Assembly (NCBI RefSeq): GCF_000213975.1
Contig: NZ_GL892076.1
Location: forward strand, 2,610,571 to 2,658,509
Direction: 5' to 3'
DNA length: 47,939 nt
From: Centipeda periodontii DSM 2778
GTDB lineage: Bacteria > Bacillota > Negativicutes > Selenomonadales > Selenomonadaceae
Shown in pieces: positions 1 through 47,939 of the stretch; within the stretch, counting starts at the first letter, position 1; each line of letters starts with the position of its first letter. The translations under genes and the position numbers were made by a program. The notes beneath the pieces were generated by a model that made no database searches, was not told where the DNA came from, and worked only from the letters and a program-made list of their open reading frames with translations.

Positions 1-44
1 CTACGGGGGAAGTGCCGAACGCAGTGAGGCGAAAGGGGCGCTCC
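1..44. repeat. Degenerate extragenic hairpin repeat at window edge
   Basis: The first 44 bases resemble the GGAAGTGGCGAGCGCAGCGA module seen at about 12482, 42031 and, inverted, 47910-47939, but with several substitutions. It sits directly downstream of the trmN6-like stop codon. It is probably an edge of the composite hairpin repeat family described at 12340-12532. The unit is cut by the window boundary, so its full extent is unknown. Confidence 0.45.
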
Positions 45-779
45 TCACATTTCCTGCCCGTAGATGCTGCGGATCTCCTCGGTGTAGTGCCCCTCCGCAT
101 CGCGCACGATAAGGGCGGGTTCGTGGCGCATTCCTGCGAGCGCCGCCCCCTTCACCGCCTCGATCAGCACGAGATTCGGCGGACGATCGACGCGCGGCTG
201 TACCATGCGCAAGCGCTTGATGGCGAGTTTTACCGCAGCGAGTGCAAGGACAATCTCGCCGAGACGCTCGGGCAGATGCACCATCGCGAGCCGCCCACCA
301 TGACGAAGCGCATATGCCGCCGCTTGCACGGTGTCCGCGAGCGTCGCCGTGAGCTCGTGTCGCGCCGCCGCACGCGCACCCATGCTGATGGCGCCGCTCG
401 TGACGAGGCGATACGGCGGATTGCTGAACACGACATCGTATTGAGCGCACGCAAAAAGTGCGGGAGGGTCGCGATAGTCGCCCTCCCGCACCGTAATCTT
501 CTCTGTCAGATGGTTGAGCCGCACATTCCGCACGGCAAGCTCTGCCTGCACAGAGTTCAGCTCCACCGCCGTGATCCCTGCCGTGTGATCCGCGATGAGG
601 AGCGGGATAACCCCTGCGCCCGTACCGAGGTCAAGCACGCGCTCACGTCCCGTGAGGCGGGGGAAATGAGCGAGCAATACGGCATCCATGGAGAAACAGA
701 ATTCATCCGTGCGCTGGATGATCCGGCGTCCGCCCATGCACAGGTCATCCATCCGTTCGTTCGGATGCAGTTCTGTCAT
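45..779 (-). CDS. trmN6: tRNA1(Val) (adenine-N6)-methyltransferase-like protein (TrmN6/YabB family)
   Basis: This is a predicted cytoplasmic SAM-dependent N6-adenine methyltransferase of 244 residues. The SAM-binding motif VLDLGTGAGVIPLL lies near the N-terminus and the catalytic NPPY motif (in VVFSNPPYRL) near the middle. Together these identify the YfiC/YabB family, which methylates A37 of tRNA1(Val) in E. coli. I chose the ATG at 779, just after the upstream ricT stop at 781. An ATG three codons earlier (788) overlaps that stop and is an alternative. The open frame extends further upstream, but that part lies inside ricT. The gene is the last of the yaaR-holB-ricT-trmN6 operon, matching the B. 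subtilis order yaaR-holB-yaaT-yabA-yabB without yabA. Family is well supported; the exact tRNA target is inferred. Confidence 0.88.
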   Translation of the reverse strand: MTELHPNERMDDLCMGGRRIIQRTDEFCFSMDAVLLAHFPRLTGRERVLDLGTGAGVIPLLIADHTAGITAVELNSVQAELAVRNVRLNHLTEKITVREGDYRDPPALFACAQYDVVFSNPPYRLVTSGAISMGARAAARHELTATLADTVQAAAYALRHGGRLAMVHLPERLGEIVLALAAVKLAIKRLRMVQPRVDRPPNLVLIEAVKGAALAGMRHEPALIVRDAEGHYTEEIRSIYGQEM

Positions 780-780
780 G

Positions 781-1863
781 TTATTCATACGCCTCATCGC
801 CCTGCTGCGGGCGCGGTGCACGGCGCGGCTGACGTTTCCCGCCCTGCGGTCGGCGACGGTCCGAACTACGTGCGTTGCGTTCCCCGCGTTCACTCCGCTC
901 GCGGCGGTCACTTCGCGGCTTTGCACCGGCAGGGCGCTCACGCCGTTCGCGTCCTTCACGAGGTTCCCTCAGGACACGTCCTTCACGTGGGGCACGCATA
1001 TGCGGCTCCCGCTCCACACGCAGAGATACGGGGCGTTCCTCCCCCTCGACGCGCGCGATGTCCTCCCATGCGGCGACAACAGTCTTGCCGTCGTCCATGA
1101 GAATTGTTGCCGTACGGCGCTGTTCACTGAGCGCGACGATGCGCCCCTCGCCATCCTCGGCGATAACGCGGTCATTCTGCGCCGGCGTATACTCCACTTT
1201 TTTCGCGCACATACAGCCGCCGCACCCATAGCCGTCGCTCTCATACTTCAGGCAGCACATGAGACGTCCGCAGATCCCCGAGATCTTCGTTGGGTTGAGG
1301 GAGAGGTTCTGCTCCTTTGCCATGCGGATGGAAACGGGCACGAAGTCTCCGAGAAAGGTCGCACAGCAGAGCGGGCGCCCGCAACAGCCCATGCCGCCCA
1401 TCATCTTCGCCTCGTCGCGCACCCCGATCTGACGCAGCTCGATACGCGTGCGGAACACCCCCGCAAGTTCACGCACGAGCTGGCGGAAGTCGACGCGCCC
1501 ATCCGCCGTGAAGTAAAAGAGCATCTTCGAGAGGTCAAAGGTCAGCTCCACATCGACGAGCTTCATCTTGAGCCCGAGTTCTCTGATCTTCTCCTCGCAG
1601 ACCGTACGCGCCTCTCTTTCGCGGGCGCGGTTCTCGTCGATCCGCGCGAGATCAGAGGCATCCGCAATGCGATGCACGACGCGCAGATTCGGCGGAACGG
1701 ATTCATTTGGCACCTCACGCGGGGCGATGACAACCTTGCCGCACTCCATGCCGCGCGTGGTTTCGACAATGACGTGGTCCCCCTCGACAATCGTGAGCTG
1801 CCCCTGCCCGAATGAATATATCTTGCCCGCCGACTTGAAGCGGACACCTACAATCGTTTGCAA
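781..1863 (-). CDS. ricT: PSP1-domain protein RicT (YaaT), with a long basic C-terminal tail
   Basis: This 360-residue protein has the PSP1 fold of YaaT/RicT. In B. subtilis RicT works with RicA and RicF as a Y-complex that carries Fe-S clusters and promotes RNase Y-dependent mRNA maturation. The cysteine clusters CCGRPLCC and CGRLMCC, plus CGGCMC further on, fit metal or Fe-S binding. The conserved core ends near residue 274. The last 86 residues (about 275-360) are almost entirely Arg, Glu, Gly and Pro, look disordered and basic, and make the protein longer than the roughly 275-residue Bacillus form. It follows holB with a 9-nt gap, so it is very probably cotranscribed. Family is certain; an RNA-binding role of the tail is inference. 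Confidence 0.92.
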   Translation of the reverse strand: MQTIVGVRFKSAGKIYSFGQGQLTIVEGDHVIVETTRGMECGKVVIAPREVPNESVPPNLRVVHRIADASDLARIDENRAREREARTVCEEKIRELGLKMKLVDVELTFDLSKMLFYFTADGRVDFRQLVRELAGVFRTRIELRQIGVRDEAKMMGGMGCCGRPLCCATFLGDFVPVSIRMAKEQNLSLNPTKISGICGRLMCCLKYESDGYGCGGCMCAKKVEYTPAQNDRVIAEDGEGRIVALSEQRRTATILMDDGKTVVAAWEDIARVEGEERPVSLRVEREPHMRAPREGRVLREPREGRERRERPAGAKPRSDRRERSERGERNARSSDRRRPQGGKRQPRRAPRPQQGDEAYE

Positions 1864-1872
1864 AACTTCCTC

Positions 1873-2928
1873 CTAGGTATATATATTATGCGCGCGCAGC
1901 AAAAATGCCTCCAGCTGCAATGCGGGGTTCACATTCGCCGCAAAGCGCCGCGTAAGTTCATGCGTCCTCTCCATGAGGGCAAAAAGATCGGTGCGGGACA
2001 TCCGCCCGCAAAGTGCCGCAAGATCATCCCGCCGATCGGGATGATAGAGCTCCGTTGCCGTACCGTCCTCATAGAGGATGAGCAGGTCACGCGCTGCCAT
2101 CTGCAGATAGGAGATCCATGCCGTACGCTCTTCGTGTGTGCGCGCGCCAAGCGCCTCCGCGCGTGCCCGAATGTCCTCCACGCTGAGCGTCATGATCTGC
2201 ATGAGGAGTGCAAGCGCATCGTCACGCAGCGCCAACCCCTCCTCCGCAAGGGCATAGGCTCGTCCGAGGCTGCCGTCTGCGAGAGCAGCAATCGCCGCCG
2301 CATGCTCTGAACCTCGCTCCGTAAGCGCTGCGGCGATCTCCGCACGCGAAAGTGCACCGAAGGCAATGCGCATGGCACGCGAGCGAATGGTCGGCAGGAC
2401 GGCATCATAGGCACTGGTCACAAGGATGAAGAGAATCTCCCCCGCCGGTTCCTCCATGGTCTTGAGGAGGCGGTTCGCCGCGGTCTCGTTCATCCGATCG
2501 GCACCGTCAATCAGAATGATCCTCCGCGCCGCCGAAACGGGTGCACCGGATGCTGCAATGAGGATGTCACGCACCGCCTCCGTCCGGATCATCGCCGCAC
2601 TCTTGCCGCGTGCCTCGGGGATGACCTCGAAATAGTCGGGATGGACGCCCGCTGCCATCGTACGACAGGAGTCACAATGCCCACAAGGCGCATCCCCCGC
2701 GTGTGCGCAGAGCAGTGTCCGCGCCAATACGCGTGCCGTGCGCCGCTTTCCGACGCCCGCCATGCCGCTGAACAGCAGCGCATGGGGCAGGCGCTGCGCG
2801 GCGGCACATATACGCAGCCGACGAATGACCTCCGCGTGCCCGCGGATATCTGTCCAGTCCTGCGGGAACTGCTCCCGCTCCCCTTCCTCAATCGTGGGGA
2901 CAGGTGCTGTTTTTTTCGTACGTGCCAT
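1873..2928 (-). CDS. holB: DNA polymerase III delta-prime subunit
   Basis: This 351-residue AAA+ clamp-loader subunit helps load the beta sliding clamp on DNA. The N-terminal half has the Walker A-like GMAGVGKRRT, a zinc module of four cysteines ending CGHCDSC, and a Walker B-like ILIDGADRM. The motif LLKTMEEP is characteristic of DnaX/HolB proteins. The C-terminal helical region (about 230-351) is typical of delta-prime. The ATG at 2928 overlaps the yaaR stop by one base (TAATG), which indicates translational coupling. The neighbours yaaR and ricT reproduce the standard Firmicutes context. Confidence 0.95.
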   Translation of the reverse strand: MARTKKTAPVPTIEEGEREQFPQDWTDIRGHAEVIRRLRICAAAQRLPHALLFSGMAGVGKRRTARVLARTLLCAHAGDAPCGHCDSCRTMAAGVHPDYFEVIPEARGKSAAMIRTEAVRDILIAASGAPVSAARRIILIDGADRMNETAANRLLKTMEEPAGEILFILVTSAYDAVLPTIRSRAMRIAFGALSRAEIAAALTERGSEHAAAIAALADGSLGRAYALAEEGLALRDDALALLMQIMTLSVEDIRARAEALGARTHEERTAWISYLQMAARDLLILYEDGTATELYHPDRRDDLAALCGRMSRTDLFALMERTHELTRRFAANVNPALQLEAFLLRAHNIYT

Positions 2929-3392
2929 TACATGTAGAGATCGACGAGCATCCCTCGGATGGCATCATGGCTCGCAATGATGTCGAGCTGATCTGCCTGT
3001 CCGAGGCGGATTTTCTCTGCCATCTCCTCAAGTTTCCTGTCGATCTTGCGTACGGAGGTATAGACCTTCTGTCGACCAAGGCGATCCCACCCCGCCTGCG
3101 TACGCAGTTCGTACATTGTGCCGACCGCCTCACCGATGAAGCTCTGAATGAGCGAGCGATAGGAGCGCAGTTCGTCGAAGGTCGGTGACTTCGAGAGACG
3201 TGCCCCCTGCTCGTCGATTTGCTCAAGCAGACGATCCATCGCCTCGCGCGACATGGATGACTCCTGATCCGCAAGTTCCATGCTGAAATCCGTTGTTGCA
3301 CCGCGCACACCTGCATCCGTCTCCGCACGCGGCATTGAGAGCGACGTGCTCCGTGCAATGCTACTGTCTATCTTCATCGCCATCGCGTCCAC
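2928..3392 (-). CDS. yaaR: YaaR family (DUF327) protein
   Basis: This 154-residue protein is recognised as YaaR (DUF327) from its helical C-terminal half, with blocks such as SPTFDELRSYRSLIQSFIGE and RKIDRKLEEMAEKI, and from its place directly upstream of holB, as in Bacillus. The function of the family is unknown. There are three possible starts: a GTG at 3392 preceded by AAGGGA, and ATGs at 3383 and 3377. The spacing favours the GTG slightly, but the ATG at 3383 is also plausible. It is the first gene of its operon and has a near-consensus promoter about 50 bp upstream. Confidence 0.85.
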   Translation of the reverse strand: MDAMAMKIDSSIARSTSLSMPRAETDAGVRGATTDFSMELADQESSMSREAMDRLLEQIDEQGARLSKSPTFDELRSYRSLIQSFIGEAVGTMYELRTQAGWDRLGRQKVYTSVRKIDRKLEEMAEKIRLGQADQLDIIASHDAIRGMLVDLYM

Positions 3393-3443
3393 CCGATCCC
3401 TTTTCCTGTATTCTTAATAGAATGATATAATTCACCGATTGTT

Positions 3444-3472
3444 ATTATAGCCCGAACAAACGGCAAAGTCAA
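3444..3472 (-). promoter_or_regulatory. Near-consensus sigma70-type promoter for yaaR-holB-ricT-trmN6
   Basis: On the minus strand there is a -35 TTGACT (3467-3472) and a -10 TATAAT (3444-3449) separated by 17 bp. Transcription would begin near 3437 and read into yaaR. This is one of the strongest promoter matches in the window. Confidence 0.8.
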
Positions 3473-3481
3473 AGCCGGAAA

Positions 3482-3510
3482 TTGACATTGCCCTCATACT
3501 TTGTTATTCT
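3482..3510 (+). promoter_or_regulatory. Sigma70-type promoter for the PilZ gene
   Basis: The plus strand has TTGACA (3482-3487), a 17-bp spacer and TATTCT (3505-3510). It is back-to-back with the yaaR promoter, so the region 3393-3716 is a divergent promoter. Transcription from here would run through the whole R1 repeat before reaching the PilZ start codon. Confidence 0.72.
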
Positions 3511-3525
3511 TATTTATAAAGAACA

Positions 3526-3695
3526 TTAAGGAAGCACTGATAAATTCAGCACCGCCATCTTGACGCATCTTTTTTGCCCGCACTTCGTCGGCAAATCCTC
3601 CACATAGCTTTGGCTATGCGTCCGGTTTGCCTCCTTGTTCGGACGAAAAAATCTACGCCAATCTGACGGACTTCATTTTATCAGCGATTCCTTAA
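3526..3695. repeat. R1 long palindromic repeat, copy A (170 bp)
   Basis: The element begins TTAAGGAAGCACTGATAAA and ends TTTATCAGCGATTCCTTAA, which are imperfect terminal inverted repeats. Inside is a small hairpin CATAGC/GCTATG and longer T-rich and A-rich arms that can pair with each other. Close relatives occur at 18559-18710 and 29283-29451. This copy is inverted relative to the others and lies wholly in the untranslated leader of the PilZ gene, ending 21 bp before its start codon. It could be a MITE-like element or a structured RNA. No ORF is visible inside. Confidence 0.8.
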
Positions 3696-3716
3696 TTGCG
3701 GAAAGGATCTGACAAT

Positions 3717-4442
3717 ATGGTTGAAGGAGAAAAGCTCTCCGCGCTTCTAAAGCATGGCTCTTCCATCCACATCATCGAGCCGGAACTTGATATTGACCAC
3801 TACGGTACACTCGAGCTCAGCGAGAAGGAACAGGAGGCAGGAAAGCCCGAGGGAGCCCTTGCGGTGCGACTCGATATCCCGGTTGGGAAATTCGTCGACA
3901 CCCCGGAGGTCGGTCGCATCTTCCAATGTCACCTCACGGGATCCGGCTGCGTCTATCACTTCGAAGTGCCCTATCGCTCTGCCTCTCCGCTGCCCGATAC
4001 GATCTGGTATCTCGACATCCCCGAGAGCGCGGAGCGCATCCAGCTGCGTGACTTTGTCCGCGTGCCCATTCCGATATCGATCGAGGTGAAGCTTCCCGGC
4101 AACCACGGGAGCCTCAAGGACTTTCGCGAGGTCGCGCTCATCGACATCAGCGGCGGTGGGCTTTGCTTCGTCCACGACGAGCCGCTGATCATGGATACAC
4201 CGATCAGCGTGCGCGTACCCGATCTCCCACGCATCGGGACGCTTGAGACCAAGGGCACAGTCCGACGGGCAACGGCAATCGAGACGAATCTCGGCATGAC
4301 GTATCACATCGGCGTGGTGTTCGGCGACAGCCTCGGAAAGCGCGAGCGCGAACGCCTCGTGCAGAGCATCTATCAGCTGCAGCAGAGCTATCTGCGCAAG
4401 GGTCTGAAGGTGCCGCAGATCAACCATACGAAGCGGGGCTGA
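3717..4442 (+). CDS. PilZ-domain protein with YcgR-like N-terminal domain
   Basis: This 241-residue protein probably binds cyclic di-GMP and modulates motility or surface behaviour. The N-terminal half (about 10-100) resembles the YcgR/PilZN beta barrel. The C-terminal half is a PilZ domain with the c-di-GMP signature RDFVRV (an RxxxR motif) followed by the DISGGG motif. A short helical tail ends the protein. I chose the ATG at 3717 because AAAGGA sits nine bases upstream; the frame stays open to a TTG at 3696 inside the R1 repeat. It is a single-gene unit ending in a strong hairpin terminator. Ligand binding is predicted from motif only. Confidence 0.85.
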   Translation: MVEGEKLSALLKHGSSIHIIEPELDIDHYGTLELSEKEQEAGKPEGALAVRLDIPVGKFVDTPEVGRIFQCHLTGSGCVYHFEVPYRSASPLPDTIWYLDIPESAERIQLRDFVRVPIPISIEVKLPGNHGSLKDFREVALIDISGGGLCFVHDEPLIMDTPISVRVPDLPRIGTLETKGTVRRATAIETNLGMTYHIGVVFGDSLGKRERERLVQSIYQLQQSYLRKGLKVPQINHTKRG

Positions 4443-4451
4443 ATATGCATA

Positions 4452-4503
4452 AAAATGGGGCTGTTGCACGAAGTTGGAAAACTTCGTGCAACAGCCCCAT
4501 TTT
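4452..4503. terminator. R2 hairpin, 24-bp perfect stem, bidirectional terminator
   Basis: A perfect 24-bp inverted repeat (arms 4452-4475 and 4480-4503) with loop GGAA carries the core GGGGCTGTTGCACGAAG. It lies between the convergent PilZ gene and the first YbjN-like gene and has A/T runs on both sides, so it can stop transcription from either direction. The same core recurs at 30146-30185 and, as partial units, at 12511-12530 and 47893-47909. Confidence 0.85.
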
Positions 4504-4514
4504 GTATTCCAAAC

Positions 4515-5000
4515 TTACGCCCAGCGCAGTTTCATCAGCTCCGGATAGACCTCCTCGAGTACTTGGAGGCCGACACCGACCATTGCCATGAAGCTGTCTG
4601 CCTGAAACACTCCAACGTGGAGATCCAGCGGCAGATCAATATCGACCACCACGTCCTGCTCGTCATCAACGACGAATTTCACATAGCGATACTGACTGTT
4701 CCACTCGTTGAGCTTTTCATGGAACGCGGTCACGTCCGAGTTCTCATCCAGACGCACAAGCCCAAAGTACTTGATCTTGATAAAATCGTTCGTGTCGCCC
4801 TTCTCCGTGACGACAATCGCGATGCTTACGACGCTGCCGTTGTCGAGCTGCTGACGCATGCGGATGATCTGATCCTCGCCGTCCTCCGTCGCGTCCTCGC
4901 CGTATTTCATATCCTGCTTGTCAAGTTCCGCTTTGATCGCTTCAAATGCGCTGTTCTTGAGTCCTTCCTCGCTTCCGCTGAAGCCATCAAAAAGTCCCAT
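4515..5000 (-). CDS. YbjN-like domain protein, paralogue 1
   Basis: This 161-residue soluble protein starts MGLFDGF and belongs to a YbjN-like family of unknown function, related to type III secretion chaperone-like folds. A conserved block VVVDIDLPLDLH is shared with the next gene. The ATG at 5000 has a good GGAGG site seven bases upstream. It is a clear tandem paralogue of the gene at 5046-5561: both have the MGLFDGF start, the F-I-K-I-K strand in the middle and the same C-terminal helix. No catalytic residues are evident. Function unknown. Confidence 0.8.
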   Translation of the reverse strand: MGLFDGFSGSEEGLKNSAFEAIKAELDKQDMKYGEDATEDGEDQIIRMRQQLDNGSVVSIAIVVTEKGDTNDFIKIKYFGLVRLDENSDVTAFHEKLNEWNSQYRYVKFVVDDEQDVVVDIDLPLDLHVGVFQADSFMAMVGVGLQVLEEVYPELMKLRWA

Positions 5001-5045
5001 AGAATTCCTCCGTTCAACGTGCGTATTCAAAAACAAACGATTTCC

Positions 5046-5561
5046 CTATTCCTGCGGGCGCGGTCTGTGCCCACGCGTACAGAGTTCCATCAGGTCATCG
5101 TAGATATTCTCCACGATGCGCATGCCAACCGCCATCATCGCCATGATGCTGTCCGGCTGGAACTTCCCTTTGTGAAGATCGAGCGGCAGATCAATGTCCA
5201 CGACCACATCTTGGTCGCGGTCGAGGCACAGCTTCACGTAACGGAATTCAGCATTCCACGTGTTGATTTTCGCGAGCAGCTCCGCACGCCGATCGCCGGC
5301 CTCCAGATAGGCGATATCGTAGAGTTTGATTTTGATAAAACCGTCAGCGTGATCGTATTCACGCACCACGATGACCGCTGTGATCGGTTCATCGTTCTCG
5401 AGTTCGTTCCGCATGTAAAAATATGTTTCTTGGCGGTTTTCCTCGTTCTCATCGCTGAGCTCATAGTTCCAGTCAATGCGATCCAGTTCATCCTTTATCG
5501 CATTCCGGATCTCCATGGCAGCGGCTTCTTCACCGCCTCGAAATCCATCAAAGAGTCCCAT
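5046..5561 (-). CDS. YbjN-like domain protein, paralogue 2
   Basis: This 171-residue protein is the upstream tandem copy of the YbjN-like gene at 4515-5000 and lies 45 bp before it. The block VVVDIDLPLDLH and the start MGLFDGF are identical, while the first 60 residues and the C-terminal tail have diverged (the tail here ends in Arg/Pro). The start at 5559-5561 has a GGAGGGG site. The family may act as a chaperone or stress-related protein, but the sequence does not show a specific role. Confidence 0.8.
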   Translation of the reverse strand: MGLFDGFRGGEEAAAMEIRNAIKDELDRIDWNYELSDENEENRQETYFYMRNELENDEPITAVIVVREYDHADGFIKIKLYDIAYLEAGDRRAELLAKINTWNAEFRYVKLCLDRDQDVVVDIDLPLDLHKGKFQPDSIMAMMAVGMRIVENIYDDLMELCTRGHRPRPQE

Positions 5562-5617
5562 TTGTCCCCTCCATATCTGCTCTGCTCTGACCGCAGGGCA
5601 TATGTCCCCATACCATA

Positions 5618-6931
5618 TTATGGCGCCGGAGCAATCAAACCGATCGCCGTAAGCGTATCGATTGCAGCAGTGCCGCGAGAGTTTTGAAAATCGAGTGTTG
5701 AGACGACGACCTGTCTGATGTAGTGCTGCACGCCGTCTTCGTAGTAGCTGCTGATGTCATGGATCACGAGTGGGGTATCCCCCGCATCCCGCCCGAGATA
5801 GAGCATGACATGACCGGGACGAAAGAGCAGTGCCCCCGGCGGCACCCGCGCGAGACACTCATAGCGCTCCGCCCGGGATAATCCGGTAAGAGGCAGAAGC
5901 GAACAGGCACGCTCCTGCATATCCGCATCGCGCGGCAGATCAATCCCCATCGCACGATAGATGTTCTGTACATAGGAGGAACAGTCCATGCCTCCATTTT
6001 CCCCACCCCAGCCATACTCTGTGTCGAGCGGCAGGAAGGCGAGACGGATGAGATTGTTGTGCGTCAGCGGCAGACGCCCCGTGGTGAGACGTCCGTCATC
6101 GGCGATGCGCTCCTCCCGCACGGCGAGATGTCCCTCAGCATCCCGCACGGGCAGGAGAATACGGAGCGCACCATCCGCTGTTCGTGTGCCCGGAATCTTC
6201 GCCCCGAGCTGATAGAGCAGCTCCGCATCCTCTATGCAGAGCTGCGCCGCCGTCACGGTGAAGAACTCCTTCGGCGCGGCAAAGCTGCGCCATGTCTCTG
6301 CATCCGTCTCAGCAATCGCATTCATGTCCACCCAGCCGCGATAGTCCCGCGTCTCGACAAACGCATAGCGCCCGTCTCGTGAACGGTGAAGCACGAGAAC
6401 TGCCTCCCCGGGGTCAAGCACGGTACCCTGCAGGGCATCATAGTGAACGGCATCGGGTTCGTCATACCACCCCGCCGCTGTCGGCAGGAAGCGTACATCG
6501 GCACGCCGGACGGCGACGGCATAACGAGCGGCGACATGCGTGCCGATCGCCTCGAGGTCACGGTTGTCACAAACCTCACGCCATCGCTGCTCTGTCAGGC
6601 GCTGCCCTCCCTCATAAAGTTCCGGCAGTACGGTGTCCTGTTCCTGTGCTGCCGCGCGAATATCGTCACGCACCGTCCTCCCCGACCGCAATGTCGGTGC
6701 GCTCACGAGATCACGAACGAGCCCCTCTGCCGTGCTCCTATGTAAATATGCTGTGCGCTCCTCCACACGGAGAAGGGGCTCATCGCCATCCGCACGCAGC
6801 CAGTAGTCTGCGGTCGCTGCCGCTCCCTCAACAGGCAGCGCCGCATGTGCAGGGACTACGCCAAGGAGGAACACAAGGAATGCACCGAGGAGCGCTGCAC
6901 AGCACGCACGTCCCCCGATGTGCTCAGGCAC
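5618..6931 (-). CDS. Exported SH3-domain NlpC/P60 peptidoglycan hydrolase
   Basis: This protein of about 437 residues is predicted to cleave peptidoglycan stem peptides in the envelope. A signal peptide (hydrophobic core ALLGAFLVFLLGVV, cut after PAHA) is followed by a long N-terminal region and two SH3-like segments, one containing the typical GYRGWVD-like strand (RDYRGWVDMN). The C-terminal NlpC/P60 domain has the catalytic cysteine in GGMDCSSYV and a histidine in FRPGHVMLYLG. I chose the GTG at 6931, which overlaps the upstream TPR-like stop; a GTG at 6955 is the alternative. The overlap suggests cotranscription with that gene. Confidence 0.85.
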   Translation of the reverse strand: MPEHIGGRACCAALLGAFLVFLLGVVPAHAALPVEGAAATADYWLRADGDEPLLRVEERTAYLHRSTAEGLVRDLVSAPTLRSGRTVRDDIRAAAQEQDTVLPELYEGGQRLTEQRWREVCDNRDLEAIGTHVAARYAVAVRRADVRFLPTAAGWYDEPDAVHYDALQGTVLDPGEAVLVLHRSRDGRYAFVETRDYRGWVDMNAIAETDAETWRSFAAPKEFFTVTAAQLCIEDAELLYQLGAKIPGTRTADGALRILLPVRDAEGHLAVREERIADDGRLTTGRLPLTHNNLIRLAFLPLDTEYGWGGENGGMDCSSYVQNIYRAMGIDLPRDADMQERACSLLPLTGLSRAERYECLARVPPGALLFRPGHVMLYLGRDAGDTPLVIHDISSYYEDGVQHYIRQVVVSTLDFQNSRGTAAIDTLTAIGLIAPAP

Positions 6932-7832
6932 TCTCCTGCTCTCCGCGCAGCTCACTCAGCCCCCATGCGAAGAAGGCGTCCATCCCGAGGAAGGCAAAGG
7001 CATTGTCCGTCACCGCCTCCCCGAACTCCTCCATCGTGCCGATGGCAAAGGAGCCTGCGTGACGCCCGGGCGCACGTGCAGGGAGATCCCCCCGCGCTCC
7101 GCGCTCGAAGAATGCCTCCGTATCGTTGTTGACAGCGGCAAGCTCGTGCAGGAAGTTGCGCGCCATCTTCATCTTGCCGAGGCGGTAGAAGAGCATCGCC
7201 AGCGGCAGGTACATCATCGCCACGCCCTCTTCGTAGCGCTGATACAGTGCAATCGCTGCATCCCCCTCCTCGACCGCCGAGTAGATGAACATCAGCTGAT
7301 AGCGGCGTCCGAGTGCGTCGTGCTCCGAGAGTCGAAGCATCTCCTCGCACTCCTTTGCGGCAAGACGCAGCTTGCGTGCCGTGAGAAGCGACTCGAGATA
7401 GGAGAGCCGCAGGAACATATAGGGCTTCGTCGCAGGCATCGACCAGAACTTGCCGATGTTCTCCTCCGCGAACATCCCCTCTGCCTCAAGCCGCGCCGTT
7501 GCCCTGCGTGTCAGATCCTCGTAGTGGTGCACGCGGTCATCGGCATTCTTGGCGAGGTACTCGATCTGCATACACGCAGCGGTAATGTTCTCCGGCTCCA
7601 TGCGCAGAACCCGCTTGATGATGCGATAGCGCTCCTCCCCGGTCTTCTTCCGTGCGCGCGCGATGAGTTCGTCTGCGGTGAGTGTATTCACCTCACGCGG
7701 CAGATTCGGATTCTCACGCAGTCGGCGACTGAGGTCCGATACGATTTCCGTCATGCGCTCCACGCTGACATTTCCGCCCTCCGCCTTTACCATGCGGTTC
7801 AGTTCAAGCTGCATCCATTCCTTGTCTGTCAT
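6924..7832 (-). CDS. TPR-like helical repeat protein
   Basis: This 302-residue, all-helical soluble protein has no signal peptide. Helix pairs with alternating small and aromatic residues (for example the stretch with RIIKRVLRMEPENITA, and the C-terminal pair with AMLFYRLGKMKMARNFL) look like tetratricopeptide repeats, usually protein-binding scaffolds. It overlaps the start of the NlpC/P60 gene, so it may have a related envelope role. A TATAAT-like -10 is at 7869-7874 on the minus strand with a weak -35. Precise function is unknown. Confidence 0.7.
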   Translation of the reverse strand: MTDKEWMQLELNRMVKAEGGNVSVERMTEIVSDLSRRLRENPNLPREVNTLTADELIARARKKTGEERYRIIKRVLRMEPENITAACMQIEYLAKNADDRVHHYEDLTRRATARLEAEGMFAEENIGKFWSMPATKPYMFLRLSYLESLLTARKLRLAAKECEEMLRLSEHDALGRRYQLMFIYSAVEEGDAAIALYQRYEEGVAMMYLPLAMLFYRLGKMKMARNFLHELAAVNNDTEAFFERGARGDLPARAPGRHAGSFAIGTMEEFGEAVTDNAFAFLGMDAFFAWGLSELRGEQESA

Positions 7833-7898
7833 GCGGTGTCCCTTCCTTTGCTTGTAGTTCCTACGTCTATTATACCTTGTTTTTACAGAAAAAGCTAT

Positions 7899-7940
7899 AA
7901 AAAAGAACTGCCGCCCCGCGCTTGGGGAACGGCAGTATGT
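7899..7940 (-). terminator. Rho-independent terminator after the exported Lys-tail gene
   Basis: Read on the minus strand, CTGCCG...CCCC pairs with GGGG...CGGCAG and is followed by TTCTTTTTTATAG. It lies just beyond the stop codon of the gene at 7941-8588 and closes the metA-containing transcript. Confidence 0.75.
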
Positions 7941-8588
7941 TCACGATTTTTTCTTCTTCTTTTTCTCTTTCTTTTCCTTTTTCGCGGGCTTTTCATGTGT
8001 GTTATCGGTCGGTTCCGCGAGTTGTGCCTTCTTCGCATCCAGCGCCGCACGGTCAGCATCACTCAAAATGCCGCGCGAACGGTGGATCATCTCCTCCTGA
8101 TGTCCGACAGTGTAGTCGATGATGGCGTCGAAGAATTTCTTTTCGACATCTTTGTCTGAGAGCTCTGAGAGATGGATCTCTTTCGTATTCTCCTCACGGG
8201 AGAGCGTGCCCCACATGCTGTCCAAATCCTCATGTGCCGTGATGTGGACAACCCCTGTGCGCAGATCGATCAGGAGATACTCTGCCGCTCCCGAGAGATC
8301 GCTGTAGCCATCGAGCGGCAACATGCGCCAGCGGCGCTTGGAGACGACATCCTGAATCTGGATGTCGTCGTAGATGCGCAACGTCGGCACGACAATCTTC
8401 GTGAGATCGATATAGCCGTGTGCATCTGTCGCATACTGGATCTGTTCTTTGTTAAAATAGTAGCCTTGACGCGCCGTCGACTGCACCCACTGATAGATGT
8501 GCTTTGGAATTTCCTCGGCGGCTGCGGGACGGGCTCCCATGAACAGGACGGCACAGAAAAGGAGTGCCGCCCCCCATTTTTTTTGCAC
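7941..8588 (-). CDS. Exported protein of unknown function with Lys-rich tail
   Basis: This 215-residue protein has a signal peptide (MQKKWGAALLFCAVLFMGA, cut after PAAA at about residue 24). The mature part is mixed alpha/beta. The last 22 residues are nearly all Lys and Glu. A helix FFDAIIDYTVGHQEE resembles a helix (EFYAAIVDMVFHRGE) in the exported protein encoded two genes upstream at 9651-10535, which suggests distant paralogy. It follows metA with an 85-bp gap. I do not recognise a named family. Confidence 0.7.
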   Translation of the reverse strand: MQKKWGAALLFCAVLFMGARPAAAEEIPKHIYQWVQSTARQGYYFNKEQIQYATDAHGYIDLTKIVVPTLRIYDDIQIQDVVSKRRWRMLPLDGYSDLSGAAEYLLIDLRTGVVHITAHEDLDSMWGTLSREENTKEIHLSELSDKDVEKKFFDAIIDYTVGHQEEMIHRSRGILSDADRAALDAKKAQLAEPTDNTHEKPAKKEKKEKKKKKKS

Positions 8589-8673
8589 GTATCATCGCTC
8601 CCATCAAATAATTACTATCAACTCCTTCCCTATGCTAGACCAAAAACCTGAATTTTTGCTGAATCCGAATCGC

Positions 8674-9621
8674 TCAAAGACCGGAGTGCAGCTCCCAATC
8701 GTCCGCGTTGTCGAGGCTGTCCAGCTCGTACGGCGTACCCTGATAAACGTAGTAGTTCAGCCAGTTCGCAAAGAGGAGATGCGCGACGCTGCGCCAGCGC
8801 ACGACGGGCGCGCGATTCGGGTCGTCCTCGGGGTAGTAGTTGCACGGAATGTCCGGGTTAAGACCGGCTGCGAGATCGCGGTCATACTCCGCCTTGAGCG
8901 TCAGTGGGTCGTACTCGGCATGCCCCGTGATAAAGAACTGACGACGGCGCGGATTCGCAATGATATAGACGCCTGCGTCCCCCTCGGAGAGAATTGTCAG
9001 CTCCGGCACGCGCTCAATGTCTGCGCGCCGCGTCTCGGTGTGGCGCGAGTGGGGCACATAGAACGTATCATCAAAGCCGCGCAGGAGCGGCTCATGCTGC
9101 ACGCAGAGCCGGTGCTCGAAGACGCCGAAGACCTTCTTCTCCATCCAATGCTTTGGAATGTTATAGTGATAGTAAAGCCCCGCCTGCGCCCCCCAGCAAA
9201 TGTGGAACGTCGAATACGCGTGTTTTCGGCTCCACTGCATGATCTCCGAGACCTCGTCCCAATATGCAACGCGCTCAAACGGCAGCTGCTCGATCGGCGC
9301 ACCTGTGATAATAAAGCCGTCATATTTTTTATGGCGCACCTCGGCAAAGGTGCCGTAGAACTCTGTGAGGTAATCACGCGAGGTATGCGACGGAATGTAG
9401 GACTCCGTGTAGATAAAGTCCGCTTCTACTTGGAGCGGCGTATTGCCGAGGAGACGCAGGAGCTGCGTCTCTGTCACGTCCTTGATCGGCATGAGATTCA
9501 GGATGAGAATGCGCAGCGGGCGAATGTCCTGACCATACGCGCGCGCTGCATTCATCACGAAGACATTCTCGCTCTCAAGCACATTGGTCGCAGGCAGATT
9601 GTTCGGTATCTTAATCGGCAT
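8674..9621 (-). CDS. metAA: Homoserine O-acetyltransferase (MetA family, Glu111 type)
   Basis: This 315-residue enzyme activates homoserine by O-acylation, the first committed step of methionine synthesis. The nucleophile Cys142 lies in HICWGAQ, and the His/Glu pair lies in ITGHAEYD (234 and 236). Residue 111 is Glu in [10 protein letters not shown]. In this family Glu at 111 goes with acetyl-CoA use, while Gly, as in E. coli, goes with succinyl-CoA, so acetyl transfer is predicted. Full length for the family. It is preceded at 29 bp by an exported-protein gene, with which it is probably cotranscribed. No SAM riboswitch or T-box was visible in the short upstream gap. Confidence 0.93.
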
Positions 9622-9650
9622 TGTATCCGTTTCCCTTTCCCAACCCTATA

Positions 9651-10535
9651 TCACGGTATCTGATAGCGCGTGACCCACGTACTGTAACCATCCGCAAAGG
9701 CGCGCAGACGGACGAGGCCGCGTTCCTCGGGGGTACCGCGTGCAATCATGCGGTAGGCACCCTCGTAGCCATCCTCAAGGGGCTGCCAGCCGCCCGCAGA
9801 CGACCAATATTTCCCCGTGACGATGCGCTCGGTTCCCTGCGGCAGATTCACCGCTCGCTTGTCAAATTTGATCTCGACCACTTTGCCGTCTGCGTTGCGC
9901 ACCTCCGTCCATGCCCAAAACACGAGGTTGTCACGCACACGGCGCATCGTCGACGTATCTGCCGTCACCTGTGTCTTTACCCCCGATGCCATTTCATCCG
10001 ACCAGAGGAGGATCCACCGATCATCGGCGCGCAGACGTGCCAGCTCTCCCCGATGAAAAACCATATCGACGATGGCGGCATAGAATTCCTCATCGAATTG
10101 CTGGGAGTTCATCTCCTTCTCCGTCCCCTCCCCCTTTGACCAGAGGACATGCCCCGCCGCATCGTAGAACGTCTCTCCCATATATTGCAGCGTACGCTTC
10201 TGAGGGGATACGCGCACCTGTGCAACGGCGTAGGAAAGCTGCCCCGGGTTCTGGATCACGTGACCGATCTTGTAGTTGCGGATCGTCTCATCCGCCCCCT
10301 CGTAGCTGAACCCAGTCTTGATTTCACCCGTGATCTCCGTCGCAACCGATCCTCCTGCACCCGCTACGGAGGACGTTACACGTACTGACGCAGGAGCATA
10401 GAATTTCGAATACTTATCGTTGGAACTCAGCCATGTCCACGCGCGCCCATCCTCAGCAAGGACTGTGGGACATAGTGCAAGCAGGAAGAGGAAGGGCATC
10501 AGCAGCCCCAACCCATATCTTATCTTTGTGCTCAT
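9651..10535 (-). CDS. Exported protein of unknown function
   Basis: This protein of about 294 residues has a clear signal peptide (hydrophobic LGLLMPFLFLLALC, cut after TVLA near residue 27). The mature part is rich in beta strands. The reading frame is open further upstream, but the ATG at 10535 has a GAGAGGAG site and gives the signal peptide; the upstream part lies inside the PHP gene. A helix EFYAAIVDMVFHRGE is similar to one in the exported protein at 7941-8588. It sits between the PHP phosphatase and metA. Function unknown. Confidence 0.72.
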   Translation of the reverse strand: MSTKIRYGLGLLMPFLFLLALCPTVLAEDGRAWTWLSSNDKYSKFYAPASVRVTSSVAGAGGSVATEITGEIKTGFSYEGADETIRNYKIGHVIQNPGQLSYAVAQVRVSPQKRTLQYMGETFYDAAGHVLWSKGEGTEKEMNSQQFDEEFYAAIVDMVFHRGELARLRADDRWILLWSDEMASGVKTQVTADTSTMRRVRDNLVFWAWTEVRNADGKVVEIKFDKRAVNLPQGTERIVTGKYWSSAGGWQPLEDGYEGAYRMIARGTPEERGLVRLRAFADGYSTWVTRYQIP

Positions 10536-10551
10536 CTCTTGCGCTCCTCTC

Positions 10552-11403
10552 TCAGTCGAGTGCGACGATCTCCCGTGCACGTCCACCCGTAAAGCGTATC
10601 TGCTCCACATAGCCGAAGGAACGTGCGTACTGCACCGCTTCCTCATTGTAGCGCGCACAGTCCTCTGGCTTATGCGCGTCCGAGGTCGTGATGATCGGCA
10701 GATCATAGTCCTTTGCCATGCGCATAAAATCGGGATAGGGCGAAAACTCCTGGACCGGATAGCGATAGTACGTGCCCGTATTGAGGTCGACGATCATATC
10801 CGCTGCTTTCATTGCTTTCGCAACGCGCGCGAGGTACGGTGTCACATCGAAATCGGGGAAGTATTTGTAGAGGCGAATGTTGAACGGATGCCCGAGGGCG
10901 TCATAGAGCCCCGACGCCGCGAGTTTTTCAACCTCCTCGGTGTACCATTCGTAGATATCCGTAAGCGGATGGTTCTCCCACTCCGCTACAATCGCGCCCG
11001 TGTCATATGCCCAGCCGCGCAAAAAGTGAACCGAGCCGATGATGTAATCAAAGGGATAGGCACGAAGGATCTTCGCTACCGCCTCCTGATCTTGGAAGTT
11101 GCAGACCTCAATGCCCGCAAGCACCCTGTGTCTTTTCCGCAGCTTTTCAATGAATGCGAAGTATTCGTCGAGCGTGTATTTGAACTTGTTCGACTTCAGC
11201 CATTTGCGCTGGAACGCACCTACGAAGCTGTCGTCGAGAATGAGATCGTCATAGTAGAGCTGCTCGAACTCCGGAAATGTATGCGAGTGCTCGGAGAAGC
11301 CGATCTCATCGACGCCGCGCTCCGCCGCCGCACGGAAGAAGCCCTCTGCATAGTCCTCGTCATAGGAGCCGTACTCCAGATGCATATGATAGTCAAAGCG
11401 CAT
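10552..11403 (-). CDS. PHP-domain phosphoesterase (histidinol-phosphatase family)
   Basis: This 283-residue protein has the PHP metal-binding motifs in order: HMH (residues 6-8), FSEHSH, IGSVHF, GHPF and SDAHKP. These are the motifs of the HisK/HisJ-type histidinol-phosphatases, which use a trinuclear metal centre. No other histidine biosynthesis gene is nearby, so the substrate could be another phosphate ester. The gene lies 8 bp downstream of the HAD phosphatase gene and 16 bp upstream of an exported-protein gene. Confidence 0.85.
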   Translation of the reverse strand: MRFDYHMHLEYGSYDEDYAEGFFRAAAERGVDEIGFSEHSHTFPEFEQLYYDDLILDDSFVGAFQRKWLKSNKFKYTLDEYFAFIEKLRKRHRVLAGIEVCNFQDQEAVAKILRAYPFDYIIGSVHFLRGWAYDTGAIVAEWENHPLTDIYEWYTEEVEKLAASGLYDALGHPFNIRLYKYFPDFDVTPYLARVAKAMKAADMIVDLNTGTYYRYPVQEFSPYPDFMRMAKDYDLPIITTSDAHKPEDCARYNEEAVQYARSFGYVEQIRFTGGRAREIVALD

Positions 11404-11411
11404 ATCGTACC

Positions 11412-12215
11412 TCAGTCAAACTCGCCCGCAAGGATTCGCTCACAGACCGCCATCACACCGTGCGCACGATTGCTCGGTGCCATGTAACGCGCGCGCTCCT
11501 TTACCTCGGGCAGAGCGTTCTCCATCGCAAAACTGTGTGTAACCGCATCCATCATTTCGAGATCGTTCTCATAGTCACCGAACGCAACGCACTCATCGGG
11601 CGTGATGCCGAGACGTTCCTGAAGACTCTTGACAGCAACGCCCTTGCTCACACCGAGGTTGTAGAGGTCAACCCACTCGGAGCTTGAGAGCGTCACCTGA
11701 AGACGATCCGTATACACCTGCATGAAGGGCAGGATCGTGGTGCCGGCATTGCCCGTAATGTCACAGAAGGATATTTTGATCGGTGTATCGTCCACGGTGG
11801 AAAAGTCCTCCACAACCGCCGCCCGCGTTACATACTTCGCAAGCTCGGTGCGAAACGCAGGTGCGTCGTCATCCGCATTCAGATACCCCCGTTTCTTGCC
11901 GCAGAACACCGCATGCGCTTCGGGAATTGTGTCCGCCGTCCGCAGAACATCCAAGGCGAGCGAGCGATCCATCGCGCTCGAGAAGAGCTCTTTGCCGCGC
12001 TCCATCACCATCGTGCCGTTCTCCGTCACAAAGATCAGATCATCCTTCCACGCTGCAAACGTCTGCAAAAGCGAGGCATACTGCCGCCCCGATGCAGGCG
12101 CAAAGCGAATGCCGCGCTCCGTGAGCCGCCGATAGACATCCCCGAACTCTGCGGGCAACGCGCCATGTTCATCCAGTAGAGTCCCATCCATATCCGAAAA
12201 AATCAGCCGTATCAT
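11412..12215 (-). CDS. Cof-type HAD-superfamily phosphatase
   Basis: This 267-residue cytoplasmic HAD hydrolase has the nucleophile motif FSDMDGTLLDEHG at the start and the C-terminal metal motif GDYENDLEMM. The large central cap is typical of Cof/IIB members, which dephosphorylate sugar phosphates and cofactors. The ATG at 12215 has an AGGAGG site; the longer frame lacks one. It is the first gene of a probable operon with the PHP gene, an exported protein and metA. The substrate cannot be read from sequence. Confidence 0.88.
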   Translation of the reverse strand: MIRLIFSDMDGTLLDEHGALPAEFGDVYRRLTERGIRFAPASGRQYASLLQTFAAWKDDLIFVTENGTMVMERGKELFSSAMDRSLALDVLRTADTIPEAHAVFCGKKRGYLNADDDAPAFRTELAKYVTRAAVVEDFSTVDDTPIKISFCDITGNAGTTILPFMQVYTDRLQVTLSSSEWVDLYNLGVSKGVAVKSLQERLGITPDECVAFGDYENDLEMMDAVTHSFAMENALPEVKERARYMAPSNRAHGVMAVCERILAGEFD

Positions 12216-12258
12216 CCCGTCCCTCCTCGTTCTCTCTTCCTTTGTATATAATGTGATC

Positions 12259-12287
12259 ATTATAACAAAGAACGATTTTCCGCGCAA
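12259..12287 (-). promoter_or_regulatory. Sigma70-type promoter for the HAD-PHP-metA operon
   Basis: On the minus strand TTGCGC (12282-12287) and TATAAT (12259-12264) are 17 bp apart, about 45 bp upstream of the HAD start codon. Confidence 0.7.
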
Positions 12288-12339
12288 TCAAAAGAAGGGC
12301 GCTCGTGATAAACAACACAGATAGGATTATGGCATCTTA

Positions 12340-12532
12340 GCTTCCCCCGCCAGAGCGGGGGATCTGTCAACCTCTTCCAATCACACTTCGCCTTTCGGCT
12401 TGTGTTCTTGGGAGGTTTTCCCATACGACCTGTTACCCGCTCAGCTGCGCCCTTCGGGCTTGCTTCTCGAACAGGTCAGTAAGTGGCGAGCGCAGCGAGC
12501 CGATAGGGGCGTTCGTGCAACAGTCCCTTTAT
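12340..12532. repeat. Composite array of short hairpin repeats
   Basis: This gene-free stretch is a chain of hairpins: CCCCCGC/GCGGGGG at its left end, a CACTTCGCC...GGCTTGTG pair inside TTCCAA...TTGGGA, a GACCTGTT...AACAGGTC stem around GCCCTTCGGGC, the module GGCGAGCGCAGCGAGCC, and half of the R2 hairpin (TTCGTGCAACAGTCCC). The same modules recur in other order at 41945-42066 and 47890-47939. It occupies most of the 350-bp gap between the oxidoreductase and HAD genes, and the R2 half may help terminate the oxidoreductase transcript. Confidence 0.75.
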
Positions 12533-12566
12533 CCGTATGCAAAGGAATGTTCGTGACGCTGCCCCC

Positions 12567-13547
12567 TTATTCCTCCTCGGGATACTTCATGCCCCACGAG
12601 CGGCGAATCTGCGTCATCAGATCCATCACGTCGATCGTATAGTCAAGGTGCATCTCATCGCGCTCCCCCGCAACCGCCGCCTCCATGTCGAGCACCTCGT
12701 ACATGAGGGCATCTGCTGTCGCACCTGCTGCGATCTCCTCCGTGCGCCCGTCCGCCGTGCATGTGATGCGTGCACGCTCGCCGCGCGGGTATTCAAACAT
12801 TTCGATATAGGCGTTCTCATACGCAATCGTACCGCGCTTGGGCTGCTTCGCGTGGAGTGAGAGCGTGATTGCTGCCATCTCCTCCTCCGCATTCTTGAGG
12901 AGGATGGACGCCTGCTCGTCGACGCCCGTCGGCGCGTACTTCACCTGAGAGAGCAGTTCTGTCGGCTGTGACGAGAGGAAATAGCGGACGAAGGACAGGG
13001 CATAGACACCGATGTCGAGCATCGCCCCGCCCGCAAGTTCGCGACAGAAGAAGCGGTTCTCCATATCGTATTCCTTGAAGCTGCCGAAATTCATCTGGAT
13101 CATGCGCAGGGGACCGAGAGAGCCGCCTGCAATGAGCTCCTTCAAGCGACGGTAAATCGGCATATGATAGATCGTCATCGCCTCTGCAAGTACAACGCCA
13201 TGCGTCCGCGCACAATCGACCGCCCGCGCCAATTCCTCAGAGTTCAGTGTGATGGACTTCTCGCAGAGGACGTGTTTGCCCGCCGAGAGCGCCGGCATCA
13301 AATAATTGATGTGAGTGTTGTGCGGCGTGGAGATATAGATGATGTCGACATTCGGATCATCGAACACGTCCTCCATCCGCTCATACACCTTCGGAATGCC
13401 GTACTGCGCGGCAAACTCCTGCGCCTTGCGCTGTGTGCGGTTGCCGACGGCATACAGCCCGCCCCCAAGCGCCTGCATGGCGCGCGCAAGTTCGTTGCCG
13501 ATCACGCCGCAGCCAAGTGTCGCCCAACGATATCTCACCTTTGACAT
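12567..13547 (-). CDS. Gfo/Idh/MocA family NAD(P)-dependent oxidoreductase
   Basis: This protein of about 326 residues is a predicted sugar or polyol dehydrogenase. The N-terminal Rossmann fold starts with TLGCGVIGNELA. The catalytic lysine lies in HVLCEKSITLN, equivalent to the EKP motif of the family. The C-terminal domain (about 125-326) is the usual mixed sheet. The ATG at 13547 is preceded by GGAGGGGGG, but those bases can pair with an upstream CCCCTCC in the leader (13554-13587). The gene stands alone between a repeat array and the divergent diaminopropionate cluster. Substrate unknown. Confidence 0.87.
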   Translation of the reverse strand: MSKVRYRWATLGCGVIGNELARAMQALGGGLYAVGNRTQRKAQEFAAQYGIPKVYERMEDVFDDPNVDIIYISTPHNTHINYLMPALSAGKHVLCEKSITLNSEELARAVDCARTHGVVLAEAMTIYHMPIYRRLKELIAGGSLGPLRMIQMNFGSFKEYDMENRFFCRELAGGAMLDIGVYALSFVRYFLSSQPTELLSQVKYAPTGVDEQASILLKNAEEEMAAITLSLHAKQPKRGTIAYENAYIEMFEYPRGERARITCTADGRTEEIAAGATADALMYEVLDMEAAVAGERDEMHLDYTIDVMDLMTQIRRSWGMKYPEEE

Positions 13548-13553
13548 AGAACC

Positions 13554-13587
13554 CCCCTCCTTGCCGAAAGCATTCGACATGGAGGGG
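13554..13587 (-). promoter_or_regulatory. Leader hairpin that can sequester the ribosome binding site
   Basis: On the minus strand CCCCTCC pairs with the Shine-Dalgarno bases GGAGGGG. The inner part of the stem adds TG/CA and CGAA/TTCG pairs around a short loop. The start codon is six bases beyond the stem, so folding would block initiation of the oxidoreductase. Whether it acts as a switch is inference. Confidence 0.5.
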
Positions 13588-13696
13588 ATTTTTCCTTTTG
13601 TCCATACTTCCTTTATTCAAAAGGCAACACTCTCCACGCATGCGATCTCGATATCATTCGGCTGCAAAATAATTCAAAAAATTCGTCTTTACCCCC

Positions 13697-13725
13697 TTGA
13701 AAAACGATTATATTCGCGCTATACT
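13697..13725 (+). promoter_or_regulatory. Sigma70-type promoter for the dpaL-ygeY-ygeW-arcC cluster
   Basis: TTGAAA (13697-13702) and TATACT (13720-13725) are separated by 17 bp, and the AT-rich leader ends in ACAGGAGGATATAAT before the dpaL ATG. It is the only clear promoter I see before the first seven genes of the cluster. Confidence 0.75.
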
Positions 13726-13782
13726 GAAATCAAATTTTTTGTTTGGTTAGCAAAATTATTTTTAGGGACAGGAGGATATAAT

Positions 13783-14988
13783 ATGGACGAGCGTTTTCTA
13801 TGGGCGCTGAACCGGATGCCCAAGACCGAGGATACGTTTCTGTCGCTGCTCTCCCTCAATGAGGTGAGGCACGCACGGACGTTCCATGAGAGTTTCCCTC
13901 AGTATGGGCCAACACCTCTGACGAGGCTCCCAAAGATGGCGGAGTATCTCGGTCTCAGCGATGTCTTCGTCAAGGATGAGTCCTATCGCTTCGGACTCAA
14001 CGCATTCAAGGTATTGGGCGGGTCCTATGCAATGGCGCAGTACATCGCTCAGGAAACGGGCCGGGATATCGCGGATCTGCCTTACAATGTACTCACCTCA
14101 AAGAAGCTACGCGAGGAGTTCGGCACAGCGACGTTCTTCACGGCGACGGACGGCAACCACGGACGTGGCGTCGCTTGGGCGGCGCGGGAGCTCGGACAAA
14201 ACGCCGTTGTCCACATGCCGAAGGGGACGACGCAGACGCGCCTCGAGAACATCCAAAAGCTCGGGGCAAAGGTCGATATTCTGGATCTCAATTACGATGA
14301 CTGCGTGCGGCAGGCCGCAAAGGAGGCTGCTGCGACACCGCGCGGCGTCATTGTGCAGGACACGGCTTGGGACGGCTACGAGGACATCCCCGGCTGGATC
14401 ATGCAGGGGTACGGAACAATGGCACTGGAGGCAGCAGAGCAGATCAAGGCGCAGAGTGCCGAGCGACCGACGCACGTCTTTGTGCAGGCCGGTGTCGGCT
14501 CACTTGCAGGCGCAGTGATCGGCTTCTATGCGAATCTTTGGAGCGACAATCCGCCGACGTTCGTCGTCGTAGAGGCAAAGGCGGCGGATTGCCTCTACGA
14601 GGGTGCGCTCGCAGGAGATGGGAAAATACGCACGGTTGGCGGTGACATGGAGACCATCATGGCAGGTCTTGCCTGCGGTGAGCCAAACACCATCTCATGG
14701 GACATCCTAAAGAATCATGTGAAACTCTTCGTCGCCATCTCCGACGATGTGGCGGCAGACGGGATGCGGATGCTCGCCGCACCGATCAAGGGAGATCCCC
14801 CTATCACCTCGGGCGAATCGGGCGCGGCCTCATTCGCCGCACTCATGGCTCTCATGACGGATGACGCCTGCGAGGAACCGCGCGCATTGCTCGGCCTTGA
14901 CAGAGATTCGCGCGTGCTCGTCTTCTCGACGGAGGGCGATACCGATCCCGAGCGTTACCGCGAAATCGTCTGGGAGGGACAGTTTTAG
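13783..14988 (+). CDS. dpaL: Diaminopropionate ammonia-lyase (YgeX/DpaL)
   Basis: This 401-residue PLP enzyme converts 2,3-diaminopropionate to pyruvate and two ammonia. The PLP lysine is in RFGLNAFKVLGGSYA. The phosphate-binding and substrate regions TATDGNHGRGVAWAA and QAGVGSLAGAVIG match the DAP ammonia-lyase branch of fold II enzymes. The ATG at 13783 has an AGGAGG site; the open frame continues upstream but there is no reason to include it. It leads a cluster with ygeY, ygeW and arcC, as in the E. coli ygeW-ygeX-ygeY-hyuA-yqeA locus, so it probably forms the pyruvate-yielding step of ureide or purine breakdown. Confidence 0.94.
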   Translation: MDERFLWALNRMPKTEDTFLSLLSLNEVRHARTFHESFPQYGPTPLTRLPKMAEYLGLSDVFVKDESYRFGLNAFKVLGGSYAMAQYIAQETGRDIADLPYNVLTSKKLREEFGTATFFTATDGNHGRGVAWAARELGQNAVVHMPKGTTQTRLENIQKLGAKVDILDLNYDDCVRQAAKEAAATPRGVIVQDTAWDGYEDIPGWIMQGYGTMALEAAEQIKAQSAERPTHVFVQAGVGSLAGAVIGFYANLWSDNPPTFVVVEAKAADCLYEGALAGDGKIRTVGGDMETIMAGLACGEPNTISWDILKNHVKLFVAISDDVAADGMRMLAAPIKGDPPITSGESGAASFAALMALMTDDACEEPRALLGLDRDSRVLVFSTEGDTDPERYREIVWEGQF

Positions 14989-15038
14989 TGCATGCAGTTT
15001 TGGAGCTTTATTATTTTTCAGAAAGGACGTAGGATAAC

Positions 15039-16355
15039 ATGGCTTTGAACTATGAACGCATCAAGGAAGCAGCACAGGGGTACGAGGCGCAGATGACGAA
15101 GTTCCTGCGGGACATCGTGCGTGCCCCCGGTGAGAGCAGCGGGGAGAAGGCGCACGCCGACCGGATCGCGCAGGAGATGCGCGCGCTCGACTTCGACAAG
15201 GTGGAGATCGATCCGATGGGGAACGTGCTTGGCTACATGGGGCACGGCACGACACTGATCGCCTTTGACGGCCACATCGACACCGTCGGCATCGGCAATC
15301 GCGCGAACTGGGAGTTCGATCCCTACGAGGGCTTCGAATCGGCGACGGAGATCGGCGGGCGTGGGACGTCCGATCAGCTGGGCGGTGTCGTCTCGGCGGT
15401 CTACGGCGCGCGCATTATGAAGGATCTCGGACTGCTCTCGGACAAGTACACCGTGCTCGTCACGGGGACGGTGCAGGAGGAGGACTGTGACGGCCTCTGC
15501 TGGCAGTACATCATCCAAGAGGATAAGGTACGCCCCGCATTTGTCGTATCGACGGAGCCGACGGACGGCGGAATCTACCGCGGTCAGCGGGGCCGCATGG
15601 AGATCCGCGTCGAGGCACAGGGCGTCTCCTGCCACGGCAGTGCACCCGAGCGCGGCGACAATGCCATCTACAAGATGGCCGACATCCTCCGGGACATCCG
15701 CGCACTGAACGAAAATCCCGCCGACGACCCAGAAATCCAAGGGCTCGCAAAAATGCTGCACAAAGAGCACAACCCCGAATATGAGGAGGCAAATTTCCTC
15801 GGGCGCGGCACAATTACCTGCTCGGAGATCTTCTTCACATCGCCGAGTCGCTGTGCGGTCGCGGATTCCTGTGCAGTTTCGCTCGACCGCCGGATGACGG
15901 CAGGCGAGACATGGGAGGGCTGCCTCGAAGAGATTCGCGCCCTGCCGCATGTCAAGAAGTACGGCAAGGACATAAAGGTCAGCATGTACGAATATGCCCG
16001 CCCGAGCTATACGGGGCTCACGTATCCCATCGAGTGCTATTTCCCGACTTGGGTCATACCGAAGGATCACAAGGTCACGCGATCCATCGAAACGGCATAC
16101 AAAAACCTCTTTGGCGAGAAACGCATCGGCACCCCTGAGACAATCGCCTCACGCGAGGGGCGGCCTCTCACCGACAAGTGGACGTTCTCGACGAACGGCG
16201 TCACCATCATGGGGCGCAACGGCATTCCCGTCATCGGCTTCGGACCGGGTGCAGAGGCGCAGGCGCATGCACCCAACGAGCGAAACTGGAAGCAGGATCT
16301 CGTCACCTGCGCCGCCGTCTACGCGGCGCTGCCGAGCATCTACATCGCAGATTGA
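15039..16355 (+). CDS. ygeY: YgeY family M20 hydrolase
   Basis: This 438-residue M20/ArgE-type metallohydrolase is annotated elsewhere as a selenium-metabolism-linked YgeY hydrolase. Metal ligands are visible in [26 protein letters not shown] and the C-terminal AQAHAPNE. The dimerisation domain lies near residues 190-310. It is expected to remove an acyl or carbamoyl group from a diaminopropionate-type intermediate upstream of DpaL. Spacing to dpaL is 50 bp and to ygeW 33 bp, both with ribosome binding sites. Confidence 0.92.
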
Positions 16356-16388
16356 TTGCGGGCATCGGATTTGAAAGGAGCATCCATT

Positions 16389-17585
16389 ATGAAAGCAGAT
16401 TTTGAGGCGAGCCTTCGGAAGTTGGAAGGGCTCAGAACACAGGATATGTTCGGGCAGGATTTCCTGCTGACGTGGGACAAGACGGATGATGAGCTGAAGG
16501 CTGTCTGGGCGGCAGCGGACGCACTCCGCGCCCTGCGCGAGGAAAACATCTCAGCGCGGCTCTTCGACAGCGGTCTTGGGATCTCCATCTTCCGCGACAA
16601 TTCCACACGCACGCGCTTCTCCTTTGCCTCGGCGTGCAACTTCCTCGGATTGAACGTGCAGGATCTCGACGAGAAGAAGAGCCAGATTGCACACGGCGAA
16701 ACGGTGCGCGAGACGGCGAACATGGTCTCGTTCATGGCGGACGTGATCGGCATCCGCGACGATATGTACATCGGCAAGGGGCATACCTACCAGCTCGAAG
16801 TCGCACAAGCGATTGAGCAAGGACACAAGGACGGCATTCTCGAACAGCGCCCAACCATTGTGAACCTGCAATGTGACATCGACCACCCGACGCAGGCCAT
16901 GGCGGACGCAGCGCACATCATCCACACATTCGGCGGCATGGAGCAGCTGCGCGGCAAGAAGATTGCAATGACATGGGCCTATTCACCGTCCTATGGCAAG
17001 CCGCTCTCGGTGCCGCAGGGCGTAATCGGGCTGTTCACGCGGCTCGGCATGGATGTCGTGCTCGCACATCCGGAGGGCTATGAAGTCATGCCCGATGTGC
17101 TGAATGTGGCAAAGGAAAACGTGCAGAAAGGCGGTGGTTCGTTCCGTGTGACGCATGATATGGACGACGCTTTTGCGGATGCCGCCATCGTCTACCCGAA
17201 GAGCTGGGCGCCCTTCGCTGCGATGGAAAAGCGCACGAAGCTCTACGCAGATGGCGACGAGGCGGGCATCAATGCGCTCGAAAAGGAACTCCTCGCACAG
17301 AATGCGGGACACAAGGATTGGTGCTGCACCGAGGAGCGGATGCGGCGCACGGAGGACGGCAAGGCACTCTATCTGCACTGCCTGCCGGCTGACATCAACG
17401 ACGTCAGCTGTGCACAGGGCGAGGTCGAGGCATCCGTATTCGACCGCTATCGCGACCATCTCTACAAGGAAGCGAGTTACAAGCCTTATATCATCGCCGC
17501 AATGATCCTGCTCGCGAAAGCAAAAGATCCCGCGGCGGCGCTCCGTGCGATGAAGTCCCGCGCCCTGCCCCGCAAGATCTACTGA
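16389..17585 (+). CDS. ygeW: Knotted carbamoyltransferase YgeW
   Basis: This 398-residue protein belongs to the aspartate/ornithine carbamoyltransferase superfamily. Carbamoyl phosphate motif FRDNSTRTRFSF, the DHPTQAMAD motif, and the C-terminal HCLPADI motif are all present. YgeW proteins have a knotted fold. In the purine/ureide pathway the reaction is thought to run toward phosphorolysis of a carbamoyl (ureido) group, giving carbamoyl phosphate for the kinase encoded next door. The ATG at 16389 has AAAGGAG upstream. The reaction direction is inferred from the neighbour arcC. Confidence 0.93.
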   Translation: MKADFEASLRKLEGLRTQDMFGQDFLLTWDKTDDELKAVWAAADALRALREENISARLFDSGLGISIFRDNSTRTRFSFASACNFLGLNVQDLDEKKSQIAHGETVRETANMVSFMADVIGIRDDMYIGKGHTYQLEVAQAIEQGHKDGILEQRPTIVNLQCDIDHPTQAMADAAHIIHTFGGMEQLRGKKIAMTWAYSPSYGKPLSVPQGVIGLFTRLGMDVVLAHPEGYEVMPDVLNVAKENVQKGGGSFRVTHDMDDAFADAAIVYPKSWAPFAAMEKRTKLYADGDEAGINALEKELLAQNAGHKDWCCTEERMRRTEDGKALYLHCLPADINDVSCAQGEVEASVFDRYRDHLYKEASYKPYIIAAMILLAKAKDPAAALRAMKSRALPRKIY

Positions 17586-17595
17586 GGGCAGGAGT

Positions 17596-18561
17596 ATGGA
17601 GCAGCAAGAAAAAAGCGGGAAGAAGAAGCGGCGCGTTGTCATTGCACTCGGCGGCAACGCGCTTGGCAAAAGTCTGCCGGAGCAGATACAGGCCGTCAAG
17701 ATCACGTCGAAGGCGATCGTGGATCTCATCGAAGAGGGCTGCGAGGTCGTCGTCACGCACGGCAACGGCCCGCAGGTCGGCATGATCAACAATGCAATGG
17801 CGGCGCTCTCGCGCGAAAATCCTGCGCAGCCGAACACGCCGCTCTCGGTCTGCGTTGCCATGAGTCAGGCGTACATCGGCTATGACCTGCAGAACGCCCT
17901 GCGCGAGGAGCTTTTGAATCGCGGCATCACGAACATCTCCGTCGCGACCATCATCACGCAGTCACGCGTCGATGCAGACGACCCGGCATTCGATGATCCG
18001 ACGAAGCCGATCGGACACTTCATGACGAAAGAGCAGGCCGCATTCGCCGAAAAGAATTACGGCTACATCATGAAGGAGGACGCGGGGCGCGGCTACCGCC
18101 GCGTCGTTGCCTCCCCGATGCCGCGCGAGATCATCGAGATCGGTGCCATTCGTGCCCTCGTTGAGGCGGGACAGCTCGTCGTTGCCTGCGGCGGCGGCGG
18201 CATCCCCGTCATGCGGAACGGGAACCACTTGAAGGGCGCGAGTGCCGTCATCGACAAGGATTTCGGGAGTGAGCTCATCGCGGAAAATTTGGAAGCTGAC
18301 TACCTGATTATCCTTACGGCAGTTGAAAAGGTTGCAATCAACTATCGAAAACCTAACGAAGAGTGGCTGGATGAGCTGACGCCCGAGGAGGCGCGCCGCT
18401 ATATCGCCGAGGGGCAGTTTGCCCCCGGCTCCATGCTGCCGAAGGTCGAGGCGGCCATCCGCTTCGCCGAGTCCGCACCGGGGCGTACAGCCCTCATCAC
18501 ACTCCTCGAGAAGGCCAGAGACAGCGTGCTCGGCAAGACCGGCACACAGATCCATACCTAG
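17596..18561 (+). CDS. arcC: Carbamate kinase
   Basis: This 321-residue amino acid kinase family enzyme makes ATP from carbamoyl phosphate and ADP. The phosphate loop VVIALGGNALGK, the substrate motif VVTHGNGPQVG, the VACGGGGIPV motif, and the conserved AVIDKDFGSELIAE block identify carbamate kinase. It follows ygeW by 10 bp and corresponds to yqeA of E. coli. Its stop codon TAG (18559-18561) is made by the first bases of an R1 repeat copy, so the repeat abuts the coding end exactly. Energy conservation from the ureido group is the likely role. Confidence 0.95.
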   Translation: MEQQEKSGKKKRRVVIALGGNALGKSLPEQIQAVKITSKAIVDLIEEGCEVVVTHGNGPQVGMINNAMAALSRENPAQPNTPLSVCVAMSQAYIGYDLQNALREELLNRGITNISVATIITQSRVDADDPAFDDPTKPIGHFMTKEQAAFAEKNYGYIMKEDAGRGYRRVVASPMPREIIEIGAIRALVEAGQLVVACGGGGIPVMRNGNHLKGASAVIDKDFGSELIAENLEADYLIILTAVEKVAINYRKPNEEWLDELTPEEARRYIAEGQFAPGSMLPKVEAAIRFAESAPGRTALITLLEKARDSVLGKTGTQIHT

Positions 18562-18710
18562 GAAATCACTGAAAAATGAAGCCCGTCAGATTGGTGCAGC
18601 TTTTTGTCCGATCAAGACGCAGAGTGATGCTCTGTGGAGGATTTGCAGGCGTTGAGAGGGCAAAAATCTGCACCAAGAGGCGCAAGCTGAATTTATCAGT
18701 GCCTCCCTTG
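18559..18710. repeat. R1 long palindromic repeat, copy B (about 152 bp)
   Basis: It starts TAGGAAATCACTGA and ends CTGAATTTATCAGTGCCTCCCTTG, parallel to copy C. The internal hairpin is CAGAG/CTCTG instead of the CATAGC/GCTATG of copies A and C, which keeps pairing through paired changes. It lacks some bases of the central arm. It lies inside an operon, between arcC and the SSS symporter gene, and supplies the arcC stop codon. Confidence 0.75.
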
Positions 18711-18736
18711 TACAATTTCATGTAGGAGGAATTACC

Positions 18737-20197
18737 ATGCAAGTATCCTGGATTGTCATTGCGGTCGTTCTGGGTTACATGGCTATCATGCTCTTCATCG
18801 GCTGGTACTCAAAGAACCGCATCGAAAGCAACAGCGATTTCATGGTTGCGGGACGCAGGCTCGGTCCCATACTGATGGCCGGCACCCTCGCCGCAACAGA
18901 GATCGGCGGCGGCAGTTCACTGGGCGTCGTCCAACAGGGCATGGGTAACTACGGGCTTAGCTCGGCTTGGTACGTCATTGCAATGGGCTTTGCCTTCGTC
19001 ATCCTCACCTTCCTCGCGCCACGCTTCCGCGCCGCGATGGTCAAGACTGTACCCGAATATTTTCGCCGCCGCTACGGCAAGATTCCCGGTTTCATCACGG
19101 CCATCATCATGTTCCTGCCGCTCGTCGGTCTGACCGCCGGGCAAATGATCGCCTCTTCCGTCATTCTTTCGACGATGCTTGGCATCAGTTTCGACGCAGC
19201 GGTCATCGCAATTTGCTGCATCGTCACAATTTACTCGGTCATGGGCGGTCTCTGGAGTGTCACACTGACGGATTTTGTTCAGGTCTTCTTCATTGTCTTC
19301 GGTATGGCTGTCGCCATTCCCTATGCATTTGATCTGGCGGGCGGCTGGACAAATATCAAAGCGCATGTGCCGGCAGAGTCGCTCAGCCTTTTCTCCGGCT
19401 ACAGCGTTCTGGATGTCCTCTCGTTGACCATCATGTATATTGCGACCTTTACCGTTGGACAAGAAGCCGTCTCGCGCTACTATGCGGCACGTGACGGCAA
19501 GGCCGCACAGCAGGGTTCCATCCTCGCGGCCATTATCAATTTTGTCTACGGTTTCATCCCCGCCATCCTCGGTGTCACCGTCCTCGCACTCATTAACATG
19601 GGCATATTTGACCCTGCCCAGTTCGCGGATGTCGGCTCACGTTATGCACTGCCTGTTCTCGCTGTGAACGCAATGCCGCCACTCATCTGCGGTGTACTCT
19701 TCGCCGGAGTCATCTCGGCGACGATGAGCAGCGCGAGCTCGGATCTTCTGGGAGCGGGCTCCATTTTTGCCAACGACATTTACCGTGAGTACATCAACAG
19801 GAACGCAAGTGACATTACGGTTATGCGCGTTGCACGCATCGTTATGGTGCTCTCCGGGCTTCTCTCGCTTCTCATTGCCCTCTTCAACACGTCGAGTATC
19901 ATCACGATCCTCATGTTTTCGTTCACGCTGCGTGCTGCCGGCTCGTTCTTCCCCTATGTCATCGGACTTTACTGGAAGGGCGCATCCGAGGCCGGGACCC
20001 TCGCCTCGCTCGTCGTCGGCACCTTCGTCGTCGTCTACATTGAACACATCTCGCACGGCACGATCTTCGGGCTCCATGTTGGGCAGCCTATCCTGCCCGG
20101 TCTGATCGCGGCGCTTATCGCGTTCCTTGTCTTCTCGAAGCTCATACCGCCCAAAGAGTACACGACCGAGCTTACGCCGGACACGCACGAATCGTAA
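18737..20197 (+). CDS. Sodium:solute symporter (SSS family)
   Basis: This 486-residue integral membrane protein has about 13 hydrophobic helices. The first helix, an ERN/SNSDFMVAGRRLG-type loop and the GGGSSLGVVQQGM glycine-rich segment are typical of SSS proteins such as PutP and PanF. The ATG at 18737 has an AGGAGG site. Placement directly after arcC and before a second transporter suggests uptake of a cluster substrate, such as a ureide, purine or amino acid. The specificity cannot be read from sequence. Confidence 0.88.
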   Translation: MQVSWIVIAVVLGYMAIMLFIGWYSKNRIESNSDFMVAGRRLGPILMAGTLAATEIGGGSSLGVVQQGMGNYGLSSAWYVIAMGFAFVILTFLAPRFRAAMVKTVPEYFRRRYGKIPGFITAIIMFLPLVGLTAGQMIASSVILSTMLGISFDAAVIAICCIVTIYSVMGGLWSVTLTDFVQVFFIVFGMAVAIPYAFDLAGGWTNIKAHVPAESLSLFSGYSVLDVLSLTIMYIATFTVGQEAVSRYYAARDGKAAQQGSILAAIINFVYGFIPAILGVTVLALINMGIFDPAQFADVGSRYALPVLAVNAMPPLICGVLFAGVISATMSSASSDLLGAGSIFANDIYREYINRNASDITVMRVARIVMVLSGLLSLLIALFNTSSIITILMFSFTLRAAGSFFPYVIGLYWKGASEAGTLASLVVGTFVVVYIEHISHGTIFGLHVGQPILPGLIAALIAFLVFSKLIPPKEYTTELTPDTHES

Positions 20198-20240
20198 GAC
20201 TTTGTTCTTCGGCAGGAAAGGTTCTTTGATCGAAAAACGG

Positions 20241-20283
20241 AGGGGAAGTCGCCGTCTCCATACTGTATGGGGGCTTCCCTTTC
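20241..20283 (+). terminator. Terminator-like hairpin in leader of the NCS1 gene
   Basis: GGGGAAG...CTCCATA pairs with TATGGGGGC...TTCCC around a CTG loop and is followed by CTTTCCC. It lies between the two symporter genes. It resembles the hairpin at 23228-23268 in both outer arms and apical loop, so it may be an attenuator or processing site specific to this cluster. Confidence 0.55.
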
Positions 20284-20304
20284 CCATTGTTAGGAGGGAT
20301 AACT

Positions 20305-21774
20305 ATGCAGACGCAGTCAGAGTATCAAGTGGAGAAGGATGGCATTGTCAGCCTAACCGAGGCGGGCGTAAAGGCCATTGAGAACCACAAGAATTTCTAC
20401 AGCCCGGCGACCAGCCCCATACCGCGCGAGAAACGCGACTGGCACACAAAGGACATGGCAAACCTGTGGATCGGCATCATGGTGTCGATCGCGGTTTACC
20501 AGGTCGCGAGCGGTCTGTTGGTCGCAGGCATGACATGGTACCAAGCGCTCATCACGATTGTCCTCGGTCACACGTTGGTCATGGCGGTCGCGATGATCAT
20601 CGGTCACTATGGCGTGAAGTACGGCATGAACTATGCAATGCTGGGCAAGACCATCTTCGGGGAGAAAGGGCTTTTCATCCCCGCACTGATCCGCGGCATT
20701 CTTGGCGTCTTCTGGTTCGGCGTGCAGGCTTGGATCGGCGGACAGGCGGTGAACATCATCATCCAGACGATCGTCCCGAGCTGGGAGGGGCTCGGGTTCA
20801 CGGGCTTCTTCATCTCCTTCCTGATCTTCTGGGCGATCAATGTCTACATCGCGGCCTATGGCAACAAGGCGGTCAAGATCCTCGAGGGGGTTTCCGCACC
20901 TGCGCTGATCCTGATGAGTCTCATCGTCATCATCTGGGGGTTCAGCACTGCAGGCTGGAGCCTTGACGCACTCCTCAGCGCGCGGGTTCTCCAGCCGCAG
21001 GAAGGCATAGACTTCTGGACGCTCTTTTGGCCGGCACTCTCCGCTATGATCGCCTTTGACGGCGGCATTGCGCTCTCCATGCCGGACTTTACGCGCAGCT
21101 GCGTCAACCAACGGGCACAGATCCTCGGTCAGATCATCAGCGCACCGATCATGACGGGCTACATCGCCTTCGTTGGCATCTGCGGCACCGCCGGTGCATG
21201 GCTCGCATTCGGCAAAGAGATTTGGGAACCCGCCGTGCTCGTCGGCAATTTCGACAGCATTGCGATCCGCCTCATTTTCTCCATCTTCATCATCATGGCC
21301 ATCCTGACGACGAACGTCGCAGGCAACTTGATCCCGCCCGTGAACATCGTGGCATCCTACGTCAAGGGGCGCCTCAACTATCGTCAGGTGGCGATCCTCG
21401 TTGCAGTCCTCTCGCTCTTTGCACAGCCGTGGAACTCTCTCTCCAGTGCCTACCACCTGATCTTCGATGTGACGCAGTTCCTCGGCGCTCTGATCGGACC
21501 GATCTCGGGTATCTACATCGCAGCCTACCTCGTGGAGTACCGCACGGAGATCAGCATTGTTGACGCCTACATCGAGGGACAGGGAAAATATTTCCACACA
21601 AATGGCTGGAATGTGCGAGCTCTCCTCATCGTGGCCATCTTCACCGCGCTCATCTTCATGGGACGCTTTGTCCCTGTGCTTGAGCCTCTCTTCAACAACG
21701 CCTACGTCTTCGGCACGCTCGGCGCAGGTCTGACCTATGCGCTCATTGTAAAGCTGGGAGGCGCGTCCAAATGA
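20305..21774 (+). CDS. NCS1 family nucleobase/hydantoin:cation symporter
   Basis: This 489-residue, 12-helix transporter belongs to the NCS1 family (Mhp1, allantoin permease, CodB). The motif FWFGVQAWIGG matches the substrate-site Trp and Gln of Mhp1 (WFGLQ), and TTNVAGNLIPPVN matches the conserved Asn-containing helix 8. The ATG at 20305 follows TAGGAGGG. Its stop overlaps the start of the hydantoinase gene by four bases (ATGA), which couples them. The pairing strongly suggests import of a cyclic ureide (hydantoin, allantoin, dihydropyrimidine or purine-derived ring) for opening by that enzyme. Confidence 0.92.
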   Translation: MQTQSEYQVEKDGIVSLTEAGVKAIENHKNFYSPATSPIPREKRDWHTKDMANLWIGIMVSIAVYQVASGLLVAGMTWYQALITIVLGHTLVMAVAMIIGHYGVKYGMNYAMLGKTIFGEKGLFIPALIRGILGVFWFGVQAWIGGQAVNIIIQTIVPSWEGLGFTGFFISFLIFWAINVYIAAYGNKAVKILEGVSAPALILMSLIVIIWGFSTAGWSLDALLSARVLQPQEGIDFWTLFWPALSAMIAFDGGIALSMPDFTRSCVNQRAQILGQIISAPIMTGYIAFVGICGTAGAWLAFGKEIWEPAVLVGNFDSIAIRLIFSIFIIMAILTTNVAGNLIPPVNIVASYVKGRLNYRQVAILVAVLSLFAQPWNSLSSAYHLIFDVTQFLGALIGPISGIYIAAYLVEYRTEISIVDAYIEGQGKYFHTNGWNVRALLIVAIFTALIFMGRFVPVLEPLFNNAYVFGTLGAGLTYALIVKLGGASK

Positions 21775-23168
21775 GGACCGTCATCAAGGGAGGGCTCGTC
21801 TGTCTGCCGAGCGATCCCACGCATCTCGACATTGCCGTCGAGAATGGCGTCATCACAGAAATCGCCGAGAATCTAGATGTCGGAGACGATTTCCTCATCG
21901 ACGCCTGCGGCATGGTCGTCGTGCCGGGCGGCATTGACCCGCACACCCACATGGATCTCCAGCAATCCCCCAAGTACAGGGCATGCGATACCTTCCTCAC
22001 AGGCGGCATCGCGGCGGCCTGCGGCGGTACGACGACCATCATCGATCACATCGCGTTCGGTCCACCCGGCTGCACGCTTCGCCAACCACTCGATGTCTAT
22101 TGGGATCTCGCGAAGGATTGCCCGATTGACTACAGCTTCCACGGCGTGTTGCAGCATGTGGACATGGACATTCTCGACGAACTTGGGGAACTGATCGACG
22201 CGGGCTTCCCAAGCTTCAAGGCGTACACGACCTACGGCTTTCCACTGATGGAGGCAGGGCTTATGCCTGTTCTGCGCGTGATGCGAGAGCGCGCTGGACT
22301 CCTCACCGTCCATTGTGAAAGCGATGTGATCACGAACACCCTCCGCAGAGATCTGGGTGCAGGGGAGCAGGAACCCATCGAACATGCGCTGACGCGTCCC
22401 AACATCGCCGAGGCGATGAGCGTCAACATGCTGCTCTCCATCGCGCGGGCGGCAGGCGATGCACCTGCGTACATCGTCCATCTGTCGGCGCATGAGAGTC
22501 TCGATCAGCTGCGCCTCGCGCGGCAGGAGGGGCAGCGCAACGCCTACGCCGAGACCTGCACCCAGTACCTCACACTCACGGAGGACAAATTTCGGGGAAA
22601 TGCCGACGACGCCATCCAGTACATCATGGCGCCGCCGCTCCGCAAGGAGGAGGATCGCGCGGCGCTCTGGCAGGGGCTGCACGACGGCGACATCCAAGTC
22701 GTTGCCACCGACCACTGCCCCTTTATGCCCGACGAAAAACGCGCCTATGCCAAAGACTTCCGCGACTGCCCGGGCGGTGTGCCGGGCGTTGAGGAGCGCA
22801 TGCCGCTCATCTTCAGCGAAGGAGTGCTCGCAGGGCGCATCTCCCTCCCCGATTTTGTTCGCGTGACCAGCACGAATGCGGCGAAGATCTTCGGTCTTTA
22901 TCCCAAGAAGGGAACGCTCCTCCCCGGGAGTGACGCCGACATCGTCCTGATCGATCCACGGCGGGAGCATACCCTCACCGCAAGCGATCTTCACAGCACC
23001 TGCGGCTGGACCCCATATGAGGGCATGACCGTGCGCGCATCAATCGCCCTCACCATGCTGCGCGGCGAAGTCATCGCGCGGGAGGGTGCATTCCTCGGAC
23101 AGCGCGGCTATGGCCAGTTCCTCCAACGCAAGCGCAATGTCCCCTACGAAGACATTGTGCGGTGCTGA
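21771..23168 (+). CDS. hyuA: Dihydropyrimidinase/hydantoinase (HyuA/YgeZ type)
   Basis: This 465-residue cyclic amidohydrolase opens hydantoin-like or dihydropyrimidine-like rings. The metal motif DPHTHMD, the carboxylated lysine region PSFKAYTTYG, histidines in LTVHCES and VHLSAHES, and the catalytic aspartate in ATDHCPF are all in the expected order. It is translationally coupled to the NCS1 transporter gene. E. coli has the homologue hyuA (ygeZ) in the same kind of locus with ygeW, ygeX, ygeY and yqeA. The real ring substrate here is unknown. Confidence 0.93.
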   Translation: MRTVIKGGLVCLPSDPTHLDIAVENGVITEIAENLDVGDDFLIDACGMVVVPGGIDPHTHMDLQQSPKYRACDTFLTGGIAAACGGTTTIIDHIAFGPPGCTLRQPLDVYWDLAKDCPIDYSFHGVLQHVDMDILDELGELIDAGFPSFKAYTTYGFPLMEAGLMPVLRVMRERAGLLTVHCESDVITNTLRRDLGAGEQEPIEHALTRPNIAEAMSVNMLLSIARAAGDAPAYIVHLSAHESLDQLRLARQEGQRNAYAETCTQYLTLTEDKFRGNADDAIQYIMAPPLRKEEDRAALWQGLHDGDIQVVATDHCPFMPDEKRAYAKDFRDCPGGVPGVEERMPLIFSEGVLAGRISLPDFVRVTSTNAAKIFGLYPKKGTLLPGSDADIVLIDPRREHTLTASDLHSTCGWTPYEGMTVRASIALTMLRGEVIAREGAFLGQRGYGQFLQRKRNVPYEDIVRC

Positions 23169-23182
23169 TCGAAGAGAAACAC

Positions 23183-23212
23183 TTGCTTTTCCTGTGGGGA
23201 AAGTGATATGAT
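23183..23212 (+). promoter_or_regulatory. Promoter for the DauR-like regulator
   Basis: TTGCTT (23183-23188), an 18-bp spacer and TATGAT (23207-23212) lie just after the hydantoinase stop codon. Transcription would start a few bases before the hairpin at 23228-23268. Confidence 0.5.
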
Positions 23213-23227
23213 AGCAGAAAATGCACG

Positions 23228-23268
23228 AGGGAAGCCGCTTCCATGCTGCATGGGAGCGGCTTCCTTTT
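23228..23268 (+). terminator. Terminator or leader attenuator hairpin
   Basis: GGAAGCCGCTTCCATG pairs with CATGGGAGCGGCTTCC around a CTG loop and is followed by TTTTCTTTT. It can end the hydantoinase transcript, and because a promoter candidate lies upstream it could also attenuate the regulator gene. It resembles the hairpin at 20241-20283. Confidence 0.75.
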
Positions 23269-23299
23269 CTTTTGAGAACTGTGAAGGGGTTTTGATAGC

Positions 23300-23944
23300 A
23301 TGATGAACGGGCAACTCCTCGCCTGTCTGAAACAAATCGCCGGCGGCATTGCCCAGCAATTCGGTCCGAACTGCGAAGTCGTCGTGCATGATCTCTCCGA
23401 CGTGGAGCACTCCATCGTCGCCATCGAGAACGGTCATGTCTCCGGCCGCAAGGTCGGCGACGGGCCATCCATGGCCGTGCTCGACGCGCTCAGTGGTCAC
23501 CCCGAAAAGCTGCATACAGAAGGCAGCTACCTCACGAAGGGCAAGAACGGACGTGTGCTCAAATCGACGACCGTCTACCTGCGCGACACGAACGGAAAGA
23601 TCCTCGCCCTCTTCTGCATGAATTTCGACATCACGGAGCTTTCTCTCGCTGGCGGCGCACTCGCCCCCCTCATCTCCGTCATGTCACAGAAGGGCGAGGA
23701 TCGCAGTATCCCGCAGAACGTCGCGGAGCTCCTCGACGACTTGCTCGAGGATTCCGTGCGCCTTGTCGGAAAGCCCGTACCGCTGATGACGCGCGAGGAT
23801 AAAATGCGCGCTGTTCAATTCCTAAATGAGCGCGGTGCCCTGCTCATCACGAAATCCGGAGACAAGATTTCCAAATTTCTCGGGATCTCGAAGTACACAC
23901 TCTACAGCTATATTGGGGGAGCCTCGGACGAGCCGTCTGTGTGA
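23300..23944 (+). CDS. YheO/DauR-like transcriptional regulator (PAS-like plus HTH)
   Basis: This 214-residue protein has an N-terminal YheO PAS-like domain (about 8-115), recognised by CEVVVHDLSDVEHSIVAIEN and the block ALFCMNFDIT. The C-terminal helix-turn-helix contains FLGISKYTLYSYI. DauR, a relative, controls D-arginine catabolism in Pseudomonas, and members of the family are often found beside amino acid or diaminopropionate breakdown genes. It directly follows the dpaL-hyuA cluster in the same direction, so it is the best candidate regulator of the cluster. Confidence 0.88.
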   Translation: MMNGQLLACLKQIAGGIAQQFGPNCEVVVHDLSDVEHSIVAIENGHVSGRKVGDGPSMAVLDALSGHPEKLHTEGSYLTKGKNGRVLKSTTVYLRDTNGKILALFCMNFDITELSLAGGALAPLISVMSQKGEDRSIPQNVAELLDDLLEDSVRLVGKPVPLMTREDKMRAVQFLNERGALLITKSGDKISKFLGISKYTLYSYIGGASDEPSV

Positions 23945-23971
23945 TGTGCTGACGCAGCCCCCATATAAATC

Positions 23972-24023
23972 AACACGCCCGAATTTTTGTATCTGCTTGC
24001 AGCTACAAAAATTCGGGCGTGTT
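23972..24023. terminator. Perfect 20-bp hairpin between convergent genes
   Basis: Arms 23972-23991 and 24004-24023 are perfectly complementary (AACACGCCCGAATTTTTGTA on the left), and the loop can itself pair as CTGC/GCAG. It lies between the regulator gene and the IIA remnant, which converge, and is a bidirectional terminator. Confidence 0.85.
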
Positions 24024-24035
24024 GTTCTATGCTGT

Positions 24036-24261
24036 TTAGAGATCGTCGTCCTCGTCTGCCTCCATGATCGAGGCATGGAAGATCTGTGTGCCGTTCTTGC
24101 CCGCCTCCGCCGCCTGTTCCATCAGTGCGAGGATGTTGTATTCCCCGCCGATGAGCTGCGCGCTGACCATCTCGATGAGCATCGGGAGGTTCACGCCCGT
24201 AACGATGCCGTACTTCTCATTGTTCGCGGCGAGTCGGCACGCCGCATTGTACGCCAAACAT
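24036..24261 (-). pseudogene. Remnant of mannose-type PTS EIIA gene, internal deletion
   Basis: The last 70 or so residues (from YNAACRLAANNEKYG through VTGVNLPMLIEM to EADEDDDL) are the C-terminal half of a mannose-family EIIA. Directly upstream are AAAGGGG and an ATG at 24261 reading Met-Phe-Gly, the common EIIA start, but the next bases are already the Tyr-Asn-Ala part. About 65 codons, including the phosphorylated histidine, are missing and the frame is lost at 24252/24253. A fortuitous 80-codon frame starts at 24278, overlapping the upstream HAD stop by four bases. It cannot work as EIIA. Confidence 0.78.
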
Positions 24262-24274
24262 TTGTGTACCCCTT

Positions 24275-25081
24275 TCATTCCACCATATGAATCTTCTTCA
24301 GGAAGTGATAGATGCCGTCGGCATCGTTCGCCTCCGTCACGCTGTCTGCAATGTCCTTGATTTCATCAGGTGCATTGCCCATCGCAACGCTGTGCCCGAC
24401 ATAGCGCAGCATTTCGATATCGTTGTAATTGTCGCCGAAGGCAAGTGCCTCCGTGCGGTCAATCCCGTAGTGGGCGAGCAGGCGCTCGATCCCCGTCGCC
24501 TTCGACACTGTGCGCTCGATGATCTCGAGGAGATGGGGCAGCGAACGCATGACGGAGAGATTGGGAAATGCTGCCGCCAGTTCGCGCTCCATACACGCAA
24601 TGAGTTCCGGCTTTCCCATCACAAAGAGTTTGTTCGGCAGAATGTCGTCCGCGATCAGTGCGTCAAAGTCAGCCTCCACCGATGTGACCGTCGTGATCTC
24701 CTCTTCCCTGCGCACCTCCGGATCGGCTCGATCGCGCACGTACCACGTATGCCCTGCGTAGTAACTCATCGGTGCCTGCGGATATGCCCCCGAAATCCGA
24801 TGCAGAACTGCCTCCACATGCGTGCGCGTCATGCGCTCGTCATGAATCTCCGTCCCATCCGGCGTGATGACGAGTGCGCCGTTGTAGCTGATGACCGCAG
24901 CACGAACGCCAATTTCCTCGATGATGGGATAGATTGCCTCAGGCATACGTGCCGAAACAAGGGCAAACGGAATGCCCTTCTCTGCAATCTGCCGTATCGC
25001 CGCCGCCGTGCGCGGCAAGACGCGGTGATCGGTGGTGATGACCGTGCCGTCGATGTCGGATAAAACGATTTTATAGTCCAT
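24275..25081 (-). CDS. Cof-type HAD-superfamily phosphatase
   Basis: This 268-residue Cof/IIB HAD hydrolase appears intact. The nucleophile motif is VLSDIDGTVITTDHR, and the C-terminal motif is FGDNYNDIEMLRYVG. The ATG at 25081 follows GGGGAGG. It lies between an orphan sugar-binding protein gene and the EIIA remnant in a PTS locus, which suggests dephosphorylation of a sugar phosphate. It is only distantly similar to the HAD at 11412-12215. Confidence 0.87.
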   Translation of the reverse strand: MDYKIVLSDIDGTVITTDHRVLPRTAAAIRQIAEKGIPFALVSARMPEAIYPIIEEIGVRAAVISYNGALVITPDGTEIHDERMTRTHVEAVLHRISGAYPQAPMSYYAGHTWYVRDRADPEVRREEEITTVTSVEADFDALIADDILPNKLFVMGKPELIACMERELAAAFPNLSVMRSLPHLLEIIERTVSKATGIERLLAHYGIDRTEALAFGDNYNDIEMLRYVGHSVAMGNAPDEIKDIADSVTEANDADGIYHFLKKIHMVE

Positions 25082-25104
25082 AGTCCCTCCCCTATCTCTG
25101 TTGT

Positions 25105-25158
25105 GCACCTTCCACCATGCTGCGCATGGTCCCCCTCTCCCGCCTCGGCAGGGTTATG
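25105..25158. repeat. Extragenic hairpin repeat, short copy
   Basis: CACCTTCCACCATGCTGCGCATGGTCCCCC closely matches the start of the array at 41945 (CCTTCCACCACGCTTCGCGTGGTCC), including the CCATG/CATGG hairpin. It fills the gap between the binding protein gene and the HAD gene. Confidence 0.6.
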
Positions 25159-25165
25159 GTATTTT

Positions 25166-26395
25166 TCACTGCTGCAAAATCGCATTTACTTCCTTTTGCA
25201 GGCGGTTGAGCGCGTTGTGGAACGGCGGCGGCTCATTGATCAGCGCGTGAATGGCGCGATCGGCATAGAGCATAACCTCCGAGAGGCGGTCGAAGCGGTA
25301 CGGCGGGACAGCGTTCTGCATGGCAGTGCTCACATCCTCGACCGTCATGGCGCTCTCCCCCGAGTCCCAGAGGAAGATCTCCTCCGCCGCGCGCGATCGG
25401 AGAACATCACGGCGTGCAGGCAAGGCATGGGACTTTTCGAGCACCATGCCCTGTATTTCGGGATCGCCGCTGAGCATCTTCATAAACGACCACGCAAGCT
25501 CCTGTCGGCCGCTGCGCGCGCTCATCCCCACGAGCAGACTGTCCATCGTCGAGATGTTCCCACCCGAGGGACCTGCGGGCAGCGGAATGCAGTCCCACTC
25601 GAAGGAACTGTACTTCTTCACACGCCACGGATAGGGCTTGTAGGTACGATATTCGGCAAAGGTGAACGGACGGAACGCGACCCGCCCCATGTCGAAATCG
25701 CGTGCTGTGACCTTGTGTCCCTCGTTTGCCTCTTCGAGCTCCTTTAGAAAGCGCACGGTTTCCTCCATGCGCGGATCGGCAAAGTACGAGGATTTTCCGT
25801 CTTCTCGAAAGAGCCGGACGCCGTTGGACACCGCTGCCTGCTCCCATGTGTAGTCGTAGAAACCGAACTGATCGGGTATGCCATCTCCGTCCGTATCCTT
25901 CGTGAGACGCTGCGAGAGCGCGAGAAAGTCCGCCCACGTCCACGAGAGCGGCGGCATGTCTGCTCCCTCACGCGCGAGCAGCGTCTTGTTGACGAACATC
26001 AGCGTGATCATGTTCTCGCAGGGCAGCGCATAGAGGCGTCCGTCATGCTGCCCGTTCTGATAGGCGGCACGATCATAGATCTCCGTGGAGAACTCCGCGT
26101 CCTGCTCCACGAGCGGGGAAAGCTCTCGGAGTCCCCCTTTTTCCGCATAGAACTCGAAGTCCTCCGTCGGCAGGAGGAAGACATCGGGCTCCTCCCCACG
26201 CTGGAACTCTCCCGCAAGCCACTCCGCGTAATCCTCACGTTGAATGCCGCTTACATATTGGACGCGCACGCCCGGATGCGCCTCCTCGAATTTCTCGATC
26301 GTGCGGTCGATGATGGCGTAGGGCTCACCCTGCGGTACACCCCAGTTGCTGCCTGCAAAGATGCCGATCGTCAAGACGGGGCTGCTGCGCTGCAC
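25166..26395 (-). CDS. Orphan extracellular sugar-binding protein, 5'-truncated
   Basis: This ABC-type solute-binding protein (about 410 residues from the GTG at 26395) begins almost directly at the mature part (VLTIGIFAGSNWGVPQGEPY). In frame, only Leu-Val-Ala-Trp-Leu-Val of a signal or anchor helix remains before it at 26410-26396. Further upstream the sequence is response regulator. The fold blocks (IDRTIEKFEEAHPGVRV, DGDGIPDQFGFYDYTW) are typical of family 1 sugar-binding proteins. No permease or ATPase genes are nearby, so it was probably a sensory protein feeding the adjacent kinase, like LevQ/LevT. Without its N-terminus it should not be exported. Confidence 0.82.
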   Translation of the reverse strand: MQRSSPVLTIGIFAGSNWGVPQGEPYAIIDRTIEKFEEAHPGVRVQYVSGIQREDYAEWLAGEFQRGEEPDVFLLPTEDFEFYAEKGGLRELSPLVEQDAEFSTEIYDRAAYQNGQHDGRLYALPCENMITLMFVNKTLLAREGADMPPLSWTWADFLALSQRLTKDTDGDGIPDQFGFYDYTWEQAAVSNGVRLFREDGKSSYFADPRMEETVRFLKELEEANEGHKVTARDFDMGRVAFRPFTFAEYRTYKPYPWRVKKYSSFEWDCIPLPAGPSGGNISTMDSLLVGMSARSGRQELAWSFMKMLSGDPEIQGMVLEKSHALPARRDVLRSRAAEEIFLWDSGESAMTVEDVSTAMQNAVPPYRFDRLSEVMLYADRAIHALINEPPPFHNALNRLQKEVNAILQQ

Positions 26396-26580
26396 GAGCC
26401 ACGCGACGAGATGCGGATATCCATGAGGATGATATCGACAGACGTTTCCGCAATCTTCGCGAGCGCCTCACGTCCGTTGCGCGCCATCGCCGTGACCTTC
26501 ATGTCCTCGTTCATCTCGAGGACGATCTTGAGGCTCTCTCGGATGAGCTCCTGATCGTCGGCGATCATGACATTGATCAT
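26371..26580 (-). pseudogene. Truncated NarL-type response regulator
   Basis: Only the first 56 residues of a receiver domain are present: acidic pair in MIADDQE and the phosphoacceptor Asp54 in IILMDIR. After Arg56 the sequence changes to that of the binding protein gene in another frame, at about 26410/26411, and stops after 13 unrelated residues. The rest of the receiver domain and the whole LuxR-type DNA-binding domain are absent. Its ATG overlaps the kinase stop by four bases. It cannot bind DNA. Confidence 0.85.
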
Positions 26581-27809
26581 ACGCTCTCACCTCCCCCGCT
26601 GAGCGGTATCGTGACATCGACTGTGAATCCGTCCCCGCTCCGATACTTCGCTGTTCCGTGCAGGAGGTAGAGCCGCTCCTGCATGTGGCGCAGCCCGAAC
26701 CCCGGCGTCACCTCCGCGCAGCCGACGCCATCGTCCGCAATACAGATGCTGAGGATGCCGACATTCTCCCCGATCGTAATGCATACGTGCCTTGCCTGTC
26801 CGTGTCGGTGGGCATTCGTCAGGCTCTCCTGCAACACGCGGTAGATGACATCCTCCTGATCCTCGCGCAGGTCCGCCGGCCACTTCTGCACGTCGAGCGT
26901 GATCTCCATGCCCGACGCCTCCGCATAGTCGCTCGTCATCGCGGCGATCGCCTCCTGAAATGGCATCTTCTCCATCGCATCGGGCCGGAGCTTCTTCATC
27001 GAGCGGCGCACGTCCGTGATGCCCTTCTGTGCCGTGTCACGAATGCGCACGAGCTGCGTGCGCGTAAACTCCGGTGCACTCTCGAGCGTCACCATGCAGG
27101 CATCCAGCCCCGCAGTGATGCCTGTGAGCGCATGCCCGAGCGTATCGTGAATCTCGCGCGCAAGTCGGTTGCGCTCGCGTGTTTCTGCCATGCGTCCCGC
27201 GTGGATGGCATAGGCTCGAAGGCGCTGGTTTGCCTCTTCGAGTTTCTCGTTGAGCAGGCGAATGCGTTCCCGCTCTTCGTTCTTGTTCTTGATGAGCAGA
27301 ACGAGATAGGAGACGAAGAGGATCGTGTTCAGCGAGGAGCACGCGCTCCGCAGCGCAAGCAGGATGCTCTGCGTCTCGCTGTTATAGTAGGAAAGATAGG
27401 CCTCGAAGGGAATGACCTTCGTCTGATAGAGTCCGAGGTTGACATTCGCGATGAGATAGAGCATGACCATCGCGCTGATCAGAAGATAGGCGCGGTGATG
27501 TCCCTCGTACCTCTGCATCATATCCGCGACCACGAGCAGCACGACACCATCATAGGAGAAATTCAAACTCCGCATAAGCACCATACATGCCGCGATCTCG
27601 ATCGTCAGCAGGAGATAGAGGCGCACGCGCTGCTCTGTGGGACTCATGCGGTAGAGTCCGCCGAAAAGCGCGAGCAGGAGGAATGCAAGCGCCGTCTGAA
27701 AACAGATCTCCACCGGCGAGAGCGGCAGCGCATTCACCTGTTTCAGAAAGGCATACGCTCCCATCGACATGTGGATCTTGTGCTGCGTCAGGCAGAGAAA
27801 TGCGGTCAA
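26577..27809 (-). CDS. NarL-family sensor histidine kinase, start damaged
   Basis: The open frame encodes 410 residues from a TTG at 27809, and the frame stays open upstream with a natural-looking extension (EVHGLLYAYNALVVS) to about 27860. Six or so membrane helices fill the N-terminal half, followed by a coiled coil (NEERERIRLLNEKLEEANQ), the phospho-His box RLAREIHDTLGHALTG and an ATPase domain ending in GFGLRHMQERL. No ATG or ribosome binding site precedes the kinase frame, because the upstream sequence is truncated IID. The intact catalytic part predicts a kinase, but expression is doubtful. Confidence 0.82.
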   Translation of the reverse strand: MTAFLCLTQHKIHMSMGAYAFLKQVNALPLSPVEICFQTALAFLLLALFGGLYRMSPTEQRVRLYLLLTIEIAACMVLMRSLNFSYDGVVLLVVADMMQRYEGHHRAYLLISAMVMLYLIANVNLGLYQTKVIPFEAYLSYYNSETQSILLALRSACSSLNTILFVSYLVLLIKNKNEERERIRLLNEKLEEANQRLRAYAIHAGRMAETRERNRLAREIHDTLGHALTGITAGLDACMVTLESAPEFTRTQLVRIRDTAQKGITDVRRSMKKLRPDAMEKMPFQEAIAAMTSDYAEASGMEITLDVQKWPADLREDQEDVIYRVLQESLTNAHRHGQARHVCITIGENVGILSICIADDGVGCAEVTPGFGLRHMQERLYLLHGTAKYRSGDGFTVDVTIPLSGGGESV

Positions 27810-28444
27810 AACGGAAACAACGAGTGCGTTGTAGGCATAGAGCAGTCCGTGTACCTCTTCGCAACGAGCGCACCCATGACGAGAAGTCCGAACACGGACG
27901 AGCCCTCCGTGAGGTAGCGCATCTTGTTGCCGCCGATGTTGTCGACCAGCTCCGTGCCCTTCTCGTAGCCATAGTGTACGCCATACCAGTGCGTCAAGAG
28001 GCGCAGCGCGTTGAACGCGACGAAGAAGATGATCGGACCGATGATGCTGCCCGTGAGCGCTATCCCAGCGCCGAGTGCCGCAAGGACGGGGCGCAGCGTG
28101 CCCCAGAAGATCGGGTCGCCGACGCCCGCGAGAGGGCCGATGAGACCGACCTTGACGCCCGAGAGTGTCTGCGGGCTGATGTCCGCACCGTTCGCGCGCT
28201 TTTCCTCCATTGCGGCGATGATGCCCATGATCGACGCTGCCACGAACGGCTGCGTGTTGAAGAACTCGAGGTGACGCTTGAGCGCCGCCTTCAGCTCGTC
28301 GCCCTGATAGAGCTTCTTGAGCGCCGGCATCATTGCGACGCAGAAGCCCATTGCCTGCATACGCTCAAAGTTGAACGATCCGAGCAGGAAGTTGGAACGA
28401 ACGAAGATCCAGAAGAGGTCTCTCTTGTTCAATGTCTTTTCCAT
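27806..28444 (-). CDS. PTS mannose-family EIID subunit, C-terminally truncated
   Basis: Residues 1-191 follow the EIID family closely, from KRDLFWIFVRSNFLLGSFNF through GPLAGVGDPIFWGTLRP to GLLVMGALVAKR. The next bases belong to the kinase gene in another frame, adding 20 unrelated residues (DCSMPTTHSLFPF) before a stop. Normal EIID proteins are about 270-280 residues, so the last membrane helices are missing. The junction lies at about 27850-27862. Transport function is probably lost. Confidence 0.82.
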   Translation of the reverse strand: MEKTLNKRDLFWIFVRSNFLLGSFNFERMQAMGFCVAMMPALKKLYQGDELKAALKRHLEFFNTQPFVAASIMGIIAAMEEKRANGADISPQTLSGVKVGLIGPLAGVGDPIFWGTLRPVLAALGAGIALTGSIIGPIIFFVAFNALRLLTHWYGVHYGYEKGTELVDNIGGNKMRYLTEGSSVFGLLVMGALVAKRYTDCSMPTTHSLFPF

Positions 28445-28456
28445 CGTCCTGCCTCC

Positions 28457-29263
28457 TTACATCAGATCCGAATCATCAATATCATCGACGGGATTGCCCG
28501 TACCGGCACCCGCACCCGCTGCAGCGACCTGCGACTCACGCTCAATCCCCTTGATGTGGAAGTACGCGCAGAGAAGACCGACTGCGCCGAAGCCGATGAG
28601 GTTGAAATCCGTGAAGACGGCCATCAGGAAGCCGAGGAAGAAGTACGGCATGAGCGACTTTGCATTCATCATGTTGATGACCATCGCATAGCCGACGACG
28701 ACGATGAAGCCGCCCGCGACCTGCAGACCGCGCGTCACGACCTCGGGGATCGAGCTGAGCATGGCGCTGACCGTGTCCGTGCCCGCGATGAGCGCGACGA
28801 GCGCAGCGGGGACAGCGACGCGGATTGCCTGCAGCATAAGACCTGCGACGTGGCACATCTCGATGCCGAACATATTGCCATCCTCGGCAAATTTGTCCGC
28901 GAGATGCTGGAAGAAGACGGTGATCGTACGAACGAAGATCGTGAGCACCTGACCTGCCGCCGCAAGCGGAACGGCAAGCGCGATGCCCGCCGCGATGTCC
29001 TGATGTCCGACGATGACGAGGATCGTCGCGACCACCGACGCGAGCGCCGCATCCGGCGCCATCGCAGCGCCGACGTTCATCCAGCCGAGCGCCATGAGTT
29101 CGAGCGTACCGCCGAGGATGATGCCTGTCGTGATGTCGCCGAGCACGAGACCGACAAGCGTACAGGCGATCAGCGGACGATGAAACTGCGCCTCATCGAG
29201 TACGCTCGCCATGCCCGTAATCGCCGCGACGACGATGAGCATTACAAACTGTACGGTATCCAT
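28457..29263 (-). CDS. PTS mannose-family EIIC subunit
   Basis: This 268-residue membrane protein appears intact and forms the sugar channel of a mannose-class PTS together with IID. Characteristic blocks are GEI/GTLELMALGWMNVGAAMAPD, ASVVATILVIVGHQDIAAGI and the C-terminal FLGFLMAVFTDFNLIGFG. About 7-8 hydrophobic helices are present. It is 12 bp upstream of the truncated IID gene. An R1 repeat separates it from the IIB gene upstream. Confidence 0.9.
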   Translation of the reverse strand: MDTVQFVMLIVVAAITGMASVLDEAQFHRPLIACTLVGLVLGDITTGIILGGTLELMALGWMNVGAAMAPDAALASVVATILVIVGHQDIAAGIALAVPLAAAGQVLTIFVRTITVFFQHLADKFAEDGNMFGIEMCHVAGLMLQAIRVAVPAALVALIAGTDTVSAMLSSIPEVVTRGLQVAGGFIVVVGYAMVINMMNAKSLMPYFFLGFLMAVFTDFNLIGFGAVGLLCAYFHIKGIERESQVAAAGAGAGTGNPVDDIDDSDLM

Positions 29264-29282
29264 AAATCCAACCTCCCATTTC

Positions 29283-29451
29283 CTAGGGAATCGCTGATAA
29301 AATGAAGTCCGTCGAATTGGTACAGATTTTTTGTCCTGTCAAGAAGACAAACCGGACGCATAGCAAAAGCTATGTGGAGGATTTGTCAACAAAGACAGGG
29401 CGAAAAAGATGTGCTAAGACGGCGCGGCTGAATTTATCAGTGCTTCCCTAA
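29283..29451. repeat. R1 long palindromic repeat, copy C (about 169 bp)
   Basis: It starts CTAGGGAATCGCTGATAAAATG and ends TTTATCAGTGCTTCCCTAA. The central block CAAACCGGACGCATAGC, followed by AAAAGCTATGTGGAGGATTTG, is almost identical to copy A. It lies in the PTS operon between the IIB and IIC genes. Confidence 0.8.
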
Positions 29452-29495
29452 AGAGTACCCAATCCCCCCAATGGATTGGAGCCCTTCAAAGACCG

Positions 29496-29987
29496 TTATG
29501 CGAGCCCCTTTGCCTTGAGCGCCGCCATCACATCGCCCTTCGGCTCGTTCCAGAGCTTGCGGATCTCCACCTCGATCCCCATATCGAGGAGTTCCTTGAT
29601 CGCCTTGACATCTTCGTCGTTCACCGCGACCGCCTGCGAGATCATCGTGTCGCCGTCCTTGAAGCACTTGCCGCCGAGGTTGACGGACTTGAACGGGATG
29701 CCGCCCTTTACCGCGCGTACAACATCGGTCGGATTCGTGAAGAGAAACAGTGTTTTGAACGAATCGTACTTCGGATCCTTGTACGCAACAACAGCCTTGT
29801 CCACGGGAATGACGTATGCCTTGATGCCCGGCGGTGCAACCTGGATGAGCAGCTTCTTGCGCATCTCGTCCTGTGCCACGTCGTCATTGACGCACATGAT
29901 ACGGTTGCAGCCTGTCATCTTCGTCCAGACCGTCGCAACCTGTCCGTGAATCAGGCGGTCGTCAATACGGCAAAATGCGATCTCCAT
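29496..29987 (-). CDS. PTS mannose-family EIIB subunit
   Basis: This 163-residue cytoplasmic protein transfers phosphate to the incoming sugar. The phosphorylated histidine is His14 in RIDDRLIHGQV, and the blocks RIMCVNDDVAQDEMRK and GGIPFKSVNLGG are typical of the family. The start at 29987 has GGGGGA upstream. It is the first gene of the PTS operon and has a plausible promoter at 30035-30062. Confidence 0.9.
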   Translation of the reverse strand: MEIAFCRIDDRLIHGQVATVWTKMTGCNRIMCVNDDVAQDEMRKKLLIQVAPPGIKAYVIPVDKAVVAYKDPKYDSFKTLFLFTNPTDVVRAVKGGIPFKSVNLGGKCFKDGDTMISQAVAVNDEDVKAIKELLDMGIEVEIRKLWNEPKGDVMAALKAKGLA

Positions 29988-30034
29988 GATAAAATCCCCC
30001 TTCATCCTAAAAAACGAATCATTACTCTGGTTAT

Positions 30035-30062
30035 ATTGTATCAAAAAGAGAAATATTGTCAT
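30035..30062 (-). promoter_or_regulatory. Promoter for the PTS operon
   Basis: On the minus strand ATGACA (30057-30062), 16 bp, and TACAAT (30035-30040) precede the IIB gene. No sigma54-type -24/-12 (GG...GC) motif was noticed, unlike LevR-regulated PTS operons. Confidence 0.5.
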
Positions 30063-30092
30063 CTGAGGTCTGTCACATCTTTTCAGATTTTT

Positions 30093-30112
30093 TTCATGAC
30101 AAATGTCATGAA
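30093..30112. promoter_or_regulatory. Candidate operator: TTCATGACA-N2-TGTCATGAA palindrome
   Basis: A perfect 9-bp inverted repeat with a 2-bp spacer lies about 30 bp upstream of the -35 element of the PTS promoter. The position suits an activator such as a NarL-type response regulator or a catabolite regulator. The binder is unknown. Confidence 0.5.
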
Positions 30113-30145
30113 GTCATTTTTTTCTGTTCTTTCTTAAAAGTAAAA

Positions 30146-30185
30146 GGGGCTGTTGCACGAAGTTTTAGCTTCGTGCAACAGCCCC
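30146..30185 (-). terminator. R2 hairpin, terminator of the penicillin-binding protein gene
   Basis: A 17-bp perfect stem GGGGCTGTTGCACGAAG/CTTCGTGCAACAGCCCC is followed on the minus strand by TTTTACTTTT. It is the same repeat core as at 4452-4503 and lies between the PTS promoter region and the end of the penicillin-binding protein gene. Confidence 0.8.
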
Positions 30186-30263
30186 ACTACTCCCGAAATC
30201 ATCGTCAATATACGAAAGGAATCATGATGAAACCAACAAAATACATCTCCCGCACAGCGGAAT

Positions 30264-32270
30264 CTACGATGGTGCGAAATAAACCTTGACATGCGTCCCC
30301 TGCTCAACGATGTCATTGACACCGAGGCTCTGCGAGACAGCGGCGCCCGTCCCCTCACTCTCGAAGAAAAGTCCGCGCTGCTCGGCAAGGCGTGCCGCCT
30401 CGCGCATGGAGAGTCCCGTGAAGTCCGGTACGAGAGCCTTGCCCTCGGGTGGTGTCGCGATCGCCTCCATGCGCTTTTCCTCCGCCCGCTTTTCTTCTGC
30501 AGGGCTGCTTTCTGACGGCTCATCCTCCTTCGTAAACGGATTGCTCGACGGCTCCACATGTGCATAGCGCAGGAGCTGAGCAAAGATGCGCGAGGCGACA
30601 GGTGCAGCGATCTGTCCGCCATAGAAGTTCCCGCCGCGCGGATCGTCAATCATGACGAGCACGGTGAAGATCGGATCCTCGACGGGCGCAAAACCGCAGA
30701 ACGAGGCGATGTAACGTCCCTCCATATAGCCCGACGTGTCAAGGCGAATTTTCTGCGCCGTTCCGGTCTTGCCTGCAATGCGGTAGCCGCGCACAGCAGC
30801 CTTGGAGCCGCCGCCCGTCGCGACGACCTGCTCGAGGAGTCCGATCAGGGTGCGATTCACCGTCTTCTGCAGAGTCTCGCGAACCTCCTGCGGTTTGCGT
30901 TCCTCATAGACCGAGCCGTCCGGATTTTTGATCTCGCGCACGATATGGGGGCGCATCAACATGCCGCCGTTTGCAATCGCGGACATCGCCGTCACAAGCT
31001 GCAAGGGGGTTACTGCGATGCTCTGCCCGATTGCGGTGGTCGCAATATCCGAGTCGCGCATATCCTCGGCCTTGAAGAGAATGCCCTCCTCCTCACCGGG
31101 CAGGTCGATGCCCGTCTGCGCACCGAAGCCGAAGAGGCGCGTATAGTGCATCATTTTTTCCGCACCGAGGGAAAGTCCAACCTGTGCAAAGCCCGTGTTG
31201 AGGGATTTCTTCACAATATCGGTAAAGGTGACGGCACCGTAGCTCTCGTTGCTCCAGTTCTGGATGCGCCGCCCCGAGACCATGACATACCCGGGGTCGA
31301 AGAAGACCTGATTCGGCGTGACGATTCCCTCCTGGAGTGCCGCGCCCGCAACGACTGCCTTGAACGTAGAGCCCGGCTCGTAGATAAAGGAAACGGCACG
31401 GTTCTTCCAATTCTCCCGCGAATACTCCCAGAAGCGGTTTGGATTGTAGGAGGGGCGCGATGCCATGGCGAGGATCTCGCCCGTCTTCGGATCCATGACA
31501 ATCGCCGTGATCGAGGCGGGATTGTTCTCCGCCATCGCGCGGTCGATCTCCTGCTCCACCATGAACTGAATCGTGCTGTCGATCGTCAGCACCGCCGTCT
31601 TGCAGTAGTCGCCGCGATACGTGCGCCGCCCGAAAAAGATGGAGTCTAGGATCGGGCGCCGCTGCCCGTCGACCGTCAGCCGCTCCTCACGCACCTCGCC
31701 CTTGAGCAGGGGATCGAGCGCCTGCTCCACCCCGTCGAGCCCCTCGTCGTCCGTGCCGACGAAACCGAGCACATTCGCCGCAAGGGCATCGTTCGGATAG
31801 TAGCGCTTTGCCTCGTTCTGAAACCCGAGGCAGTCGCTGTACCCCTTCTCGCGGATGACAGCGCGCACCGCCTCATATTCACTGTGCTCGAGGCGCCGCT
31901 TGACCCAAACGAAGCCGCCGCCGACGGCGATGTCATCGAGGATGTCCTGCTCCGTAAGACCGATGAGCGGTGCAATATCTGCGGCAATCGCAGCGGGATC
32001 ATGTGACTCGTAGACGTGGTTCGGGTCGATAAAGAGGGACTTCGTCATGCTGCTGACGGCGAGCTCCTTGCCGTTGCGGTCGAAGATCGCACCGCGCAGG
32101 GACTGGATGCGGAACTCGTAGCCACTCTGGTCGCGCATCCGCTGTGCGAGCGCATCGCCCTGAATAACCTGCAGATAGCCGTAGCGGAAGGTCAGTACAA
32201 CGAGAAGACCGAACATCAAAAGCGCGACGCGCGCAATGCGCCCCTGCACCATCGCCCGAACATTTTTCAT
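30264..32270 (-). CDS. Class B penicillin-binding protein (FtsI/SpoVD type) with one PASTA domain
   Basis: This 668-residue peptidoglycan transpeptidase is anchored by one N-terminal helix (IARVALLMFGLLVVLTF). The pedestal domain covers about 50-240. The catalytic motifs are EPGSTFKAVV (SxxK), KSLNTGF (SxN) and GKTGTAQK (KTG). A Glu/Lys-rich linker (about 570-600) leads to a single C-terminal PASTA domain (VPDFTGLSMREAARLAEQRG). I chose the ATG at 32270, after AAGGGGG; an ATG at 32309 is possible. No other division or cell wall genes are adjacent, which argues against the dcw-cluster ftsI and for a paralogue. Confidence 0.9.
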   Translation of the reverse strand: MKNVRAMVQGRIARVALLMFGLLVVLTFRYGYLQVIQGDALAQRMRDQSGYEFRIQSLRGAIFDRNGKELAVSSMTKSLFIDPNHVYESHDPAAIAADIAPLIGLTEQDILDDIAVGGGFVWVKRRLEHSEYEAVRAVIREKGYSDCLGFQNEAKRYYPNDALAANVLGFVGTDDEGLDGVEQALDPLLKGEVREERLTVDGQRRPILDSIFFGRRTYRGDYCKTAVLTIDSTIQFMVEQEIDRAMAENNPASITAIVMDPKTGEILAMASRPSYNPNRFWEYSRENWKNRAVSFIYEPGSTFKAVVAGAALQEGIVTPNQVFFDPGYVMVSGRRIQNWSNESYGAVTFTDIVKKSLNTGFAQVGLSLGAEKMMHYTRLFGFGAQTGIDLPGEEEGILFKAEDMRDSDIATTAIGQSIAVTPLQLVTAMSAIANGGMLMRPHIVREIKNPDGSVYEERKPQEVRETLQKTVNRTLIGLLEQVVATGGGSKAAVRGYRIAGKTGTAQKIRLDTSGYMEGRYIASFCGFAPVEDPIFTVLVMIDDPRGGNFYGGQIAAPVASRIFAQLLRYAHVEPSSNPFTKEDEPSESSPAEEKRAEEKRMEAIATPPEGKALVPDFTGLSMREAARLAEQRGLFFESEGTGAAVSQSLGVNDIVEQGTHVKVYFAPS

Positions 32271-32326
32271 TGATCCATGCCCCCCTTGCTCTGAACACTC
32301 TCGTGTCATCATACCATAAACGCGCA

Positions 32327-32376
32327 TGAAAAAAAAGCCGCCGCAATGCTCTGCATTGCAGCGACTTTTTTCATGC
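32327..32376 (-). terminator. Terminator of the formate dehydrogenase operon
   Basis: GCCGCCGCAATGC pairs with GCATTGCAGCGAC around TCT, extended by A6/T6 and CATGA/TCATG arms. It lies between the fdnI stop and the start of the penicillin-binding protein gene, so on the minus strand it ends the formate dehydrogenase transcript. Confidence 0.8.
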
Positions 32377-32387
32377 AATCGAGAAAA

Positions 32388-33083
32388 TCAATGATGATCT
32401 TCCTTCTCTGCCTGTTCGATCTCCTCACGTGTCACAACGCCCTGCGCGATAAGTTCGTTCACCCATGCGCCGTGGTGATGTGCAGCGTAGGACGCCTTGA
32501 TCGTGCCGTCCTTCATGCCGTGCAGAGAGTCGGGATTGACACCCGCTGCGAGGTAGATGTGCCCGAGTGCAGCGGCAAAGCAGACCGCCGCCCCGATGCT
32601 GTGCACGGGGATGGCAAGCGATGTGATCGTTGCCGGCAGGATGCTGTCACCCATCCAGAGGATGAGACCTGAGACGACGATGACGACCGACAGTGCAAGC
32701 TGCAGGGCGATGTTCATCTTCTCGCCGCCGTTGTAGAAACCCTGCGGCGGCATCTCGGGATCCTTGCCCATCAGCTCGAGGGGGAATTTCTGCATGAACT
32801 CCATGTCTCTCTTGCCGAAGCTGAAGATCTCCTTAATCATGACGATGTAGCCCTTGCGCGCGATGATGAAGCCGATGATCGGGGTCACGATGAACATGAC
32901 GCCAAAGATGCGGTGCGCATACATAAGTGTCTTGTCACCGAAGATATCATACAGGAATCGGAAGGTATCCGCATAGAGCGGCAGAGCCGTAAGAAAGAGC
33001 ATGAAGAACGCGAATGCGTTGAGCCAGTGGCACATAGCAAATGCCTTCTCATGGCGCGGCACATATTTCTTGTTGATCAGCAT
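32388..33083 (-). CDS. fdnI: Formate dehydrogenase cytochrome b556 (gamma) subunit
   Basis: This 231-residue membrane protein carries electrons from the FeS subunit to quinone. Heme-ligand histidines are visible in MCHWLNAF, MYAHRIFG, PVHSIGAAV and LGHIYLAAG. Four hydrophobic helices match FdnI/FdoI. The ATG at 33083 follows AAGGGG with good spacing; a GTG at 33092 overlaps the fdnH stop. It ends in a His-rich, acidic tail. Last gene of the operon. Confidence 0.9.
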   Translation of the reverse strand: MLINKKYVPRHEKAFAMCHWLNAFAFFMLFLTALPLYADTFRFLYDIFGDKTLMYAHRIFGVMFIVTPIIGFIIARKGYIVMIKEIFSFGKRDMEFMQKFPLELMGKDPEMPPQGFYNGGEKMNIALQLALSVVIVVSGLILWMGDSILPATITSLAIPVHSIGAAVCFAAALGHIYLAAGVNPDSLHGMKDGTIKASYAAHHHGAWVNELIAQGVVTREEIEQAEKEDHH

Positions 33084-33088
33084 TGTGC

Positions 33089-33913
33089 TCACCCCTTCCC
33101 CTGTTCTTTTTCCTGATCCTTGGCATTCGATCTCATCATCTTGCTGAGCACCATAGCGCCGACGATGCCGGCGGCAGCGCCGCCGATGGCGAGTTTCGTA
33201 AAGGTACGGCCTGCCTTCCAGAGGTCAATCGAGAGCGGCGTAACGGGGTTCGCCGGCAGACCGAACACCTCGGGCTTATCGGGCAGGACGTAGATCATAT
33301 GCGTACCGCCGACCCCCTCGGGGCAGTAGATGTTCGCGTTCGGGTGGTTCGGTTGGATCATCGCGAGACGCTCCGCCGCGAGCTGCTTCATCTCCTCGAT
33401 CGTGCCGAACTCAAGCGCGTGTGCCGTGCAGGTCTTGGAACACGAGGGCTGCATAATTTCGCCAGTCGTCTCGTAGCCATGCGCGATGCGGTCGTAGCAG
33501 AGATCGCATTTGTACGACTTATGGAGCACCTCGTCGATCTTTGGAATATGCCACGGGCAGTTGTGCTCGCAGTAGTGACAGCCGACGCATTTATCCTGAT
33601 TGATGACGACGGTGCCGTTCGGATTGCGATCAATAGCGTTCTCGGGACAGCCCTTCGCGCAGGCGGGATCGCCGCAGTGGAAGCAGTTCTTCTTGAAGAA
33701 GTCCCAGTGGAACTTCCCCTTGTCATCGACGCGCTCCTTCATTTCGATGAGCGTATAGACGCGTGAGCTGAGATCCCTGTGCGACTGGTACTGCCCTTCG
33801 AACGGCGTATCCATATCGGGCGGCAGATCGTGCCACTGTTTGCACGCCACCATACAGCCGCGGCATGCAGTGCAACGCGACATATCATGCAGCATTGCGA
33901 TTTCCTGTGTCAT
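33089..33913 (-). CDS. fdnH: Formate dehydrogenase iron-sulfur (beta) subunit
   Basis: This 274-residue ferredoxin-like protein has four 4Fe-4S cysteine groups: CTACRGCMVAC, CFHCGDPACAKGC, CVGCHYCEHNC and CDLC with a later CSKTC. A single C-terminal membrane helix (KLAIGGAAAGIVGAMVLS) anchors it as in FdnH. It links the catalytic subunit to the cytochrome. Slightly shorter than E. coli FdnH. It lies between fdhE and fdnI. Confidence 0.93.
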   Translation of the reverse strand: MTQEIAMLHDMSRCTACRGCMVACKQWHDLPPDMDTPFEGQYQSHRDLSSRVYTLIEMKERVDDKGKFHWDFFKKNCFHCGDPACAKGCPENAIDRNPNGTVVINQDKCVGCHYCEHNCPWHIPKIDEVLHKSYKCDLCYDRIAHGYETTGEIMQPSCSKTCTAHALEFGTIEEMKQLAAERLAMIQPNHPNANIYCPEGVGGTHMIYVLPDKPEVFGLPANPVTPLSIDLWKAGRTFTKLAIGGAAAGIVGAMVLSKMMRSNAKDQEKEQGKG

Positions 33914-33946
33914 GACGCTTACTCCTCTCCTTATCCTAATAGCCGT

Positions 33947-34819
33947 TTATTCCAGTATCGGGTTGCCCTTTTTATGAAGCCCCTTCTCCTCGGCGAGGAG
34001 ATCGAGATGAACGCTCGCCCAGTCCTGCCGATAGATCGCGTCGGCATCGCTGCCATTCGCTGGTCCGCGGTATGTCTTGATATAGCTGTCACACACGTCA
34101 CAGATATCCAGACGCATAAGATCGCTGTCCGTCGGTTCAAGTGTGTGCATCTTCTCCAGATTCGTGTTGCCGCAGTAGACACAGCCGACACGGGCATAGA
34201 GCCAGCGCGTGCCGCAACCGCCGCAGATGAGGTCGCGTGTGCGCCCCTCGCGGTACTTGCGCAGTTCCGCAAGTACCGGCCGCCGCCCGCAGACGGGGCA
34301 GTAGTTCTCGCGGAAACGCGGTCGGTCACGGTCTGGATTCCACCCGTCCGGCTCCTTGAGCTCTGCGGGTACGAGCGCTGCAACCATGCGCCAGATTGTG
34401 CTGCGGATAAAGCCCTCGTTGAGCGCGTGCTGTTCACACAGCGCTGCAAACGCCGCCTTGTCCTGCCTGAGCACAGCGATGATAAACTCTTCCTTTGCCG
34501 CCTTGCGCAGCTTCTTCAGCACGGCGAGATACTCGCGTGCCGATTCCTGCATGAGCGGCGGAACCTCCGCCTCGGCAATGCGTGTGAACACATCTTCCTG
34601 CATGAGAGAAACGGCGCGCACCATGCGACTCTTGTAGGTTTCCTGCTGCAGAATGGGCAGTTTTTCCGTCAGCGTCTTCGTGACGGCGCGCTCCGGCAAC
34701 TGGATCGGCTCCGGCGTGCCGACCGCCTCATCGACGAGACGATATATGCGCTCCGCCTCTGCGAGAAACGGATACTTCTTGAGGAAGCTCTTCATCGGAT
34801 CTGTTTTCTTAGGTTTCAT
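33947..34819 (-). CDS. fdhE: Formate dehydrogenase accessory protein FdhE
   Basis: This 290-residue cytoplasmic protein is needed for maturation of exported formate dehydrogenase and binds iron through CxxC pairs. Four pairs are visible: CPVCGRR, CGGCGTRW, CVYCGN and CDVCDSY. The helical N-terminal half is divergent but of normal length. It sits between the alpha and beta subunit genes, an order different from E. coli, where fdhE follows the structural genes. Confidence 0.9.
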   Translation of the reverse strand: MKPKKTDPMKSFLKKYPFLAEAERIYRLVDEAVGTPEPIQLPERAVTKTLTEKLPILQQETYKSRMVRAVSLMQEDVFTRIAEAEVPPLMQESAREYLAVLKKLRKAAKEEFIIAVLRQDKAAFAALCEQHALNEGFIRSTIWRMVAALVPAELKEPDGWNPDRDRPRFRENYCPVCGRRPVLAELRKYREGRTRDLICGGCGTRWLYARVGCVYCGNTNLEKMHTLEPTDSDLMRLDICDVCDSYIKTYRGPANGSDADAIYRQDWASVHLDLLAEEKGLHKKGNPILE

Positions 34820-34875
34820 AAAAGGGGTCTCCCCGTCTTTTCAGACGTTACTCTTTTGCTGTGCTTCGCTGCGGC

Positions 34876-34904
34876 TCGTCCTCGGCGGACATGCCGCAGA
34901 GGAC
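34876..34904 (-). other. Hairpin between fdnG and fdhE
   Basis: GTCCTC and GAGGAC with inner GCGG/CCGC pairs form a stem two bases past the fdnG stop codon. It has no T tail on the minus strand. It could stabilise the large fdnG message or reduce readthrough into fdhE. Confidence 0.45.
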
Positions 34905-34905
34905 G

Positions 34906-37900
34906 TTACAGCTTTTCGACGTTCGCGAGGCAGGCCTTGAACTCCTGCTCCTGCACGTTCGGGTCGAGTGCGTCGATGGTGAGGTAGTTGCCCGAGGGTC
35001 CCTTCGAGAGGCCCTTGAAGCCCCAGTTGTATGGAATCCAGAGCATATACGTCAGAACACCATTGATCTCGAGCGGCTGTGCGCGCTTCGTGACCATCGC
35101 CTTTACATCGAGGCTCGCACGTGCCGTACTGACGCGAACGAGCTCGCCGTTGCGGATGCCGAGTTTCACAGCAAGCTGCTCCGGCATTTCGATGAACGGC
35201 TCCTTGACCAGCTCGTTGAGATACGGGATGTTGCGCGTGATCGTCCCCGAGCACCAGTGCTCTGTCAGACTTGAGGAGCAGAGGACGTACGGATACTCGT
35301 CGGGCGTGCCGATCTTCTGGTACTCCGGCATGCGCGGATAGATGACGCAGGGGTTGAACTCGGTCTTCTGTCCCTCGTTCATCATATTCTTCGTCGGGCT
35401 TTCGACCGGCTCATAGAATTCGGGCAGGGGACCGTCCACCGGCGTATAAGAGTGGTCGCGCGTCATGCCGTTCTCCACATCGCTGTACTCAGCGGCAAAG
35501 AGACGTGCAATGCCCTCGGCGTTCATGCGGAACGGCTTCTGTCCGCCGGGCGTATTCGGCCCCTGCGTGCGGTCGGCAACGTCGGGAACGTCATAGCCGT
35601 CCCACATCCCCTTTGCCTCATCCCACCAGACGAGCTTCTGTCCGGGACGTACCGGCTTGCCGTTCTCGTCGCAGGAGGCACGGTTGTAGAGCATGTGGAT
35701 GTTGTCCGGCCAGACCCATGCGTAGTTCGGGTAGATGCCCATGCCGCCGCGATCCTCCTGACCGCGCCGCTTTGTCATATTGACACCGTCACCGAACACA
35801 CCCGTGAAGATCCACATCCCCGCCATCGTCGTGCCGTCATCCTTGATTTCACGGATACCGCGTAGAAGGTGACCGTCCGTCAGATCGTAGCCGTTGCACT
35901 CCTTCATGAGGTTCTCGACGTATGCCTCTCCGTTTGCCTCAGGGTCGCCGTAGTTCCATGTGAGCAGCTTGATCGGGTTGTCCTTCGGTGCGGTCGAGTC
36001 CTTGTAGAGTTCCACGATGCGCTTCCAGAGCTTGTCGCAGATCCAGTAGTCGGGACGCGAGTCATTGACGGGATCCGGTCCCTTCATGCGCCACTGGAGC
36101 ATGCGCATGGAGTTCGTCAACGAGCCGCAGCGCTCGAGGTAGGAGGCTGCCGGCAGGAAGATGACCTCGGTCTTGATATCCGCCGGATTGTCACCGGGGC
36201 GCTCCCAGAACGCCGCCGTCTCGTTGACAAAGACATCCTGCACGATGAGCGAATCGAGCCCTTTGAGCCCCGCATTGATCAGGTTGAGGTTCGCATTCGT
36301 CATCTGCGGGTTCTGTCCGCAGACGTAGATGCACTTCATGATGCCCTCGACCGCTTTTTCAAACATGATATACATGGAGTCGTTGTGCGTGCCGTTGCGG
36401 ATCGGCAGCAGGTTGAACAGGTAATCGTTTGACGCATTCGCCGCATCGCCGAACCATGCCTTGAGGAGGTTCTTGACGAACTTCGCACGGAACGTGCCGC
36501 TGCTCTGCGTCCACTTTGCGAGCGTATTGGTCTTGTGCGTCGGATAGGAAAGATACGAGGGCAGGTACTGGAACATGATGCCGTAGTCCGTCGAGGACTG
36601 GACGTTCGGCTGCCCGCGCATCGCGTCAATGCCGCCGCCCGAGACACCGATGTTGCCCATCAGCAGCTGGATGATCGTAAAGCAGCGGATGTTCTCCACA
36701 CCGATCGTGTGCTGCGTCATACCGAGTGCGTACATCATGACGGTCGGCGAATGCGAGGAGAAGATCTCCGCCGCCTTCTTGATGTCCGCCACGGGCATCC
36801 CCGTGATCGCCGACGCCTTCTCGAATGTGTAGCGCGAGAAATGGCGCGCGAGGTGATCCATGACCGTCCCCTCTGCCGCCATCGACGATGCCTTCATCGG
36901 CTTGCCGTTTGCATCGAGCTTGTAGCCCCACGATTCCCTGTTGTACGTGCGCGTCTTTTCATCGTAGCCGGAGAAGATGCCCGCATCGAAATCAAAGTCG
37001 TCGCGCAGGAGGCAGAAGGCGTTCGTGTTGCGGCGCAGATAGTCGGCATCGTATTTCTTGTTCTGAATAATATAATTGATAAGTGCTCCGAGGAATGCGA
37101 TATCTGTGCCGGGACGAAGCTGGAAGAAATGATCCGCGACGCGCGACGTGCGGGTAAAGCGGACATCGACATGGACGATGATGGCTCCGTTGTCCTTTGC
37201 CTCCATAACGTTCTTCATCGCCATCGGATGGCACTCCGCCATGTTCGAGCCTTCGATCCAGATCAGCTTCGCGTGCTTGAGGTTGTACCACGAGCCGGTC
37301 ATTGCACCGCGCCCGAATGCGCCGCTGAGCGCCGGTGGGGTCGTCGCATGGCAGACGCGCGTCTGGTTGTCGATGAATACGACACCGAGCGCGCGCGCCA
37401 TCTTGATCAGCTGGTAGCACTCCTCGTTGTTGACCTGCGAGCCACCGATAAAGCCGATGGCATCCGTGCGGTTGCTCATGAACTTCTGACCATTGACCTC
37501 ATCTTCGCCGATCCAGTTCTCGTCACGCGCCTTCTTCATAGCGCGCGCCGCGCGGTCGATCGCCTCCTCCCAGCTGATCTCCTCCCAGTGGTCACTGCCG
37601 GGCGCACGGTACATCGGGCTCTTCGGTCGCTCCGTCGAGTTCGGAATGTACCCGTAGCCAACCCCCTTCGGGCAGAGACCGCCGCGATTGACGGGGGCAT
37701 CCGCCGCACCTTCGAGGTTGATCAGCTTGCCGTCCTTGACGTAGCCGATCGTGCCACAGCCGCAGCCGCAGAAGTGGCAGACGGAGGTAAATTCGCGACC
37801 GCCCGTCAGCTTGTACTCTTTCGCCGCCGCACGGGCTTTGCCGACGTCCAGACCGAGACTCGCGAGTGCCAGCCCGATGCCGCTCAGCCCGGTGGCTTTC

Positions 37901-37926
37901 AAAAAGTCACGTCTGCTAAGGTTCAT
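34906..37926 (-). CDS. fdnG: Formate dehydrogenase catalytic (alpha) subunit, Cys-type, Tat-exported
   Basis: This 1006-residue molybdopterin enzyme oxidises formate at the outer face of the membrane. The Tat signal is SRRDFLKATG (4-13). A 4Fe-4S site is formed by C50, C53, C57 and C85. The catalytic residue is Cys192 in NQTRVCHATT, where E. coli FdnG has selenocysteine. The bis-MGD domains follow with typical GRGAMTGSWYNLKHAKL and FTRTSRVADHFF blocks, and the MGD-binding C-terminal domain begins near residue 880. AAAGGAG precedes the ATG. No in-frame TGA and no selenium genes occur in the window. First gene of fdnG-fdhE-fdnH-fdnI. Confidence 0.96.
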   Translation of the reverse strand: MNLSRRDFLKATGLSGIGLALASLGLDVGKARAAAKEYKLTGGREFTSVCHFCGCGCGTIGYVKDGKLINLEGAADAPVNRGGLCPKGVGYGYIPNSTERPKSPMYRAPGSDHWEEISWEEAIDRAARAMKKARDENWIGEDEVNGQKFMSNRTDAIGFIGGSQVNNEECYQLIKMARALGVVFIDNQTRVCHATTPPALSGAFGRGAMTGSWYNLKHAKLIWIEGSNMAECHPMAMKNVMEAKDNGAIIVHVDVRFTRTSRVADHFFQLRPGTDIAFLGALINYIIQNKKYDADYLRRNTNAFCLLRDDFDFDAGIFSGYDEKTRTYNRESWGYKLDANGKPMKASSMAAEGTVMDHLARHFSRYTFEKASAITGMPVADIKKAAEIFSSHSPTVMMYALGMTQHTIGVENIRCFTIIQLLMGNIGVSGGGIDAMRGQPNVQSSTDYGIMFQYLPSYLSYPTHKTNTLAKWTQSSGTFRAKFVKNLLKAWFGDAANASNDYLFNLLPIRNGTHNDSMYIMFEKAVEGIMKCIYVCGQNPQMTNANLNLINAGLKGLDSLIVQDVFVNETAAFWERPGDNPADIKTEVIFLPAASYLERCGSLTNSMRMLQWRMKGPDPVNDSRPDYWICDKLWKRIVELYKDSTAPKDNPIKLLTWNYGDPEANGEAYVENLMKECNGYDLTDGHLLRGIREIKDDGTTMAGMWIFTGVFGDGVNMTKRRGQEDRGGMGIYPNYAWVWPDNIHMLYNRASCDENGKPVRPGQKLVWWDEAKGMWDGYDVPDVADRTQGPNTPGGQKPFRMNAEGIARLFAAEYSDVENGMTRDHSYTPVDGPLPEFYEPVESPTKNMMNEGQKTEFNPCVIYPRMPEYQKIGTPDEYPYVLCSSSLTEHWCSGTITRNIPYLNELVKEPFIEMPEQLAVKLGIRNGELVRVSTARASLDVKAMVTKRAQPLEINGVLTYMLWIPYNWGFKGLSKGPSGNYLTIDALDPNVQEQEFKACLANVEKL

Positions 37927-38028
37927 CGTGATTCTCCTTTCGTATCGGCGGGCAAGCCGCCGACAGGCTCTCCTAAACCTTATAAATTAAACCATCTATG
38001 AAAAACGGGGAGTCCCCCTGTTTTCCGC

Positions 38029-38826
38029 TTAAAGAACAATGCGCTCCGGATTCGCATATACACAGAACGAGCCGGGAGCCATGCGCGCGCACAGCGTAAT
38101 GCCCAGTTTACGCGCGACATCGAGCGAGAGCGTGGTCGGTACGGACTTCGCCGCAACCGCCCCGATGCCCATGCGCCCGAGCTTTAACATCATCTCCGAG
38201 GAACAGCGCCCGCTGAAGACGATGATTTTATCGGTAATCTCCACGTGATTTTTGAGCGCCCAGCCATAGAGCTTGTCAAAGACGTTGTGCCGGCCGACAT
38301 CCTCACGGAAGACAAGGATTTTCTTGTTCTCCTGATCGTAAATGACGCCGCTGTGGACGCCGTTCGTCGTGTCGTGCGTCTTGGAGAGATGCGAGAGCAG
38401 CTCGTCCGCCGTTGCGAGAATGTCGCTCGCGTGGAAACGCACGTAACGCGGGCGCTCGAAGATCTCCTCGGGGCGCAGCTTCAAAATCTTGCGCGCCGAG
38501 AAATAACGCGGATTCTTGACTGCCTCCTGCGCCCAACGCTGTGCATCCTCCGTTGTTTGGACGGAGGCGCTGAGGTGCTCTGCATCCACCGTCAGCCTGG
38601 TGATGTCATCGTAACTGCGGATGCGCCCCATCTGGGCGAGCATGCCGATGACAAGATCCTCGAAGTCAACGGGCGAGCAGAACGCCGTGGTGAAGTTCTC
38701 CCCGTTGAGGTCGATGTCGAAGTAGACCTCCTCGGAGGTGTATTTATGATCGGAGACAAACGCATTCTCCTCCGATACATAGCGGGTTACGGGAACGTCG
38801 ATAAAGTCACTGCGCTGAATTTCCAT
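38029..38826 (-). CDS. fdhD: Formate dehydrogenase accessory sulfurtransferase FdhD
   Basis: This 265-residue protein belongs to the FdhD family, which in E. coli passes sulfur from IscS to the molybdenum cofactor of formate dehydrogenase. Recognisable blocks are FREDVGRHNVFDKLYG and FSGRCSSEMMLK. The loop that carries two essential cysteines in E. coli reads DTTNGVHSGV here and has none; a cysteine is present instead in SGRCSSE. The ATG at 38826 is chosen, but its ribosome binding site is weak and a TTG at 38847 is an alternative. It is 102 bp upstream of fdnG. Confidence 0.9.
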   Translation of the reverse strand: MEIQRSDFIDVPVTRYVSEENAFVSDHKYTSEEVYFDIDLNGENFTTAFCSPVDFEDLVIGMLAQMGRIRSYDDITRLTVDAEHLSASVQTTEDAQRWAQEAVKNPRYFSARKILKLRPEEIFERPRYVRFHASDILATADELLSHLSKTHDTTNGVHSGVIYDQENKKILVFREDVGRHNVFDKLYGWALKNHVEITDKIIVFSGRCSSEMMLKLGRMGIGAVAAKSVPTTLSLDVARKLGITLCARMAPGSFCVYANPERIVL

Positions 38827-38850
38827 TTCCCAGTCTTTCCATTTCAATCG

Positions 38851-39984
38851 TTACATCGTCAAAAACATCTCACTGTCTGCGCCGTAGAGCGGCCGCCCCA
38901 TCAGGAAAAGGGCAAGGCGCACGGCGGTATCCATATCGTCGAGGTCAAACGTCAGGACATCCGTATCAATGCTACGTTCCTTGGCAAAACAAGCAGCAAC
39001 GCGTTCGTCGATCTCCGGTATTCCCAATCCACGATCGAGCATAAACGTAGGAAGCACGCCGCGTGAACGGCTCTCCGTGATATATAAATCCACACTATTA
39101 GGAATTATGTTCGCGATAAGATTCTGAAAATCCTGCCGCGTTTTCGTTTTTTGCTGAATAAAATATCCGTCAGGAGAACTTACGGCAACTGCCTCCGCGC
39201 CTGCGGCTGTAAAGCGCGCCGTATCCTTTCCCTTCGTGTCGAGGTTGAAGCCGTGGCTGTCGCTCTTGATAACGGCACATCGCACACCGCGCGCCGCGAG
39301 AAGCGGGATGAGTTTCTCAATAAATGTCGTCTTGCCCGTGCCGGAGGCAGGTGCGGCAACGGAGAGAATGGGCTTTGTGCGATGCTCATTTGCAAGGCGT
39401 CCGAGCGCAAGACGATAGGAGGCAGGTGTGTTCACGTTGAAGAAGATCCCCGCATCCACCGTCAGCGGCAGCTCCTTCACCGTGAGCTCACGCAGGATAA
39501 TGCCGAGCTTGCGGTCGCCGCGCGCGATCGCGGCGGCAAACGCCGTGCCTGCATCCCGTCGGTAGAGTGCGGCAAGCGGCTGCCAGTAGCCCGAAATTGT
39601 CGGCAGGACAACCTGTGTGTCGCCTGTGGCTTCGGGGAGGAGCGCCCGCACGAGTTCGAAGTCGTAGAAGGGCATATCCCCCGAGAGTACGAGCGCCCAC
39701 TCCGTCTTCGCCGCCGCAAGCCCTGCGGCAATCGCCGCAGCAGGTCCCTGCGCGGGGATTTCGTCCGTGACAAGATATGCACCGTATTCCTCTGCGAGTG
39801 CCGCGAGATCACTGCGCTCGCCCTCTGCCGCAAGCACGATGGAGTGAAACCCCGCCGCGCTTCCCTTGCGGAGCATATGTGCGAGCAGCGTCTCCCCATC
39901 CAGCGGCAGAAAGCGCTTGTCTGTGCCCATGCGCGTGCTCCTGCCGCCCGCAGCAACAATGAGCGTCAGCTCAGCGGGGTTCAT
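38851..39984 (-). CDS. mobA: MobA-MobB fusion (molybdenum cofactor guanylyltransferase)
   Basis: This 377-residue bifunctional protein joins MobA (about 1-195) and MobB (about 210-375). MobA adds GMP to the cofactor: its GTP-binding start is IVAAGGRSTRMGTDKRFLP, and SGDMPF is the metal motif. MobB is a GTPase with Walker A VAAPASGTGKTTFIEKL. The bis-MGD product is what FdnG uses. The ATG at 39984 overlaps the MOSC-Mog stop by four bases (ATGA). Separate mobA and mobB are the rule in E. coli. Confidence 0.92.
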   Translation of the reverse strand: MNPAELTLIVAAGGRSTRMGTDKRFLPLDGETLLAHMLRKGSAAGFHSIVLAAEGERSDLAALAEEYGAYLVTDEIPAQGPAAAIAAGLAAAKTEWALVLSGDMPFYDFELVRALLPEATGDTQVVLPTISGYWQPLAALYRRDAGTAFAAAIARGDRKLGIILRELTVKELPLTVDAGIFFNVNTPASYRLALGRLANEHRTKPILSVAAPASGTGKTTFIEKLIPLLAARGVRCAVIKSDSHGFNLDTKGKDTARFTAAGAEAVAVSSPDGYFIQQKTKTRQDFQNLIANIIPNSVDLYITESRSRGVLPTFMLDRGLGIPEIDERVAACFAKERSIDTDVLTFDLDDMDTAVRLALFLMGRPLYGADSEMFLTM

Positions 39985-40904
39985 CGCGCACACTCACCCG
40001 TATCGCCGCGCAGGATCTCAATGCCGTGCTGCAGCTGCGGCAGGATGAAGGAGAGACACTCGCGCACCGCCTTCTCGCTGCCCGGCAGGTTGACGATCAG
40101 CGAACGCTTTCGGATGCCCGCCGCGGCACGCGTGAGCATGGCGCGCGGCGTCACCTGCATGGAGAGCGCACGCATCGCCTCGGGGATCCCCGGCGTCTCG
40201 CGCTCGATCACCTCGCGCGTCGCCTCGGGCGTCACATCGCGCACGGAGAAACCCGTGCCGCCCGTCGTGAGGATCAGCCCCACGCCGCGCTGTGCCCAGA
40301 GCGTCATCTCGCGCACAAGCTGCTCCTTCTCGTCGGGTACAATATTGAAGCCCGCGACATGGTACCCCGCCTCCGTCAGGAGTTCACGGATCGCAGCGCC
40401 GCTCTTATCCTCGCGCTCGCCGCGTGCGCCCTTGTCACTCGCCGTGATGACGGCGGCATCGAGCGGGATCTTCTCTGTCGTAATCTCCATTTTGTCCCCG
40501 ACCGTCACCCAGCCGCCGTGCAGAACGCGCGCAAAGACACCCTCGCGCGGCATGATGCAGTCGCCGACCTGATGATAGATCTGGCAATGACTGTGGCATT
40601 CCTTGCCAATCTGCGTGATCTCAAGGAAGACGTCGCCGACGCGCAGACGCGTGCCGATGGGCAGTTCCTTGAATCGGAATCCCTCGGCAACGACATTCTC
40701 CCCGAATGCGCCAAAGTCCACATCCGCGCCGCGTGCGCGGAAGTCGTCGATCTCGCCGAGCCCAAGGAGACTCACCTGACGGTGCCAGTCGCCTGCATGG
40801 GCGTCGCCATCGATGCCGAACTCCGTCATGAAGAAGACGCGATCCATCGCGTGCTTCTGCGTACCGCGCTTCTCGCTGATGCAGAGCGCACGGATCTCTC
40901 CCAT
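39981..40904 (-). CDS. MOSC domain-MogA/MoaB fusion
   Basis: This 307-residue protein has a MOSC domain (about 1-150) with the conserved block FGIDGDAHAGDWHRQVSLL and a cysteine in IGKECHSHCQIY. The C-terminal half is a MogA/MoaB-type molybdopterin adenylyltransferase with TASDKGARGEREDKSG and LTTGGTGFSVRDVTPEAT. MogA activates molybdopterin for molybdenum insertion by MoeA. MOSC domains are thought to handle sulfur or cofactor. The ATG at 40904 follows GGGAGG. It lies one base after the moaA stop, in the same operon. Confidence 0.9.
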   Translation of the reverse strand: MGEIRALCISEKRGTQKHAMDRVFFMTEFGIDGDAHAGDWHRQVSLLGLGEIDDFRARGADVDFGAFGENVVAEGFRFKELPIGTRLRVGDVFLEITQIGKECHSHCQIYHQVGDCIMPREGVFARVLHGGWVTVGDKMEITTEKIPLDAAVITASDKGARGEREDKSGAAIRELLTEAGYHVAGFNIVPDEKEQLVREMTLWAQRGVGLILTTGGTGFSVRDVTPEATREVIERETPGIPEAMRALSMQVTPRAMLTRAAAGIRKRSLIVNLPGSEKAVRECLSFILPQLQHGIEILRGDTGECAR

Positions 40905-40905
40905 A

Positions 40906-41901
40906 TTAACCTCCCACCTGATACATCGCGCGCCGGTCGCGCGTCTCACTGTCCATCTCGAAATAATGCTCTTCGGGCTTCTTCCAGACGGCGTGCGCGA
41001 TTGCCTCACGCAGCTGTGCGTCCGTCGCCCCGCCGCGCAGGAGTGCGCGCGTGTCAAGTCCCGCGTTGCTGTAGAGGCAAAGCTTTAGGAAGCCCTCTGC
41101 CGTCAGGCGCACACGGTTGCACGTATCGCAGAACTTATGCTCCATCGCGTCGATAAATCCAAGCGCACCGCGAAAGCCCGCAGGCTTCACATAGGCAGCG
41201 GGACCCATCGGAACGGCACCGCAATGCGCCGCCTCACCGACGGGCAGGAGTGCACCGAACGCATCTTTCAGCCGTGCACGCACCTCACCCATCGGCACAC
41301 CGCGATACCCCTCCGTGCGGGCACAGCCGATCGGCATGAGCTCGATAAAGCGCATCTTGATCGGATAATCCCGTGCGATCGCTGCGAGCGCCATGATCTC
41401 ATCATCGTTCACGCCCGCGATCGGCACACAGTTCATCTTGACATCGAGTTGTTTTTCCACCGTCAGTCGTTCGAGCGTATCCATAACCGCACCGAACATC
41501 GGGCGGCGTGTGATGGAGAAGAACTTACCGCCGTCGAGCGTATCAAGACTGAGATTCACCGCGTCGAGTCCCGCATCGAGGAGCTCATCGAGCATAGCGC
41601 CGAGCAGGACGCCATTCGTCGTCATCGCCACCGTCTCGATACCGGGGATCGCCTTCAGCCCGCGCACGAGATGCACAATGTCGCGCCGCACAAGCGGCTC
41701 TCCGCCCGTCAGGCGCACCTTGCGAATGCCCATCGCGGCGAGGGCGCGCACATCGCGCAGAATCTCCTCATAGGAAAGGATATCCGCATGGCTCATCTTC
41801 TTCACACCATGCGCGGGCATGCAGTAGCGGCAGCGGAGATTGCAGCAGTCCGTCACCGAAATGCGCAGATATTCAATTTTCCTCTGAAACTGATCCTGCA
41901 T
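40906..41901 (-). CDS. moaA: GTP 3',8-cyclase MoaA
   Basis: This 331-residue radical SAM enzyme catalyses the first step of molybdenum cofactor synthesis from GTP. The SAM cluster motif is CCNLRCRYCMP, the second 4Fe-4S site is CDTCNRVRLTAEG with a third cysteine in KLCLY, and the protein ends in the conserved Gly-Gly. Full length. It lies just upstream of the MOSC-Mog fusion. Its partner moaC is at 44751, divergently transcribed. Confidence 0.96.
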   Translation of the reverse strand: MQDQFQRKIEYLRISVTDCCNLRCRYCMPAHGVKKMSHADILSYEEILRDVRALAAMGIRKVRLTGGEPLVRRDIVHLVRGLKAIPGIETVAMTTNGVLLGAMLDELLDAGLDAVNLSLDTLDGGKFFSITRRPMFGAVMDTLERLTVEKQLDVKMNCVPIAGVNDDEIMALAAIARDYPIKMRFIELMPIGCARTEGYRGVPMGEVRARLKDAFGALLPVGEAAHCGAVPMGPAAYVKPAGFRGALGFIDAMEHKFCDTCNRVRLTAEGFLKLCLYSNAGLDTRALLRGGATDAQLREAIAHAVWKKPEEHYFEMDSETRDRRAMYQVGG

Positions 41902-41944
41902 AATAGCCTTCTATCTATATCCTGCTTATTGACGATTCTTTTTT

Positions 41945-42066
41945 ACCCCTTCCACCACGCTTCGCGTGGTCCCCCTCCCCCGCACGCGGGGGAGGCTAAG
42001 GGGTTCTATATCAGCTTCCCCCGTTTACGGGGGAAGTGGCGAGCAAAGCGAGCCGATAGGGGGATG
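41945..42066. repeat. Composite array of short hairpin repeats
   Basis: Four hairpins in tandem fill the gap between moeA and moaA: CCACGCTTCGCGTGG, CCTCCCCCGCACGCGGGGGAGG, CTTCCCCCGTTTACGGGGGAAG and GGCGAGCAAAGCGAGCC. The last module recurs at 12482-12510 and 47910-47939, and the first at 25110. It may terminate or process the moeA transcript. Confidence 0.75.
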
Positions 42067-42105
42067 GTGAAACGCACGGCAGAGCATCACCACCGCATCG
42101 TCACA

Positions 42106-43311
42106 TCAGAGGATCACTACTTCCACCTCTGTCCCTGCCGCCAGCGGCTTCGTCCCCGCCGGCACATCCACGAACGCATCGCAGCCCGCCGCCGAAAAGA
42201 GCGAGCCGGACTCGTGCTGATCGGGCAGTGAGACACGCCCATCCGCCTCCATGCGTGCACGCAGGAAGCGCCGCCCGAGGCATTCCTTTGGGAACGCATC
42301 CGCGAGTACGGCGCGCCGCCGCGCCGGCAGCACATCCGTCTGCCCCGCAATCCGCAAAAGCGCAGGCTTTGCCATCAGCTCGAACGTCGCAAAGGCGGCA
42401 AACGGGTTGCCCGAGAGCGCAATGCCAAGCAGTCTGCCGCGCGTATAGGCAATCGCGGGCGCGCCCGGCTTCATGCAGACACGCCAGAAGAGCCGCTCCG
42501 CACCGAGTGCGGGCACAACCCCGTGCATGATGTCCTTCTTGCCGACGGATACACCGCCCGACGTAAGAAACACGTCCACCTTGTCCGCATAGGAGGCAAT
42601 GACCTCCGCCGCGCGCTCCACATCGTCGGGTACAGAGCCGACCACCGTCACCTCTGCGCCGAGTTCCTTCAATCTGCCCGCAAGCAGATAGAGATTGCTG
42701 TTGTAGATCTTGCCGGGGCGGAGAGGCTCGCCCGGCTGCAGCAGTTCATCGCCCGTGCTCGCCACCGCGACGCGCACGCGCCGATGGACGCGCACGGTCG
42801 CATGGCCCTCGCTCGCGAGCACGGCGATCTGCGCCGCACGGATGATCTGTCCCTGTCGAAGGATGACGGTCCCCTTTTTGATATCCTCGCCCGCATAGCA
42901 GTAGTTCTCATACGGCTTGGAAGTGAACGGAACGCGGATCGCATCGCCGTCCTCACGCACATCCTCCTGCCGTACAACGCAGTCGCAGCCCTGCGGAATC
43001 GCACCGCCTGTCATGATACGGACGCATTCGCCCGCACCGACCGTGCCGGCGAAGAAATCGCCCGCACACTCCTCCGCGACAACACGCAGCGTAACGGGAC
43101 TCTCCGCCTTCGCCATGCACGTGCTTGCTGCTGCAAAGGTATAGCCGTCGAGCGGCGAGCGATCAAACGGCGGGTTGTCAAAACCCGCTTTGATGTCCTC
43201 CGCCGCAACGCGTCCCACGGCATCGAGCAGGGGAACATCCTCCGTCTCCGTGACGGGCGAAGCATGCGCGAGCAGTATCTCTACCGCCTGTTCGAGTTCG
43301 ATGTCCTGCAT
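42106..43311 (-). CDS. moeA: Molybdopterin molybdenumtransferase MoeA
   Basis: This 401-residue enzyme inserts molybdate into adenylated molybdopterin. Family motifs are FDNPPFDRSPLDGYTFAA, MTGGAIPQGCD, STGDELLQPGE, TSGGVSVGKKD and SGNPFAAF. The C-terminal beta domain is complete. The ATG at 43311 follows AGGAGGGG. It is followed by a hairpin array and then moaA. A perfect 8-bp inverted repeat (CACTGTAC/GTACAGTG, 43382-43415) lies upstream. Confidence 0.94.
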   Translation of the reverse strand: MQDIELEQAVEILLAHASPVTETEDVPLLDAVGRVAAEDIKAGFDNPPFDRSPLDGYTFAAASTCMAKAESPVTLRVVAEECAGDFFAGTVGAGECVRIMTGGAIPQGCDCVVRQEDVREDGDAIRVPFTSKPYENYCYAGEDIKKGTVILRQGQIIRAAQIAVLASEGHATVRVHRRVRVAVASTGDELLQPGEPLRPGKIYNSNLYLLAGRLKELGAEVTVVGSVPDDVERAAEVIASYADKVDVFLTSGGVSVGKKDIMHGVVPALGAERLFWRVCMKPGAPAIAYTRGRLLGIALSGNPFAAFATFELMAKPALLRIAGQTDVLPARRRAVLADAFPKECLGRRFLRARMEADGRVSLPDQHESGSLFSAAGCDAFVDVPAGTKPLAAGTEVEVVIL

Positions 43312-43381
43312 GGTTCCCCTCCTGACGTTCCTATAGCTATCTTTATACAAAATCTTTGGCATAGATGTCTGTGCGAAACAT

Positions 43382-43415
43382 CACTGTACTGTTATTTTCT
43401 TCACATCGTACAGTG
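43382..43415. promoter_or_regulatory. Inverted repeat CACTGTAC-N18-GTACAGTG upstream of moeA
   Basis: Two perfect 8-bp arms (43382-43389 and 43408-43415) lie between the second MoeA/Mog-like gene and moeA. There is no T tail, so an operator or leader stem for moeA is as likely as a terminator. Confidence 0.35.
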
Positions 43416-43421
43416 CTTCCC

Positions 43422-44450
43422 TTACTTTCCAAATGGACAAACGGGATAGTGACAGACCTTGCACTCCATGCAGAGCCCGCCGATGCCGAGCCGCGTGATC
43501 TCGCGCCGCGTCCACTCGCTGCCCGCCACTACGCGCGGCAGGATGATGTCGAAGATCGTCGCGGGCGAGTACATGACGCAGCCCGGCAGCCCCATGATCG
43601 GCACCTTCCGCCCGTCCTTCTCGTAGTATGCGAGCAGGAACATCGCCCCCGGCAGCACCGGCGCGCCATACGTCACAATGCGCGCCCCCGTTGCGCGGAT
43701 TGCGGCGGGCGTGCGGTCGTCGGGGTCGACACTCATGCCGCCCGTGCAGAGTACCATGTCCATCCCGCAGTCGAGCAGTTCCTCGATTGCTGCGCGCGTA
43801 TGCTCCGTCCCATCGTCCGAAAGGCGGTGCTCATCCACCCTCAGCCCGAACGCGCGCAGCTTCGTGTCGAGCACGGGCGTAAACGTATCCTTGATGCGCC
43901 CGTGAAAGACCTCCGAGCCCGTCGTCACAACGCCGACCTTCATCTTGCGATACGGCAGGATGCGCAGCAGCGGCTCCGTGCCCGCCGTTTCCTGCACCTT
44001 TTTCATGACATCCTTGCCGATGACGAGCGGGATGACGCGCATGCCCGCGAGCTTCGTCCCCGCCTTCACAGGGAAGTGCTGTGCGATCGTCGCGATCATC
44101 ACATCCGTGATGTCGTTCACGGCATCGAGCGCATCCTCATTCACCTCGAACACGCCCGCTACCGTCGATGTCAGCTCGATCTTTCCTTCCTTCGGCTCGC
44201 TCGCCGTCATGTATTCACTTTGACAGAGATCGCGCAGAACCTGTGCCGCGTCATTCTCGTGCAACATATTCTCGTCATCTTCCCAGACGTAGATGTGCTC
44301 CTTGCCGATGCGCAACAGTACCTCGATATCCTCCGCACGGATCACATCCCCCTTGCGGAATCGTGCCCCCTTGCGCTGCCCGCGTACGATCTCCGTGATA
44401 TCGTGGCAGAGAATCATCCCCACTGCGTCCTGAACGCGAACCTCCCGCAT
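43422..44450 (-). CDS. MoeA/MogA-like molybdopterin-binding protein with C-terminal Cys cluster
   Basis: This 342-residue protein has a short N-terminal domain and a Mog-type cofactor-binding domain (about 165-300) with VVTTGSEVFHGRIKD and LCTGGMSVDPDD. It lacks the full MoeA architecture, so it may be an alternative insertase or a regulator. The last 20 residues are GLCMECKVCHYPVCPFGK, a dense group of four cysteines and one histidine fit for metal or Fe-S binding. The ATG at 44450 has GGGAGGG. It is the first minus-strand gene of the cluster, divergent from moaC. Confidence 0.85.
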   Translation of the reverse strand: MREVRVQDAVGMILCHDITEIVRGQRKGARFRKGDVIRAEDIEVLLRIGKEHIYVWEDDENMLHENDAAQVLRDLCQSEYMTASEPKEGKIELTSTVAGVFEVNEDALDAVNDITDVMIATIAQHFPVKAGTKLAGMRVIPLVIGKDVMKKVQETAGTEPLLRILPYRKMKVGVVTTGSEVFHGRIKDTFTPVLDTKLRAFGLRVDEHRLSDDGTEHTRAAIEELLDCGMDMVLCTGGMSVDPDDRTPAAIRATGARIVTYGAPVLPGAMFLLAYYEKDGRKVPIMGLPGCVMYSPATIFDIILPRVVAGSEWTRREITRLGIGGLCMECKVCHYPVCPFGK

Positions 44451-44496
44451 AGTCCCTCCCGTTCCATCGATATGTATTTTTGAAAACACATCGTAT

Positions 44497-44524
44497 ATAA
44501 TACACATTCACGATCAAACAAGAA
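44497..44524 (-). promoter_or_regulatory. Promoter for the minus-strand Moco genes
   Basis: On the minus strand TTCTTG (44519-44524), 16 bp and TATTAT (44497-44502) precede the MoeA/Mog-like gene. The flanking 44451-44750 interval is much more AT-rich than the rest of the window and holds no gene. Confidence 0.45.
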
Positions 44525-44558
44525 TAGTTTTGCAACGAATTAATCTTTATCTAAAAAC

Positions 44559-44637
44559 CATTCTCATTTATACATTCTTCTTATTGATTATATCACATAA
44601 AATAAATTTTCTCTATGATTTTTCGTAAATGAGAATG
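44559..44637. promoter_or_regulatory. Inverted repeat CATTCTCATTTA ... TAAATGAGAATG in divergent promoter region
   Basis: Two perfect 12-bp arms (44559-44570 and 44626-44637) are 55 bp apart between the divergent promoters of the MoeA/Mog-like gene and moaC. The arrangement suits a regulator binding two half-sites and looping the DNA. The factor is unknown. Confidence 0.4.
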
Positions 44638-44690
44638 TTTTTGTGTCCTTTGTCCCCCTCTTTTTTTATAGCACGAGGATAGACAAGAGA

Positions 44691-44719
44691 TTGATTTTCT
44701 ATGCGCGTTACGTTATGAT
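44691..44719 (+). promoter_or_regulatory. Promoter for moaC
   Basis: TTGATT (44691-44696), a 17-bp spacer and TATGAT (44714-44719) lie about 35 bp upstream of the moaC start codon. Confidence 0.6.
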
Positions 44720-44750
44720 TAAAACATTCGGATCGAAAGGAGGGAACAAT

Positions 44751-45233
<483 letters not shown>

Positions 45234-45247
45234 ATGGGGGGATTCCC

Positions 45248-45346
45248 TCGCAGCACTCCGAGCAAGGATAATCTAAGGAGCGATCTATGATGCCTTGCCT
45301 GACGGATTCCGTCACGGGGCATGGTTGGAAACGACCATACCCACCT
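45248..45346 (+). promoter_or_regulatory. Probable Moco-family riboswitch upstream of modA
   Basis: The leader folds into several stems: GCAAGG/CCTTGC enclosing TCTAAG and TATGA around a GCGA-capped stem, then TGACGG/CCGTCA, then ATGGTTG-GAAA-CGACCAT. TCTAAG/TATGA is the 11-nt GAAA tetraloop receptor with its first C-G pair changed to U-A, and the GAAA loop that could dock into it is present. That combination and the location before molybdate transport genes fit the Moco RNA motif. Assigned by eye; a covariance search would be decisive. Confidence 0.65.
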
Positions 45347-45366
45347 ATTTGTAAAGGAGCATACAC

Positions 45367-46170
45367 ATGAAACTCAAGAAAATGTTAATGGCGCTGTTTA
45401 CGGGAGCGGCACTCCTCACCACAGGCTGCGTCGGCGGCGGCAACAGTGCAAACAAGATGGACACGCCGAAGGAAGGACCGGTCGAGCTGCAGGTATCGGC
45501 AGCGGCAAGCCTGACTGACGCGATGAAGGAACTCGGCGGCATGTACGAGAAGGAACACGGCAACACGAAGCTCGTCTTCAACTTCGGCAGCAGCGGCGCA
45601 CTCCAGCAGGCGATTGAGAACGGCGGTGCCGCCGATGTCTTCGTCTCTGCCGCACAGAAGCAGATGAACGCGCTCGATGAGAAGAAGCTGCTTGCGGACG
45701 GCACGCGCGTCGACCTCCTCGTCAACCAAATTGTCCTGATCACGGCGAAGGACAGCAAGCTGAACCTCCCCGATTTCAAGGCGGTGCTCGATCCAGAGAT
45801 CAAGCACATCGCCCTCGGTGAGCCGAAGGGCGTGCCCGTCGGACAGTACAGCGAGGAAGTCTTTACGAAGCTCGGCATCCTCGACCAGGTGAAGGAGCGC
45901 GCCGTCTACGGCTCCGATGTCCGTCAGGTGCTCGCATGGGTCGAGACGGGCGATGCAGACGCAGGCGTCGTCTATGCAACGGATGCAGCGATCTCCGACA
46001 AGGTGAAGGTCGCTGCCGTCGCCCCCGCCGATACGCACAAGCCCATCGTCTACCCCGCCGCCGTGCTCAAGGACGCGAAGAACATGAACGAAGCAAAGGA
46101 CTTCCTCGCATTCCTACAGACCGATGCCGCGAAGAAAGTCTTTGAGAAGTACGGCTTTACTGTGAAGTAA
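45367..46170 (+). CDS. modA: Molybdate ABC transporter substrate-binding lipoprotein ModA
   Basis: This 267-residue lipoprotein captures molybdate (or tungstate) outside the cell membrane. A lipobox LLTTGC places the lipidated Cys at 21. The mature start VSAAASLTDAMKEL and the motif NFGSSGALQQAI are the oxyanion-binding signatures of ModA. AAAGGAG precedes the ATG. First gene of modABC, downstream of the probable Moco riboswitch. Confidence 0.95.
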   Translation: MKLKKMLMALFTGAALLTTGCVGGGNSANKMDTPKEGPVELQVSAAASLTDAMKELGGMYEKEHGNTKLVFNFGSSGALQQAIENGGAADVFVSAAQKQMNALDEKKLLADGTRVDLLVNQIVLITAKDSKLNLPDFKAVLDPEIKHIALGEPKGVPVGQYSEEVFTKLGILDQVKERAVYGSDVRQVLAWVETGDADAGVVYATDAAISDKVKVAAVAPADTHKPIVYPAAVLKDAKNMNEAKDFLAFLQTDAAKKVFEKYGFTVK

Positions 46171-46838
46171 TGACGGACGAAACTCTCTCCCCGCTCATCA
46201 TCTCACTTGAGGTCGCGGGACTCGCTACGGTGATCACATTCTTTGTCGGCATCGCACTCGCGTACGGTGTGCTGCAGATTCGCAGCCGCCTCGCGGGCAC
46301 GATCGCCGACGCGGTGATTACCCTGCCGCTCGTCCTGCCGCCGACCGTCGTCGGATTCTTCCTGCTGCTCTTTCTCGGAAAGCGCAGTGCCATCGGGAGT
46401 TTCCTCCTCTCGATCGACCTGCCGCTCGTCTTTACATGGCGCGCGGCGGTCATCGCGGCGGTCATCGTGAGCCTCCCGCTCATGTACCGCACGGCACGCG
46501 GCGCATTCGAGGCGATTGACCAGAGCATGATCCACGCGGCACAGACGCTCAGCGTCGGCAACTGGCGCATCTTCTGGCGCATTATCCTGCCGAACGCGCG
46601 CCACGGCATCCTCGCGGGGCTTGTCCTCTCGTTTGCCCGTGCGCTCGGCGAGTTCGGTGCGACCATCATGTTCGCGGGCAACATCCCTGGGCACACACAG
46701 ACCATGTCCACCGCCATCTATGCGGCGGTGCAGGCGAACGACTACGATCTCGCCTTTCGTTGGGCCATCATCATCTCCCTCTTCTCGCTCGTCTTTATCG
46801 GAGCGATGAATCTGTACCTCAAACGGGAGGTGCGCTGA
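46170..46838 (+). CDS. modB: Molybdate ABC transporter permease ModB
   Basis: This 222-residue permease has about five membrane helices and the typical EAA loop AAQTLSVGNWRIFWRIILPNARHGI. Its ATG shares one base with the modA stop (TAATG), and its TGA overlaps the modC ATG. Length and the start block VAGLATVITFFVGIALAY match ModB. Confidence 0.95.
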   Translation: MTDETLSPLIISLEVAGLATVITFFVGIALAYGVLQIRSRLAGTIADAVITLPLVLPPTVVGFFLLLFLGKRSAIGSFLLSIDLPLVFTWRAAVIAAVIVSLPLMYRTARGAFEAIDQSMIHAAQTLSVGNWRIFWRIILPNARHGILAGLVLSFARALGEFGATIMFAGNIPGHTQTMSTAIYAAVQANDYDLAFRWAIIISLFSLVFIGAMNLYLKREVR

Positions 46839-47884
46839 TGGAACTCATCGTCAATATCGAAAAGCGTCTGCGGGATTTCACGCTTGCGGCAAACTTTACG
46901 CTCACCGACACAACGCTTGCGCTCCTCGGCGCATCGGGCAGCGGCAAGAGCATGACGCTCAAGTGCATTGCGGGGCTGGAACATCCCGATCGCGGCCAGA
47001 TCATACTGAACGGGCGCACACTCTACGACAGCACGAAGCGCATCGACCTCCCGCCGCAGGCGCGGAACGTCGGCTACCTCTTTCAGAACTACGCCCTCTT
47101 TCCAAACATGACCGTGCGCGAGAACATCATCTTTGCGCTGGACGGTACGCGTGAGGAAAAGGAGCGTATCTTCAAAGAGAACGTCGCACGTTTCTCTCTG
47201 GAAGGGCTCGAAAATGCCTATCCCGCAAATCTCTCGGGCGGACAGCAGCAACGCGTCGCCTTTGCGCGCATCCTCGCACGCGGTGCAGATGTGCTGCTCC
47301 TCGACGAACCGTTCTCCGCGCTCGACACACATCTGAAGTGGCAGATCGAGCTTGCCTTGCGTGAGATCCTTGCGGCGCAGAACATCTCGGCGATCCTTGT
47401 CACGCACGACCGCGACGAGGCATTCCGCATCGCGCAGGAAATTGCGACCGTCGATCACGGGCGGATGACCCCGCCGATGGACAAGCACGAGCTGTTCCGC
47501 AATCCGGGCACATGCGCCGCGACCACGCTCACAGGCTGCAAGAACATCTCTGCCGCCCGCCGCGTGGACGAGCATTACGTGGAGGCGACTGACTGGGGCG
47601 TGACGCTCCGCGTTGCCGACAGTGCGGCGGATGTGCGGCACATCGCCATCCGCGCGCACTACCTTGTGCTTGCGTCAAAGAGGGAAGCGGATGCGCTGCC
47701 TGCACACATCGCGGAGGTCATCGAGAGCACCTTTACCTACATCGTCATGCTGCGCTTTGCAGACGGAGCAACACCCATCCGCTGGGAAATCTCCAAGGCA
47801 ATCTGGGAGGCGCACAGAGCCTCCATCAACGACACATTGCATTTCAAATTCCCCATTGAGGAGCTTATGCTTCTGAGGGACTGA
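46838..47884 (+). CDS. modC: Molybdate ABC transporter ATP-binding protein ModC
   Basis: This 348-residue ATPase has Walker A GASGSGKSM, the signature LSGGQQQRVAFARIL, Walker B VLLLDEPFSALD and the switch His in LVTHDRDEA. The C-terminal third (about 235-348) is the regulatory TOBE-like region of ModC proteins. The ATG at 46838 overlaps the modB stop. It completes the molybdate importer. Confidence 0.94.
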   Translation: MELIVNIEKRLRDFTLAANFTLTDTTLALLGASGSGKSMTLKCIAGLEHPDRGQIILNGRTLYDSTKRIDLPPQARNVGYLFQNYALFPNMTVRENIIFALDGTREEKERIFKENVARFSLEGLENAYPANLSGGQQQRVAFARILARGADVLLLDEPFSALDTHLKWQIELALREILAAQNISAILVTHDRDEAFRIAQEIATVDHGRMTPPMDKHELFRNPGTCAATTLTGCKNISAARRVDEHYVEATDWGVTLRVADSAADVRHIAIRAHYLVLASKREADALPAHIAEVIESTFTYIVMLRFADGATPIRWEISKAIWEAHRASINDTLHFKFPIEELMLLRD

Positions 47885-47889
47885 GATGC

Positions 47890-47939
47890 AAAAAGGGGCT
47901 GTTGCACGAGCGCCCCTATCGGCTCGCTGCGCTCGCCAC
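47890..47939. repeat. R2 half-hairpin joined to GGCGAGCGCAGCGAGCC module
   Basis: AAAAAGGGGCTGTTGCACGA is followed by CGCCCCTATCGGCTCGCTGC, the reverse complement of the end of the array at 12482-12532. It lies six bases after the modC stop and is cut by the window end. It may contribute to modABC termination. Confidence 0.75.

Follow-up and report, generated by a model that had tools for sequence, protein, structure and literature searches.

The closest described system is LevQRST/LevDEFG of Streptococcus mutans, and similar operons have been noted in six further Gram-positive genomes (PMC3043104). In the available text on this system, an HPK7 kinase and a NarL-type regulator are flanked by two sugar-binding proteins exposed to the outside, a fructose/mannose PTS is adjacent, and no ABC transporter is described nearby. 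The kinase LevS was predicted to have up to five TM segments (PMC3043104); levS corresponds to SMU.1965c and levR to SMU.1964c (PMC3043104, PMC3353171, PMC9241797). The S. mutans regulator acts via a dyad upstream of its targets, which for fruA is located at −72 to −59.

We analysed a window of 47,939 nucleotides from Centipeda periodontii DSM 2778. Eight minus-strand genes are recognisable at 24036–29987, encoding IIB, IIC, IID, a kinase, a regulator, a sugar-binding protein (SBP), a HAD phosphatase and EIIA, which match the Pfam families PTSIIB_sorb, EII-Sor, EIID-AGA, HisKA_3/HATPase_c, Response_reg, SBP_bac_1, Hydrolase_3 and EIIA-man. The initial annotation named these genes and read them as a LevQRST-like sensory PTS. 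All of the named genes indeed have recognisable sequence with the expected families, but the truncation of five of them had gone unnoticed. Compared to two congeneric genomes (G011 and G002), three clean deletions cut IID, the kinase, the regulator, SBP and EIIA, and only IIB, IIC and HAD are whole. The sensory PTS reading thus applies to the ancestral locus, which is intact in the two congeners and whose sensor genes adjoin a mannose-class PTS in many other Selenomonadaceae. It does not apply to the window copy, which can hardly be a working system, given that the deletions cut five out of eight genes and that an RbsB-type binding protein (BP1) is lost. The gene set, its intact relatives, the deletions in the assembly and the conserved box described below are apparent at the level of sequence. 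We are fairly confident of the full reading, namely that 24036–29987 is a broken copy of a LevQRST-like sensory PTS operon with the mechanism proposed below. For annotation this calls for caution, in that the damaged copy should not be labelled a working sensory PTS.

In G011 and G002 the operon is intact and has the order IIB-IIC-IID-BP1-kinase-regulator-SBP-HAD-IIA. Hence, the intact versions that were to be sought in relatives do exist, with BP1 between IID and the kinase in addition to the full set. The S. mutans name order levTSRQ equals BP1-kinase-regulator-SBP here, which by position would make BP1 the counterpart of LevT and SBP that of LevQ. From domains, gene order and published description, we infer homology to the S. 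mutans type of system. The initial annotation stated that the gene order differs. This holds for the PTS genes and the phosphatase, which are placed differently, but not for the block of sensor genes. In most of the Selenomonadaceae loci compared, unlike LevQRST, the PTS genes precede the block, and IIA may be last. Other differences are the HAD phosphatase in the operon, the diderm host and the broken state of the window copy. The phosphatase, noted earlier as an addition to the streptococcal set, is a recurrent operon member among the relatives. The diderm host is not exceptional, since the Selenomonadaceae and Spirochaetes are diderm. None of the top 80 out of 166 loci came from Streptococcus, and our literature search found no paper combining at least three of Selenomonas, sugar-binding protein, histidine kinase and mannose PTS, nor anything closer among the papers listed.

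Within the window, all on the minus strand, the PTS genes are unequally preserved. Mannose-class EIIB (29496–29987; 163 aa; positions 1–147 of 148 of PF03830) and EIIC (28457–29263; 268 aa; 2–232 of 233 of PF03609) are intact, the latter with 98% identity to both congeners. EIID is a fragment without its C-terminal part (27858–28444; 2–202 of 265 of PF03613, and congener alignment), whose reading runs on out of frame to 27806; about a quarter of the protein is gone. What is left of EIIA is a C-terminal fragment of 80 aa (24036–24253; 72–103 of 116 of PF03610), not in frame with the start codon of IIA at 24261. It lacks the phospho-histidine, the His of GTHG, whereas GTHG is present in IIA of both congeners. 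A functional mannose-class PTS should therefore not be encoded here, as there is neither a phosphorylatable IIA histidine nor a full-length IID. The Cof-type HAD phosphatase is intact (24275–25081; 268 aa; 1–255 of 255 of PF08282; TIGR00099 over cut-off).

The sensor genes, likewise on the minus strand, are also damaged. The HisKA_3 kinase (26577–27857; PF07730/PF02518) is 83–87% identical to the intact congener kinases but lacks its normal start; the next in-frame start, a TTG at 27809, lies by eye within the first TM-like segment. The intact relative has a membrane HisKA_3 kinase with five TM-like segments. Of the regulator, about 57 receiver residues remain (26411–26580; 1–53 of 111 of PF00072), out of frame with the sequence after them. 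Its DNA-binding domain is absent, whereas the regulator of the intact relative comprises Response_reg and GerE, as befits a DNA-binding NarL-type regulator. The MalE-type SBP (25166–26410; PF01547) shares 82–84% identity with the intact congener proteins; its N-terminal membrane segment is almost entirely missing. With the BP1 gene absent as well, the kinase and regulator are no longer flanked by two complete binding proteins.

In the relatives, BP1 and SBP are both present with hydrophobic N-termini, and their membrane anchoring is putative. A hydrophobic N-terminus does not separate an anchor from a signal peptide, because all 27 of the 27 transport-type BP1 also have one and a lipobox-like motif is seen in 21 of 93 SBP. 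Among BP1, this motif was found in 8 of the 27 that precede RbsA, compared to 6 of the 87 that precede the kinase. The earlier claim that the binding protein has no ABC sugar permease or ATPase gene beside it is borne out in the window and in both congeners, where a mannose-class PTS adjoins. Further neighbours were inspected by eye, and the nearest ABC genes seen were a molybdate-type set about 15 kb away.

From the window copy, neither signalling nor PTS transport is expected, because one sensor has been deleted together with the larger part of the regulator, the active site of IIA and the C-terminus of IID. One might argue that the operon, though shortened, retains a reduced function, with IIB, IIC and truncated IID using another IIA, and with a soluble binding protein, since IIB, IIC and HAD are intact, the remnants are under apparent constraint and the operator is retained. 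Yet, this would have to be achieved by a regulator without DNA-binding domain, a binding protein without export segment, and IID without about a quarter of its length, in the absence of BP1. We consider it very unlikely.

The junctions were placed by alignment with the intact operons of G011 and G002. At 27858 to 27857, about 1.33–1.36 kb is missing, comprising the IID end, the whole BP1 gene and the kinase start. At 26411 to 26410, about 0.56 kb with the rest of the regulator and the SBP start is gone. At 24254 to 24253 the deletion is 206 bp and takes IIA residues from about 3 to 71, including the His of GTHG. We looked in the remnants for relaxed selection, which would point to old decay, and found none. 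With codons that differ in all three genomes left out, the synonymous to nonsynonymous ratio of the cut genes was 141:35 on the window branch versus 116:27 and 123:41 in the congeners. The remnants also have no stops or frameshifts beyond the junctions. Because they are unrelaxed and free of further lesions, long decay fits less well than an assembly error or damage of very recent date.

Possibly, then, the three deletions are errors that arose in sequencing or assembly, and the operon of the organism itself is intact like that of its congeners. In line with this, the remnants show no relaxed selection or other lesions, and three sizeable deletions, whose junctions show no long repeats, fall within 6 kb. 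However, two long stretches of the flank at 30300–47900 can be aligned to each congener (11618 vs 11605 and 11624 vs 11639 bases; 5767 vs 5838 and 5781 vs 5823 bases). As these are nearly equal in length, large errors are not general in this flank. Furthermore, the missing stretches of all three deletions, BP1 included, have no match elsewhere in the assembly and thus occur on no contig. The operon is also located at a synteny break, and therefore the locus has undergone rearrangement. On balance, we regard assembly error as a tentative explanation and somewhat unlikely.

The block BP1-kinase-regulator-SBP is found beside a mannose-class PTS in Selenomonadaceae, Clostridia and Erysipelotrichia. 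It was contiguous in 35 of the 42 loci compared from the same class; of the other seven, one is cut by a contig end, three have the order kinase-regulator-SBP-BP1 and three lack the block. In a separate clade that includes Spirochaetes, the block lies beside a ribose-type ABC transporter. Homologous blocks adjoin RbsA/RbsC in two families of the same class (f8 and f28) and in some Clostridia and Spirochaetes. Such neighbours had been named beforehand as what would speak against a sensory PTS, and they could suggest that the kinase, regulator and binding protein belong to an ABC uptake locus and came to lie beside a PTS by chance. We find this highly improbable. The PTS linkage recurs in both congeners and throughout a PTS-only set of 13 rows in the kinase tree, within which the window kinase falls (SH-aLRT 99), and the box precedes the PTS operon. 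The PTS and ABC labels need two changes on this tree. Since the congeners and many Selenomonadaceae carry the block beside a mannose-class PTS, the LevQRST-like arrangement is conserved and no chance junction.

Upstream of IIB, a perfect 14-bp palindrome, ATGACATTTGTCAT, is located at 30096–30109 on the minus strand and ends 109 bp before the IIB start. Nowhere else in the 2.76-Mb genome is ATGACANNTGTCAT matched exactly. The palindrome ATGACA-N2-TGTCAT was scored within 300 bp of the first transporter gene, with the window itself left out of the counts. At ≤1 mismatch, 59 of the 75 loci that have kinase and regulator carry it ahead of their transporter operon, although related loci in these counts are not independent of each other. 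This amounts to 51 of 65 PTS loci (63 at ≤2 mismatches) and 8 of 10 ABC loci (9 at ≤2); PTS loci L071 and L174 and the ABC-type L113 have no box at ≤2 mismatches. In contrast, homologous ABC operons without kinase and regulator in view had 0 of 18 at ≤2 mismatches, and upstreams of internal genes had 2 of 455 at ≤1 and 13 of 455 at ≤2. The best other of 120 permuted half-sites reached 3 of 75, compared to 59 of 75 for the box. ATGACA-N2-TGTCAT is therefore likely the operator of the regulator, a prediction that is new here and makes regulation of the cassette directly testable. By description, the conserved palindrome may be compared with the S. mutans fruA dyad.

DesR is a NarL-family regulator too, and DesKR controls membrane lipid desaturation; that system is not known to have sugar-binding proteins. 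According to the available text, ATGACA-N2-TGTCAT is the motif of DesR of Bacillus subtilis and of pneumococcal RR11 (PMC11034029). The form of the palindrome is identical, and hence it is not specific to the present regulator. The present box differs from that of DesR in that it precedes sugar transporters.

Ribose-type ABC operons with a linked kinase and regulator (L083-L085, L131, L142, L164, L168, L171 and others) have a homologous kinase-regulator-SBP-BP1 block. They differ in that their transporter is an ABC system, yet the box precedes it at ≤1 mismatch in L131, L142, L164, L168 and L171; L083-L085 were left out of box scoring. In L069 the PTS is kilobases away from the sensor genes, and the predicted operator still precedes the transporter. 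BP1-kinase-regulator-SBP is probably a portable extracellular sugar-sensing cassette with ATGACA-N2-TGTCAT as its fixed operator. In the course of evolution, among monoderm and diderm phyla alike, it would have become joined to a ribose-type ABC transporter as well as to two or more kinds of mannose-class PTS, and in each case the operator would lie ahead of the transporter under its control. Sensor cassettes of this kind are widespread among Selenomonadaceae, and several other groups have them too.

In the intact form, a presumably membrane-anchored BP1 (RbsB type) and SBP (MalE type) would detect a sugar outside the cytoplasm, and they may signal to the five-TM HisKA_3 kinase. The kinase would phosphorylate the NarL/LuxR-type regulator, which is predicted to bind ATGACA-N2-TGTCAT upstream of IIB. 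The regulator would thereby switch on its own operon (IIA/B/C/D, sensor genes and HAD phosphatase), creating a positive loop.

A plasmid collection was tried as a route to lactobacillus LevQRST, but the matches listed for BP1, kinase and SBP were mostly generic ABC binding proteins and kinases. One of these searches counted 32 Ligilactobacillus records, none of them among the 15 matches listed, and the membrane part of the kinase had no match in this collection. As for further box sites, a second one in G011 lies by eye inside a hexokinase-like coding sequence and was dismissed as chance. One exact site in G002 and one 1-mismatch site in G000, inspected for a wider regulon, showed no link to sugar genes. 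TGACA occurs 33 bp after the start of the dyad in 20 of 72 sites.

Between IIB and IIC, a MITE-like repeat of about 165 bp (29286–29450) has 41 matches in its own genome and no inverted-repeat ends at length 12. G011 carries it at the same place, in one continuous alignment, while G002 lacks it (a 177-column gap). Hence, it is not an insertion private to the window and says nothing on the damage. No RNA families were found in the locus at gathering thresholds. A promoter-like site, ATGACA-16-TACAAT (30035–30062, minus strand), comes from a consensus scan only, with 2 sites in the region versus 2.9 expected in shuffles. The operon is preceded by a strong terminator-like hairpin (30146–30185, minus strand) with a 17-pair stem followed by a T run. 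After the operon, at 23972–24023, a hairpin that is not in the terminator scan list was read from the sequence as an inverted repeat around AACACGCCCGAATTTTTGTA.

The minus-strand genes at 24036-29987 match, by profile, all the families named in the initial annotation: IIB, IIC, IID, a HisKA_3 sensor kinase (HK), a response-regulator receiver (RR), a MalE-type binding protein (SBP; SBP_bac_1), a Cof-type phosphatase (HAD) and EIIA-man. However, three of them are only fragments, with profile positions 2-202 of 265 covered in IID, 1-53 of 111 in the regulator and 72-103 of 116 in IIA, and the reading frame is broken at three points within the operon. The intact series IIB-IIC-IID-HK-RR-SBP-HAD-IIA, which was to be sought in relatives, is present in both congeners that carry the kinase, with an RbsB-type sugar-binding protein (BP1) added between IID and HK. 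Among the 14 genomes searched within the genus, three carry the kinase at E <= 1e-20, namely the genome of the window, G011 (87%) and G002 (83%). In the latter two, IIB-IIC-IID-BP1-HK-RR-SBP-HAD-IIA form one run, with an HK of 440/441 aa and a BP1 of 320 aa, a length that depends on the start codon chosen. BP1 of G011 is a Peripla_BP_4 protein, its regulator combines Response_reg with GerE, and its IIA is full length.

Alignment with these intact operons places the missing DNA at 27858|27857 (~1.33-1.36 kb), 26411|26410 (~0.56 kb) and 24254|24253 (206 bp). The system is of a known kind, and the window's example is a broken copy. BP1, the DNA-binding domain of the regulator, the membrane segment of SBP and the active site of IIA are lost, and hence this copy should be silent. 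When its own genome was searched with the G011 stretch, the operon was recovered as four segments and the three absent stretches were not found; a BP1 search returned only a 31% relative.

The cut genes have the same synonymous to nonsynonymous ratio in the window (141:35) as in the intact lineages (116:27 and 123:41), which suggests that the damage is either very recent or an assembly error. For the whole genes IIB, IIC and HAD, the counts are 59:9 vs 66:24 and 58:19. The flank at 30300-47900 gave two long alignments of near-equal lengths with each congener (11618 vs 11605 and 11624 vs 11639; 5767 vs 5838 and 5781 vs 5823), and therefore deletions of the size seen in the operon are not general in this region. 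A MITE-like repeat of ~165 bp lies between IIB and IIC (29286-29450; 41 genome matches, 83-100% identical, from 170 candidates with 40 scored). G011 carries it at the same place (a single continuous alignment; 233-bp gap between the genes), so that it predates the damage and is no evidence for it; G002 is without it. Further short dispersed repeats, present in many copies in the congeneric genomes, lie at 18558-18710, 12324-12514 and 41946-42064.

The operon is located at a synteny break; in the congeners, it is found at the opposite side of the mod genes. Window positions ~4.2-12.3 kb match a distant part of G011, and for 12.5-24 kb the only DNA-level matches in either congener are repeats and a single 374-base stretch at 66%. 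By eye, 12500-24000 holds a carbamate-kinase-like gene, permeases and a dihydropyrimidinase-like gene, besides a YheO-type regulator (profile match). Perhaps this is a purine/pyrimidine use island adjoining the broken operon.

The proposed likeness to streptococcal LevQRST beside a mannose-class PTS proved a real lead, as the gene set is intact in both congeners and BP1-HK-RR-SBP is contiguous in 35 of 42 loci of the class. These loci comprise 40 neighbourhoods chosen for spread and contig extent, plus the two congeners; a contig end cuts one more block, three have the order HK-RR-SBP-BP1, and three lack the block. Downstream of the reordered blocks, as viewed by eye in L083 and L085, are apparent RbsA and RbsC genes, and in L083 also a PfkB-type gene. 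The kinase (E <= 1e-45) occurs in 91 of 380 genomes and 22 of 102 genera of the class, and the 40 neighbourhoods were drawn from these. A BP1 scan of named genomes gave 166 relatives, of which the best 80 were mapped by BLASTP against a reference set; they overlap the 42 by a few loci. Among these best 80 of 166, the block stands beside a PTS in Erysipelotrichaceae/Coprobacillaceae, Lachnospiraceae, Butyricicoccaceae, Oscillospiraceae and Selenomonadaceae, and beside ABC genes in Spirochaetes and some Clostridia. Another 18, including Synergistes and Fretibacterium, have BP1-RbsA(-RbsC) alone with no kinase in view. Eight of the 42 class loci and nine of the best 80 of 166 have HAD directly after SBP, on the same strand and with a gap of <=125 bp. 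The literature searched contained no description of such a system for this lineage; the present analysis adds the deletions, the breadth of the sensor cassette and a predicted operator.

Some loci are of separate note. On Butyrivibrio fibrisolvens plasmid pNP243, a long gene (L082, 6691-9903), with the annotation fructose PTS EIIC, matches BP1 at its C-terminal end (32%) and is a predicted fusion of a PTS permease to a sugar-binding protein. L142 and L164 each have two adjacent BP1 copies, one after HK-RR-SBP and the other before RbsA/RbsC, as if split into sensor and transport versions. In L087 (genome G118), a related kinase and regulator occur as a pair that lacks the binding-protein block and lies beside an apparent GH32 sucrose hydrolase and sucrose PTS, by eye.

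The initial annotation had named ABC permease genes beside the sensor genes of relatives as evidence against its reading. Such linkage holds for other clades but not for the window's, since its kinase falls within a PTS-only set of 13 rows (SH-aLRT 99) and PTS vs ABC labels require two changes on the tree. Within this set, it groups with the kinases of loci L016 and L017 (SH-aLRT 99). The tree (98 rows, 14 without a transporter in range) comes from a quick search with SH-aLRT support only, and flags were raised for several long branches and for odd compositions; it omits four loci deemed duplicates (identical maps) and 21 in which no kinase ORF of 380 aa was present. Named rows in its clades, together with one duplicate locus (L097 = L136), are the basis for taking the window's family code, f1, as Selenomonadaceae.

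In work on S. mutans (PMC3043104), sugar sensing requires LevQ and LevT, LevS is the kinase, and the promoters of both fruA and levD are bound in vitro by the regulator, LevR. The intact operon would follow the same logic, with sensing by BP1 and SBP, then kinase and regulator. A lipobox-like motif occurs in 6/87 BP1 proteins before a kinase, 8/27 before RbsA and 21/93 SBPs, and a hydrophobic N-terminus in 82/87, 27/27 and 91/93, respectively. We therefore lean towards TM-anchored sensors, although a hydrophobic N-terminus fits an anchor or a signal peptide alike.

A predicted operator, ATGACATTTGTCAT (30096-30109), lies upstream of the window's operon and is the only exact site of the 14-bp palindrome ATGACA-N2-TGTCAT in its genome. 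In both congeners, the copy that precedes IIB has one mismatch; G002 also has one exact site elsewhere. We scanned the 300 bp upstream of the first transporter gene in 119 loci (42 + 80 minus 3 without the block); removal of 20 without a transporter in range, two with too little upstream sequence and two duplicates left 95, which exclude the window but still include near-copies. With <=1 mismatch, the box preceded 51/65 PTS and 8/10 ABC loci with kinase/regulator; with neither gene in view, it preceded 1/2 PTS and 0/18 ABC loci. Before internal genes, it was found in 2/455 cases at <=1 mismatch and 13/455 at <=2. In a half-site control, the best other of 120 arrangements reached 3/75 vs 59/75 for the box. 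The same form is reported for DesR of B. subtilis and, as a candidate, for pneumococcal RR11 (PMC11034029). Given a promoter-like site from a scan, the window's box would lie ~68-81 bp before the predicted start point. For S. mutans fruA, the likely LevR target is a dyad at -72 to -59 (PMC9241797).
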